This document shows positions 1 through 46,151 of a stretch of 46,151 bases of DNA, piece after piece. The stretch comes from Deltaproteobacteria bacterium (GTDB lineage Bacteria > Desulfobacterota > RBG-13-43-22). The DNA lies in assembly GCA_016219065.1 (NCBI GenBank), contig JACRCK010000090.1, positions 1-46,151 on the forward strand. The letters are read 5' to 3'. Numbering within the stretch: position 1 is the stretch's first letter; the number at the start of each line of letters is the position of its first letter. The position numbers were made by a program, and so were the translations under genes. The notes beneath the pieces are model-generated. The model did not search any database. It saw only the letters and a program-made list of their open reading frames with translations, and had not been told where the DNA came from.

Positions 1-242
1 CCAGCTCCACCATCGGGTGGGAAAAGCGCCATAATGTAAACGCTGGAGAATATGGTTATTACGTAGCCAATCCTTGAACCCACAAGCGTCCTCGGTTGCC
101 GCCCTATTTTAATGTGATGGAATCGGGGTCGGCCCAGACGAACTAATTGATTTCCGTCGTATTATATCGAATCAGATGGCCATTTAGGTTCTTAAAGTGC
201 CTTTCCCCCCTCCAAAAGAGGCTTTTACGCAGCCAACCCCTG

Positions 243-356
243 CCCAGAGCCAATCGATATTTCCTCCCCAACAGGATCTGGCACATCACCCACCGCTGCC
301 ACAAGAGAGAATTTTTATTAAAATTTGCCAAAGACCGCCGGCGATTGTTACCGTAG
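243..356 (+). pseudogene. Remnant of a REP-associated (IS200-like, Y1) transposase
   Basis: The frame reads a short stretch containing NRIWHITHRCHKREFLLKFA followed by KDRRR. This closely resembles the N-terminal region of REP-associated tyrosine transposases (TnpA_REP/RAYT), where a similar block with HxTxRCHxREFLL precedes the catalytic HUH motif. The similarity stops near position 345 and the downstream HUH and tyrosine parts are absent, so only about 35 codons survive. No start codon or ribosome binding site fits this fragment. It is probably a decayed mobile-element end beside the toxin-antitoxin pair. The identification rests on remembered family sequence and the short match, so confidence is moderate. 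Confidence 0.5.
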
Positions 357-382
357 CCCGACCGTACGACATGATTTTTCGC

Positions 383-412
383 TTGCTCCCGATACGGGAA
401 CATTGGTATACT
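383..412 (+). promoter_or_regulatory. higBA promoter with an internal palindromic operator
   Basis: A -35-like TTGCTC (383-388) and a -10 TATACT (407-412) are separated by 18 bases. The perfect palindrome TCCCG-ATA-CGGGA (387-399) sits in the spacer, where a bound antitoxin would block RNA polymerase. The -10 box ends only 7 bases before the toxin ATG at 420, so the transcript would start at or very near that codon. Autoregulation by the HTH antitoxin is inferred from how HigBA systems usually work. Confidence 0.5.
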
Positions 413-419
413 ACTTTTA

Positions 420-713
420 ATGCGGATCATCTCTCGAAAGAGGCTCAGAGAATTCTGGGAGCACCACCCCGATGTGAGACAGCCGCTTCAAGCCTGGCAT
501 CAAGACACCAAGCGCGCAGTCTGGAAAAGCCCATCTGACATTAAAGCCGTCTACAGAAATGCCAGTTTTGTCGGAAAGAATAGAGTCGTGTTCAACCTTA
601 AGGGCAACGACTATAGACTGGTAGCAGCCATTCACTACGATCACGGGATTGTGTTCATCAGATTTATCGGCACCCATCAGGAGTATGACCGAATCGATGC
701 AGCCACGGTTTGA
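420..713 (+). CDS. higB: HigB-family toxin (putative mRNA interferase)
   Basis: This 97-residue basic protein has the HigB_toxin pattern: an N-terminal block MRIISRKRLREFWEHHPD, a central WKSPSDIK, the strand pair around NRVVFNLKGNDYRLV, and the closing GTHQEYDRID. The conserved H and Y/D of the last block are expected in the active region. Family members are RelE-fold ribosome-dependent RNases that cleave mRNA when the antitoxin is degraded. The family N-terminus begins exactly at this ATG, but no Shine-Dalgarno sequence precedes it. The promoter -10 lies 7 bases upstream, so translation may be leaderless. The stop is 14 bases before the antitoxin start, and the toxin-first order is typical of higBA. 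Confidence 0.88.
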   Translation: MRIISRKRLREFWEHHPDVRQPLQAWHQDTKRAVWKSPSDIKAVYRNASFVGKNRVVFNLKGNDYRLVAAIHYDHGIVFIRFIGTHQEYDRIDAATV

Positions 714-727
714 AGGAGGATCAGGGT

Positions 728-1105
728 ATGAGAGTAAGGCCAATAAAGACGGAAGCCGACTACGAGGCCATGCTCAGAGAGGTTGAGCGTCTCTTTGACG
801 CCAAACCCGGCACGGACGAGTCAGACCGACTTGAGGTTTTGACAACTCTGATTGAAGCATACGAGGAGAGGCACCATTCAATTCCCCTTCCCGACCCGGT
901 TGAGGCTATCTTGTATCATATGGAAAGCCGAGGTCTTACCCGTCGTGATTTGGAACCCTTTATCGGCAGTCGGGCACGGGTATCCGAAATTTTAAATCGA
1001 AAACGCCCCCTCACCATGGAGATGATTCGAAATCTTCATAATGGTTTGGGTATTTCCGCCGAGGTATTAATTCAAGTGTATAGGACCTTAAAAGACGCGG
1101 CCTAG
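728..1105 (+). CDS. higA: HigA-family antitoxin with XRE-type HTH
   Basis: This 125-residue protein has an acidic, Glu-rich N-terminal half (about 1-60), likely the toxin-neutralising part. A C-terminal XRE-type helix-turn-helix follows (about 64-115), recognisable in the stretch from DPVEAILYHMESRGLTRRDL through SRARVSEILNRKRPLT. The ATG at 728 is chosen over an upstream TTG at 710 because AAGGAGG (713-719) sits 8 bases before it. The gene follows higB by 14 bases and is surely cotranscribed with it. It should bind HigB and repress the pair through the palindrome at 387-399 (inferred). Confidence 0.88.
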   Translation: MRVRPIKTEADYEAMLREVERLFDAKPGTDESDRLEVLTTLIEAYEERHHSIPLPDPVEAILYHMESRGLTRRDLEPFIGSRARVSEILNRKRPLTMEMIRNLHNGLGISAEVLIQVYRTLKDAA

Positions 1106-1164
1106 CAGTGAATCCAGTTTTCGGAGCTGATTTTTTTAGGCGACCATCGGCAGACAGGCAGATT

Positions 1165-1507
1165 TTATTTTTTCCTCGGCCCTTTCGCCAGGCGGCGATG
1201 GCGGAAGAGGACATAAGTTGCCCCTGCGCCACCGTCGTAGGACTGGGCGCTGCTAAAGGCGATAACCCATTTTCGCCAGTGGCTGCGTGTCAGCCATTCG
1301 ACAACCTTGGTTTTCAAAACCGGATCACCGGGTGAAGAGATTCCTCGTCCGTGGATAATCTGGACACCCTTTCATGATATTTATCCCTGGCCATTGGTTT
1401 GAACCTTCAATGGCTTCCCGAAAGGCGCTTTCTTCGTTATCTGTTATGGGAAACCTCGTTAAGCTTTTCTCCCAATTTGCTCGCATCAGAATCCATTGAT
1501 ATTCCAT
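1165..1507 (-). pseudogene. Frameshifted Smr (MutS2-like) domain gene
   Basis: Read on the minus strand, the first part (1507 to about 1371) begins MEYQWILMRANWEKSLTRFP and runs to FREAIEGSNQWPG. The similarity then continues in another frame from about 1365 to the stop at 1165. That second frame reads KGVQIIHGRGISSPGDP, then VLKTKVVEWLTRSHWRKWVI and YDGGAGATYVLFR, the hallmark of small Smr-domain proteins (HGRG loop, GGxGAT motif). The two frames join at the run AAAGGG near 1365, so a single inserted base explains the break. Smr domains are DNA nicking or binding modules. The join could also be a sequencing error, in which case this is an intact gene of roughly 114 codons. Confidence 0.65.
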
Positions 1508-1573
1508 TCTCTATAATTATAATTGAATGAAAGACTAATCCAATCTTAATCTCAGACCTTGGGGAGGTACAAC

Positions 1574-1816
1574 ATGCACCTGTTTTGGTTTCTTCTGGTT
1601 GGGCTCGTGGCGGGCTGGCTGGCCGGCAAACTCACCAAAGGCTCCGGATTCGGCGTGGTGGGTAACATCGCGATGGGCGTGATCGGGGCCTTCATCGGCG
1701 GGTACCTCTTCCGCCTGGCCGGTATCCACGCCGGGGGCACGATTGGCAGCATCATCGTGGCGACCATCGGCGCCGTGGTGCTGGTCATCGTAGTCAAGGC
1801 CATCAAGAAGGTTTAG
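1574..1816 (+). CDS. GlsB/YeaQ/YmgE-family membrane protein
   Basis: This 80-residue, very hydrophobic protein has three predicted membrane helices (about 3-20, 30-50 and 57-76). Glycine-rich helices and the pattern GWLAGKLTKG...GNIAMGVIGAFIGG are those of the transglycosylase-associated GlsB/YeaQ/YmgE family. Members are small inner-membrane proteins induced by stress, and their biochemical role is unknown. The ATG at 1574 is preceded by GGGGAGG (1561-1567), a strong ribosome binding site. The gene stands alone, and a short palindrome followed by a T run lies just after it. Confidence 0.88.
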   Translation: MHLFWFLLVGLVAGWLAGKLTKGSGFGVVGNIAMGVIGAFIGGYLFRLAGIHAGGTIGSIIVATIGAVVLVIVVKAIKKV

Positions 1817-1821
1817 TAATC

Positions 1822-1841
1822 CGGGGCCATGGCCTTTTTTT
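1822..1841 (+). terminator. Possible weak intrinsic terminator after the GlsB-like gene
   Basis: The palindrome GGCCATGGCC (1825-1834) is followed directly by seven T residues (1835-1841), six bases after the stop codon. The stem is very short, so termination efficiency is doubtful. Confidence 0.3.
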
Positions 1842-1941
1842 CTGGTTCGATCTCCTTTGGTCGTGAATAGGGTTGCCAGGGGGTTGGACCCCGATTTGGA
1901 ATTGGAGGAGACCCCATTTAGAAACGAAAGGAAATGGCAGA

Positions 1942-2247
1942 ATGAGTGATATCATAGGAATTGCCTGGTTCAAGGACGAGGCCACTTATCGCCGGGCGCT
2001 GGCGATCTTCATCGATTCCGGAAAGATGCCCGCCAGTTTTGAAGACTGGAAAGCTCTGGTCGCCAGACAGTTGGAATTAATTAAGTATAGCGGCAATATC
2101 GCCCTTCGTGCCGACATCGATCCGAAAACATTTTCCGCCTGGTGCGCCTCTCACGGATTCAAGGCCAATTCCCAGGGGAGAATCGCGTTCGTCGACCATG
2201 TCGTGCTGGAGTATCGGAAGACCGGGGAAGGAACGGTCATTGAATAA
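1942..2247 (+). CDS. Conserved hypothetical protein, about 101 residues
   Basis: This 101-residue soluble protein has no signal peptide or membrane segment. It opens MSDIIGIAWFKDEATYRRAL and contains ADIDPKTFSAWCASHGFKAN near residues 60-80. The general pattern (an aromatic start, a helical middle with W and K/R-rich stretches, then an I/V-D-P-x-T-F-x-x-W-C block) recalls a widespread small hypothetical family of proteobacteria whose function I do not know. The ATG at 1942 is chosen over an upstream in-frame start near 1873 because AAAGGA lies about 10 bases before it. Its neighbours, a membrane protein and an acyltransferase, do not suggest a role. Confidence 0.7.
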   Translation: MSDIIGIAWFKDEATYRRALAIFIDSGKMPASFEDWKALVARQLELIKYSGNIALRADIDPKTFSAWCASHGFKANSQGRIAFVDHVVLEYRKTGEGTVIE

Positions 2248-2285
2248 CTCGAATTTCCTATTAAACCAAGGAGTTTTGGAATCAG

Positions 2286-3230
2286 ATGCTTAATTTTTTA
2301 CCGTTTAAAATACTGGGCTTGCTGTCAGCAGTCCTTTTGGGTCTCAATGTGCTGTTTTGGGTAAGCCTCCTTTTTTTCTTCTCCCTTTTAAAATTTCTGC
2401 TGCCCTGGCCGCCTTGGCGCCGGGGTTTCGACCGGATTTTACCTTGGATTGCGGAGAATTGGATTTCCTGCAACAGCGGCTGGATGCGACTGACGCAAAA
2501 AACCCGTTGGGACGTGCAGGGGCTTGACGATTTAAATTATCATCAATGGTATCTGGTTATCGGCAACCACCAATCCTGGGCCGACATTTTCGTCATGCAG
2601 CATCTACTCAACCGCCGCATTCGCCTCCTCAAATTTTTCTTGAAACGTGAACTCATCTGGGTGCCGGTAATAGGACTGGCCTGGTGGGCGCTGGACTTTC
2701 CGTTCCTGCGGCGCCATACTGCCGAGTATCTAAAAAAGCATCCCCGACAAAAAGGCAAGGATTTGATCACGACGCGCAAGGCCTGCGAAAAATTCGCGCG
2801 TCATCCGACCAGCCTGATGAATTTTCTTGAAGGCACCCGTTTCTCCGGGGCCAAGCACCAACGACAGCAATCGCCCTATGAATATCTTTTACGTCCGAAA
2901 TCCGGAGGTCTGGCGCAGGCATTAAACGTGCTGGGGGAAAAGTTCCATTTCCTGCTGAACATTACCATAGTATATCCCGACGGCATTCCGACTTTCTGGA
3001 AGTTCCTCTGCGGCAAGGTCAATCGGGTGGGGGTGCACTTTCAGACCATTGAAATTCCCTGGAATTTCCGCCAAGGGGATTACGCCGGTGATCAAGTCTT
3101 CCGGGAGACGTTTCACCAATGGATCCACCAATTGTGGCGGGAAAAAGATCTGAGAATTCAATTGCTTCTAGACGAAGCCGGTTGTATAAAAAACTCGGAT
3201 TGTTTGCCACTGTGCCTACCAGGCTCATAA
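2286..3230 (+). CDS. PlsC/YihG-type lysophospholipid acyltransferase
   Basis: This 314-residue protein has hydrophobic N-terminal segments (about 5-45), followed by a PlsC-type acyltransferase domain. The catalytic HX4D motif appears as NHQSWAD (about residues 93-99) and the acceptor-binding motif as EGTR (about 182-185). The family transfers an acyl chain from acyl-CoA or acyl-ACP to a lysophospholipid-like acceptor at the inner membrane face. Length and motif spacing suit the YihG subfamily better than canonical PlsC, which is shorter. An AAGGAG (2269-2274) lies 11 bases before the ATG. The gene ends 24 bases before the convergent ankyrin gene. The acceptor lipid cannot be read from the sequence. 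Confidence 0.85.
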   Translation: MLNFLPFKILGLLSAVLLGLNVLFWVSLLFFFSLLKFLLPWPPWRRGFDRILPWIAENWISCNSGWMRLTQKTRWDVQGLDDLNYHQWYLVIGNHQSWADIFVMQHLLNRRIRLLKFFLKRELIWVPVIGLAWWALDFPFLRRHTAEYLKKHPRQKGKDLITTRKACEKFARHPTSLMNFLEGTRFSGAKHQRQQSPYEYLLRPKSGGLAQALNVLGEKFHFLLNITIVYPDGIPTFWKFLCGKVNRVGVHFQTIEIPWNFRQGDYAGDQVFRETFHQWIHQLWREKDLRIQLLLDEAGCIKNSDCLPLCLPGS

Positions 3231-3254
3231 CGAAATTTGCCAAGACACCCTGAT

Positions 3255-4448
3255 TTACCTGGCCCCGGCCTGGATCAGCAACCCCTTGATCTCCCGGCAT
3301 TTCATCTGCTCCGCCAACCACAGCGGCGTCTGCCCTTCGGCGTTTTTGTCGTTGACCCGGGCCCCGGCCTCGATCAGCGCCTTGACCACCTTGCCCAGAT
3401 CGCAGCGATAGGCGGCCAAGTGGAGGGGGGTCCTTCCGAAATCGTCTTTTTGGTTGACGTCGGCGCCGGAGGCGATCATCCGGAGGACCTGTTCCGGCGG
3501 GGATATGGCCAGGGCCGTATGGAGGGGAAATTTCAGACCCGGGGGGGAGTCGGCGGCCGTACCGGATGGCGGAGGCGTTTTGGCCGTCGGGGCCCGGCCA
3601 CCGTCCAGCAGCCGGATCTCCGTTTTTCCTCCCGGTGTCTCGGATATTTTCGGCGGCCTGGCGGCGGGCCGGCCGGCCAGTTCCTCCGACAACGGTTTGG
3701 CCGGCAGCAGTTCATAGGTGAATTCCAGTTCCGCCCATTTTTTCACCACATCGATTTGCAACTCGGCGATTTCCCCGTAAAAGGCCAGGGTCCGCCGGTT
3801 CCGACCGTCTTGCGTCGTTGTCTGATTGAAGGCGTCCCGGACCAGTCGCCGCCCCGAGGCGTCATAGGCCCGCACCGGCCCCAGGGCGGGATTCAAAAAA
3901 AACATTTCCTCGATGTTCGGGTCCGGGTAGCTGACATACGGTCCATCGAACACCGGGTCCCCCGGGCCGCCAGGGCCCTTTCCTTTTTTAAAAACCCGGG
4001 TGGCGATTTCCAGCGGATACCTGATTTTCCCCGCCCCCCGGACTTTCGAAAATTCAAGCGCCCCGGATCCCGTTTTCTTCCGCAATTGGATCTCCCGGGA
4101 AAAAGTGCGCTCATCCGTTCCCCCCGTCCGTTCGAAAGGGATCCCTTGACCCCGGCTATCGAAGAGTTCGGGATCCCCGAACTCCACCAGGGCGTAGGCG
4201 CTGTTGTCGATCTCCGGAAGGTAGACTACTACCTTCGGCGTGTTGAATTCCAGGGCCGCGCTGCTGCGGCCGGAGACAACCTTCAGGCCGTTCCGGACGC
4301 CCGGACCCGCCATAGACTTAAAAGCCGGCCGGCGCGGATTTTCCACGTATTGCGGCGGGTTCAACAGCACCGCTTTCGGCGGCTGGGCATAGGCCCCGGC
4401 GGCCAAAACCAGGCAGAGGGCAGGCAGAAAAAAAGGTATCGATTTCAT
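3255..4448 (-). CDS. Secreted protein with C-terminal ankyrin repeats
   Basis: This 397-residue protein has a Sec signal peptide (about 1-20, ending around AGAYAQ). Residues 25-250 form a domain I do not recognise, predicted to be beta-rich and containing several charged strands. A Pro/Ala-rich linker follows (about 250-300). The C-terminus carries about three ankyrin repeats, visible as PLHTALAI, GRTPLHLAAYRC and GQTPLWLAEQMK with ALIEAGARVN between them. Ankyrin repeats mediate protein-protein contacts, and the export signal places these in the periplasm or outside. ATG 4448 is preceded by AGGGGG about 8 bases upstream and is preferred to the adjacent TTG at 4451. It converges with the acyltransferase gene. 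Confidence 0.8.
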   Translation of the reverse strand: MKSIPFFLPALCLVLAAGAYAQPPKAVLLNPPQYVENPRRPAFKSMAGPGVRNGLKVVSGRSSAALEFNTPKVVVYLPEIDNSAYALVEFGDPELFDSRGQGIPFERTGGTDERTFSREIQLRKKTGSGALEFSKVRGAGKIRYPLEIATRVFKKGKGPGGPGDPVFDGPYVSYPDPNIEEMFFLNPALGPVRAYDASGRRLVRDAFNQTTTQDGRNRRTLAFYGEIAELQIDVVKKWAELEFTYELLPAKPLSEELAGRPAARPPKISETPGGKTEIRLLDGGRAPTAKTPPPSGTAADSPPGLKFPLHTALAISPPEQVLRMIASGADVNQKDDFGRTPLHLAAYRCDLGKVVKALIEAGARVNDKNAEGQTPLWLAEQMKCREIKGLLIQAGAR

Positions 4449-4717
4449 CAAAGACCCCCTAAAATAGATGCCGGCGGTTATTTGGGAATAGGCCGATTAT
4501 GGGAGTTCCCCTGAAATCTGACCAGAAAACCGGGTTAAATTTTTTGGCAATTTTAACAAATAGCTGCATAAAAGGAAACCTAGGACTACAGCCAATTACC
4601 GGCAGGGCGGGAAAATTCGAAATCGACTTACCCAATTCTCGGATCACCATATTGCCGACGATGATCAGGCCGGCTTTTGCCGACCCTAAGGACGGACAAC
4701 GAAAGTAAAAATAAATC

Positions 4718-5236
4718 ATGACCTCTATCATTATGCTATTCATCGGTTTACTGGTGGGCTGGTTCATTTCCAGGTCGAAACGCGAGATGACGCCCAATCC
4801 CTTTGAAATTTTTTACGCCACCGTTGTATTGATCAGCATCGGGTTTGGCTCCATTTTATTTGGCTTTATTCCCCACCTCTTCCTTTCCGATCAAATAGCC
4901 AGGAACATCGGCTGGCCTACGGGCAGTCCCTTTCAATTGGAAGTCGGCATGCATGACGGGAGCTGGGGAATATTGGGGTTGTTATCTTATAAATATCGCA
5001 AGGGCTTCATTCAGGCCACGGTAATCGGATTTTCGGTATTTTTAATAATGGCCGGCGGGAATCACCTGAGAGAAATGATCGTCCTGGGCAACTATTCTCC
5101 GTATAACGTTCAGTTCATTCTCGGTGACCTGGTGCCGGCCGTAGTATTCCTGATGCTGGCCTATTACTATTCGAAGCATCAATCCGACAACGGGCCGACA
5201 GAAGACAACAACCTTGGAACGGCTGGGATTGTCTGA
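4718..5236 (+). CDS. DUF6790-like integral membrane protein
   Basis: This 172-residue protein has about five hydrophobic segments (near 3-18, 30-52, 85-92, 100-118 and 132-150). A polar loop contains the motif IGWPTGSPFQLEVGMHDGS, which I associate with the DUF6790 family of uncharacterised membrane proteins. The C-terminal 25 residues are polar. There is no strong ribosome binding site before the ATG at 4718, and a second in-frame ATG at 4733 is possible. The preceding 270 bases (4449-4717) contain no convincing gene. Function is unknown, and the family name is given from memory of the motif. Confidence 0.7.
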   Translation: MTSIIMLFIGLLVGWFISRSKREMTPNPFEIFYATVVLISIGFGSILFGFIPHLFLSDQIARNIGWPTGSPFQLEVGMHDGSWGILGLLSYKYRKGFIQATVIGFSVFLIMAGGNHLREMIVLGNYSPYNVQFILGDLVPAVVFLMLAYYYSKHQSDNGPTEDNNLGTAGIV

Positions 5237-5279
5237 TGTATCACAGAATTTAAAACAGATGAATCAGATCGCCTGAAAA

Positions 5280-5747
5280 ATGTGCTACCTAGTGTACCTG
5301 TCGACCGACAGCCCGAAGGACTTGACCGAGCGCAATTCCGACCTCGTCCGCTTCGAGAAGGTGACCGAAGGCCATTTCGATCCCGGCCTCGCCCTGCTTG
5401 CTTTCCCGAATCAATGGTACGTGGGCTCCAAATCGGGCTGCAGTTGCACCTTCCGGCACCTGCACCCTTCGTCGATCGCACTCGGTTTCTCCGAACCCGA
5501 AGACTGGTATCCGGAGGGGCGGGACGAACTCGACGCCACCCGGGAATTGTACGCCGCCCTCAGCGAAATCCTGTCCTCGGGTGCCCGGCTTGACCTGTTG
5601 GACCGTTGGGAAGGATCTCAGCCCGAGGATATAACGACTCTCGTTGTCTCCTTCGACCAAGTGTCACCGGGGGCCTTCCGCCTGTTTGAGAGCCACAAAT
5701 TCATACTCGAGAAGGATGAAGTCAGTGACCCGGTTTCTGGAAAATAA
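5280..5747 (+). CDS. Conserved hypothetical protein (MCYLVYLST family)
   Basis: This 155-residue soluble protein begins MCYLVYLSTDSPKDL and contains a Cys pair in GCSCTFRH (about residues 53-60). An acidic segment follows, PEDWYPEGRDELDATRELY. The N-terminal MCYLVYLST plus a downstream CxC-FRH block recurs in uncharacterised proteobacterial proteins. I do not know a function, but the clustered Cys and His residues could bind a metal. Translation starts 43 bases after the preceding gene with only a weak upstream purine stretch. The following Cys-rich gene is 30 bases downstream, so the two could be cotranscribed. Confidence 0.7.
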   Translation: MCYLVYLSTDSPKDLTERNSDLVRFEKVTEGHFDPGLALLAFPNQWYVGSKSGCSCTFRHLHPSSIALGFSEPEDWYPEGRDELDATRELYAALSEILSSGARLDLLDRWEGSQPEDITTLVVSFDQVSPGAFRLFESHKFILEKDEVSDPVSGK

Positions 5748-5777
5748 AATTCAAGAGCAAGCCCCGGCAACACCATC

Positions 5778-6239
5778 ATGACGCAAACCTCCCGAAGGAA
5801 TATGACTAGGACGCCAAGAAGATCGCCGCAGGCGGATGGGTTCCGAACGACGCTGATCGCTCCCTGTGGCATGGATTGCCGCCTGTGCCGGGCTTATGGA
5901 AGAGATAAGCGCGCCTGCCCCGGTTGTCGAGGCGACGACAGCACCAAAGCAAAAACCCGTATTACGTGTCCAATCAAGAATTGCGAGCGAATCGTGCCGG
6001 GGAAAGTTCGGTTCTGTTTCCACTGTGACGGCTTTCCATGCGATCGGCTGGGTCATTTGGATAAGCGCTACAGAACCAAGTACGGTATGAGCATGATCGA
6101 CAATCTCGAGCGGATCAAGAAAGTCGGAATCAGGCAATTCATCCGTCACGAAAAGGAAAAGTGGACCTGCCCCGAATGCGGCGGGATCCTATGTGTTCAC
6201 GAGTCGCAATGCCTTACCTGCCTCAACCAGTGGCGTTAG
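5778..6239 (+). CDS. DUF3795-like cysteine-rich protein
   Basis: This 153-residue protein carries a series of Cys motifs: APCGMDCRLCRAYGRDKRAC, CPGCR, CPIKNCE, FCFHCDGFPCDRL, and a C-terminal zinc ribbon CPECGG...CLTC. The CGxxCxxC plus CxGC arrangement is that of DUF3795, common in anaerobes and presumably a metal or Fe-S binding protein. The C-terminal ribbon looks like an added zinc finger. The start may be 5778 or 5802, and neither has a strong ribosome binding site. There is no signal peptide, so the protein is cytoplasmic. Function is unknown. Confidence 0.75.
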   Translation: MTQTSRRNMTRTPRRSPQADGFRTTLIAPCGMDCRLCRAYGRDKRACPGCRGDDSTKAKTRITCPIKNCERIVPGKVRFCFHCDGFPCDRLGHLDKRYRTKYGMSMIDNLERIKKVGIRQFIRHEKEKWTCPECGGILCVHESQCLTCLNQWR

Positions 6240-6549
6240 GACCCGTACGGCCATCAGCCGGCAGCAAGCGGGAATGGACCTGTGCGCGACCGGTGCCAGG
6301 GGGAGGGAACTTTTTCCTCCGACTTGGCCGGGTCTGCCGGAGATTTGTTGACAATCGCAATAATTCCAGTAGGGTATAAACAGTCTGGCCGGTCAACGCG
6401 GCCGGCTTCGTGAAGGAGTATCCGCACCTCTGGGAAGCGGAGCCGTGAGCGACGCTAAAACGGCCCCGAACGGTTGACGGTGCCTGCAATTGGTTTCAAT
6501 TTGATTGGAGAATGGACTCTATAACGCTGCCACACCAAGGAGGCAAAAC
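6240..6549. other. Gene-free stretch upstream of the TRAP binding protein
   Basis: No gene is supported in these 310 bases. TTGACA at 6348-6353 is followed by TATAAA at 6375-6380, but the 21-base spacing is too long for a standard sigma-70 promoter. A second weak candidate is TTGACG at 6474-6479. GC content is moderate and no strong hairpin is visible. Confidence 0.4.
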
Positions 6550-7605
6550 ATGAACCAGTGTCTTAAAGTGATGGTTTTGTTGGTCGGCATCATCTTTTTA
6601 AGCGGATCCTACTCCGGGGCCGAAGTGATCAAACTGAAAGCCGCCAATTATCTGCCCACCACGCACAAGATGTCGCTCCTGACCGATAAATTTTGTCAGG
6701 AGATCAAGAAACGGACCAACGGCCGGGTGGAGATCACCTACTACCCGGGCGGCACGCTGCTCAACCCGTCCCAGATGTTCAACGGCATCAACACGGGTAT
6801 CGCGGACATCGGCGTTTCCCACATTCAGTACACCCGGGGACGTTTCCCCGTGACCGAAATATTCGATCTGCCCCTGGGCTTCCCGAGCGGCTGGGTGGCC
6901 ACGCAGGTGAGCAGCGACTTTTACCACAAATTCAAGCCCAGCGAGTGGGACAGCGTCCATCTCCTCTACCTCAATACCTCGGGGCCGCTGATCCTCCAGA
7001 CCATCAAAAAGCCCGTCAAGACCCTGGAGGATTTAAAAGGGCTGAAGATCCGGGGCACCGGGCAGATGACCGAGGTCCTGAAGGCCCTGGGCGCCGTGGC
7101 GGTCCCCCTGCCCATGCCCGATGTCTATGAATCCCTGCGCCGGGGCGTGATCGAAGGCATCATGGTGGACCTCTCGACCCTCAAGTACTGGCGGTTCGCG
7201 GAGTTGGTCAGTTACGTCACCTCCACCTGGAATCTGGGAACCGGCATTACCTTCTATTGCGCCATGAATAAAAACAAGTGGAACAGCCTGCCGCCCGACA
7301 TCCAGAAGATTTTTACCGAACTGGCCGCGGAAGCCAAAGACTGGCAGGGGGCCCTCTGGAACGAAATGGATATCGAGGGGGTCGAAGCCTTCAAGGCGAA
7401 AGGGGGCCAGATCATCCCGCTTTCCGATGCGGAAGTCCTGAAGTGGAAGAAGGCCGTCGAGCCGTTGATCGGAGACTACAAGAAGGACCTGATCGCCAAA
7501 GGCTACAAGGCCTCCGAGGTCGATCACTGGTTGAGCTTCATCAAAGAGCGGATCGAGTATTGGAAAAAGGAAGAGAAACAGCGGAAAATAGCCGGTCCCT
7601 TTTAG
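6550..7605 (+). CDS. TRAP transporter solute-binding protein, DctP family
   Basis: This 351-residue exported protein has a signal peptide (about 1-23, hydrophobic VMVLLVGIIFLSG). The DctP fold is visible in LKAANYLPTTHKMS, ITYYPGGTLLNPSQMFNGI, and the TRAP signature region LKGLKIRGTGQMTEVLKALGAVAVPLP followed by DVYESLRRGVIEG. The conserved Arg of KIRG normally clamps the substrate carboxylate. Such proteins deliver organic acids to DctQM permeases, but neither DctQ nor DctM is in this window. ATG 6550 follows AAGGAGG (6537-6543). The URO-D-like gene starts 38 bases after its stop, so the two probably form an operon. The ligand is unknown. Confidence 0.9.
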   Translation: MNQCLKVMVLLVGIIFLSGSYSGAEVIKLKAANYLPTTHKMSLLTDKFCQEIKKRTNGRVEITYYPGGTLLNPSQMFNGINTGIADIGVSHIQYTRGRFPVTEIFDLPLGFPSGWVATQVSSDFYHKFKPSEWDSVHLLYLNTSGPLILQTIKKPVKTLEDLKGLKIRGTGQMTEVLKALGAVAVPLPMPDVYESLRRGVIEGIMVDLSTLKYWRFAELVSYVTSTWNLGTGITFYCAMNKNKWNSLPPDIQKIFTELAAEAKDWQGALWNEMDIEGVEAFKAKGGQIIPLSDAEVLKWKKAVEPLIGDYKKDLIAKGYKASEVDHWLSFIKERIEYWKKEEKQRKIAGPF

Positions 7606-7643
7606 TAAAAGCGGGCCGGGAATCGAATTACCGGGAGGAAAGA

Positions 7644-8894
7644 ATGGGTAAGACGCCGCAGGAACTCTACCAGGAACGGGAGCAGAGGGTCCTCGAGACC
7701 ATCGCCCTCCGTAAGCCGGACCGGGTGCCCGTGTTTGCCCGCTTCAGCTTCTTCTCGGCCAAATACGCGGGCTTCACGGTGGCAGACTGCATGTACGATC
7801 CCGAAAAACTCTGGCAGGCCCATTGGCGGACCATGACGGAGTTCGAGCCGGATATGGATCGCAATCCCTTCGCCCTCATCTTCCTGGGGCCTATTCTGGA
7901 GACCCTCGACTTCAAACAACTCAAGTGGCCCGGCCACGGGGTGGCCCCCAACCTATCCTACCAGTTCGTCGAAGGCGAGTACATGCAGGCGGAGGAATAC
8001 GATCATTTTCTGGCCGATCCCACGGATTTCATGCTCCGGCGCTACTGGCCCCGGATCTTCGGCGCTCTGCGGGGATTTGAAAATCTTCCGCCCCTCCGGG
8101 ACATCATTACCTACGCCATGGGCGTGCCCTTCGGTTTCGGGGCCTTCCAGACCCCCGAGGTCTCCGCCGCCCTGGAGATCCTGCGGCAGGCGGGGGAGAA
8201 ATCCGCCCAGATCGCCTCCTTTCAGAGACGCTTTACCGAACAGGCCCGGGAAGCGGGCTTTCCGATGCAGACGGGCAGTTTTACCCAGGCCCCCTTCGAC
8301 ACGCTGGGTGATTACTTCCGGGGGACGAAGGGCTCCATGCTGGACCTGTACCGGAGGCCGGACAAGGTGGTTCAGGCCTGCGAGAAGTTACTGCCGATCA
8401 TGCTCGAAATGGCGCTGAGCGGCTCCCGGGCCTCGGGCAATCCCCGGGTCTTCATCCCCATCCACAAAGGCCTGGACGGGTTCATGTCCCCGGCTCAGTT
8501 TGAAAAATTCTTCTGGCCGACCCTGCGCGAGCTGCTGATCGCCCTCATCCACGAGGGCCTCACCCCCTGCCCCCTGTGGGAAGGCGACTGTACCTCGCGC
8601 CTCGAGGTCATCAAGGACATCCCGGCCGGCAAGGCCTGTTATGCCTTCGAGGCCACGGATCTGTTTAAAGCCAAGGAGGTCCTGGGGGATACCGTCTGCC
8701 TCCAGGGCAATGTGCCTCTTTCCCTGCTGGCCACCTCCACACCTGAAGCGGTCCGCAGCTTCTGCCGGAAACTGATCGCCGGCGTGGGTCGCGACGGGGG
8801 GTTTATCCTCGATTCGGCCACCGGTCTGGACGATGCGAAACCGGAGAACGTGCGGGCCATGATCGAATGCGCCCAGGAGTACGGCGTTTATTGA
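7644..8894 (+). CDS. Uroporphyrinogen decarboxylase-family protein (URO-D/methyltransferase-like)
   Basis: This 416-residue cytoplasmic protein matches the URO-D/MtaA superfamily. It has the opening RKPDRVPVFARFSF, the C-terminal barrel block ACYAFEATDLFKAKEVLGD, then VCLQGNVPLSLL, and the closing GGFILDSATGLDD...NVRAMIECAQEYG. In corrinoid methyltransferases of this superfamily zinc is held by an HxC motif and a later Cys. Here the first site reads LWEGDC and the VCLQGN Cys is kept, while the final motif has SATG in place of SPGCG, so zinc chemistry is uncertain. True haem-pathway HemE is shorter, so I infer a catabolic methyltransferase-like role. GGAGGAA precedes the ATG. Confidence 0.85.
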   Translation: MGKTPQELYQEREQRVLETIALRKPDRVPVFARFSFFSAKYAGFTVADCMYDPEKLWQAHWRTMTEFEPDMDRNPFALIFLGPILETLDFKQLKWPGHGVAPNLSYQFVEGEYMQAEEYDHFLADPTDFMLRRYWPRIFGALRGFENLPPLRDIITYAMGVPFGFGAFQTPEVSAALEILRQAGEKSAQIASFQRRFTEQAREAGFPMQTGSFTQAPFDTLGDYFRGTKGSMLDLYRRPDKVVQACEKLLPIMLEMALSGSRASGNPRVFIPIHKGLDGFMSPAQFEKFFWPTLRELLIALIHEGLTPCPLWEGDCTSRLEVIKDIPAGKACYAFEATDLFKAKEVLGDTVCLQGNVPLSLLATSTPEAVRSFCRKLIAGVGRDGGFILDSATGLDDAKPENVRAMIECAQEYGVY

Positions 8895-8898
8895 GACG

Positions 8899-8924
8899 CC
8901 GGGACTGACGAGTTGCCATCCCGG
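8899..8924. terminator. Candidate hairpin between convergent genes
   Basis: CCGGGA (8899-8904) and TCCCGG (8919-8924) can pair around a 14-base loop in the 47-base gap between two convergent genes. There is no T tract on either side, so it is only a possible bidirectional terminator. Confidence 0.25.
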
Positions 8925-8941
8925 GCGATCGGTACCGAATA

Positions 8942-9610
8942 TCAGGAAACCGCTGCCGGGACTTCGGTTCCCGCCCCAACCGCCTCCAGCAGCCTTTTCC
9001 GTTCCAGCAGCTTGCGATACACGAAGGCGTAGGCGATCATGGTGGCCGGCAGGGTGGTAAAAATACCGATCCCGAAAGCCAGCAAACCCACCAGGTTGAT
9101 CCCCATGACCAGCAGGAAGAAAAGGAACACCTCCATTTTGACGTCCGAAGTAATCTCGGCGCTTTTCCGGAAGGCCTCTTTGATCCCGGGATGCCGGTCC
9201 ACGATCAGAAAGGGGGCGAACTGGTACTTGACGCTCCAGACGATCCCGGGGACCACCAGCAAAAGCAGGCCGGCCACAATGAGCAGTACGAACAGGAGAT
9301 TCACCACCAGGTAACGGCCGAAGGTCGCCAGATCTTCGAACAGTTCACGGTATCGCGGCTGCTTGCCGTCCACCAGTTTGAGGCTGATCCGGATCAGGCC
9401 CATCTGGGTGGCCATCTGAATCAGGTATCCGGCTACGGTCCAGAAAAGGGCCAGCGGCGGCGCCTTCTCCAGGGTCTGCCATCGTCCTACTTCCGGCAGG
9501 AGGTTGAGCACCAGGATCAACGCCATCAGACTCGCTAAAAAAACCAGGTGGGTTTTCAGGGCCTGCCACCCGAATTTAAGGGCCTCTAATTTGGAAAAAG
9601 TGTCGCTCAA
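8942..9610 (-). CDS. Integral membrane protein of unknown function
   Basis: This 222-residue protein has about five hydrophobic segments (near 20-40, 55-75, 100-125, 155-185 and 185-200). A conserved-looking motif lies in the middle: PGIVWSVKYQFAPFLIVD, followed by GIKEAFRKSAEIT. This pattern is shared with DUF975- and YciC-like membrane proteins, in which repeated membrane pairs surround a Pro-Gly-Ile turn and an amphipathic helix. The start is a TTG at 9610 with AAGGAT about 8 bases upstream, overlapping the stop region of the hydrolase gene. Only 9 bases separate the two genes, so they are probably one operon. Function unknown. Confidence 0.75.
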   Translation of the reverse strand: MSDTFSKLEALKFGWQALKTHLVFLASLMALILVLNLLPEVGRWQTLEKAPPLALFWTVAGYLIQMATQMGLIRISLKLVDGKQPRYRELFEDLATFGRYLVVNLLFVLLIVAGLLLLVVPGIVWSVKYQFAPFLIVDRHPGIKEAFRKSAEITSDVKMEVFLFFLLVMGINLVGLLAFGIGIFTTLPATMIAYAFVYRKLLERKRLLEAVGAGTEVPAAVS

Positions 9611-9619
9611 TTAAGATCC

Positions 9620-10237
9620 TTACCCGGCCAACGATTCCAGCGCCTGCGCCAGTTCTTTCGCCGCCCCGTCAAAAAAATGATCGGCCTCCGGAATGATGAT
9701 CAGCGCCGGGGGAGAATTCATTTCTCCCAAGACTTTCTTGACCTCCTCCACCGGCCCGAAGGAGTCCCATTCCCCGGCGATGACCAGCTTGGTCTTCGCG
9801 TCGTCCTTCAAGAAGGAAAAATCCAGCATGGCCTGGGGCGGGGCCACCAGGATGGTCCCGGCCACCTCCGGAAGGTCCATCGCCGCCTGGGCGTTCACCC
9901 AGCTCCCGAAAGAATACCCGGCCAGGTAAAGCTCCTGGATCCCCAACCCCTGCAGATACCGGACCGCCGCCCGGACATCCTCCTGCTCCCCGACCCCTTC
10001 GGCGTATTTTCCCTGGCTCCGGCCCACTCCCCGGAAATTGAACCGCAGGGTGGTCCAACCCTTCCCGGCGAAGACCTCCTGAACGATACTGACCACGTGG
10101 TTACGCATCTCCCCGCCATACAAGGGATGGGGATGGGAAATGACCACCCCCCGGCCGCCTGCACCGCGGGCCAGCAGTCCCTCCAGCAGCAAATCTCCCG
10201 ACGGAAAAGTTACCCGCGTCTCTTTATCAACTGCCAT
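9620..10237 (-). CDS. Alpha/beta hydrolase (COG2945-like)
   Basis: This 205-residue cytoplasmic protein has a compact alpha/beta-hydrolase fold. It shows HPHPLYGGEM near residues 35-44 and a nucleophile elbow GYSFGS (about 107-112) carrying the catalytic Ser. FRGVGRSQG lies before it, an acid strand VIAGEWDSFGP follows, and the catalytic His is in EADHFF (about 183-188). The small size and the HPHPxYGG motif fit the COG2945 dienelactone-hydrolase-like group. The exact ester or thioester substrate cannot be inferred. ATG 10237 is preceded by GAGAGGAAA. It is the first gene of a two-gene operon with the downstream membrane protein. Confidence 0.85.
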   Translation of the reverse strand: MAVDKETRVTFPSGDLLLEGLLARGAGGRGVVISHPHPLYGGEMRNHVVSIVQEVFAGKGWTTLRFNFRGVGRSQGKYAEGVGEQEDVRAAVRYLQGLGIQELYLAGYSFGSWVNAQAAMDLPEVAGTILVAPPQAMLDFSFLKDDAKTKLVIAGEWDSFGPVEEVKKVLGEMNSPPALIIIPEADHFFDGAAKELAQALESLAG

Positions 10238-10680
10238 CCGTTTCCTCTCGCTTTATAGCCGTTTTCCCGGGCTTACTCCGGGAGCCAATGACTTCAAGCT
10301 GTCTCTTTGCCCCGCATTATACCCTATTCAATTGGATTTACAGCAAAAATCATTGGCGGCCTTGTTTTTTTCAAATTAAGGCGAATGAATTTTTTATCAG
10401 ACCTTCATCCAGAAATCCAACGGAAATTTACCAACCAGCGTTCTTTTAATATCAGGCAATTCGAGTTGACCGCTCCAAACCTACCAGATAAAATAGGGGT
10501 TAACCGGTCAATGGGCGTTAGATTCTTACAACCAATGTTCTGAGAATTTGTCTCTAACAATGCTGTAAGAATCTAAATAAAAAAACTCCGTTCTCTTGGG
10601 TTCTTGTTCAGTGGTTTTTTCCAATCAAAAAAATTTCAAATTTTTTTGGTTAGGCTTTACGCTTAAAAAGGAGAATGCGG
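10238..10680. other. Gene-free AT-rich intergenic region with two inverted repeats
   Basis: These 443 bases lie between divergent genes and contain no convincing coding sequence. They include a perfect 13-bp inverted repeat (10518-10530 and 10564-10576). An AT-only palindrome (10623-10651) lies just upstream of the hemerythrin gene. Promoters for both flanking genes should be here, but no box pair is clear enough to name. Confidence 0.5.
10518..10576. repeat. Perfect 13-bp inverted repeat with 33-base spacer
   Basis: TTAGATTCTTACA (10518-10530) and its exact reverse complement TGTAAGAATCTAA (10564-10576) flank a 33-base spacer. The symmetry is too long for chance in this short region. It could be a terminator stem (A-rich after it), a protein binding site, or the ends of a tiny excised element. 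Confidence 0.7.
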
Positions 10681-11220
10681 ATGGAACCCATCGGTCCCTT
10701 GATGATGGAACATAGGCTTATCGAGAGGATGCTGCAATTGGTGCAAAAAGAAATTCAGGAAGCCGAAGCGAAGCAGCGGGTCGACGGCGCTTTTGTGGAT
10801 GCGGTGGTTGATTTCATCCGCTGGTACGCCGACCGGACCCATCACGGAAAAGAGGAGGCCATCCTCTTCCGGGATGCGGCTCAAAAGGAACTGTCCTCCC
10901 AGGACAGGGCTTTATTGAACGAATTGATCGCTGATCATAACTTCGGCCGGAGGACCGTTACCCAAATAGCCGAGGCCAAAGGGCAGTACCTTCAAGGCTC
11001 GGAGGAAGCCCTGAAAACCCTTTCTGAAAAATTGAGGACTTTGATCGATTTTTATCATCAACACATCCAAAAAGAAGATAAATTCTTTTTCCCGGCGGCC
11101 ATGATCTATTTCAGTGAACAGGAACAGAAGGCCATGCTGGAGGAATTTTGGCAAGCGGACCGAAAAATGATCCATACCAAATATGGGTTCATTGTCGGGG
11201 AGTATGAAAAACAAAAGTGA
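10681..11220 (+). CDS. Hemerythrin-domain protein
   Basis: This 179-residue helical protein has the hemerythrin HHE cation-binding pattern. The ligand candidates are H in MMEHRLIER (about 11), the H pair with E in RTHHGKEEAILF (about 56-60), H in IADHNFGRRT (about 86), H in FYHQHIQKEDKFFFP (about 124-129), plus acidic residues. Such domains bind a di-iron centre and sense or carry O2, NO or related species. ATG 10681 is preferred to ATG 10675 because AGGAG ends 7 bases before it and only 1 base before the other. The protein is cytoplasmic and stands alone. Confidence 0.9.
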   Translation: MEPIGPLMMEHRLIERMLQLVQKEIQEAEAKQRVDGAFVDAVVDFIRWYADRTHHGKEEAILFRDAAQKELSSQDRALLNELIADHNFGRRTVTQIAEAKGQYLQGSEEALKTLSEKLRTLIDFYHQHIQKEDKFFFPAAMIYFSEQEQKAMLEEFWQADRKMIHTKYGFIVGEYEKQK

Positions 11221-11290
11221 GCAGGGCAAAAGCGGGGCTTCCCGGCCGATCCGGCTTAGAAAAGCCCGGGATATCTTCTCCGCCGGCCCG

Positions 11291-11722
11291 CTATTTCAAG
11301 AGATAGTACGCCCCCCCCAGCAGACCGAGGACCACGACGCCCTTCAGCAGCCAGTTTGAGGAAAACGAGGGGGAACCCGTTTTGCCCTTGCGGTAGGCCT
11401 CCAGGGACAGGGTAATATTTCCCCCGCCTTGATTTTTCGGCATGGAACCGGCCTGGGCCTGGGTGTCCCCCTCGATTTTGAGGGACTTCATGATCATCTC
11501 GAACATTTTACGTTCTTCCTCCGGCATGGCCGAGAGATCCTCATACTGCTTGCCGTTGAAAACGATAGACTGTTTGGGTGATATCAAACCGGACGGAAGA
11601 TCCCCGGCCGGGTTTAAAGCCGGGGCTCCGAGGCGGCGCAGATCTTCCGGAACCTCTTCCCAGGAATGGTATTCCCGCCCGTTGACGATAAATTTTTTTT
11701 CAAAATCGATTTTGATCCCCAT
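11291..11722 (-). CDS. Small tail-anchored hypothetical protein with an internal duplication
   Basis: This 143-residue protein ends in a single hydrophobic helix (about 122-141) and a basic tail, so it is probably tail-anchored with the N-terminus in the cytoplasm. The soluble part contains two related units: KFIVNGREYHSWEEVPEDLR (about 10-29) and SIVFNGKQYEDLSAMPEEER (about 52-71). Both share NGxxY, then a Pro-Glu acidic pair. A Gln/Gly-rich linker lies between the second unit and the membrane helix. AAGGAG precedes ATG 11722. I recognise no named family. Confidence 0.7.
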   Translation of the reverse strand: MGIKIDFEKKFIVNGREYHSWEEVPEDLRRLGAPALNPAGDLPSGLISPKQSIVFNGKQYEDLSAMPEEERKMFEMIMKSLKIEGDTQAQAGSMPKNQGGGNITLSLEAYRKGKTGSPSFSSNWLLKGVVVLGLLGGAYYLLK

Positions 11723-11938
11723 GCCCGGCTCCTTATAATTTCTCCCCCGCTTATCGGCTATTTTTGATGAAAAATGAATTTTTCCTTCCGGTCCCGGAAC
11801 GGAAACCCGTTCATTTCATTTAAAAAGTACTTTACCGCCGGAAAAGAATTTCGTAATGATATCCGTATTGGATCTGACCCGGTTTAAACGGTGGCGGAAC
11901 TTCCAGCAAGACCAGGCCGCCCTATAAGGAAGGGGAAC

Positions 11939-13921
11939 ATGAAAAAAAGATATTTGCTGTTGCCCTTGGTCGCCCTGGCCTTGGCCGCCCTGGCGCCGGT
12001 TCCGGTCCGCGCCGCCGAACCCGGAGAGGCTACGGAGGCCACCCGGCAGGCCAACGCGGCCGTCCTCCAGCAACTGCCCTTCCCTGATAACCAGGATTTC
12101 GCCGATGCCGCCCGCGGCCGGATCGCCCCGGACGAAGCCGCCATGATCCGGAACGCTGCCGGCCAGGTCGTCTGGGATATGAACCGATATAAGTTCCTGA
12201 ACGGGCCTGGTCCTTTGGAGACCGTCAACCCCAGCCTGCGGCGCCAGGCCACCCTTAACAATCAGCACGGCCTTTTTCAGGTGACCGAAAATGTCTACCA
12301 GGTGCGCGGCCACGATCTGGCCAACCTGGGGGTCATCACCGGCCATACGGGCTACATCGTCATCGACCCCCTGACCTCCGTCGACACCGCCCGGGCGGCC
12401 ATGGAACTGGTCTACACCCATCTGGGCCGGAAGCCCGTCCGGGCCGTCATCCATTCCCACAGCCATGCCGATCACTGGTCGGGCGTCAAGGGGGTGGTCT
12501 CCGCCGAGGAGGTTCGGGCGGGCCGGGTCCGCGTCATCGCCCCGGCCGGGTTCCTGGAAGAGGTCGTGGGGGAAAACGTTTTTGCGGGCAACGCCATGAT
12601 CCGCCGCGCCCAGTACATGTACGGCCCGCTGTTGACACCGGGTCCCCGGGGGCAGGTCGACGCCGGCCTCGGGAAGTCCCTGCCCCGGTCCGTTGTCAGC
12701 AGCCTGATCCCTCCGACCGATTCGGTGGAGCGGACGGGACAGACCATGACTATTGACGGCGTCAAAATGGTCTTTCAACTGACGGCCGGGACGGAAGCGC
12801 CGGCGAACATGAACATCCACTTCCCGGAATTGCGGGCCCTGTTCATGGCCGACAATTGCGTGGCCGCCCTGCACAACCTCCTCACCCCCCGGGGCTCCCA
12901 GGTCCGCAACGCCCGGGCCTGGTCCGGATTTATCCGGGAGGCGTTGGAACGCTTCGGAGAAACGTCGGAGGTGGTCTTTGTCGGCCATACCTGGCCGCGC
13001 TGGGGCCAGGAAAATATCGCCCGGTTCCTGCGCAAACAGGCCGACGCCTATAAATACATCCACGATCAGACCCTGCGCCTGGCCAACCACGGCCACACCC
13101 CGGCGGAGATTGCCGAAGCAATCCGGCTGCCGGAGTCCTTGGCCGGGGAATGGTTCAACCGCGATTACTACGCCACGGTGGGCTGGAACGCCAGGGCCGT
13201 GTATCAGCACTACCTGGGCTGGTTCGACGGCAATCCGGCCCATTTCAATCCCCTGCCGCCCGTGGCGGCGAGCCGGAAGTATGTCGAATTCTTGGGCGGC
13301 GCCGAACAGACGCTGGCCCGGGCGCAGGCGGCCTTCGACCGGGGTGAATACCGCTGGGTCGCCCAGGTGGTGAACCATGTCGTCTTTGCCGACCCCGGTA
13401 ACGAAGCGGCCCGGCTGCTCCAGGCCGCGGCCCTGGAGCAGCGCGGCTACCAGTCCGAATCGGCCGTCTTCCGGAATTTCTATCTCTTCGGGGCCCGGGA
13501 GCTCCGGGAGGGGGTCCGGCAGCCCTTCGCCAAGGTGCCCCCTCCCGCGGACGTCTACGAGGCCCTGCCCCTGGACCTGATCTTTAACGGTATGGCCGTC
13601 CGCCTCAACGGGCCAAAGGCCGCGGGACGCTCCCTCACCGTCAACTGGCATTTCACCGATACGGACGAGCGGTACGTCCTGTCCCTGGAAAACGCCGTTC
13701 TGAACCATGCCGCCGGGAAACAGGTCCCGGGCGCCGATTGCTCGGTCAGACTCACGCGGGCCCTTTTCAACGACATCCTCACCGGGAAGACCACCTTTTT
13801 GGCCCGGGTATTGCTGGGGCAGATCACCTACGAGGGCAGCATTCTGAAACTGAACGAACTCATGTCGCTTTTGGATGAATTCGACCTCGGGTTCAACGTC
13901 GTTACACCTCTGGAAAAATAA
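11939..13921 (+). CDS. Alkyl/aryl-sulfatase of the SdsA1/BDS1 type (metallo-beta-lactamase fold)
   Basis: This 660-residue exported protein has a signal peptide (about 1-26, ending AEP). The N-terminal metallo-beta-lactamase domain (about 100-330) shows the zinc motif HSHSHADHW (about 171-179), GTEAPAN, FMADNC and VGHTWPRWG. A helical dimerisation domain follows (about 390-520), then an SCP2-like C-terminal domain (about 540-660). This layout is that of SdsA1-type enzymes, which hydrolyse alkyl sulfate esters such as SDS in the periplasm to alcohol and sulfate. The usual AEN ligand motif reads ADN here and the usual PAEM reads PANM, so activity deserves testing. AAGGGGAA precedes the ATG. Confidence 0.88.
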   Translation: MKKRYLLLPLVALALAALAPVPVRAAEPGEATEATRQANAAVLQQLPFPDNQDFADAARGRIAPDEAAMIRNAAGQVVWDMNRYKFLNGPGPLETVNPSLRRQATLNNQHGLFQVTENVYQVRGHDLANLGVITGHTGYIVIDPLTSVDTARAAMELVYTHLGRKPVRAVIHSHSHADHWSGVKGVVSAEEVRAGRVRVIAPAGFLEEVVGENVFAGNAMIRRAQYMYGPLLTPGPRGQVDAGLGKSLPRSVVSSLIPPTDSVERTGQTMTIDGVKMVFQLTAGTEAPANMNIHFPELRALFMADNCVAALHNLLTPRGSQVRNARAWSGFIREALERFGETSEVVFVGHTWPRWGQENIARFLRKQADAYKYIHDQTLRLANHGHTPAEIAEAIRLPESLAGEWFNRDYYATVGWNARAVYQHYLGWFDGNPAHFNPLPPVAASRKYVEFLGGAEQTLARAQAAFDRGEYRWVAQVVNHVVFADPGNEAARLLQAAALEQRGYQSESAVFRNFYLFGARELREGVRQPFAKVPPPADVYEALPLDLIFNGMAVRLNGPKAAGRSLTVNWHFTDTDERYVLSLENAVLNHAAGKQVPGADCSVRLTRALFNDILTGKTTFLARVLLGQITYEGSILKLNELMSLLDEFDLGFNVVTPLEK

Positions 13922-13979
13922 GTTGCTGGCGGCTGACGACGATAGCTTTAGGGTTCAAGCGAAAACCGTTTAATTACCT

Positions 13980-14011
13980 AGACCCTCGAACCCTCGAACC
14001 CTTGAATCCTG
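13980..14011 (+). repeat. Short tandem repeat of an 8-9 base unit
   Basis: The unit GAACCCTC/GAACCCTT is repeated about four times with small changes just upstream of the permease gene. Such low-complexity runs recur between genes in many anaerobe genomes. Confidence 0.6.
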
Positions 14012-14045
14012 GAAACCCGTCAGGAGACGGTAATAGGGAGCGCAC

Positions 14046-15377
14046 ATGGATCTGCTGCAGATTTTGACGGTTTTGATTTTCCTGGGCAGCATCATTTTGG
14101 TTATTACGGGGTGGATCGACAGCGTGGTCGCCGCCCTGCTGGGGATCGTGCTGATGATCTGGATCGGGGTCATGACCGAGGTCCAGGCCTTCCAGGTGGT
14201 GGACTGGAACGTGATCCTGATCCTGCTCAGCATCTGGATCATCTCCGGCTATTTCGGCAAGTCCGGCGTTCCCGATTTCCTGTCGGCGGTGATCCTGAAA
14301 AAATCCAAGGGCAATGTGGCGGTCTTTGTAACCTTCATCGGAACCCTGGCCGGATTTATTTCCATGCTGATCGACAACGTCGTGGTGGTCCTCATGTTCG
14401 CCCCGGTCCTCTTTCACGCTTCCCGGCGGTTCAAATTCTCTCCTTTTATTCCCCTGCTGTTTATCGGCCTCTGCGCCAATTTCATGGGCACCGCCATGCT
14501 GCTGGGGGACCTGCCGCCCCAGATGCTGCACAGCGTGTCCGGCATCGAATTCAGCGGTTTTATCTGGTACCTGGGACGCCCCTCCTCTTTTTTCATTCTA
14601 TTTATTTCTTATTGCTTCACCATTTCCTTCTTTTACTGGAAATTTTCCAAGATCTATGCGGGGAAAGTGATGGACATCGCCTCCCTCGATGAACATCCCC
14701 TGGATCATATCAAAGACAAACCCTTTGCCGTCGTCACCTGCTCGATTTTTTGCCTCACCATCCTGGCCATGGCCCTGCGGCCCATTTTCGGCTACTATCT
14801 CGGCTTTATCGCCTTGTGGGGCGCCCTGACCCTGATCCTGATTTTTGAGATTTATAAAGATGCCTTCACCCTGGAGATACCCAATCTGGAACAGGTATTC
14901 TCCGAACTGGACTGGCGGGCGATCTTTTTTTACATCGCCCTTTTCGCCCTGGTCGGCGGGCTGGAACACGCCGGGGTCATTAAAATCCTCTCCAATGGAA
15001 TTACCCCTTATATCAAACAGAGTATGGCGGTGGGGAGCACCCTGCTGTTTTGGGTTACGGCGCCGATTGTCGGGGTGGTGGAGCACGACGCCTATATCCT
15101 GACCATGCTCTATGTCATCCGGGACTTGGGCCGGGAACAGGCGCTCAACCCCTGGCCCTTTTACTGGATGCTGCTCTGGGCCGGAACCCTGGGGAGCAAC
15201 CTCACGGTGGCCGGCGCCCCGGCTTTATTTGTGGCCAAGAATCTGGCGGATAAAGAGGAGCAACGAAAAACCGGCCTGCGGGAATTCTTGAGTATTACAG
15301 TGCCCTATGTAATCATCTCTTTGGTATTTTGTTATTTACCGGCCATGTTGATCTGGGTGCTTCCTTTCCAAAAATAG
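14046..15377 (+). CDS. ArsB/NhaD-type (IT superfamily) ion permease
   Basis: This 443-residue integral membrane protein has about eleven hydrophobic segments. Motifs typical of the ion transporter superfamily include WIISGYFGKSG, the re-entrant-like stretch GFISMLIDNVVVVLMFAP (near 105-120), the half containing NFMGTAMLLGDLPPQM, and the second inverted half with GTLGSNLTVAGAPALFVA. NhaD antiporters and ArsB arsenite carriers share the DN and the Gly-Asn-Leu motifs, so the ion (Na+/H+ or an oxyanion) cannot be decided. The stop lies 11 bases before the cytidylate-kinase-like gene, which strongly suggests cotranscription. Only a weak purine stretch (TAATAGGGAG) precedes ATG 14046. Confidence 0.85.
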   Translation: MDLLQILTVLIFLGSIILVITGWIDSVVAALLGIVLMIWIGVMTEVQAFQVVDWNVILILLSIWIISGYFGKSGVPDFLSAVILKKSKGNVAVFVTFIGTLAGFISMLIDNVVVVLMFAPVLFHASRRFKFSPFIPLLFIGLCANFMGTAMLLGDLPPQMLHSVSGIEFSGFIWYLGRPSSFFILFISYCFTISFFYWKFSKIYAGKVMDIASLDEHPLDHIKDKPFAVVTCSIFCLTILAMALRPIFGYYLGFIALWGALTLILIFEIYKDAFTLEIPNLEQVFSELDWRAIFFYIALFALVGGLEHAGVIKILSNGITPYIKQSMAVGSTLLFWVTAPIVGVVEHDAYILTMLYVIRDLGREQALNPWPFYWMLLWAGTLGSNLTVAGAPALFVAKNLADKEEQRKTGLREFLSITVPYVIISLVFCYLPAMLIWVLPFQK

Positions 15378-15388
15378 AGGAGGATTTT

Positions 15389-16237
15389 ATGGCCATTTTA
15401 ACGATCGCCAGGCAATTGGAAAGCGGAGGAAGGGATCTGGGGCGGGAAATCGCCGATCGGCTGGGCTATGAATTGATCAACCGGAAGATGATTTTCGAAG
15501 AAATGCGCTCGGTGGGCGACCAATGGGAAGAATGGGCCCGTTATTTCAAGGAGCGGGCCCCCAATGTCTGGGAACGACACGATTGGTCTTACCAGGGTTT
15601 TATCGCCCTCACCCACAGCCATGTACTGAATCACGCCCTCAAGAACCGGGTGGTCATCATGGGACGGGAGGGCAATTTCCTGCTGAAAAAGGTGCCTTAC
15701 GCCTTCAGGATTCGAACCGAGGCCCCCATGCCTTTCCGGATCGAAAGGCTCCGGCAGCGGGAGGAAATCAGCCGGGAGCTGGCCCGCTTGAAGCTGGAGC
15801 AGGTGGACGAGGACATGGCCCGGTCGGTGTATCTGGTCTACGGCAAGGACTGGGCCGATCCGGAGGAATATGACCACGTTTTCGACATGAGCCGCCAGCC
15901 CTTCGAGGAGATCGTGGCCTTCGTTCAAGAGGCCCTCTTGGAAAAAGATCGGTTTCACACCCCGGAGGCCCGGGCGATTCTCGCATTGAGGGCTCTGGCG
16001 GCCGGGATCAAGGCCAAGCTGGTCATCGAGCCGACCTTTTCCGTTGCCCAACTGGAAGTGGCGCCCAAGGAAGAAGGGCTGGTCGAATACGGACTGCTCG
16101 TGAAGGGCATTGTTTATAATCGCGAGGACATCCAACGGATTGAGGAGGTCGTTCAAAGAATGGCCGGCCGGACACCCGTCGAATTTGAAATCCGCTATCG
16201 TATCCCTCCCCGCTTATCCAACTGGCAGTATAAGTAA
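15389..16237 (+). CDS. Cytidylate-kinase-like protein with C-terminal BON-like domain
   Basis: This 282-residue cytoplasmic protein begins MAILTIARQLESGGRDLGRE, a nucleotide-binding opening like Cytidylate_kin2 proteins, where SGG replaces the usual P-loop GKS. Later it has IADRLGYELINRKMI and the strand-plus-loop VVIMGREGNFLL, then Arg-rich lid residues RIERLRQREE. After about residue 195 a separate domain (LVIEPTFSVAQLEV...EEVVQRMAGRTPVEFEI) resembles a BON-like fold. The family often sits beside ion transporters and may be regulatory instead of a nucleotide kinase. AGAGGAGG precedes ATG 15389. It follows the permease by 11 bases and the two likely work together (inference). Confidence 0.8.
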   Translation: MAILTIARQLESGGRDLGREIADRLGYELINRKMIFEEMRSVGDQWEEWARYFKERAPNVWERHDWSYQGFIALTHSHVLNHALKNRVVIMGREGNFLLKKVPYAFRIRTEAPMPFRIERLRQREEISRELARLKLEQVDEDMARSVYLVYGKDWADPEEYDHVFDMSRQPFEEIVAFVQEALLEKDRFHTPEARAILALRALAAGIKAKLVIEPTFSVAQLEVAPKEEGLVEYGLLVKGIVYNREDIQRIEEVVQRMAGRTPVEFEIRYRIPPRLSNWQYK

Positions 16238-16315
16238 GGGTCCGGCGCAGGCCCGCCCTCTGTAGTTTTTTGGTTTTCCTCCACAGGAGAGTTCCCTGAC
16301 GGTAACGTCAAAATA

Positions 16316-16341
16316 GAAGGGGGGCCTCTCGGCCCCCCTTC
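16316..16341. terminator. Strong bidirectional hairpin terminator
   Basis: GAAGGGGGGCC, loop TCTC, and its complement GGCCCCCCTTC form a perfect 11-bp stem. It lies between the convergent kinase-like gene and the cytochrome gene. On the minus strand the stem is followed by a T-containing stretch (TATTTTG), which fits termination of the cytochrome transcript. Confidence 0.8.
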
Positions 16342-16372
16342 GGGTGGTTAAGGTTAATGGAACGGCCGAGAT

Positions 16373-19132
16373 CTAATCTTCACCCCTACCGGAGAGAGTT
16401 ACCGTATTAATGGCGGTATCCGGATCATTGGAATTGATCTGGAGGGTCGCCTGGTACGATCTATCGTCCGTTGGCCTGAAGGAGACATACAGCCTGTAGG
16501 AACTCCCGGGGCTTACGGTGAAAGAGGTGGCCGACGGCCGGAAAACAGAGGCATTGGTGCCGACCGCTACCACTTGAGTCACCGTCAACGGGGCGCTCCC
16601 CCTATTGTAGACATAAAGCGACCTGGTCGCTTGTTCACCCTCACGGACCTCTCCGAAAGAGATGGAACTGGCCGAGGTCGCTATGTCCGGTGCTCCGGCC
16701 GTGGGCAGCGTGATGGTCACCGCGGCCGACAGGCTGTTGGCAACGTTATTGGCTGCGTCCTTGGCCCAGCCGTAGAGGGTCTTGGACCCGGCTGTGGCGA
16801 AGGTGTAGCTGGCCGGTCTAGTCGCCAACCAACCGGCGGCGCCGGCGGCGGGCTTGGTGGACGTTTCGGTCACCAGATATCCGGTGACGGCCACGTTGTC
16901 CGTGGCGGTGAGGGTGGTAATGGGCACTGTCAGCGAAGCCGCCGTGGCCGGGATACTGAAACCGGTCACCACAGGCAACTGGGTGTCGGCCGTGGGCAGC
17001 GTGATGGTCACCGCCGCCGACAGGCTGTTGGCAACGTTACCGGCTGCGTCCTTGGCCCAGCCGTAGAGGGTCTTGGACCCGGCGGTGGCGAAGGTATAGC
17101 TGGCCGGTCTGGTCGCCAACCAACCGGCGGCGCCGGCGGCGGGCTTGGTGGACGTTTCGGTCACCAGATATCCGGTGACGGCCACGTTGTCCGTGGCGGT
17201 GAGGGAGGTAAACGGCACCGTCAGCGAAGTTGCTGTGGCCGGGATGCCGAAGGCGGTCACGACGGGCAACTGGGTGTCGGTCGGCGGCGGCGGAGGCGGT
17301 GGGGTCGTGTTGGCGCTGACGTTTACCACGGCCGAACGGCTGTTGGAAACGTTGCCGGCGGCATCCCTGGCCCAGGCGTAGAGGGTCTTGGACCCGGTCG
17401 TGGCGAAGAGGTAGATGGTGGGTTGGACCACCGACCACCCGGGGTTGCCGGCGGTGGGCTTGGCGGACGTTTCGGTCACCGTATATCCGACGACCCCCAC
17501 ATTGTCCGTGGCGGTGAAAGCGGTAACCGGAACGGTCAACGAAGTGGAGGTGGAAGGGATACCGAAAGCCGTCACATTGGGCAGCGTGGCATCATATCCG
17601 GTCGGCCTGCGCAGCCCCCGCTCGGGGCGGGAGAAGTTGTGGCAATAGGAGCAGTCATACCCTTGGCTGCTTACGTGCCGGTTGTGCAAGGAGGTATAGC
17701 TCGGTATACTCTGCGACCCGTGACACTGGGTGCAGGTCGTGGACTGGGTACCTTTCATGGTGTAGCCCATGCTCCGCAAGTTCATCTGCGTGGCCGCGGT
17801 GGTATGGCACTGGGCGCAGGTCAGGGCATTGCCCTGGGGCCTGACTTCATGGGTGATCAACTGAAAGGTATCCGTTTCGATCGTCCGGTAAGCCGTGGTG
17901 TTGGGGTAGCCCATGTTCACCAGCCCGGCCTTCACGGCTGCATCATAGTTGCCTTGGGCGAAATAAACCGCCGTATCGGCCGCAATCAGCATGGCCAGGC
18001 TGTCGGCGATGGGTTGGGCCGCCTTTTTGTATTTGAAAGGATACAGTTTGCTTAAGGAGTCGTTGATGCCCCCCTCCGGTCGGGAAGTAGCATAAGCCCC
18101 GGTGGCGGCATCCAGCAGGACCGGGTCCTTCAGGCTGTAGTTCCAACTGGCGCCGTTCCAGAACCGGTAAGCGGGCTTTAAATCCCCGCCGCGGGTGATG
18201 GTGGGTTCCCAACGGTTCAAGGTGACATTGAATTCCGGAACCTGCCAATCCCGGTAGACCTCCGTGGTCTCGTTGGCCGCGGTGTCCGTCGCGTTACGGG
18301 CGTAGGTGGAGATATGACAGGTCTGACAGGCTACCCGGCCGACGTGACGATTCACATCGGCGGTAACGTGGCCGTTCGAGGCCGTTTTATTGGGATGACA
18401 GGTCGCCGTGCTGCAGCTCATCTTCACGTCCAGGTCGGTCTGGCGCAGGTCGGAGCCCCGCCCGGCGATCTTGTGGTTCTTAGTGGTATGACACTGCTGG
18501 CAGGCGAGATTGGCCCCCGTGGTGGCCATGTGGACATCGAAGGTCCGGTCGGCCGTGGTTCCATGAGCCAGGGCCATGTCCCCCCGCTTGTTGTTGTCGC
18601 CGCCGCCACCCTTGGCATGGCACTGGAGGCAGTTGACCCGTTCGGGTAAATGGACCGTCTGTATGGCCTGGTCCATGGTAATGGTCATTTTAGCCGTATC
18701 GGGCACGAAAACGCCGGCAGCCTTAACGCGTTTATAATCCTTCTGATGGCACATAAGGCAATCGATGTTTTGAAGGTCGGTGAGCGTAGGAACAGGATTG
18801 GAAGCGGGTTGAGCCCCCAGGCCCACATGGCAGGAACCGCAGGCGTTCCAGTTACCGAGAATGCTGATACAGTAACTGTTAACAGCGGTAAGCAGTTTGC
18901 CTTGCACATCGGGGCCGTTGACGGTGTAGAGGGCCGGTCCTTGCCACTGGTAGTGAGTGGAGCCGTACATGTCCCGGGCCTGGGATTCGTGACAGGCCAG
19001 ACAGGTCTGAGGTCCCTGCCAGGTCAGTCCGGTGTGGGCGACAGATCCGGTGGCGTTGCCCGAAACCAGGAACAGGGCTGCTGCACTCAAAACCAGAACT
19101 ACAGCAGATCCGATAAGATAAGTCTTTTTCAT
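16373..19132 (-). CDS. Multihaem c-type cytochrome (octahaem-like core) with Ig-like repeats and ASH-like domain
   Basis: This 919-residue exported protein has a signal sequence (about 1-28). Residues 44-497 contain ten haem-binding motifs: nine CxxCH (first CLACH at 44-48; others CGSCH, CLMCH, CLQCH, CQQCH, CQTCH, CAQCH, CTQCH, CSYCH) and one CX4CH (CSTATCH). The motif context (WQGPQTCLACHE, NIDCLMCHQK, VNCLQCHAKGGGGD, VACQTCHI) is that of tetrathionate-reductase-family octahaem cytochromes. Three Ig-like units of about 97 residues follow (516-815), the first two separated by a polyproline linker. The protein ends in an ASPM-SPD-2-Hydin-like domain. ATG 19132 is chosen because AGAGG lies 6 bases upstream; the in-frame ATGs at 19138 and 19150 fit that site badly. 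Likely electron-transfer role outside the cytoplasm. Confidence 0.88.
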   Translation of the reverse strand: MKKTYLIGSAVVLVLSAAALFLVSGNATGSVAHTGLTWQGPQTCLACHESQARDMYGSTHYQWQGPALYTVNGPDVQGKLLTAVNSYCISILGNWNACGSCHVGLGAQPASNPVPTLTDLQNIDCLMCHQKDYKRVKAAGVFVPDTAKMTITMDQAIQTVHLPERVNCLQCHAKGGGGDNNKRGDMALAHGTTADRTFDVHMATTGANLACQQCHTTKNHKIAGRGSDLRQTDLDVKMSCSTATCHPNKTASNGHVTADVNRHVGRVACQTCHISTYARNATDTAANETTEVYRDWQVPEFNVTLNRWEPTITRGGDLKPAYRFWNGASWNYSLKDPVLLDAATGAYATSRPEGGINDSLSKLYPFKYKKAAQPIADSLAMLIAADTAVYFAQGNYDAAVKAGLVNMGYPNTTAYRTIETDTFQLITHEVRPQGNALTCAQCHTTAATQMNLRSMGYTMKGTQSTTCTQCHGSQSIPSYTSLHNRHVSSQGYDCSYCHNFSRPERGLRRPTGYDATLPNVTAFGIPSTSTSLTVPVTAFTATDNVGVVGYTVTETSAKPTAGNPGWSVVQPTIYLFATTGSKTLYAWARDAAGNVSNSRSAVVNVSANTTPPPPPPPTDTQLPVVTAFGIPATATSLTVPFTSLTATDNVAVTGYLVTETSTKPAAGAAGWLATRPASYTFATAGSKTLYGWAKDAAGNVANSLSAAVTITLPTADTQLPVVTGFSIPATAASLTVPITTLTATDNVAVTGYLVTETSTKPAAGAAGWLATRPASYTFATAGSKTLYGWAKDAANNVANSLSAAVTITLPTAGAPDIATSASSISFGEVREGEQATRSLYVYNRGSAPLTVTQVVAVGTNASVFRPSATSFTVSPGSSYRLYVSFRPTDDRSYQATLQINSNDPDTAINTVTLSGRGED
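16701..17580 (-). repeat. Tandem in-frame repeats encoding Ig-like domains
   Basis: Two adjacent 291-base units (starting 16701 and 16992) are nearly identical, including GTGGGCAGCGTGATGGTCAC at the start of each. A third, more diverged unit runs to about 17580 after a Pro-encoding linker. The near identity of the two units indicates recent duplication or gene conversion within the cytochrome gene. Confidence 0.85.
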
Positions 19133-19397
19133 AAACATCCTCTTCTCCATTAGTGTTAATTCTTTATTACTTCCTTAAATAAAACCGCCAAGAATCCAGG
19201 TCCCAAACGGTTTTTCGGTCATGTCCGTCCCATGATCATCCCCTTTCCTCAGAGATACCCGGTCACCCAGGCTACATTGTTAATCTTAATTATTATTGGA
19301 GTTAAAAAAGCAATTATTATGCCACGCCTATTTATTATTTAACTTATTGAAAATATATAATTTTTTTAAATAAACGTTACAATAAGAATGTTTATTA

Positions 19398-19413
19398 GTG
19401 TTAATACTAACAC
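19398..19413. promoter_or_regulatory. Palindrome GTGTTA-ATAC-TAACAC in the cytochrome/iorA spacer
   Basis: A perfect 6-bp inverted repeat with a 4-base spacer lies in the AT-rich intergenic region. The left part, TTAGTGTTAAT, recurs at 19150-19160 just upstream of the cytochrome start. This is a candidate operator; the regulator is unknown. Confidence 0.4.
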
Positions 19414-19429
19414 ATTAAAATATTTAATA

Positions 19430-19703
19430 CGTTAACCATGTATGATTTCTTATACGCTTATTGATTAATCGCCATTCAGGTCTTTCAAAATTGCCCCTTT
19501 TTTCAATAAAATATAGACCTGATGCTATCCAGCCCCTTCCTAATGTTTACAATGAAAACTTTTATACGTTAACTATGTATGATTTCCGCTACATGGCTTA
19601 ATTAATTTCCTTTCGGATCTTTCAAAATACCCCCCTTTTTCCGACAAAATACAGAATTGCCGCTATTCACTATCCACCTAACCTTTTGTTAACATTTTAA
19701 AAT
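19430..19703. repeat. Imperfect tandem repeat of a 137-bp non-coding unit
   Basis: Unit 1 begins CGTTAACCATGTATGATTTC at 19430 and unit 2 begins CGTTAACTATGTATGATTTC at 19567. Further matching blocks follow in the same order: ATTAAT, TCTTTCAAAA, a C-then-T run, ACAAAATA-like, CTATCCA, and a TAAC/TTTAC end. Identity is strong at the start and moderate overall. No reading frame spans both units. The location between divergent redox genes suggests a regulatory role or a small duplicated element. Confidence 0.75.
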
Positions 19704-19710
19704 TGATGAT

Positions 19711-19832
19711 CTCTCAAAAAGTCCGCAAGGGAGTCATTGCGAGGAGTGAAGCGACGAAGCAATCCCCTGGATTCAGCTACTTGCGCTGGGAGATTGCTTC
19801 GCTTCGCTCGCAATGACGACTTTTTGCGAACC
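19711..19832. repeat. REP-like long inverted repeat, copy 1 (GTCATTGCGAG type)
   Basis: The left arm runs from CTCAAAAAGTCC through GTCATTGCGAGGAG to GACGAAGCAATC. The right arm begins GATTGCTTCGCTTCGCTC and ends GCAATGACGACTTTTTGCGA. The arms can fold into a long imperfect hairpin. Similar palindromes are scattered through many anaerobe genomes. Two more copies lie at 22583 and 31631 in this window. Confidence 0.85.
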
Positions 19833-19887
19833 TATCAAATTCAGGCGCAGCCCTTATAACCAACAATAAAGGTACCAAGGAGGGGCT

Positions 19888-20358
19888 ATGATTTCACTTA
19901 AAGTCAACGGCAGGCGTTATCGGGTCGAAGCCGCCTCGGACACCCCGCTTTTATGGGTGCTCCGGGACAGTCTCGGCTTAACCGGAACCAAATTCGGGTG
20001 CGGCCAGTCCATCTGCGGCGCCTGCACCGTTCAGGTAAACGGCGAGGCGATCCGCTCCTGCGTCACGCCCGTCTCAGCCATGGCGGGGAAGGAGATCGTC
20101 ACCATCGAAGGGCTTTCCGCCCGGGGCCGCCATCCGGTACAGCAGGCCTGGATCGCAGACGATGTGCCCCAGTGCGGCTATTGCCATTCGGGACAAATCA
20201 TGGCCGCGGCCGCCCTGCTGGCCAAAAATCCCCAGCCGAACGACGCCGAAATCGATGCCGCCATGTCGGGCATCCTCTGCCGCTGCGGTACCTATCAGCG
20301 TATCCGCCGGGCCATTCACCGGGCCTCCGGGATGATGGTCCAAGGAGGTCGGAAATGA
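19888..20358 (+). CDS. iorA: 2Fe-2S subunit of an isoquinoline 1-oxidoreductase-like molybdoenzyme
   Basis: This 156-residue protein has two 2Fe-2S clusters. The plant-ferredoxin-like one is bound by CGQSICGAC with a following Cys in SCVTP (about residues 39-59). The second, in a helical domain, is bound by QCGYCHSG and [10 protein letters not shown] (about 99-137). This is the small subunit of xanthine-oxidase-family enzymes of the IorAB type, which passes electrons from the Mo site. There is no signal peptide, so it is probably carried out with the Tat-targeted large subunit. GGAGG precedes ATG 19888. Its stop overlaps the large-subunit ATG (ATGA), showing translational coupling. Confidence 0.92.
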
Positions 20359-22520
20359 ACGGGACCGTCAATTTGCACCGCCGTGATTTTTTAAAGACCG
20401 GGCTCGGGCTCGGGGGAGGGCTGGTCCTGGGTTTTCATCTGCCCCTGTCCGGGAGTGAGGGGAAAGCTCTGGCGGCCGCCAAGGAACCCGCATCGCTCAA
20501 CGCCTTCATCCGTATCGGTCGGGACAATCGGGTCACCATTCGGATCAACAAATCGGAGATGGGACAGGGGGTGTACACCTCCCTGCCCATGCTGGTGGCC
20601 GAAGAACTGGAATGCGACTGGTCCCAGGTGCGCGTGGAAGCGGCCCCCGTGGCGGACGTGTACAATCACACCGCTTTCGGGATCCAGATGACCGGGGGCA
20701 GCACCAGCGTGCTCAGCGAATGGGACCGCCTGCGCCGGGTCGGCGCCACGGCCCGGGAAATGCTGATCGCCGCCGCCGCCGACCTCTGGGGGGTGGAAAA
20801 ATCCAGTTGCCGGGCCGAGAAGGGCCTGGTCCTTCATCCCCGGGGCAAGAAACTTTCTTACGGGCAATTGGCCCTGAAAGCCGCCACCCTGCCGGTGCCG
20901 CAGGAGGTCCGGCTCAAGGACCCGTCGGAATTCAAAATCATCGGCCGGCCCACCAGACGCCTGGACACCCCGGCCAAGACAAACGGGTCGGCGGTTTTCG
21001 GCATCGACGTCAGAATCCCGGGGATGCTCACCGCGGTAATCGCCCGACCACCGGTTTTCGGCGGAAAAGTTAAAAGCCTCGACGCGGCCCGGACCAAAGC
21101 CCTGCCGGGAGTCAAGGCGGTAGTGGAAATCGAGGGCGGGGTGGCCGTGGCGGCTGTGGATTTCTGGTCGGCCCAGCGCGGGCGAGAGGCCTTGAAGATC
21201 ACCTGGGACGAAGGCCCCCTGGCCGGGCTTTCAACCGAGGGACTCCGCCGGCAATATGCCGAACTGGCCCGGACGCCGGGGGCGACGGCCCGCAAAGAAA
21301 AGGATCCGGAAAAGACCCTGAGCGAAGCCGCCAAAACGATAACCGCCGAGTACGAAGTCCCTTATCTGGCCCATGCCGCCATGGAACCCCTGAACTGTAC
21401 CGTCGACCTGCGCCCCGGCAGTATGGAAATCTGGACCGGCACCCAGTTTCAGACCGTAGATCGCAACAGCGCCGCCAAGGAGGCCGGGCTCAAGCCCGAA
21501 AAGGTCAAGATCCACACTACTTTTCTGGGCGGCGGTTTCGGCCGGCGGGCCAACCCCCACTCGGATTTCGTGGTCCTGGCCGTGCAGGTCGCCAAGGCGG
21601 TCAAAAAACCGGTCAAGGTGGTCTGGACCCGGGAAGACGATATGCATGGCGGCTATTACCGGCCCATGTACCTGGACCGGCTGACTGCCGGCCTCGATGC
21701 GGCTGGAAACCCGGTGGCCTGGCAGCACACGATCGTCGGACAGTCGATCATGAAAGGCACTGTTTTTGAACAGGGCCTGTCCAAAGAGGGGATCGATGCC
21801 ACCTCCGTGGAAGGGGCGGCGGACCTCCCTTATGCGATCCCGAACCTCCTCGTCAGCCTCCACAGCCCGACCCTCGGCGTGCCGGTCCTGTGGTGGCGCT
21901 CGGTCGGTCATTCGCACACCGCCTTTGTGGTGGAGAGCTTTTTGGATGAAGTCGCTCACGCCGGCGGGCAGGACCCCTATGAATTGCGACGCCGGCTCCT
22001 CGGCCGGCAGCCGCGCCACTTGGCCGTGCTCGATCTGGCCGCCGAGAAGGCGGGCTGGGGGAAAGCACCGGCCCCCGGACGGGCCCGGGGGCTGGCGGTG
22101 CACCAGTCCTTCGGCAGTTTCATCGCCCAGGTGGCCGAAGTGTCCGTATCCCCGGCCGGGGCGGTGCGGGTCCACAAGGTGGTCTGCGCCGTCGACTGCG
22201 GCCGGGTGGTTAACCCCAGCACCATCGAGGCCCAGATGGAAGGAGGCATCGTCTTCGGTCTTTCCGCGGCCCTCCACGGCGCCATCACCTTCCAAAACGG
22301 CCGGGTGGTGCAAGGCAACTTCGACGATTATCCGCTCCTGACCATGGAGGAGATGCCGGCCGTGGAGGTTCACATCCTCCCCAGTACGGAGGGTCCGGGG
22401 GGCATTGGGGAACCGGGTGTGCCCCCCATCGCCCCGGCCGTGGCCAATGCCGTTTTTGCGGCCACCGGGAAAAGGATCAGGAGGCTGCCCATCAGCAGCG
22501 AGGATCTGAAAAAGGGTTAG
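20355..22520 (+). CDS. iorB: Molybdopterin-binding large subunit of an IorB-type oxidoreductase (Tat-exported)
   Basis: This 721-residue protein carries a twin-arginine signal (HRRDFLKTG then a Gly-rich hydrophobic stretch, residues 8-35). Molybdopterin-cytosine-dinucleotide contacts are visible in [39 protein letters not shown] and [13 protein letters not shown]. The Glu of GIGEPGVPP near the C-terminus fits the catalytic base of the family. IorB-type proteins lack an FAD subunit and give electrons to cytochromes or membrane carriers, which fits the neighbouring multihaem cytochrome (inference). Substrates of relatives include N-heterocycles and aldehydes; the one here is unknown. AAGGAGG lies just upstream of the ATG. 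Confidence 0.92.
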
Positions 22521-22543
22521 CCAAAACGTCTCCCCCTCTCCCG

Positions 22544-22562
22544 ATCCCGCCTGCGGCGGGAT
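22544..22562. terminator. GC-rich hairpin after iorB
   Basis: ATCCCGCC-TGC-GGCGGGAT forms a perfect 8-bp stem 24 bases after the iorB stop. Flanking C-rich and G-rich runs (22532-22542 and 22565-22573) may extend it. The same core occurs at 40783-40800. There is no T tract, so termination is plausible but unproven. Confidence 0.5.
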
Positions 22563-22582
22563 TCGGGGGGGGGTGGGTGGGA

Positions 22583-22679
22583 GTCATTGCGAGGAGTGAA
22601 GCGACGAAGCAATCTCCGTCACGGCTTGGACTTGCTCGAAAGCTTGTCCGAGGGATTGCTTCGCTCCGCTCGCAATGAC
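22583..22679. repeat. REP-like long inverted repeat, copy 2
   Basis: The element starts GTCATTGCGAGGAGTGAAGC and ends GCTCCGCTCGCAATGAC, with a different middle from copy 1. Its left arm is identical to that of copy 1 over more than 30 bases. The apparent minus-strand reading frame through it (CERSEAI...FVASLLAMT) is an artefact of the repeat. Confidence 0.85.
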
Positions 22680-22701
22680 GTATCATTAAGGCTTTGAAAT
22701 T

Positions 22702-22739
22702 TCGATGTTGGACGTTCGATGTTCGATGTTGGACGTTCG
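22702..22739 (+). repeat. Short tandem repeat of TCGATGT(TGGACGT) units
   Basis: The units TCGATGTTGGACGT, TCGATGT and TCGATGTTGGACGT follow one another just after the copy-2 palindrome and upstream of the DUF2277 gene. This is a simple low-complexity intergenic repeat. Confidence 0.6.
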
Positions 22740-22801
22740 TCTTTATTTTCGTATTAAAGGATCAATTCTCTGAATATAGAATAAAGAGCGGGAGATACGC
22801 C

Positions 22802-23071
22802 ATGTGCCGAAACATCCGCCCCCTGTTTCATTTCGTGCCGCCCGCCTCCGATGAGGAAATCCGGGCCGCGGCCCTGCAGTTCGTCAGGAAGATCAGCGGC
22901 TTCGCCGTTCCCTCCGCCACAAACGAAAAGGCCTTCAGTCAGGCCGTCGACGAAATCGCCCAGGCCGCCTCCAGACTTCTCGATTCGCTGGCGACCACCG
23001 CCCCGCCCCGGAACCGGGCGACCGGGGCCGTCCAGGACCGCGCCCAGCCAATTGGAGGGGACCGCCGCTAA
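22802..23071 (+). CDS. DUF2277-family protein
   Basis: This 89-residue protein begins MCRNIRPLFHFVPPASDEEI and continues IRAAALQFVRKISGFAVPS, the signature of DUF2277. Members are small helical proteins of unknown function. The ATG at 22802 fits the family start, so longer upstream extension is rejected. A GGGAG stretch lies 11 bases upstream. The last 20 residues are Arg/Pro-rich and less conserved. No partner gene is apparent. Confidence 0.85.
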   Translation: MCRNIRPLFHFVPPASDEEIRAAALQFVRKISGFAVPSATNEKAFSQAVDEIAQAASRLLDSLATTAPPRNRATGAVQDRAQPIGGDRR

Positions 23072-23272
23072 ACCGCTCACGGCCAGGCCCAGGATTGGAC
23101 ATCTGACTGCAAATAGCGACCAAGACCTTTTATTAGTCGTCAGCCCTGCGAAAGCCGGGTCGCCTTCCTTTATCTCCTGCCGGTTTTTCCGAAAAATTAC
23201 TGTATTGAGTAGTCCGGTTTTCTGAAAAGGCCACGGCAGCCCAGACGAAGGGTTCGGCCTTAAATAATCTTT

Positions 23273-23301
23273 TTGATTTATAATCCCCTTATATATATTA
23301 T
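23273..23301 (+). promoter_or_regulatory. Candidate sigma-70 promoter for the sensory locus
   Basis: TTGATT (23273-23278) and TATTAT (23296-23301) are spaced by 17 bases, about 30 bases before the 59-codon ORF. This is a reasonable match to the housekeeping consensus in an AT-rich patch. Confidence 0.4.
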
Positions 23302-23329
23302 TAAGCGTTTAACTTAAAAGGGACCTCCT

Positions 23330-23509
23330 ATGCCCAGGTTCATCGACATCCCTTTTTCAAAAACCGCCCAATCAGACATTGCCATTCCAATCAAAGTCCG
23401 CCACAGAAGAACCGTCAGGATCTTACCTGAGAAACAGGGAATCGTTTCGCCCGTTCACCGTTTCGTTTTTCCCCCGCTAGGCGGGGATCAGGAGAGGCGC
23501 CTATGCTGA
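23330..23509 (+). CDS. Possible 59-residue peptide overlapping the first response regulator
   Basis: An uninterrupted frame begins MPRFIDIPFSKTAQSDIAIP, continues with the basic KVRHRRTVRI, and ends at a TGA inside ATGCTGA. It therefore overlaps the regulator start by seven bases, the geometry of translational coupling. AAGGGA lies about 6 bases before its ATG, and the frame contains the CCCCGC/GCGGGG hairpin. I recognise no family. It may be a genuine small protein, a leader peptide, or chance; only conservation could decide. Confidence 0.35.
   Translation: MPRFIDIPFSKTAQSDIAIPIKVRHRRTVRILPEKQGIVSPVHRFVFPPLGGDQERRLC
23472..23486 (+). promoter_or_regulatory. GC hairpin just upstream of the first receiver gene
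   Basis: CCCCGC-TAG-GCGGGG gives a perfect 6-bp stem ending 4 bases before the AGGAG ribosome binding site of the regulator at 23503. It could influence translation of that gene. Confidence 0.35.
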
Positions 23510-23874
23510 GAGTACTACTGGTGGAAGACAATCGTACCTTCCGGGAAACATTCAAGCACAGTCTCCGGGAGCATTTCCCGTCCCTGATCATCGAAGAGGC
23601 GACCACCGGGGAAGAAGCCTTACAGATGGTCAACGAGACTCCTCTCCGGCTCATCTTCATGGATATTCACCTGCCCGGCGTAAACGGTTTGAAGTTGACG
23701 CAAAGGATAAAAAAGGATTTTCCGGACATTACGATTGCCGCGCTGACCGGCTACGATCTGCCGGAATACAGACAAGCGGCCTTTCAAAGCGGAGCGGACC
23801 GTTTCTTTGTCAAAGAGTCGTTGCCCTGGGGTGAAATCGGGGCCCTGGTTAAATCGCTGACCCAGTCAGACTGA
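23503..23874 (+). CDS. Single-domain response regulator (receiver only), copy 1
   Basis: This 123-residue protein is a complete CheY-like receiver. The acidic pocket is VEDN (about 7-10), the phospho-acceptor Asp is in FMDIHLPG (about 54), the switch Thr is in ALTGYD, and the Lys is in FFVKES. No DNA-binding or enzymatic output domain follows, so it must act by protein contact or as a phosphate relay. AGGAG precedes ATG 23503. Twelve bases separate it from the downstream binding-protein gene, and the operon continues into a histidine kinase. It resembles the regulator at 31798 (shared PEYRxAAxQSGAxxFF), so the two are probable paralogues. Confidence 0.92.
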   Translation: MLRVLLVEDNRTFRETFKHSLREHFPSLIIEEATTGEEALQMVNETPLRLIFMDIHLPGVNGLKLTQRIKKDFPDITIAALTGYDLPEYRQAAFQSGADRFFVKESLPWGEIGALVKSLTQSD

Positions 23875-23886
23875 AAAAGGAGTGGT

Positions 23887-24900
23887 ATGAAAATCGGCCA
23901 GGGACTTAGGCTCACGGTCTTAGGGACAATGCTCTTGTTGCTGATCGCCGGCTGCGGTCCCAAGGCGCCGCAGCCGCTGGAAAAAATCGTCCTGGGGGCA
24001 GAGACGGTAGCCCATGCCTCACCGGTCTGGATAGCCGAGAATAAGGGCTATTTCCGGGAAGAAGGCCTCAACGTGGAAATAAAGGAATTTGCCTCGGGTC
24101 GGACAGCCCTGCAGACCATGTTGAACATCAAAGGTATCGATCTGGTCACGGCCGCCCAGACGCCGGTGGTTTCCTACAGCTTCAATAGGAACGATTATGC
24201 CATCATCGGCGGCATGGTCTATTCGGATAAAGATGTGCAGTTGCTGGCCCGGCAGGACAAGGGCATCCAGGTACCCGCAGATCTGAAAGGCCGGACCGTG
24301 GGGATAACGGCCCGCTCCTCCGGGCACTTTTTTTTGGGCTTATTCCTGTCCTATTACCAGATGAGCATGGCCGACGTCAAAACGGTCGACCTGGAACCGG
24401 ATCGTTTGGTTCAGGCCTTGATCGAGGGTCAGGTGGACGCCATGGCCACCTGGGAACCGCATATTTACCAGGCCCGGAAGAGCCTGGGGGATAAGGTCCG
24501 TCTTTTACCCGGGGAAGGCCTCTATCGAGAAGACTTTTACTTTATTGCCCGCAAGGATTATCTCCAGGATCATACCGAAACCGTGAAACGGTTTCTCCGG
24601 GCCATTGAAAAAGCAGAGGCCTTTATTATGAATAACCGGGAGGAGACCCTGAAAATCGTCGGGCAAAGGTTGAAAATAGATCAGGAAATATTGAAGGCGA
24701 CCTGGAATAACTTTTTCTTCCGGCTATTTCTGGACCAGCCCATCCTGACTGCTCTGGAAGACGAGGCCAGATGGGCCATACGAAACCGGCTGACGGATGC
24801 CACCCGGGTTCCGAATTACCTCGACTACATCCATCCCGAGGTCCTCAAGGAGGTCAAGCCCGAGGCGGTCAGCCTGGCCGGGGGACAGGAAAGAATATGA
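23887..24900 (+). CDS. Periplasmic binding lipoprotein of the NitT/TauT (NMT1/ThiY) class, copy 1
   Basis: This 337-residue lipoprotein has a type II signal peptide with lipobox LIAGC (about 18-22). The mature part matches class-II substrate-binding proteins of nitrate/sulfonate/pyrimidine-precursor uptake: IVLGAETVAHASPVWIAENK, GYFREEGLNVEI, LKGRTVGITARSSGHFFLG, and VDLEPDRLVQALIEGQVDAM. No ABC permease or ATPase lies near. Its stop overlaps the ATG of a membrane histidine kinase (ATGA), so it probably presents a ligand to that kinase (inference). AAGGAG precedes the start. It has a paralogue at 28156 with the same C-terminal LEDEARW block. Confidence 0.9.
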   Translation: MKIGQGLRLTVLGTMLLLLIAGCGPKAPQPLEKIVLGAETVAHASPVWIAENKGYFREEGLNVEIKEFASGRTALQTMLNIKGIDLVTAAQTPVVSYSFNRNDYAIIGGMVYSDKDVQLLARQDKGIQVPADLKGRTVGITARSSGHFFLGLFLSYYQMSMADVKTVDLEPDRLVQALIEGQVDAMATWEPHIYQARKSLGDKVRLLPGEGLYREDFYFIARKDYLQDHTETVKRFLRAIEKAEAFIMNNREETLKIVGQRLKIDQEILKATWNNFFFRLFLDQPILTALEDEARWAIRNRLTDATRVPNYLDYIHPEVLKEVKPEAVSLAGGQERI

Positions 24901-27900
24901 AAATCAACAGGAAAATAATCCTGGCCGTTTTTGTGCCGGTGTTGTTGGCCATGGCGGTGGGATCGGCCCTGGTCTATTCCTACCTCATCCTGGAAAAGGC
25001 CCAGGCTAATGGGGACAAGGTTCGGCTGATCCGGAACAGTTTTACCGAACTGAACCACCTGGTCTTTTCTTATGTCAATTACCGGGAGGAACGGCCGGAA
25101 CGGCAATTTCTGGCGGAGTACGAAAAATTGACCGGACTCATGGCCGGCACCAGCTTCCGGAATCCTGCCCAGCAGCAACTAGTGGATGATATCCGTCTTA
25201 ACAGCCAGGCCATGAAAGACGCCTTTCTCCGACTGGTCTCCAACCCCGACTTTGCCCAGCCCACCGCCGGCAATCAGGCGCTTGATGAAAGTGCGGAACG
25301 GTTGGTGGGGCAACTCCTGATCAGGTCCCATAAAGCCGATAGCATCGCCTCTACCTTACGCAATCTGGTCGATCAGGACATCCGGAAGACCCAAACCAGG
25401 ACCCTGACTTTTATCGCTCTGGTTTTGATTCTGACCGCCCTGGTTTTCAGCCTGATTCTTTTCCGAACCGGACGGGGCATCATCTCTTCCCTGACCAAGC
25501 TCCACCGGGGGACCGAAGTCATCGGTTCCGGTAATCTCGACTTCTTCATTGCCGAAGATAAAAACGATGAAATCGGTGAACTGGCTCAGGCCTTCAACCG
25601 GATGACCGCCCGTTTGAAGGAAGTGACCGCCTCCAAGGCCGACCTGGAGCGGGAGATGGCCGAACGGGAGAAAGCGGAAACGGAGATTCGGGCCTCCCGA
25701 AAATTCCTGGAAATTGCCAACCGGCACACCGACCTCGACGGGCTGCTCCAGGGTTTCGTCAAGGAAATAAAGGAATTCACCGGGTGTGCGGCGGTCGGGA
25801 TTCGCCTGTTGGACCTGGAGGGCAACATCCCTTATCTGGCCTACCAGGGCTTCAGCCGCCGGTTTTATGAAACCGAAAGCCCCCTCTCGATCAAAACGGA
25901 TCACTGCATGTGCATCAATGTCGTCCAGGGGACTACCGACCCCGGCCTTTCTTTTTATACCGAGGGCGGCTCGTTCTATATGAACGGGACCACCCGGTTC
26001 CTGGCCACGGTCTCGGAAGCGGATAAGGGCCAGACCCGAAATGTCTGCAACCAGACGGGCTATGAATCGGTGGCCCTGATCCCCATCCGGAGCGGACCCG
26101 ATATCCGAGGGCTGATTCACCTGGCCGACCCGCAAGAAAACAGGGTTCCCCTGGACCGGGTAACCTTATTGGAACGGGCGGCTGCGGTCCTGGGCAACGG
26201 CATCCAGAGGATCCTGGCCGAGGCCCTGCTGAAAAAGGCCCATGCTGAACTGGAAATCAAGGTGGCGGAGCGCACGGAGGAGTTGACGGCCGAGATCAGG
26301 CAACGCCAACTGATCGAAGAGGCCCTGCGGGAATCGGAAGGGGAACTCCGTTATCTCTCTTCCCAGATCCTGGTGGCCCAGGAAAAAGAAAGAAAAGAGA
26401 TCGCCGAAGACCTGCATGACCATACCTGGCAAATCCTGAATACCATCAAGCTCGACATCGACCAGTTGCTGTCTCCGGAAATGACCGCTAACCGGCCGGC
26501 GGCCCGGCAGCTCGGCAAGAGAATTATCGCCAATATCCGGGCGGCCGTGGAAAGGATCCGCACCATGCAGGGGGACCTCTGGCCCCCGGTGATGGACGAT
26601 ATCGGTCTGCTGGCCACGATCAACTGGTACGGCCGGGAATTCGAGCAGGGCCACCCCGGGATGACCGTGGTAAAACAGATCGAAGTGACGGAAGAGGACG
26701 TCCCCGATCACCTCAAGATCGTCATCTACCGGATAATGCAGGAGACCTTGAAGAATGCCGCCCAACATAGCAGCGCGGATCGGATCCGACTCTCTTTGAA
26801 AAAAGACGGTCCCCGGATTGAATGCGCGATCGCCGACAACGGCCAGGGGTTCGATCTGGAACGAATCCTTTACCGTGCCGGACCCTGGGCGGGTTTCGGG
26901 CTCATCGGCTTGAAAGAGCGGACCGAACAATCGGGAGGAACCTTGGATATCCGCTCCGGTGAGGGGAGCGGGACGATCCTTCAGGCCTCCTGGTCGTTGA
27001 ATGGAACTGAGCAAAAAACTCCGGACCGCCGACCGATCTCATCCATCTTAAAACAGGAAGAGCCTTTCCGGATGGTAACGGAAACCATCTCCGACTGGGT
27101 CTATTCGATGAGTGTGAAACCGAACGGGCAGTTTATCTGCGATTGGATCACTCCCGGATTTGCCCTGGTGACCGGCCACAGCGCGGATGCGGATTTGACC
27201 GAGATCGTTCACCCCGAGGATCAGGCCGTTCTGGAAGAACGTTTCCGTCATATCCAGGCCTTGCAACCTTATGCCGGCGAATATCGGATTGTCACCAAAA
27301 ACGGCGAGGCCTGCTGGATTCGGGATTCGATCAATCCGGTGGCCGACCCCCTCCATCCGGGGACCATCCGGGTGGTCGGAGCCGCGCAAAACATCACCGG
27401 GCATAAACGGATGGAGGCGGAGAGAATCCGACAGAAGGTGATTCTCGAAGGCATCAATAGCATCTTTCAGGAAGCCCTTGTTTCTCATACGGATGAAGAC
27501 TTGGGACGAGTTTGTTTGACAGTTGCGGAGGAGATATCTCAAAGCCGGTTCGGATTTATCGACGAAATAGGTCCGGACGGTTTGCTTCACTCCATCGCCA
27601 TCAGCAACCCCGGCTGGGAGCAATGCACCCTGGTCGATAAGAGCGGCCATCTCAGGCTGCCGAGTAATCTCAAAATCCATGGACTCTATGGCCGTGTCCT
27701 GCTGGACGGGAAAAGTCTGCTGACCAATACGCCGGCGGAGCATCCCGACAGCATCGGCACGCCTCCCGGTCATCCGCCCCTAAAAGCCTTCCTGGGCGTC
27801 CCCTTGATCCGCGACGAGAGGACCATCGGCCTGATCGCCGTGGGCAATCGGGAGGGCGGGTATGGGCCGAGTGAGCTGGAAGCGTTGGAAGCCCTGGCGC

Positions 27901-28106
27901 CGGCAATCGTTCAAGCCTTCTCGCACCGGCGTTCGGAGACGGAGATTCAACGACAGGTGGAGGAATTGACGCGCTTTAACCGTGCGGCCGTGGATCGCGA
28001 GCTGCGCATGATTGAATTAAAAAAACAGATCAACGCGTTGTGCGCCCAGGCCGGCCAACCCCGGCGCTATCCCCTCGAAATGGACGCAGGAAGAGAGGAA
28101 AGTTAA
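24897..28106 (+). CDS. Membrane histidine kinase: HAMP-GAF-HisKA_3-HATPase-PAS-GAF, copy 1
   Basis: This 1069-residue protein has TM1 (about 7-29), a periplasmic helical region (30-165), TM2 (about 168-190), and HAMP (190-245, DEIGELAQAFNRM). A GAF domain with several Cys follows (265-440; HCMCINV, NVCNQTG). The NarL-type dimerisation domain has the phospho-His in EDLHDHTW (about 506), and the ATPase spans 600-705 (NAAQHS, DNGQGFDL, GLIGLKERTEQSGG). Unusually, a PAS domain (720-835), a second GAF (845-1010) and a coiled coil lie after the ATPase. The start codon overlaps the stop of the binding-protein gene. It probably senses the liganded lipoprotein in the periplasm (inference) and phosphorylates a nearby receiver. 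Confidence 0.92.
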   Translation: MKINRKIILAVFVPVLLAMAVGSALVYSYLILEKAQANGDKVRLIRNSFTELNHLVFSYVNYREERPERQFLAEYEKLTGLMAGTSFRNPAQQQLVDDIRLNSQAMKDAFLRLVSNPDFAQPTAGNQALDESAERLVGQLLIRSHKADSIASTLRNLVDQDIRKTQTRTLTFIALVLILTALVFSLILFRTGRGIISSLTKLHRGTEVIGSGNLDFFIAEDKNDEIGELAQAFNRMTARLKEVTASKADLEREMAEREKAETEIRASRKFLEIANRHTDLDGLLQGFVKEIKEFTGCAAVGIRLLDLEGNIPYLAYQGFSRRFYETESPLSIKTDHCMCINVVQGTTDPGLSFYTEGGSFYMNGTTRFLATVSEADKGQTRNVCNQTGYESVALIPIRSGPDIRGLIHLADPQENRVPLDRVTLLERAAAVLGNGIQRILAEALLKKAHAELEIKVAERTEELTAEIRQRQLIEEALRESEGELRYLSSQILVAQEKERKEIAEDLHDHTWQILNTIKLDIDQLLSPEMTANRPAARQLGKRIIANIRAAVERIRTMQGDLWPPVMDDIGLLATINWYGREFEQGHPGMTVVKQIEVTEEDVPDHLKIVIYRIMQETLKNAAQHSSADRIRLSLKKDGPRIECAIADNGQGFDLERILYRAGPWAGFGLIGLKERTEQSGGTLDIRSGEGSGTILQASWSLNGTEQKTPDRRPISSILKQEEPFRMVTETISDWVYSMSVKPNGQFICDWITPGFALVTGHSADADLTEIVHPEDQAVLEERFRHIQALQPYAGEYRIVTKNGEACWIRDSINPVADPLHPGTIRVVGAAQNITGHKRMEAERIRQKVILEGINSIFQEALVSHTDEDLGRVCLTVAEEISQSRFGFIDEIGPDGLLHSIAISNPGWEQCTLVDKSGHLRLPSNLKIHGLYGRVLLDGKSLLTNTPAEHPDSIGTPPGHPPLKAFLGVPLIRDERTIGLIAVGNREGGYGPSELEALEALAPAIVQAFSHRRSETEIQRQVEELTRFNRAAVDRELRMIELKKQINALCAQAGQPRRYPLEMDAGREES

Positions 28107-28155
28107 TGGTTGCATGGATAGGTTTGTCGACCAGAGCCCTTGACCGAGAAAATCA

Positions 28156-29172
28156 ATGAGGGCGCTGAACCATAGGAACCGCCTGAATATTTCTGCGATC
28201 CTGTTTTTGGCCGCCTTCACGGTGGCCATGGCTTCCGGGTCTTGTTCTCGGGGAAAGGATTCAGGGAAAGTGGAATCAATTACCATCGGAACACTTCCCT
28301 ATGAAGCCAATGCCTTGATCTACATTGCGGACGAGCAGAAATTTTTCAAAGCCAACGGTTTGGAGGTTGCCATAAAAAACTATGAAACGGGTTTGGCGGC
28401 CACCACGGCCGTGACCCAAGGGGCAGTGGATATCGCCGCTTGTGCTGAATTTATCAGTGTCGGGAAGGCCTTCCAAAAAGAGGACATTTTCATTATCGCC
28501 ACCATTGCCAAAAATCTGAATGAACTGCTCATTGGTCGGATCGACAAGGGCATCAAGACGGTTGCCGATCTGAGCGGGAAAAAGATAGGCGTTCCACGGA
28601 AAACAATTGCGGAATTCTATCTCGGTCGATTTCTGGACCTGCACGGGTTGAGTACCCAAGATATAACCCTGGTTGACCTGCCGCCATCCCGGTTGCAGGA
28701 GGCTTTGGTCCAAAATGAGGTCGATGCGGTTATCGCCTGGCAGCCCTGGGCGAAACAAATAGAAAATCGATTGGCGCAGAACAAAGTGGTCTGGCCGGCC
28801 CAAAGCAGCCAGTTATTGTATTGGAATATGGTTGTAAAAGATGTCCGGTCGGCCAAACAAGACCGGCTCATAAAAAAGGTCTTGCGTTCCCTTCTTCAAG
28901 CCGAAAAATATCTGGTAGGCCACCCGGAGGAAGCGAAAGACATCGTCCGGACACGACTAAGGTACGACAATGCTTATCTGGAGGAAGTCTGGCCGAAACA
29001 GCAGTTCTTTCTCTCCCTGGACCAGTCACTCATCGCGGCCTTGGAAGACGAAGCACGGTGGATGATACAAAACAAATTGACCACGGAGAAAAAGGTGCCG
29101 GATTTTTTGGAGTACATCTATCTGGAAGGTTTGAAAGCGGTAAAGCCTGAAGCTGTGAGCATTATTCGCTGA
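28156..29172 (+). CDS. Periplasmic binding lipoprotein of the NitT/TauT class, copy 2
   Basis: This 338-residue protein has a lipoprotein-type signal (lipobox ASGSC, about 26-30). The fold matches copy 1: ITIGTLPYEANALIYIADEQ, FFKANGLEVAI, LSGKKIGVPRKTIAEFYLGR, and VDLPPSRLQEALVQNEVDAV followed by IAWQPWAKQIE. Both copies share the C-terminal LEDEARW...NKLT/NRLT and VKPEAVS blocks. Identity is modest, so the ligands may differ. It starts 49 bases after kinase copy 1 and ends 11 bases before kinase copy 2, pairing it with the latter. No transport subunits are adjacent. A weak GAGAA precedes the ATG. Confidence 0.9.
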   Translation: MRALNHRNRLNISAILFLAAFTVAMASGSCSRGKDSGKVESITIGTLPYEANALIYIADEQKFFKANGLEVAIKNYETGLAATTAVTQGAVDIAACAEFISVGKAFQKEDIFIIATIAKNLNELLIGRIDKGIKTVADLSGKKIGVPRKTIAEFYLGRFLDLHGLSTQDITLVDLPPSRLQEALVQNEVDAVIAWQPWAKQIENRLAQNKVVWPAQSSQLLYWNMVVKDVRSAKQDRLIKKVLRSLLQAEKYLVGHPEEAKDIVRTRLRYDNAYLEEVWPKQQFFLSLDQSLIAALEDEARWMIQNKLTTEKKVPDFLEYIYLEGLKAVKPEAVSIIR

Positions 29173-29183
29173 GAGAAAGAATT

Positions 29184-31583
29184 ATGAGACTTAAGACGCA
29201 ATTCATCATCGCTTTGCTCCTCTTCGGCTTTATCCTGATCGTCATAGCGGGGTCGGCGATCATAACGAATATCGAGATGGAGAAAGCCCGACGCCAAGGG
29301 AAAATAGCCGATGCCATCGTCCGAGGTGCAAGCGAGTTAAACTACCTTTCCAATGATTACCTGATTTACCGAGAAGATCCGCAACTGAAGCGCTGGCGGT
29401 CCGGGTTTGCCAACTTTTCCAAACAGGTAGCCGGTTTGCGGGCCGACCGCCCCGAACAGCAGGCGCTCATCGCCAATATACAGGCCGGTCAAAAGCAGTT
29501 AAAAGAAGTATTCGACAGCCTGGCCTCCGCTTCGGTAAGCCTGACCCGGGATCCGGGCGCCGCTCTCGTTTCGCCCCTTTTTCAGGTCTCCTGGAGCCGA
29601 ATGGCAGTTCAATGTCAGGGACTGGTAGCGGATGCTGCGCGATTATCCTATTTGTTCCAGCAAATGAGGGACCAGCTCACCGAGACCAGAACACGGCTGA
29701 TATATTTTCTGTTGGGTTTGTTTGGTCTGTTTCTAGTGAGCGGCTATTGGCTCACTCACCAACGGATACTGAAATCAATGGCGAAATTAGAGGCGGGTGC
29801 GGCGGTCATCGGTTCCGGAAACCTTGATTTTGTCTTTGAAGAAATGAAAAATGACGAGATCGGCGAGTTAGCCCGCGCCTTCAATCGCATGACTACCGAC
29901 TTGAAGGCCGTAACGGCGTCCAAGACCGACTTGGAGAGGGAGATGGCCGAGCGTCGGCAGGCCGAGGAGGAGTTGCGCCGGCAACGCGAGTGGCTCCGGG
30001 TCACCTTGACCAGCATTGGCGACGCCGTGCTGACTACGGACGCCGCGGGCCGGATCACCTTCCTCAACCCCATAGCCCAGGCCTTGACCCAATGGCCGCT
30101 GGAAGAAGCCGCAGGGCAACCGACTTCGAGCGTCTTCCGCATCATCAATGAAAAGACCAACGAGCCGGCCGAAGATATCGTTGGGCGGGTGCTGCGGGAA
30201 GGTTTGGTCGTTACCCTGGCCAACCACACGGCCCTGATCGACCGCGAGGGACGGGTGATCCCCATCGAGGACAGCGCCGCGCCGATTCTGAATGCCGACG
30301 GCAACGTCACCGGCGTGGTCCTCGTTTTCCATGACGTAACAGAAAAACGCCGGGCCCAACTGGCCCTGGCCGAGAGCGAAAAACACTATCGAACCCTCTT
30401 CGAGACCATGACCGAAGGTTTCGCCCTCCACGAAATCATTTGCGACGACCTGGGTCGGCCCTGCGATTACCGTTTCCTCCAGGTGAACCCGGCCTTTGAA
30501 CGTCTGACCGGGCTTAGGGCCGTCGATCTCGTAGGGCGAACCCTTTATGAGGCCCTGCCTCAGGCGGAGAGCCTCTGGGTGGAACGCTACGGAGCAGTGG
30601 CCTTGACCGGCCGGTCGGCCCACTTCGACCAGTGGAGCGAGGCCCTGGGCCGGCACTTTGAGGTCATCGCCTTTCAGACCGAGCCCGGATTTTTCGGGGT
30701 GGTCTTTCGCGACGTTTCCGCGCGCAGGCAGGCCGAGGAGGCCCTGCACGCCTCCCGCCGGGCGGCGCTCAACCTCTTGGAAGACGCCGAGGAGGCCCGC
30801 CGGGAGGTCGAACGGATCAACGCCGATCTGGAGTTGCGGGTCCGGGAGCGAACAGCGGAATTATCGGCCGTTGTCGACCGGCTGCAAGATGAGATTGATC
30901 AGCGTCAACACCTGGAAGACACACTGCGCCAGTCCGAGCAACGAGTCCGGTTTTTTGCCTCCCAGTGTCTGACGGCCCAGGAGAAAGAAAGAAGACGGGT
31001 GGCCGGGGAGCTGCACGACAGCATCGTGGCCTCCCTGGCCGCTATCAAGATCGGCCTGGAGAAGGCCCGGGACGAAAGGGAGGCGGGCCGGATCATTCCG
31101 GAATCGTTTACAAATCTGATCATAGCCGTGCAGCAAACCATCGTGGACGTCCGCCGGATTATGGCCGATTTACGCCCCTCTCTGCTGGACGACCTGGGTC
31201 TCATCGCCGCTCTTAACTGGTTTTGCCGGGAGTTCCAGAAAACCTATCCGTCCATCCGGATTGAGAGCCGGATCGGCCTGGCGGAAGGAGATCTGCCGGA
31301 TTCGCTGAAAACACCGATTTTCCGCCTGTCCCAGGAAGCGCTGAACAATATCGCCAAACATAGCCGGGCCGGATTGGTATGTCTCTCTTTACTAAAAGAA
31401 TCCGATCGGCTACAATTAATAGTTAAGGACAACGGCCGGGGATTCAATCCGGACCAGAGCCTGAAAGGTTTAGGGTTGTCGACCATGCGGGAACGGGCCG
31501 AGCTTTCGGGCGGCGCCTTTGCCATTACCTCCGGTCAGGGAGGAACCATCGTTCGCGCCTCCTGGCCTTTAGGCAGCGGCTGA
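29184..31583 (+). CDS. Membrane histidine kinase: HAMP-PAS-PAS-HisKA_3-HATPase, copy 2
   Basis: This 799-residue protein has TM1 (about 7-29), a periplasmic helical domain (30-170), TM2 (about 172-192), and HAMP (192-245, DEIGELARAFNRM). PAS domains occupy 267-390 and 395-515, followed by a coiled coil. The NarL-type kinase core has the phospho-His in GELHDSIV (about 610) and the ATPase at 700-797 (NIAKHS, DNGRGFNP, GLGLSTMRERAELSGG). The HAMP and adjoining coil (VTASKTDLEREMAE) are nearly the same as in copy 1, so these kinases are paralogues whose signalling domains diverged. GAGAGAAAG precedes the start. The binding lipoprotein 11 bases upstream is its likely partner. Confidence 0.92.
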   Translation: MRLKTQFIIALLLFGFILIVIAGSAIITNIEMEKARRQGKIADAIVRGASELNYLSNDYLIYREDPQLKRWRSGFANFSKQVAGLRADRPEQQALIANIQAGQKQLKEVFDSLASASVSLTRDPGAALVSPLFQVSWSRMAVQCQGLVADAARLSYLFQQMRDQLTETRTRLIYFLLGLFGLFLVSGYWLTHQRILKSMAKLEAGAAVIGSGNLDFVFEEMKNDEIGELARAFNRMTTDLKAVTASKTDLEREMAERRQAEEELRRQREWLRVTLTSIGDAVLTTDAAGRITFLNPIAQALTQWPLEEAAGQPTSSVFRIINEKTNEPAEDIVGRVLREGLVVTLANHTALIDREGRVIPIEDSAAPILNADGNVTGVVLVFHDVTEKRRAQLALAESEKHYRTLFETMTEGFALHEIICDDLGRPCDYRFLQVNPAFERLTGLRAVDLVGRTLYEALPQAESLWVERYGAVALTGRSAHFDQWSEALGRHFEVIAFQTEPGFFGVVFRDVSARRQAEEALHASRRAALNLLEDAEEARREVERINADLELRVRERTAELSAVVDRLQDEIDQRQHLEDTLRQSEQRVRFFASQCLTAQEKERRRVAGELHDSIVASLAAIKIGLEKARDEREAGRIIPESFTNLIIAVQQTIVDVRRIMADLRPSLLDDLGLIAALNWFCREFQKTYPSIRIESRIGLAEGDLPDSLKTPIFRLSQEALNNIAKHSRAGLVCLSLLKESDRLQLIVKDNGRGFNPDQSLKGLGLSTMRERAELSGGAFAITSGQGGTIVRASWPLGSG

Positions 31584-31630
31584 TAAGGGAAATTTGACCG
31601 CGCCCTTTCCCGGCATCAATAATGATATGT

Positions 31631-31760
31631 TCGCAAAAAGTCGAAAACCCGTCATTGCAAGCGGAGCGAAGCAATCCCCCCTTGCAGCGACTAGCCGATT
31701 CCAGGGGATTGCTTCGTCGCTGCACTCCTCGCAATGACTCCCTGTAAACTTTTTGCGAGA
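31631..31760. repeat. REP-like long inverted repeat, copy 3 (opposite orientation)
   Basis: The element starts TTCGCAAAAAGTCG, contains GTCATTGCAAGCGGAGC, and ends with GACTCCCTGTAAACTTTTTG. The arm containing GACGAAGCAATC is on the right here, the reverse of copies 1 and 2. It separates kinase copy 2 from the second receiver gene. Confidence 0.85.
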
Positions 31761-31797
31761 CCATCAATAATTATTATATGTAATTGAAGGAACCGGC

Positions 31798-32190
31798 ATG
31801 ATCCAGACCGATACCGAAAAGATAAACCAAATCAATATATTGATCGTCGAAGATAACGCTTTTTTCCGGCAATCTTTTAAGGAGCACCTGCACCTGACCG
31901 GACCCAATGTCCAGGAGGCGGTGGACGGCCCGGAGACCCTGGAAAAAGTGAAAACCTTCCCTCCTCACCTGATCTTCATGGATATCCGCCTGCCCGGAGA
32001 GAGCGGCCTTTCCCTGACGAAGAAAATCAAGGCCCGACATCCTGAAATCCAGATCGTCATTGTCACCAGTTACGACAACCCGGAATACCGGGAGGCGGCC
32101 CGGCAAAGCGGGGCCAGCCATTTTTTTTCCAAGGACGCTCTGAATTTCGAGGAGATTACGGCCCTGATTAACGCCGTCAGTCCGAGATAA
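31798..32190 (+). CDS. Single-domain response regulator (receiver only), copy 2
   Basis: This 130-residue CheY-like receiver has the acidic pair in VEDN (about 18-21), the phospho-acceptor Asp in FMDIRLPG (about 61), the switch Thr/Ser in VTSYD, and the Lys in FFSKDA. It lacks an output domain. It shares many residues with the regulator at 23503 (LIFMDI-LPG, PEYR-AA-QSGA). GAAGGAA precedes the ATG. It is separated from kinase copy 2 by a 214-base gap containing a REP-like repeat and may have its own promoter. Downstream lies the relic of a further kinase. Confidence 0.92.
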   Translation: MIQTDTEKINQINILIVEDNAFFRQSFKEHLHLTGPNVQEAVDGPETLEKVKTFPPHLIFMDIRLPGESGLSLTKKIKARHPEIQIVIVTSYDNPEYREAARQSGASHFFSKDALNFEEITALINAVSPR

Positions 32191-32299
32191 GGACCGTGTC
32201 TAAAAACCTCAAGGGGTGGTCAACCGGAAAAATAGTGGCCGGAAGCCTGCTGCTGTCGGCTTTGCCCCTGGCGGCCGTGGAAATGTTCCCCGCTTCCCT

Positions 32300-32465
32300 C
32301 ATGGTTGTGCTCGGAAGATCTATTCCCGGATTTTTATGGGGGCCCTGGTGGGGGTATCGGAACCCGAAGTGCCCGGATTCCCTGAAAACCCCGATCTTTC
32401 CCATCTCCCAGGAAGCCTTGAACCATATCGCCAAACACAGCCAAGCCAGCTCAATCAAGACTTGA
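32300..32465 (+). pseudogene. Relic of a histidine kinase (region before and into the ATPase domain)
   Basis: One frame reads RKIYSRIFMGALVGVSEPEV near 32316-32375, matching the segment FQTIYSGIRIEQEVGLEERD of the kinase at 35554. The similarity then continues in a different frame with DSLKTPIFPISQEALNHIAK and HSQAS (about 32378-32450). The kinase at 29184 reads DSLKTPIFRLSQEALNNIAK and HSRAG there. The fragment ends in a stop at 32464-32466. It is an internally deleted, frameshifted remnant of a third NarL-type kinase of the same family, between the receiver and the CheB-CheR gene. Confidence 0.7.
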
Positions 32466-32495
32466 CGGCTCAACCCATTCCTGAAAGTAGGCACT

Positions 32496-35400
32496 ATGGC
32501 CAAGGAAAAACCGCGTCCCGCCAAATCATTTCCTGAGCGCAAATCCGCGACAGCCCTCGTAAAAAGTCGTTTAACCCCTCAGGCAGCAGAAGAGAACCCG
32601 GCCTTCCCTATCATCGGCCTGGGTGCTTCCGCCGGCGGACTGGAGGCTCTGGAACGGTTTTTTGCCTGGGTACCTCTCGATATCGGCATGGCCTTCATCA
32701 TCGTCCCCCATCTCGATCCGGATCATGCCAGCCTGATGACCGAGCTTTTACGACGGGTTACCCAACTGGAGGTCAGCGAGGCGCAAGATGGAGTGCAGGT
32801 CAAACCCAACAGGGTGTACGTGATCCCTCCCAATAAAGACCTGTCCCTGTACCAAAGGACCATCCATCTGGAAACACCCGCCGGGCCCCGGGGATTACGG
32901 ATGCCCATTAACTCTTTTTTCCGCTCCCTGGCCGAAGACCAGGGCGAACTGGCGACGGCCATCATTCTTTCCGGGACCGGAACGGACGGCACCCAGGGCC
33001 TCCGGGCCATCCATGGCGCCGGGGGCATGGTCATGGTTCAAACGCCCGACTCGGCCAAGTACCCGGGAATGCCCCATAATGCGATACAAACCGGCCTGGT
33101 TGACTATGTCCTTCCTCCGGAAAAGATGCCCTCCCAACTGGCGCGTTACGGGCAGCGATCCGGCCGGCGATCCGGGCTTACGGCGGCGAAGGAAGTCCAT
33201 TTACAGAAAATCCTGGCCCTGGTCCGATCCCGGACGGGCCACGATTTTTCCCTGTATAAAAAAACGACCATTCAACGCCGGATCGAGAGGCGGATGAGCC
33301 TCCATGGGATTGAAGACCTTTCCGATTACCAACGTTATCTGCAGGAAAACCCGGGAGAGAGCCGGTTACTCTTCAACGATTTCCTCATCGGGGTAACCCA
33401 ATTCTTCCGGGACCCGGAAGCCTTTGAAGCGTTGGAAAAGGTCTTGCGGAAAACCATCGAGGACGGGCCGGAGGTCCGCACCTTTCGGGCCTGGATACCC
33501 GGGTGCGGAACCGGAGAGGAAGCCTATTCGGTGGCCATGGTCATCCGGGAAGGGCTGGACGAAGTTAAACGAAATTGGAAGGTCCAAATCTTTGGCACAG
33601 ACATCGATGACGAGGGAATCAACCGGGCCCGCAGCGGAATCTATTCGAATAATATCGTCGAGGATGTGCCGCCCGACCGCTTGAAGCGGTTTTTTATAAA
33701 ACTGGAAGATGATTCCTACCGGGTCAAAAAAGAGATCCGGGAGATGATCGTTTTCGCCGTCCAGGACCTGGCCAAGGACCCCCCCTTCACGAAACTGGAC
33801 CTCCTCAGTTGCCGAAACCTTCTGATCTACTTTGAAGCGGAGTTACAGAGCAGGCTTTTGCCCCGCTTCCATTACAGCCTGCGACCCGGCGGGATCCTCT
33901 TTCTCGGAGCTTCGGAAACGATAGGTAAATTTACCGACCTCTTTGCGGTCAGCGACCGGAAATGGAAAATTTACCGGACCAAGAAAACCCTCTCGCCGGT
34001 TCGGGAAGAAATATGGGGGAGCGCCTCCTGGGTCGCCCAGGTCCCCTCCCGGTTCGGAGAAGGGGGAGCGCTTAAGAAAGCGGGGGAAATCGACATCATT
34101 CCCGATGTGCGACGAAAGCTCCTCGAAACTTTTGTCCCTCCGTCGGCGGTGGTGAATGCGCAAGGGGAGCTCCTTTACCTCCATGGCCCTACCGGGAAAT
34201 ATCTGGAGCTGCCCCGCGGACATCCGAATTGGAGCATTTTCGACATGGCCCGCGACGGCCTGCAGTTTGAACTGCGTTCCGGGATCCGCTTCGTCCTGAC
34301 CGAGTTGAAAGAGCGACGCTATGTAAACCTGAAGGTCAAGACCACCCAGGGCTACCAACCGGTCAACCTGACCATCAAGCCCTTTGCCACGGCTCCAGAA
34401 AATCAGGGGCTGGCGCTGGTCACCTTCGAAGAGATCGTCGAAGAAGAAAAGCGACCGCCGGATGGAAAAAGCCGGCCCCCTGAAGGGGAGACGGAAAAGC
34501 GGTCCCAGGTGTTGGAACAGGAACTCGCCTATACCCGGGAATCCCTCGAGGGCACGATTGAAGAACTGCAGACCGCGAACGAGGAGGCCCGGTCGGCGAA
34601 CGAAGAAATGCAATCGACCAATGAAGAGCTGCAAAGCGCCAATGAAGAACTGGAGACCTCCCGGGAGGAACTGCAATCCATGAACGAGGAGCTGCTGACC
34701 CTCAACACGGAGCTGCAGGAGAAAATCGAGCTGCTCTCCCAAGCCGAGAAGGATGTGAAGATCCTCCTCGACAATACCCGGATCGGGATCATTTTCCTGG
34801 ACAACCAACTCGGCATCCAACGGTTTACCTCCGAAGCCACGAAGATATTCAGTCTCATTCCGGGGGACGTCGGGCGGCCCCTCCAACATATTCGTTCCAA
34901 CCTCGACGCCGACAACATCGAGGAGGACACTCAAGAGGTGCTGGAGACCCTTCAAAGCCGGGAAAAAGAGGTCCGCTCCCAGGACGGTACCTGGTACCTG
35001 ATGCGGATCATTCCAGACCGGCCTACCGAGAAAGGCCTTGCCGGACTGGTTCTTTCCTTTACCGATATTACGGAAATGAAGCATTCCGCCGAGGCCGTCA
35101 ACCAATTGAAGCTCGCCTATCAGGCGGCCCACGCCTTTTCGGAAAGCATTGTGGAAACGGTTCGGGAGCCTCTGCTGGTCCTCGACGAAGAGCTGCGGGT
35201 GGTTTCCGCCAACCGGTCTTTTTACCGGACCTTTCTCGTTTCCAGGGAAGAAACCGAAGGGCGGCTCATCTACGACCTCGGCCACCAGCAATGGGACCTT
35301 CCGGATTTAAAACGACTATTGGGGGAGATTTTGACTAAAAACAGCGAATTCGACGACTTCCTCGTTGAGCAGGAAGGTGCGGGCCTTGCGCGGAGGCGCC

Positions 35401-35510
35401 TGATGCTCAATGCCCGGAAGGTGGTCCAGCGCGAAGGCGGCGAAAAAGGGCTGATCCTGCTGGCGATCGAAGATGTTACGAATAACAGCGCTCATCACGG
35501 AGACGATTAG
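32496..35510 (+). CDS. CheB-CheR fusion with coiled coil and two PAS domains, no kinase domain
   Basis: This 1004-residue cytoplasmic protein starts with a CheB methylesterase domain (about 37-225; GASAGG, PHLDPDH, SGTGTDGTQG carrying the Ser-His-Asp set). A CheR methyltransferase follows (about 235-490; TQFFRDPEAF, WIPGCGTGEEAYSVAM, CRNLLIYFE). Then come a PAS-like region, a long coiled coil (about 665-750, repeated ANEE/TNEE/SREE), and two PAS domains (about 755-860 and 875-1000). CheB lacks a receiver domain. Related large fusions often end in a histidine kinase; here that part is a separate gene 43 bases downstream. Its targets are unknown, since no chemoreceptor is nearby. Confidence 0.92.
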   Translation: MAKEKPRPAKSFPERKSATALVKSRLTPQAAEENPAFPIIGLGASAGGLEALERFFAWVPLDIGMAFIIVPHLDPDHASLMTELLRRVTQLEVSEAQDGVQVKPNRVYVIPPNKDLSLYQRTIHLETPAGPRGLRMPINSFFRSLAEDQGELATAIILSGTGTDGTQGLRAIHGAGGMVMVQTPDSAKYPGMPHNAIQTGLVDYVLPPEKMPSQLARYGQRSGRRSGLTAAKEVHLQKILALVRSRTGHDFSLYKKTTIQRRIERRMSLHGIEDLSDYQRYLQENPGESRLLFNDFLIGVTQFFRDPEAFEALEKVLRKTIEDGPEVRTFRAWIPGCGTGEEAYSVAMVIREGLDEVKRNWKVQIFGTDIDDEGINRARSGIYSNNIVEDVPPDRLKRFFIKLEDDSYRVKKEIREMIVFAVQDLAKDPPFTKLDLLSCRNLLIYFEAELQSRLLPRFHYSLRPGGILFLGASETIGKFTDLFAVSDRKWKIYRTKKTLSPVREEIWGSASWVAQVPSRFGEGGALKKAGEIDIIPDVRRKLLETFVPPSAVVNAQGELLYLHGPTGKYLELPRGHPNWSIFDMARDGLQFELRSGIRFVLTELKERRYVNLKVKTTQGYQPVNLTIKPFATAPENQGLALVTFEEIVEEEKRPPDGKSRPPEGETEKRSQVLEQELAYTRESLEGTIEELQTANEEARSANEEMQSTNEELQSANEELETSREELQSMNEELLTLNTELQEKIELLSQAEKDVKILLDNTRIGIIFLDNQLGIQRFTSEATKIFSLIPGDVGRPLQHIRSNLDADNIEEDTQEVLETLQSREKEVRSQDGTWYLMRIIPDRPTEKGLAGLVLSFTDITEMKHSAEAVNQLKLAYQAAHAFSESIVETVREPLLVLDEELRVVSANRSFYRTFLVSREETEGRLIYDLGHQQWDLPDLKRLLGEILTKNSEFDDFLVEQEGAGLARRRLMLNARKVVQREGGEKGLILLAIEDVTNNSAHHGDD

Positions 35511-35553
35511 CTTTTCCAAGACCGGAGCCGATTCAGACCAGAGGGGGGAAAAG

Positions 35554-38064
35554 ATGAAAAGAAAAGGCGAGCCTCCGAAAGATTCCCTGCGAAAAAAGGC
35601 CGAAACCTTCCTGGCCCGGCAGCCTGAACCGCCAGCCGATCCACCGGTGGAAAGCCTTCAACAACTGATCCACGAACTGCAGGTTCACCAGATTGAACTG
35701 GACATGCAAAATGAAGAGCTCCGTCGGCAGCAGGCCGAAAGCGATGAGGCCAAAGACCGCTACCGGGATCTATTCGATTTCGCCCCCCTCGGCTATTTCA
35801 CCTTTGATCCCGACGGAAGAATTGCGGAGGTAAACCTGACCGGCGCCGGCCTGCTCGACCTTCCGAGAACCCGGCTGATCGGTCGATCGTTTTTCTTGTT
35901 TGTGGAAAGGGACTTTCTGCCCCTGTTTCGCGCCCATTTGCAGAAAGTCTTCGCCACCCCGGTCCGCCAAACGTGCGAGTTGAAAATCAGACCCCGGCCG
36001 GAGAAATCAGCGCTCTATGTGGCGATCGAAAGCATCGCCGCCGGGCCGGGCGAAGCGATCCGGTGCCGCTCGGCCGTCATCGACGTCAGCGCCCGCAAAC
36101 GGCTGGAGGAGGACCTGCGGGAATACGAAAGCGCAATCGAGAATTCCCAGGACATCATAGCCGTAGTCGATGAAAATTACACCTACGTAATGGCCAACAA
36201 CCGGTTCCTTCAATACCAGGGCTTAACCCGGCCTCAGGTGCTCGGAAAAACGATCCGGGAAATTGTCGGCCGGGACGTCTTTGAAACCCTGATCCAGCCG
36301 AACGTCGATGCCTGCCTGCGGGGTAAGACCGTCCAATATGAAATGAAGCGCACGTATCCGGAACGGGGAGAAAGACATTTACTGGTAAAATATTTTCCGG
36401 TGGAGACCCCCAAGGGCATCACCCGGATCATAAGTGTTACCGAAGACATTACCGACCGGAAGCGGGCCGACAACCTGGCTCAGGCGAGGTTTCGGATATT
36501 GGCAGCGGGCCAGGCCCCTGCCATTTCCGTGCCTGATATTCTGCAGGGGACCCTGGATGAGATCGAAGCGCTGACGGGCAGCGCCATCGGGTTTTATCAT
36601 TTTCTGGAAGCCGCCCACGAAACAATTTCCTTGCAGACCTGGTCGACCCATACGCTGCAAAACCTCTGCACCGCCGAAGGCGTGGGCCGCCATTATCCCA
36701 TCTCCCAGGCCGGTGTCTGGGTGGATGCCGTGCGGGAGCGGCGCCCGGTCATCCATAACGACCTGGCCTCGCTGCCGCACCGCCGGGGGCTGCCCCCGGG
36801 ACATGCGCCGGTCATCCGGGAAATGGTCGTCCCTATCTTGCGAGGCGGTCAGGTCGTGGCCGTCATTGGCGTGGGGAACAAATCGTTCCCCTATGATCCG
36901 GCCGATGTCGAGATCGCTGCGCTGCTGGGCGACCTTTCCTGGGAAATCGTCGAGCGCCGGCGGGCCGAGTTGGCGCTGCAGGAAGTTCACGAGCGGGCGG
37001 CCTGGCTGGCGCGGTTTCCCGAGGAGAATTCCGGTCCCGTGCTGCGGGTAGACGTCGCGGGAAACGTTCTCTATTGCAATCCGGCTTCCATGGAAATGCA
37101 CGGCTGGACCTGCCAGGTTGGTCAACCGCTGCCCGACTTCCTCCACCCCCATTTCGGCCCGGCCTTGTCCAAAGGACAGGAGACGCACCTGGACCTGAAA
37201 GTAGGCCAAAGGTCTTATACCGTGACGTTCACCCCCTTCTCGGAAGAAGGCTACGTCAACATCTACGGGCTCGACACTTCCGAACGCAACCGGACCGTGG
37301 AGACCTTGCGAAAAAAAACTTTGGAACTTCAGCACCTGACCGATACCCTGGAACTGCGGGTCATCGACCGGGCCAGTGCCCTGACCCAGGCGAATGAATC
37401 GCTGCGGCAAATCTCCGTAAAACTCCTCTCGGCCCAGGAAGACGAGCGTAAGAGAATTGCCGGTGAAATTCATGATACCCTCGGGTCAACCCTGAGCGCC
37501 GCCAAATTCAAGGCCGGAGATCTGCTCCAGTGCGGGCAGACCCCCAACGAGGCCAGGGAATCGTTGAGCGCGATTATCCCTTTGATTCAGGAAAGCATCG
37601 ATGAATGCCGGAGGATCCAGATGGATTTACGACCTCCCATGCTGGACGATCTGGGTCTGCTGCCTACGCTCTCCTGGTTCTGCCGGAGGTTTCAGACGAT
37701 CTATTCGGGGATACGGATCGAACAGGAGGTGGGCCTCGAGGAAAGGGATCTGCCCGTTCCCCTTAAAATCGTTGTTTTCAGGGTGACTCAGGAAGCCCTG
37801 AACAACATCGCCAAATACAGTCAGGCGGACCGGGTCCTCCTGGTTTTACGCAAAAGAGGCAATCGGCTGGAACTCGTTATCCAGGATAACGGCCAGGGCT
37901 TTCCCTCCGGGAACCCCGCTTCTCCCCCGGACCTCCGAAAAGGACTGGGACTGACGAGCATGCAGGAACGAATCGAGTTTTCGGGCGGGTCCTTTGCCCT
38001 CCGTTCGACGGTGGGAAAGGGAACGACTGTTCGGGCCTCCTGGCCCCTTCCGGAAAAAGGTTAA
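35554..38064 (+). CDS. Soluble PAS-PAS-GAF-PAS histidine kinase (NarL type)
   Basis: This 836-residue protein has no signal or membrane segment. After a coiled N-terminus come PAS 1 (about 70-190), PAS 2 (about 190-310), a GAF domain (about 312-475) and PAS 3 (about 480-590). The HisKA_3 domain has the phospho-His in GEIHDTLG (about 638), and the ATPase is at 730-835 (NIAKYS, DNGQGFPSG, GLGLTSMQERIEFSGG). ATG 35554 is chosen because GAGGGGGGAA lies just upstream and the N-terminal coil starts there; an in-frame start at 35473 would overlap the previous gene. It probably takes signals with the CheB-CheR protein upstream (inference). Confidence 0.92.
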   Translation: MKRKGEPPKDSLRKKAETFLARQPEPPADPPVESLQQLIHELQVHQIELDMQNEELRRQQAESDEAKDRYRDLFDFAPLGYFTFDPDGRIAEVNLTGAGLLDLPRTRLIGRSFFLFVERDFLPLFRAHLQKVFATPVRQTCELKIRPRPEKSALYVAIESIAAGPGEAIRCRSAVIDVSARKRLEEDLREYESAIENSQDIIAVVDENYTYVMANNRFLQYQGLTRPQVLGKTIREIVGRDVFETLIQPNVDACLRGKTVQYEMKRTYPERGERHLLVKYFPVETPKGITRIISVTEDITDRKRADNLAQARFRILAAGQAPAISVPDILQGTLDEIEALTGSAIGFYHFLEAAHETISLQTWSTHTLQNLCTAEGVGRHYPISQAGVWVDAVRERRPVIHNDLASLPHRRGLPPGHAPVIREMVVPILRGGQVVAVIGVGNKSFPYDPADVEIAALLGDLSWEIVERRRAELALQEVHERAAWLARFPEENSGPVLRVDVAGNVLYCNPASMEMHGWTCQVGQPLPDFLHPHFGPALSKGQETHLDLKVGQRSYTVTFTPFSEEGYVNIYGLDTSERNRTVETLRKKTLELQHLTDTLELRVIDRASALTQANESLRQISVKLLSAQEDERKRIAGEIHDTLGSTLSAAKFKAGDLLQCGQTPNEARESLSAIIPLIQESIDECRRIQMDLRPPMLDDLGLLPTLSWFCRRFQTIYSGIRIEQEVGLEERDLPVPLKIVVFRVTQEALNNIAKYSQADRVLLVLRKRGNRLELVIQDNGQGFPSGNPASPPDLRKGLGLTSMQERIEFSGGSFALRSTVGKGTTVRASWPLPEKG

Positions 38065-38250
38065 AGAATCCGGCTCGGCGCCTGCCAAAAGACGACCAGC
38101 GAGGCACTTCCCGAACAACCCATCTTATTTAGTGGATTTTAAATTAAATTATTGAAGAGGGAAAATCCAAGATCATCCTGTTGCCCCACTGGATGATTTA
38201 AAAAACCAAGTTCAGGCAATATAGAATCTGGAAGGCAGGAGCGCACAAGC

Positions 38251-40683
38251 ATGAGCGACGACGAAAATCAGGATAGCCTTGAGGCCTTGGGGGATCCCCT
38301 TCAGCGCAAGGTGTTGATCAAAGGCGAAGACGACCGGCCGGCGGCCGGCGAAGAAGTCAGCACGGCGGTGGCCGACCCGAAGCGCGTCGAGCTGGTCTTG
38401 CGAGAAAGCGAAGAAAAATACCGACGACTCATTGAGACCACGGGCACGGGCTATGTGATCCTCGACGATCGCGGCCGCGTCACCGATGCCAATCAGGAAT
38501 ATGTCCGCCTGACCGGCCGACCGGAATTGGAAGCGGTCATCGGCCATAGCGTGCTGGAATGGACCGCCCCGCACGATCTTGAGCGTAACACGGCGGAAGT
38601 TCAAAAGTGCCTCGAGCAGGGTATGGTCCGCAACTTGGAGATTGACTATCTTACCCCCACCGGCCTGATTATCCCCGTGGAGATCAACGCCACCGTGCTG
38701 CGCACCTCAGACTCCCTCCGGATTTTGACCCTCTGCCGGGACATCTCCGAGCGTAAACGGGCGGAGGTATCGTTGCGGGAGAGCGAGGCGCGTTATCGCG
38801 CCCTCTTCGAAGCCAATCCCCATCCTATGTGGGTGTACGATCTGGAAACCCTCGCCTTCCTGGCGGTCAACGATGCGGCGGTAAGCCATTACGGTTTCAG
38901 CCGGGAGGAGTTCCTGGCCCTGACCATCGCCGATATCCGTCCGCCGGTAGACGTGCCCCATTTGCTGGAAAACGTGGACCGGGTAAAAGAAAAACGTTTC
39001 GACGAGGCCGATGTCTGGAAGCATCGCACCAAGGACGGCTCGATCATCGAGGTCGAGATCACGTCGCACTATATGGACTACCGGGGGCGAAGCGCCCGGC
39101 TGGTGCTGGCCTACGACATCACCGAACGCAAACGGTCGGAAGTGGCCGTGCGGGAGAGCGAGGCCCGTTATCGGGCCCTTTTTGAGGCCAATCCCCAGCC
39201 CATGTGGGTGTATGATTCGGGAACTCTCGCCTTCCTGGCGGTCAACGACGCGGCGGTGGCCCATTATGGTTTCAGCCGGGAGGAGTTCCAGGCCATGACC
39301 ATTGCCGACATCCGTCCGACGGAGGACCTGCCCCGGTTGTTGGAGATCCTGGCCCAGCCCGGAGAGCAGCGGGTCGACCGGAGCGGCACCTGGAGGCATC
39401 GCAAGAAGGATGGGTCCATCATCTACGTCGAGATCAGCTCCCATGTTCTGGAGTACGAGGGGCGGCGGGCGAAACTGGTGCTGGTCAACGACGTCACCGA
39501 ACGGTTACGGGCTGCGGAGGAGAAAGAAAAACTCCAGGCCCAATTGCTCCAGGCCCAGAAGATGGAATCGGTGGCCCGTCTGGCCGGCGGTGTGGCGCAC
39601 GATTTCAACAACATGCTTTCCGCGATCCTGGGCCATGCCGAGCTGGCGATGATGCAGTGCCACCCGTCGGAATCGATCCAGGCCGACCTGCAGGCTATCC
39701 AGAACGCCGCCCAGCGTTCCGCCCAACTCACCCGGCAACTGCTGGCCTTCGCCCGTACACAGACCGTAGCGCCCCAGGGCCTGGACTTGAACGACACCGT
39801 GGCCGGCCTGCTCAAAATGCTGCTCCGGTTGATCGGGGAGGATATCGATCTGGTCTGGATGCCGGCCCCGGGCCTTTGGCCGGTCAAGATGGACCCTTCC
39901 CAGATCGACCAGATTCTGGTGAATCTCTGCATCAACGCCCGGGACGCCATCACCGGAGTGGGCAAGATCACCATTGAGACGGAAAACAGCGCCTTCGATG
40001 AGGACTATTGCACGCTCCATCCGGATTTTTCCTGCGGCGAATATGTGCTGCTGGCCGTGAGCGACGACGGCTGCGGGATGGATCCGGAAATCCTCGATCG
40101 CCTTTTCGAGCCCTTCTTCACCACCACAGAAGTGGGCAAGGGCACGGGTCTGGGACTGGCAACGGTTTACGGGATCGTCCGGCAAAATGATGGTTTTATC
40201 AACGTTACCAGCGAAGCCGGCCAGGGGACGACCTTCAAGATCTATTTGCCCCGGTTTGCGGGAGCAGCCCTGGAGTCCATCCTCGCCGGTCCGCAGGAAG
40301 CCCCCCGAGGCCGCGGCGAGCTGGTCTTGCTGGTGGAGGACGAGGCGGCGATCCTGAACATGGGCCGGGCCATGCTGGAAGGGCTGGGTTACCAGGTACT
40401 GACGGCCGGGACGCCGGGCGAGGCCCTGCGCCAGGCGGAAGCCCATGCCGCCGAGATTAAGCTCTTGATCACCGACGTGGTCATGCCGGAGATGAACGGC
40501 CGGGAACTGGCGAAACTGTTGGGGGCCGTCAGACCGGGGCTGAAATGCCTTTTCACTTCCGGCTACACGGCCGAGATCATTGCGCACCGCGGTGTGTTGG
40601 ACGAAGGGGTCTGTTTCCTGGCGAAGCCGTTTTCCATAAACGACCTGGCCGTTAAGGCGCGCCAGATCCTGGAAGGCCGCTAA
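38251..40683 (+). CDS. Soluble hybrid histidine kinase: PAS-PAS-PAS-HisKA-HATPase-REC
   Basis: This 810-residue protein has three PAS domains (about 50-170, 173-295, 298-420), the last two near copies of each other. The classical HisKA has its phospho-His in [11 protein letters not shown] (about 449). The ATPase follows (about 550-665; [30 protein letters not shown]), then a receiver domain (about 689-808) with its Asp in LLITDVVMP and Lys in FLAKPFS. This is the NtrB-like hybrid type, a different lineage from the NarL-type kinases upstream. AGGAG precedes ATG 38251. A 186-base AT-rich gap separates it from the previous kinase, so it may have its own promoter. Confidence 0.92.
38761..39510 (+). 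repeat. Internal 375-base tandem duplication (PAS domains)
   Basis: The segments beginning near 38761 and 39136 are closely similar for their whole length; for example both encode [15 protein letters not shown] and then [15 protein letters not shown] and HYGFSREEF. They encode PAS domains 2 and 3 of the hybrid kinase. Confidence 0.85.
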
Positions 40684-40737
40684 TCCCGTTGGCTGAAACA
40701 AACGATCCTGGTAACAGGTTGGGCTTTTTAAAAACGT

Positions 40738-40845
40738 TTTCACCGCTGAGGACGCAGAGAATAATAATTTTTCTTTGGCGGGATCCCGCCTGCGGCGGGA
40801 CGCCAAAGAAAAACTGCTGCGTTCTCAGCGTCTCTGCGGTGAATA
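40738..40845. repeat. Inverted repeat of the ACCGC(A/T)GAGACGC type
   Basis: The left arm TTCACCGCTGAGGACGCAGA and the right arm ending GCGTCTCTGCGGTGAATAG are imperfect reverse complements. The inner parts (TTTTTCTTTGGCG and CGCCAAAGAAAAA) also pair. A GATCCCGCCTGCGGCGGGA hairpin sits at the centre. The element lies between convergent genes, where it may also act as a terminator. Such long palindromes occur widely in environmental bacterial genomes. Confidence 0.8.
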
Positions 40846-40902
40846 GGCCTTTCAGAAGGCTGAATAGTTACCGTTCTTTTTACACGGTGTATTGCCAGGG
40901 GG

Positions 40903-43080
40903 TCAGTATTCCAGGTGCAGGCCCGCCCCGATCCCGTACTCGGAATGGTATTTGACCTCCAGGGAAAACAGGCGGGATACGCGCCAGCGGGCCCCGGCCG
41001 ATCCTTTCCAGCTCTCCTCCGAATCGAAGCGGATTTCACCCAACAGACTCAACCGGTCCGTCAACTGCAGCTCCCGCTCCAGGCCGAGGCGCAGCACCCC
41101 CTTGTGGGTCACCCAGGCCCGGCCTTCCAGCAGCAGGGGCAGCAGCATATCGAAGCCGATGATCCCGACCGTTTCCTCCCGGGTAAAATGCCCTCCGGCA
41201 AAGACGGAAAAAAACCGGTTGATGTACCGGCTGTAGACCGCCTCGGCCTCGTACTTCCCATTTTCCCAGCCGTTTTCCCAATGGACGGCCAGGGTGTTCC
41301 GGGTATTGGCGGCGGTCAGCCGGCCTTCGCTCATCTGGCTGAGCAGGGACACATCGAACCAGGCGTACCAGGGGTCGTGCTGCAGATGATTGCTTTTCCA
41401 GGTCCGGTATTCGGCCAGGTCGGGGTCCACGACGCTGCCCTGGTAATGGACGATCTGGTGCATGCCCGCTTCCATGTGGTACAGGATATGGCAGTGCAGC
41501 AGCCAGTCCTTCTCCTCATCGGCCGCAAATTCGATCGACTGGGCGGCCAGCGGCGGGAGGTCGAAGGTGTGCTTGAGGGGGGCCCGCTCCCCCTGGCCGT
41601 TCAGGACCCGGAAGAAATGGCCGTGGAGGTGAATGGGATGGTGCATCATCGTATCGTTCACAAAGTCGATGCGCACGTTCTCGCCTTTGCGGATAAGGAT
41701 CAGATCGGATTCCCTTAAGGTCCGGTCATTGAAAGTCCAGACATAGCGTTCCATGTCTCCCGTGGCCCGCAGGGCAATCCGCCGGCCGGGACGGGTCGGG
41801 TCCAGGGTCGTCGGGGTTTTGGAACGAAGCAGAGGATAGGGGACCGGGGGTCTGTCCTCCGGGTGTAAGCGGGGTGCGGGGGCTTTCTCCGAGTGCTGGT
41901 GGGCCCCGGCGGGACCGGTCGGCGGGCGGCCGTTCCCGTGACCTTCGTGACCGCCGGGTCCTCCCGGGATTCCGGCGGGGTGGCGGTTGGCTTCCTCCGG
42001 GTGAATCCGGATGACCGGCGCCGCCCCGCCCCCGCCGTGGCCGTCGTGCCCGGCGTGCATCCGGTAAAGATCCGGCTTGGGGATATCCACCGGCTGCGCT
42101 TTCGGTCCTTTTCCCAGAAAAACGGCGGCCCGCCCCGAACCATCCTGGGCCGTGGCCCGGATTTCCAGAGCGGCCGGGTGCGGCGGCATCCGCACCAGGA
42201 CGTCATAAGTTTCGGCCACCGCCAGCAGCAGGCGTTCGACCTCCACCGGCTCCACTTCCGGGCCGTCGGCCGCGGTGATGCGCAGAGGGCCTCCGCCGGA
42301 CTGTAGATAAAAATAGGTGGAGGCCGCGGCGTTGATGATCCGCAGGCGCACCGTTTCTCCCGGCTGGGCCTCCAGGTACGATTCGGCCTGCCCGTTGATC
42401 AGGAACCGGTCGTACCCCACATCGGAGATGTCCATGGGCGGCATGCGGTCCCACCACTGCCGGAGGACCTCTCCCAGAGCCCCGGCCCGGGCCGCCCCGG
42501 CCAGACTCTGCACGACCCCCTTTTTCGCCGAGTAATAACCGCTCCCCCGCTTGAGCAGCCTCAGCACCTCCGCGGGGTCCTCATCGGTCCAGTCAGACAG
42601 CACCAGGACATAATCCCGATCGACCGGGGCGGACCCTCCCCGGGGATGAAACACCAGGGAGCCGTAGACACCCCGCTGTTCCTGCAGCCCCGTATGGGAA
42701 TGATACCAGTAGGTTCCGGATTGCTTGACCGGAAATTCGAAGGCCCGGGTCTGCCCCGGCAGGAGAGGAGGAGTGGTCAGGTAGGGGACCCCGTCTTCCC
42801 GGTTGGGGAGAAGGATGCCGTGCCAGTGGATCGAGGTTTCCGTGTCCAGCCGGTTATGGACCCGGATCCGGGCCCGGTCGCCTTCGGTCAGAGTCAGGGT
42901 CGGCCCCGGAATACGGCCGTTGATGGTCAGGGCCTGAACCGGATTGCCGGTAACATTGACCTCCCGGGCTTCGATGACCAGGTCGTATTCCACCAACCCG
43001 GCCTGGACCCCTCCGAGCGGGTAATTCAGCAGGAGTGCCGCCAGAACGAAGTTAGCGAGCCAACAGCGCAGATTTCTCAA
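40903..43080 (-). CDS. Multicopper oxidase fused to a CopB-like beta-rich domain
   Basis: This 725-residue exported protein has a signal peptide (about 1-27). The multicopper-oxidase core carries all four copper motifs: IHWHG (about 84-88), WYHSH (about 125-130), HPIHLHGHF (about 475-485) and HCHILYHMEAGM (about 528-540). A Gly/His-rich insert (about 340-400; HAGHDGHGGGG, GGHEGHG) resembles metal-binding linkers of CopA. Residues 565-725 are unlike an oxidase: alternating strands with YSRYINRFFSVFAGG and LPLLLEGRAWVTHKG, ending LHLEY, as in the CopB outer-membrane barrel. The start is TTG 43080, with GGGGGG about 5 bases upstream; no ATG fits. Likely role is copper oxidation and detoxification. 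Confidence 0.85.
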   Translation of the reverse strand: MRNLRCWLANFVLAALLLNYPLGGVQAGLVEYDLVIEAREVNVTGNPVQALTINGRIPGPTLTLTEGDRARIRVHNRLDTETSIHWHGILLPNREDGVPYLTTPPLLPGQTRAFEFPVKQSGTYWYHSHTGLQEQRGVYGSLVFHPRGGSAPVDRDYVLVLSDWTDEDPAEVLRLLKRGSGYYSAKKGVVQSLAGAARAGALGEVLRQWWDRMPPMDISDVGYDRFLINGQAESYLEAQPGETVRLRIINAAASTYFYLQSGGGPLRITAADGPEVEPVEVERLLLAVAETYDVLVRMPPHPAALEIRATAQDGSGRAAVFLGKGPKAQPVDIPKPDLYRMHAGHDGHGGGGAAPVIRIHPEEANRHPAGIPGGPGGHEGHGNGRPPTGPAGAHQHSEKAPAPRLHPEDRPPVPYPLLRSKTPTTLDPTRPGRRIALRATGDMERYVWTFNDRTLRESDLILIRKGENVRIDFVNDTMMHHPIHLHGHFFRVLNGQGERAPLKHTFDLPPLAAQSIEFAADEEKDWLLHCHILYHMEAGMHQIVHYQGSVVDPDLAEYRTWKSNHLQHDPWYAWFDVSLLSQMSEGRLTAANTRNTLAVHWENGWENGKYEAEAVYSRYINRFFSVFAGGHFTREETVGIIGFDMLLPLLLEGRAWVTHKGVLRLGLERELQLTDRLSLLGEIRFDSEESWKGSAGARWRVSRLFSLEVKYHSEYGIGAGLHLEY

Positions 43081-43513
43081 AAGTTCCCCCCGGTCTATGA
43101 GATTGATTCCCGGTCTGGTTGGACGCGCTATTGTAACACGTCCGCCCGATAAAACAACCTCCGGAATTGCTTCCGACCGACTATCCGTTGATTAATTTTA
43201 TGAAAAGTTTTTGGCATCATTTTTGAATAGAATAAATCCATTAATAAATAATCGGTGGAAGGAAACATCGCCGTAACTCAAATTCGGAAAAATCCCTCCA
43301 GCCAAAGAAATCATTTTGTATCAAAAAAATAAGGAAAAACGCCTAGTAACTGAAAAATGCCATGGGTGGCGGCAATCGGTCTTTTATCTTAGGTCGGCTC
43401 CTTTCCCCCAGAACGGATGATGATCGGTTAGACAACAAATTGTTAACTAAAAATTTATCATGTCAAAATGTTGTCCCTAAGCTTCAATGGGCAGGTAAAA
43501 ATCGGACCGGCCG
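43081..43513. other. AT-rich divergent spacer with an inverted repeat
   Basis: This 433-base region between two divergent genes contains no convincing coding sequence. GACAACA (43431-43437) and TGTTGTC (43469-43475) form an inverted repeat about 40 bases before the sensor start. A TGGCAT-N5-TTGA sequence at 43212-43226 only partly fits a sigma-54 promoter. Confidence 0.4.
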
Positions 43514-46151
43514 ATGAACGAAGCGAATCAAATTTCCGGAAATCGACCTCCAGGCGAGCTTGAGAGGCAATCCCCTCCGGCCATCCTGACGGTCGTTCTC
43601 CTCTATGCCGTTTTTGCCTCCCTCTGGATCCTCTTGTCCGATAAAGCCGTGGAATGGCTTTTCCGATCACCGGCGCAGGTCATCCTGGCCAGCACCCTCA
43701 AGGGTTGGTTTTTCGTGGCCGTCACCGCGCTGCTGCTCTACGGATTGATGCGGCGTCTCCTCGGCCCCAGGGGGGCCCCCGCGACGCCCGAGGAGGTCCG
43801 CCGCTCTCTGACCCTGCCTCTGGTCCTGACGGCCCTGGCCATCATCGCCCTGACGGCCGGCGGCATCTACCACGCGATCATCCACCATCAGGATAAGCAA
43901 GCGGCCCGACTCCAGGCCATCGCCGACCTTAAAACCCGCCAGATCGCGGACTGGCTCAAGGAAAGGCAGGGCGATGCCGAATTCGTCCTGACCAGCCGTT
44001 CCTGGGCCGAAAACTATCACCGCTGGCGGGACCGGGGCGAAGTCGCCAGCCGCGATCGACTCCTCAGTCGCCTCGAAGAATACCGGAAATACAATGCGTT
44101 CCAGAGCGTCCTACTGCTGGACGAGCAGGGGAAGTGCCTCTGGTGTTCGGAAGGTGAGCCACCGGAGATCGACTCGCTACTGAGCGCCATCGCCCGGCAG
44201 GCCTCGGCCCTGGGCCGGATAATCCGGCTCGGACCTTATCGGGACGGCGCCGGCCGCCTGCATCTTGACTATGCGGCCCCCCTGCCGGCCCTGAACGGCC
44301 GTCCCAGTCCGGTCGTAGTTCTGCACCTCGATCCGCAAAGCCACCTGGTCCCCATCCTCCAGAACTGGCCGGTACCCAGCACCAGCAGTGAAACCCTGTT
44401 GTTTCGCCGGGACGGCGACAAGATCCTGTTTCTCAATGAACTGCGTCACCAGGCCGCTGCGCCCCTCAAACTGCGCCTGCCGCTAGAAGAAAAAAATCTG
44501 CTGGCGGCCCGGTTGCTGCGAGGAGAGATCAAACTAGGCCATCCGGCGAAAGGTGTGGATTACCGGGGAGTGCCGGTCCTGGGCGTGATACGGGCCGTAC
44601 CTGGTACGAACTGGTTCCTGGTAGCCAAGCTGGACCGGGCGGAGGTCTACTCCGAGGCAATGGGGGACGCCCTGTGGATTGCGCTGGCGGGCCTGCTGGC
44701 CCTGTTCGTAGCGGCGGCCGGCGCTTTTTTATACCGCCAGCGGCAGGAACTGGCCTTCTCCCAGCGCGAACACCGGGTCCAGGCGGAAAAGCTGCGGGCC
44801 CTGCAACTGCTCGAGGTCATCGCCGACGGCTCCACGGACGCAATTTTCGTCAAGGATGCCGAAGGTCGTTACCTGCTCTTCAACCGGGAAGCCGCGCGGG
44901 TCACGGGCCGGGCCCCGGAGCAGGTCTTGGGCCGGGACGACCGGACCATCTTCCCGCCCGATCAGGCGGAACTCATCCGGGCCAACGACCAAAGGGTCAT
45001 GGCCGACGACCGCGTGGTTACCTTTCAAGAAGACCTCAACACGATAGACGGCGAGGCCAGCTTTTGGGCCACCAAGGGTCCCATTCATGACGCCGACGCT
45101 CGGGTGGTCGGGATCTTCGGGATCTCCCGCGATATTACCGATCTCCAGCGGGCAACGAAGAACTTACAGGAAAACGAAGAGAAATACCGTCTGCTGGCCG
45201 AAAACGTTTCGGACGTCATCTGGGTTCTCGATCTGGTCAAAGAACGGTTTCGGTACGTCAGTCCCTCGGTGGAACGTATGGGGGGGTATACGAGCGAAGA
45301 AATGCTTTCCCTGGAACTCCCGACTATTTTGACTCCGGAATCGTTGCAGAAGTTTCAAAGGGTCCTTCCGGAGCGGATTCAGCGCTTCCAGGAAGGATAC
45401 GTTGAGTTTTTTACCGATGAAATCGAGCAACTGCACCAAGACGGAACCAGGATCCTGGCCGAGGTCAACACCCGGTTGGTCCGGAACCCCACCAGCGGAC
45501 ACCTGGAATTGGTCGGGGTGACCCGCGACATCACCGAACGCAAAAAATCCGAGCAGGCCCTCCGGGAAAAGGACGAGTTGCTGCGGGAGATGAGCGCCAT
45601 GGCCCACATCGGAGGCTGGAGCTTCAATCCGATCACCGGCGACGGAACCTGGACCGATGAAACCGCCCGAATCCATGACCTGGAGCCGCCGCAGGAAATC
45701 AGCGTCCCCTTCGGACTCGATTTCTTCCATGGTGAATGGCGACGGGAGCTTGAAAAAGCCGTTCGGGAAGCCGGGGAGGACGGCCGGCCTTTTGATCTGG
45801 AACTGGAAATGGTGACCGCCAAAGGGCTGCGCAAGTGGGTGCGGATCTTGGGTTACCCCATCCGGCTGGACGGCCGCGTGATTCGGGTGCGCGGTACCAT
45901 CCAGGACATCACCGAACGCAAGCGGGCCGAACGGGAGCGCGATTTGACGGTGGATCTGCTGCGCCTGGTCAACGAGAGCCACAGCCAGGAAGAGATGATT
46001 CGCAGGGCCGCCACCTTTTTCCAGCAGCAGTCCGGCTTTGAAGCCGTCGGCATCCGCTTGCAGGAGGAAGACGACTATCCCTATTTCGAGGCCCGCGGCT
46101 TCCCGGCCGAGTTTGTCCTGGCGGAGAATTCCATTTGCGCCCGCAGCAATA
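43514..46151 (+). CDS. Membrane PAS/GAF sensor protein, probably a histidine kinase (3' end outside window)
   Basis: The frame from ATG 43514 stays open to the window end (879 codons). N-terminal membrane segments lie near 24-46, 57-80 and 98-120, the first with the typical LLYAVFASLWILLSD block. A periplasmic PDC/Cache-like region follows (about 125-380), and another helix (about 386-408). In the cytoplasm three PAS domains (about 429-545, 552-680, 680-810) show DGSTDAIFVKD, VGVTRDITERKK and IQDITERKRAE. A GAF domain then starts (FEAVGIRLQEEDDYPYFEAR with a Cys near the end), as in kinase copy 1. A histidine kinase or other output is expected downstream but is not visible. Confidence 0.88.
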   Translation, partial: MNEANQISGNRPPGELERQSPPAILTVVLLYAVFASLWILLSDKAVEWLFRSPAQVILASTLKGWFFVAVTALLLYGLMRRLLGPRGAPATPEEVRRSLTLPLVLTALAIIALTAGGIYHAIIHHQDKQAARLQAIADLKTRQIADWLKERQGDAEFVLTSRSWAENYHRWRDRGEVASRDRLLSRLEEYRKYNAFQSVLLLDEQGKCLWCSEGEPPEIDSLLSAIARQASALGRIIRLGPYRDGAGRLHLDYAAPLPALNGRPSPVVVLHLDPQSHLVPILQNWPVPSTSSETLLFRRDGDKILFLNELRHQAAAPLKLRLPLEEKNLLAARLLRGEIKLGHPAKGVDYRGVPVLGVIRAVPGTNWFLVAKLDRAEVYSEAMGDALWIALAGLLALFVAAAGAFLYRQRQELAFSQREHRVQAEKLRALQLLEVIADGSTDAIFVKDAEGRYLLFNREAARVTGRAPEQVLGRDDRTIFPPDQAELIRANDQRVMADDRVVTFQEDLNTIDGEASFWATKGPIHDADARVVGIFGISRDITDLQRATKNLQENEEKYRLLAENVSDVIWVLDLVKERFRYVSPSVERMGGYTSEEMLSLELPTILTPESLQKFQRVLPERIQRFQEGYVEFFTDEIEQLHQDGTRILAEVNTRLVRNPTSGHLELVGVTRDITERKKSEQALREKDELLREMSAMAHIGGWSFNPITGDGTWTDETARIHDLEPPQEISVPFGLDFFHGEWRRELEKAVREAGEDGRPFDLELEMVTAKGLRKWVRILGYPIRLDGRVIRVRGTIQDITERKRAERERDLTVDLLRLVNESHSQEEMIRRAATFFQQQSGFEAVGIRLQEEDDYPYFEARGFPAEFVLAENSICARSN

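Follow-up and report, generated by a model that had tools for sequence, protein, structure and literature searches.

Periplasmic binding proteins are known to act on kinases of several kinds: TorT, a type-I binding protein, feeds the helical-bundle sensor of the hybrid kinase TorS; XylFII is a sugar-type substrate-binding protein (SBP) that serves the LytS-type kinase LytS; and AioX, a PhnD-like SBP, acts with a DNA-binding regulator, AioR. NMT1 (NitT/TauT-class) binding proteins normally serve SsuBC/TauBC-like ABC importers, and are annotated by default as parts of nitrate, sulfonate or taurine importers. Kinases driven by SBPs are an accepted class (PMC9602780, PMC5908839, PMC11113362), with only about ten characterised examples in the literature (PMC9602780). 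In the LytS sensor, helices H3/H4 form the docking site of XylFII (PMC9769921), the SBP, kinase and regulator of the arsenite system AioX-AioS-AioR are encoded together and have co-evolved (PMC5908839), and the outer-membrane lipoprotein QseG activates the four-helix-bundle kinase QseE (PMC12691602; PDB 9m08).

The locus described here, which lies in a stretch of 46,151 nucleotides analysed as a whole (the window), resembles each of these systems in part. Like XylFII-LytS, the xylose sensor of Clostridium beijerinckii (5xsj/5xsd), it matches a binding protein to a four-helix-bundle kinase sensor, but the SBP is of NMT1/TauA type and the kinases carry HAMP and HisKA_3 or HisKA outputs and are accompanied by single-domain receivers; we detected no sequence relation between the two systems and no XylFII-type entry among the lipoprotein matches listed. 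It shares with AioX-AioS-AioR a dedicated periplasmic binding protein encoded with a kinase and a regulator, but the SBP family of that system is another and its ligand class is known, whereas here an NMT1 clade is combined with receiver-only regulators. With QseG-QseE it has in common a lipoprotein and a four-helix-bundle kinase, although QseG is not a two-lobed ligand-binding protein. TorT-TorS was not among the matches listed in sequence or fold searches. TauA and SsuA resemble the lipoproteins in fold and, up to roughly position 270, in sequence, but their importer partners are absent here. The features of the locus are as follows.

23503..23874, + strand: single-domain receiver 1 (Pfam Response_reg, 1.1e-21)
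23887..24900, + strand: NMT1-class sensory lipoprotein 1 (PF09084, 3.9e-29, 102.5 bits; clean lipobox LIAGC)
24690..24897, + strand: C-terminal signature of lipoprotein 1 (about residues 270-333; alignment A1)
24897..28106, + strand: sensor kinase 1 (TM, periplasmic four-helix bundle, TM, HAMP, HisKA_3/HATPase_c, PAS, GAF)
24897..25454, + strand: TM1, private periplasmic helical bundle and TM2 of kinase 1 (bundle profile A3, 6.2e-57)
28156..29172, + strand: NMT1-class sensory lipoprotein 2 (PF09084, 3.3e-27, 96.2 bits; weak lipobox SGSC)
29184..31583, + strand: sensor kinase 2 (TM, four-helix bundle, TM, HAMP, PAS, PAS, HisKA_3, HATPase_c)
29184..29741, + strand: TM1, bundle and TM2 of kinase 2, the segment that was modelled (bundle profile A3, 3.1e-52)
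31798..32190, + strand: single-domain receiver 2 (Pfam Response_reg, 5.6e-25)
32496-35510, + strand: CheB-CheR-PAS fusion, directly 3' of receiver 2 (Pfam)
35473-38064, + strand: HisKA_3 kinase (Pfam)
38251-40683, + strand: hybrid kinase with receiver (Pfam)

ORF coordinates and Pfam matches bear out the six-gene order of the sequence-only reading, from receiver 1 to receiver 2, with all six genes on the + strand; the stop of lipoprotein 1 overlaps the start of kinase 1 by four bases (ATGA) and 11 bases separate lipoprotein 2 from kinase 2, also as that reading had it. The hallmarks of two-component signalling are present in translations and Pfam matches (H-boxes ELHDS and DLHDH, HATPase, and receivers with a phospho-acceptor Asp, motif FMDI); the HisKA_3 match of kinase 1 falls under the Pfam cut-off, with its H-box intact. 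The cytoplasmic layouts of the kinases differ, with PAS and GAF after the catalytic core in kinase 1 and two PAS domains before it in kinase 2. Both regulators consist of Response_reg with no other Pfam domain. Among the fetched loci, the closest to receiver 1 are single-domain receivers at L042 5128-5511 and L170 4682-5056 that adjoin bundle kinases, suggesting that a lone receiver belongs to some of these modules. The same-strand signalling run continues past 32190 up to 40683, and its genes from 32496 onward are possible downstream partners of the lipoprotein-kinase module.

We found that both lipoproteins score far above the curated PF09084 (NMT1/THI5-like) cut-off of 20.5 bits, and that the AlphaFold model of lipoprotein 1 (pLDDT 91) adopts a two-lobed TauA/SsuA-like fold with TauA 6ssy as its best PDB match (Foldseek 1.1e-21). 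Its C-terminal segment carries a signature, W..F....LDQ..L..LEDEARWAI...VPNYLDYI...VKPEAVS, that is diagnostic of the sensor-linked clade and ordered in the model, whereas the profile matches of solved relatives end at or before about position 280, a weak DszB match excepted. We considered and rejected the segment as an extra domain: comparison with full-length TauA/SsuA structures shows it to be the normal C-terminal part with clade-specific sequence. Among signature-bearing members it is somewhat more conserved than the remainder of the protein. A lipobox-like motif occurs in only 37 of 88 such members, so lipid anchoring does not define the clade.

Profile A1, built from 21 relatives picked by sequence alone, was searched over 395 genomes of the phylum and gave bimodal scores: matches reaching the signature had E-values of 3e-64 or better and the others 1e-44 or worse, with signature-less matches mostly ending near position 270-280. 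A separate collection of named genomes, searched with the narrower alignment A2, supplied all examples from other phyla; signature-bearing proteins adjoin sensors in Rugamonas apoptosis, Colwellia polaris, a SAR324 bacterium, a Desulfobulbaceae MAG and a Rhodopirellula MAG, and a Gammaproteobacteria MAG has one where the contig ends. The SBP gene leads into a membrane sensor gene in 82 of 89 distinct signature-bearing proteins, 72 lying directly 5' of a bundle-HAMP sensor (median gap 10 nt) and 10 reaching one through tandem lipoprotein genes; of the remainder, 4 are at contig ends and 3 are solitary. In a tree that included 41 importer-type NMT1 proteins, all 88 near-full-length signature members formed one clade, with a single state change.

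Lipoprotein and bundle also occur together. Across the 395 genomes the signature lipoprotein was found in 29 and the bundle in 29, with 28 in common (Fisher p 1e-40, a statistic that ignores phylogeny); since bundle profile A3 describes the periplasmic part of sensors found beside signature lipoproteins, remote bundle relatives lacking a lipoprotein could be missed in this count. In G009, the one genome with a lipoprotein only, a fragmentary bundle matches at E 1e-8; in G362, the one with a bundle only, a truncated NMT1 gene of 116 aa (C206, L315 1144-1494) stops six bases short of the bundle sensor at L315 1501, where the receptor may have been lost naturally. The ratio of lipoproteins to sensors varies between loci: three lipoproteins precede one kinase in G004, and at L249 a second bundle kinase (7901-10273) with no lipoprotein of its own lies 5' of a lipoprotein-sensor pair, giving two sensors to one lipoprotein. 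An open frame of 1312 aa in the relative G003, which contains one TAG, was examined as a lipoprotein-kinase fusion and rejected; two genes are present there, and the kinase start lies a few bases past the lipoprotein stop.

The sensor bundle itself matched no Pfam family above cut-off, leaving these sensors currently without a recognised input domain. Its weak Pfam matches do not place it in 4HB_MCP_1, CHASE3 or TarH: 4HB_MCP_1 matched 5 of 34 members (best E 1e-4), and CHASE3 scored 18.6 bits against kinase 2 for a cut-off of 28. AlphaFold predicted the kinase 2 bundle with a pLDDT of 90.3 and helices at 3-62, 65-83, 90-122 and 131-185. Its best PDB matches, among them 4k0d, 9m08 (QseE-QseG) and 5xsj (LytS-XylFII), included Adeh_2942, NarQ and Tar as well as QseE with its lipoprotein QseG and LytS with XylFII, the bundle thus resembling two sensors each solved with an accessory protein. 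The likeness to LytS 5xsj (TM 0.59 by query and 0.87 by target, 11% identity, Foldseek E 0.05) is one of resemblance, not membership. The 63 bundle sensors carry HAMP (59), HATPase_c (50), HisKA (36), HisKA_3 (10), receivers (12), GGDEF (1) and HD (1), so that, judged by domain content, the input is constant and the output varied.

Bundle and lipoprotein have diverged together. Distances between bundles correlated with those between lipoprotein cores at r = 0.71 (67 pairs; maximum of 2000 permutations 0.13), above the 0.64 between the bundle and the HAMP domain of its own polypeptide. The partial correlation was 0.57 with HAMP removed, compared to 0.17 for HAMP against the lipoprotein core with the bundle removed, and the two trees had 25 of 64 splits in common (shuffled maximum 2). 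Part of this co-divergence can be co-inheritance of neighbouring genes, and column covariation between bundle and lipoprotein (Neff about 51) singled out no individual contacts.

Given the near-obligate gene pairing, the single clade, the lack of importer genes, co-occurrence, co-divergence and the predicted folds, we consider it very likely that each lipoprotein serves in the periplasm as the dedicated ligand receptor of the kinase directly 3' of it and is not part of an importer. A ligand would close the two-lobed lipoprotein, which would then dock on the periplasmic four-helix bundle of its kinase; TM2 and HAMP would relay the signal, of either sign, across the membrane to the HisKA_3 core, and phosphate would pass to the two lone receivers and perhaps also to the downstream kinases and the CheB-CheR protein. 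Adjacency may nevertheless mislead, as Pseudomonas aeruginosa SBPs encoded beside AgtS and AruS failed to activate those kinases (PMC11113362).

The ligands of the two lipoproteins are probably different, as the pocket-like loops read SSGHFF in lipoprotein 1 versus TIAEFY in lipoprotein 2, and TWEPH versus AWQPW. Taurine is unlikely for either because the contacts of TauA with it, Q30, E106 and T132 (PMC6906117), are not kept, aligning in the profile alignment with E/L, Q/L and S/I in lipoproteins 1/2. Both cassettes could in addition signal to the same receivers, which would then read a ratio of two ligands, an extension of the receptor model that does not compete with it. The two pairs and the two related receivers (48% identity) in one run, together with the differing loops, are consistent with such a comparator, but we think it unlikely given that the pairs are separate in origin and that a relative with both kinases carries lipoprotein 1 only.

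A second alternative keeps the partnership and dispenses with the small molecule: the lipoproteins would act on the kinases as structural or envelope-state activators, as QseG does on QseE. The resemblance of the bundle to QseE (9m08) and the somewhat better conservation of the C-terminal segment point in this direction, but the two-lobed binding-protein fold is intact, and we regard a ligand-free role as improbable.

Less probable still is that the lipoproteins are orphan parts of an importer whose ABC permease is encoded elsewhere, with the kinases as chance neighbours or indirect sensors of uptake. Their NMT1 class and nearest folds (TauA/SsuA) are those of importer proteins, and 71 of 78 signature-less NMT1 proteins have ABC or permease genes within 2.5 kb. 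However, no ABC permease or ATPase lies within 4 kb of any of the 89 signature-bearing proteins, whose pairing with one bundle type is near-obligate across the 395 genomes, and, as the sequence-only reading had noted for this locus, the window ORFs examined include none. The source genome (4.88 Mb, 93.7% complete, 399 contigs) has 11 NMT1 matches and 11 permease-domain matches, and only one locus (C49) combines NMT1, an SsuC-like permease and an ATPase; the sole SsuC/TauC-type permease identified there thus has an SBP and ATPase of its own. Adjoining genes and sequence led us to regard the other permeases as peptide, phosphate, tungstate, polyamine or sugar types, leaving no unattached matching permease among the 11, although one may be missed at 93.7% completeness in 399 contigs. 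Six relatives of the window lipoproteins in this genome (two here, two on C19, and one each on C208 and C105) adjoin sensors. The importer counts and the near-obligate pairing thus sustain the proposal of the sequence-only reading that the lipoproteins are dedicated kinase receptors, while the trees contradict its further claim of a duplicated module.

That a single lipoprotein-kinase cassette was duplicated locally in tandem is scarcely credible. The two cassettes are homologous in both halves (34% identity between lipoproteins, 35% between the N-terminal sensor-HAMP parts and 40% between the kinase cores), but each of the two trees places them in separate deep clades, and topologies constrained to unite the two groups are rejected (AU p 7e-124 for lipoproteins, 5e-4 for bundles). 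In both trees module 1 clusters with L040, L044 (12136) and L045, and module 2 with L032, L044 (7526), L170, L240 and L241; L170, L240 and L241 come from other families of the phylum. This indicates two old paralogous pairs that have become co-located. In G003 (L040), counterparts of kinase 1 (72% identity) and kinase 2 (75%) are direct neighbours, without an intervening lipoprotein gene, and the locus has a counterpart of lipoprotein 1 only; lipoprotein 2 was therefore either lost in G003 or gained in the source genome. A solitary lipoprotein elsewhere in G003 (L043) is 49% identical to lipoprotein 2.

Our literature searches of open-licence papers turned up none that describes this NMT1 clade in company with kinases, and a closed NMT1 clade that is never near an importer and has a private bundle across many bacterial families appears to be new. 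For the wider idea that an importer-type lineage left transport and, with its own bundle, became an exchangeable two-piece input on histidine kinases, hybrid kinases and, singly, diguanylate cyclase and HD proteins, we find belief and doubt evenly balanced; tandem SBPs feeding one sensor, and one SBP feeding two kinases, would make such sensing combinatorial. The signature that separates the sensory clade would correct default importer annotations of NMT1 proteins, and it delimits a set of SBP-sensor pairs in which ligands can be sought.

Several neighbouring features of the window were also recorded. A TRAP-type DctP binding protein is encoded at 6505-7602 (1.5e-53); no TRAP permease matched among the neighbouring ORFs scanned, so DctP is possibly another importer-free binding protein. 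A large multiheme cytochrome (- strand) is followed by a molybdopterin oxidoreductase pair with 2Fe-2S and MoCoBD subunits just 5' of the cassette (window 16373-19150 and 19888-22520). A dispersed repeat built on TGTTCGATGTTGGACGTTCGATGTT occupies window 22701-22739; allowing up to 2 mismatches, it had no matches in 18 other relatives, nor did a reversed control pattern match, and it was found 117 times in the source genome and 90 times in the one genome of the same genus. This repeat causes spurious ORF starts, such as RCWTFDVRCW.
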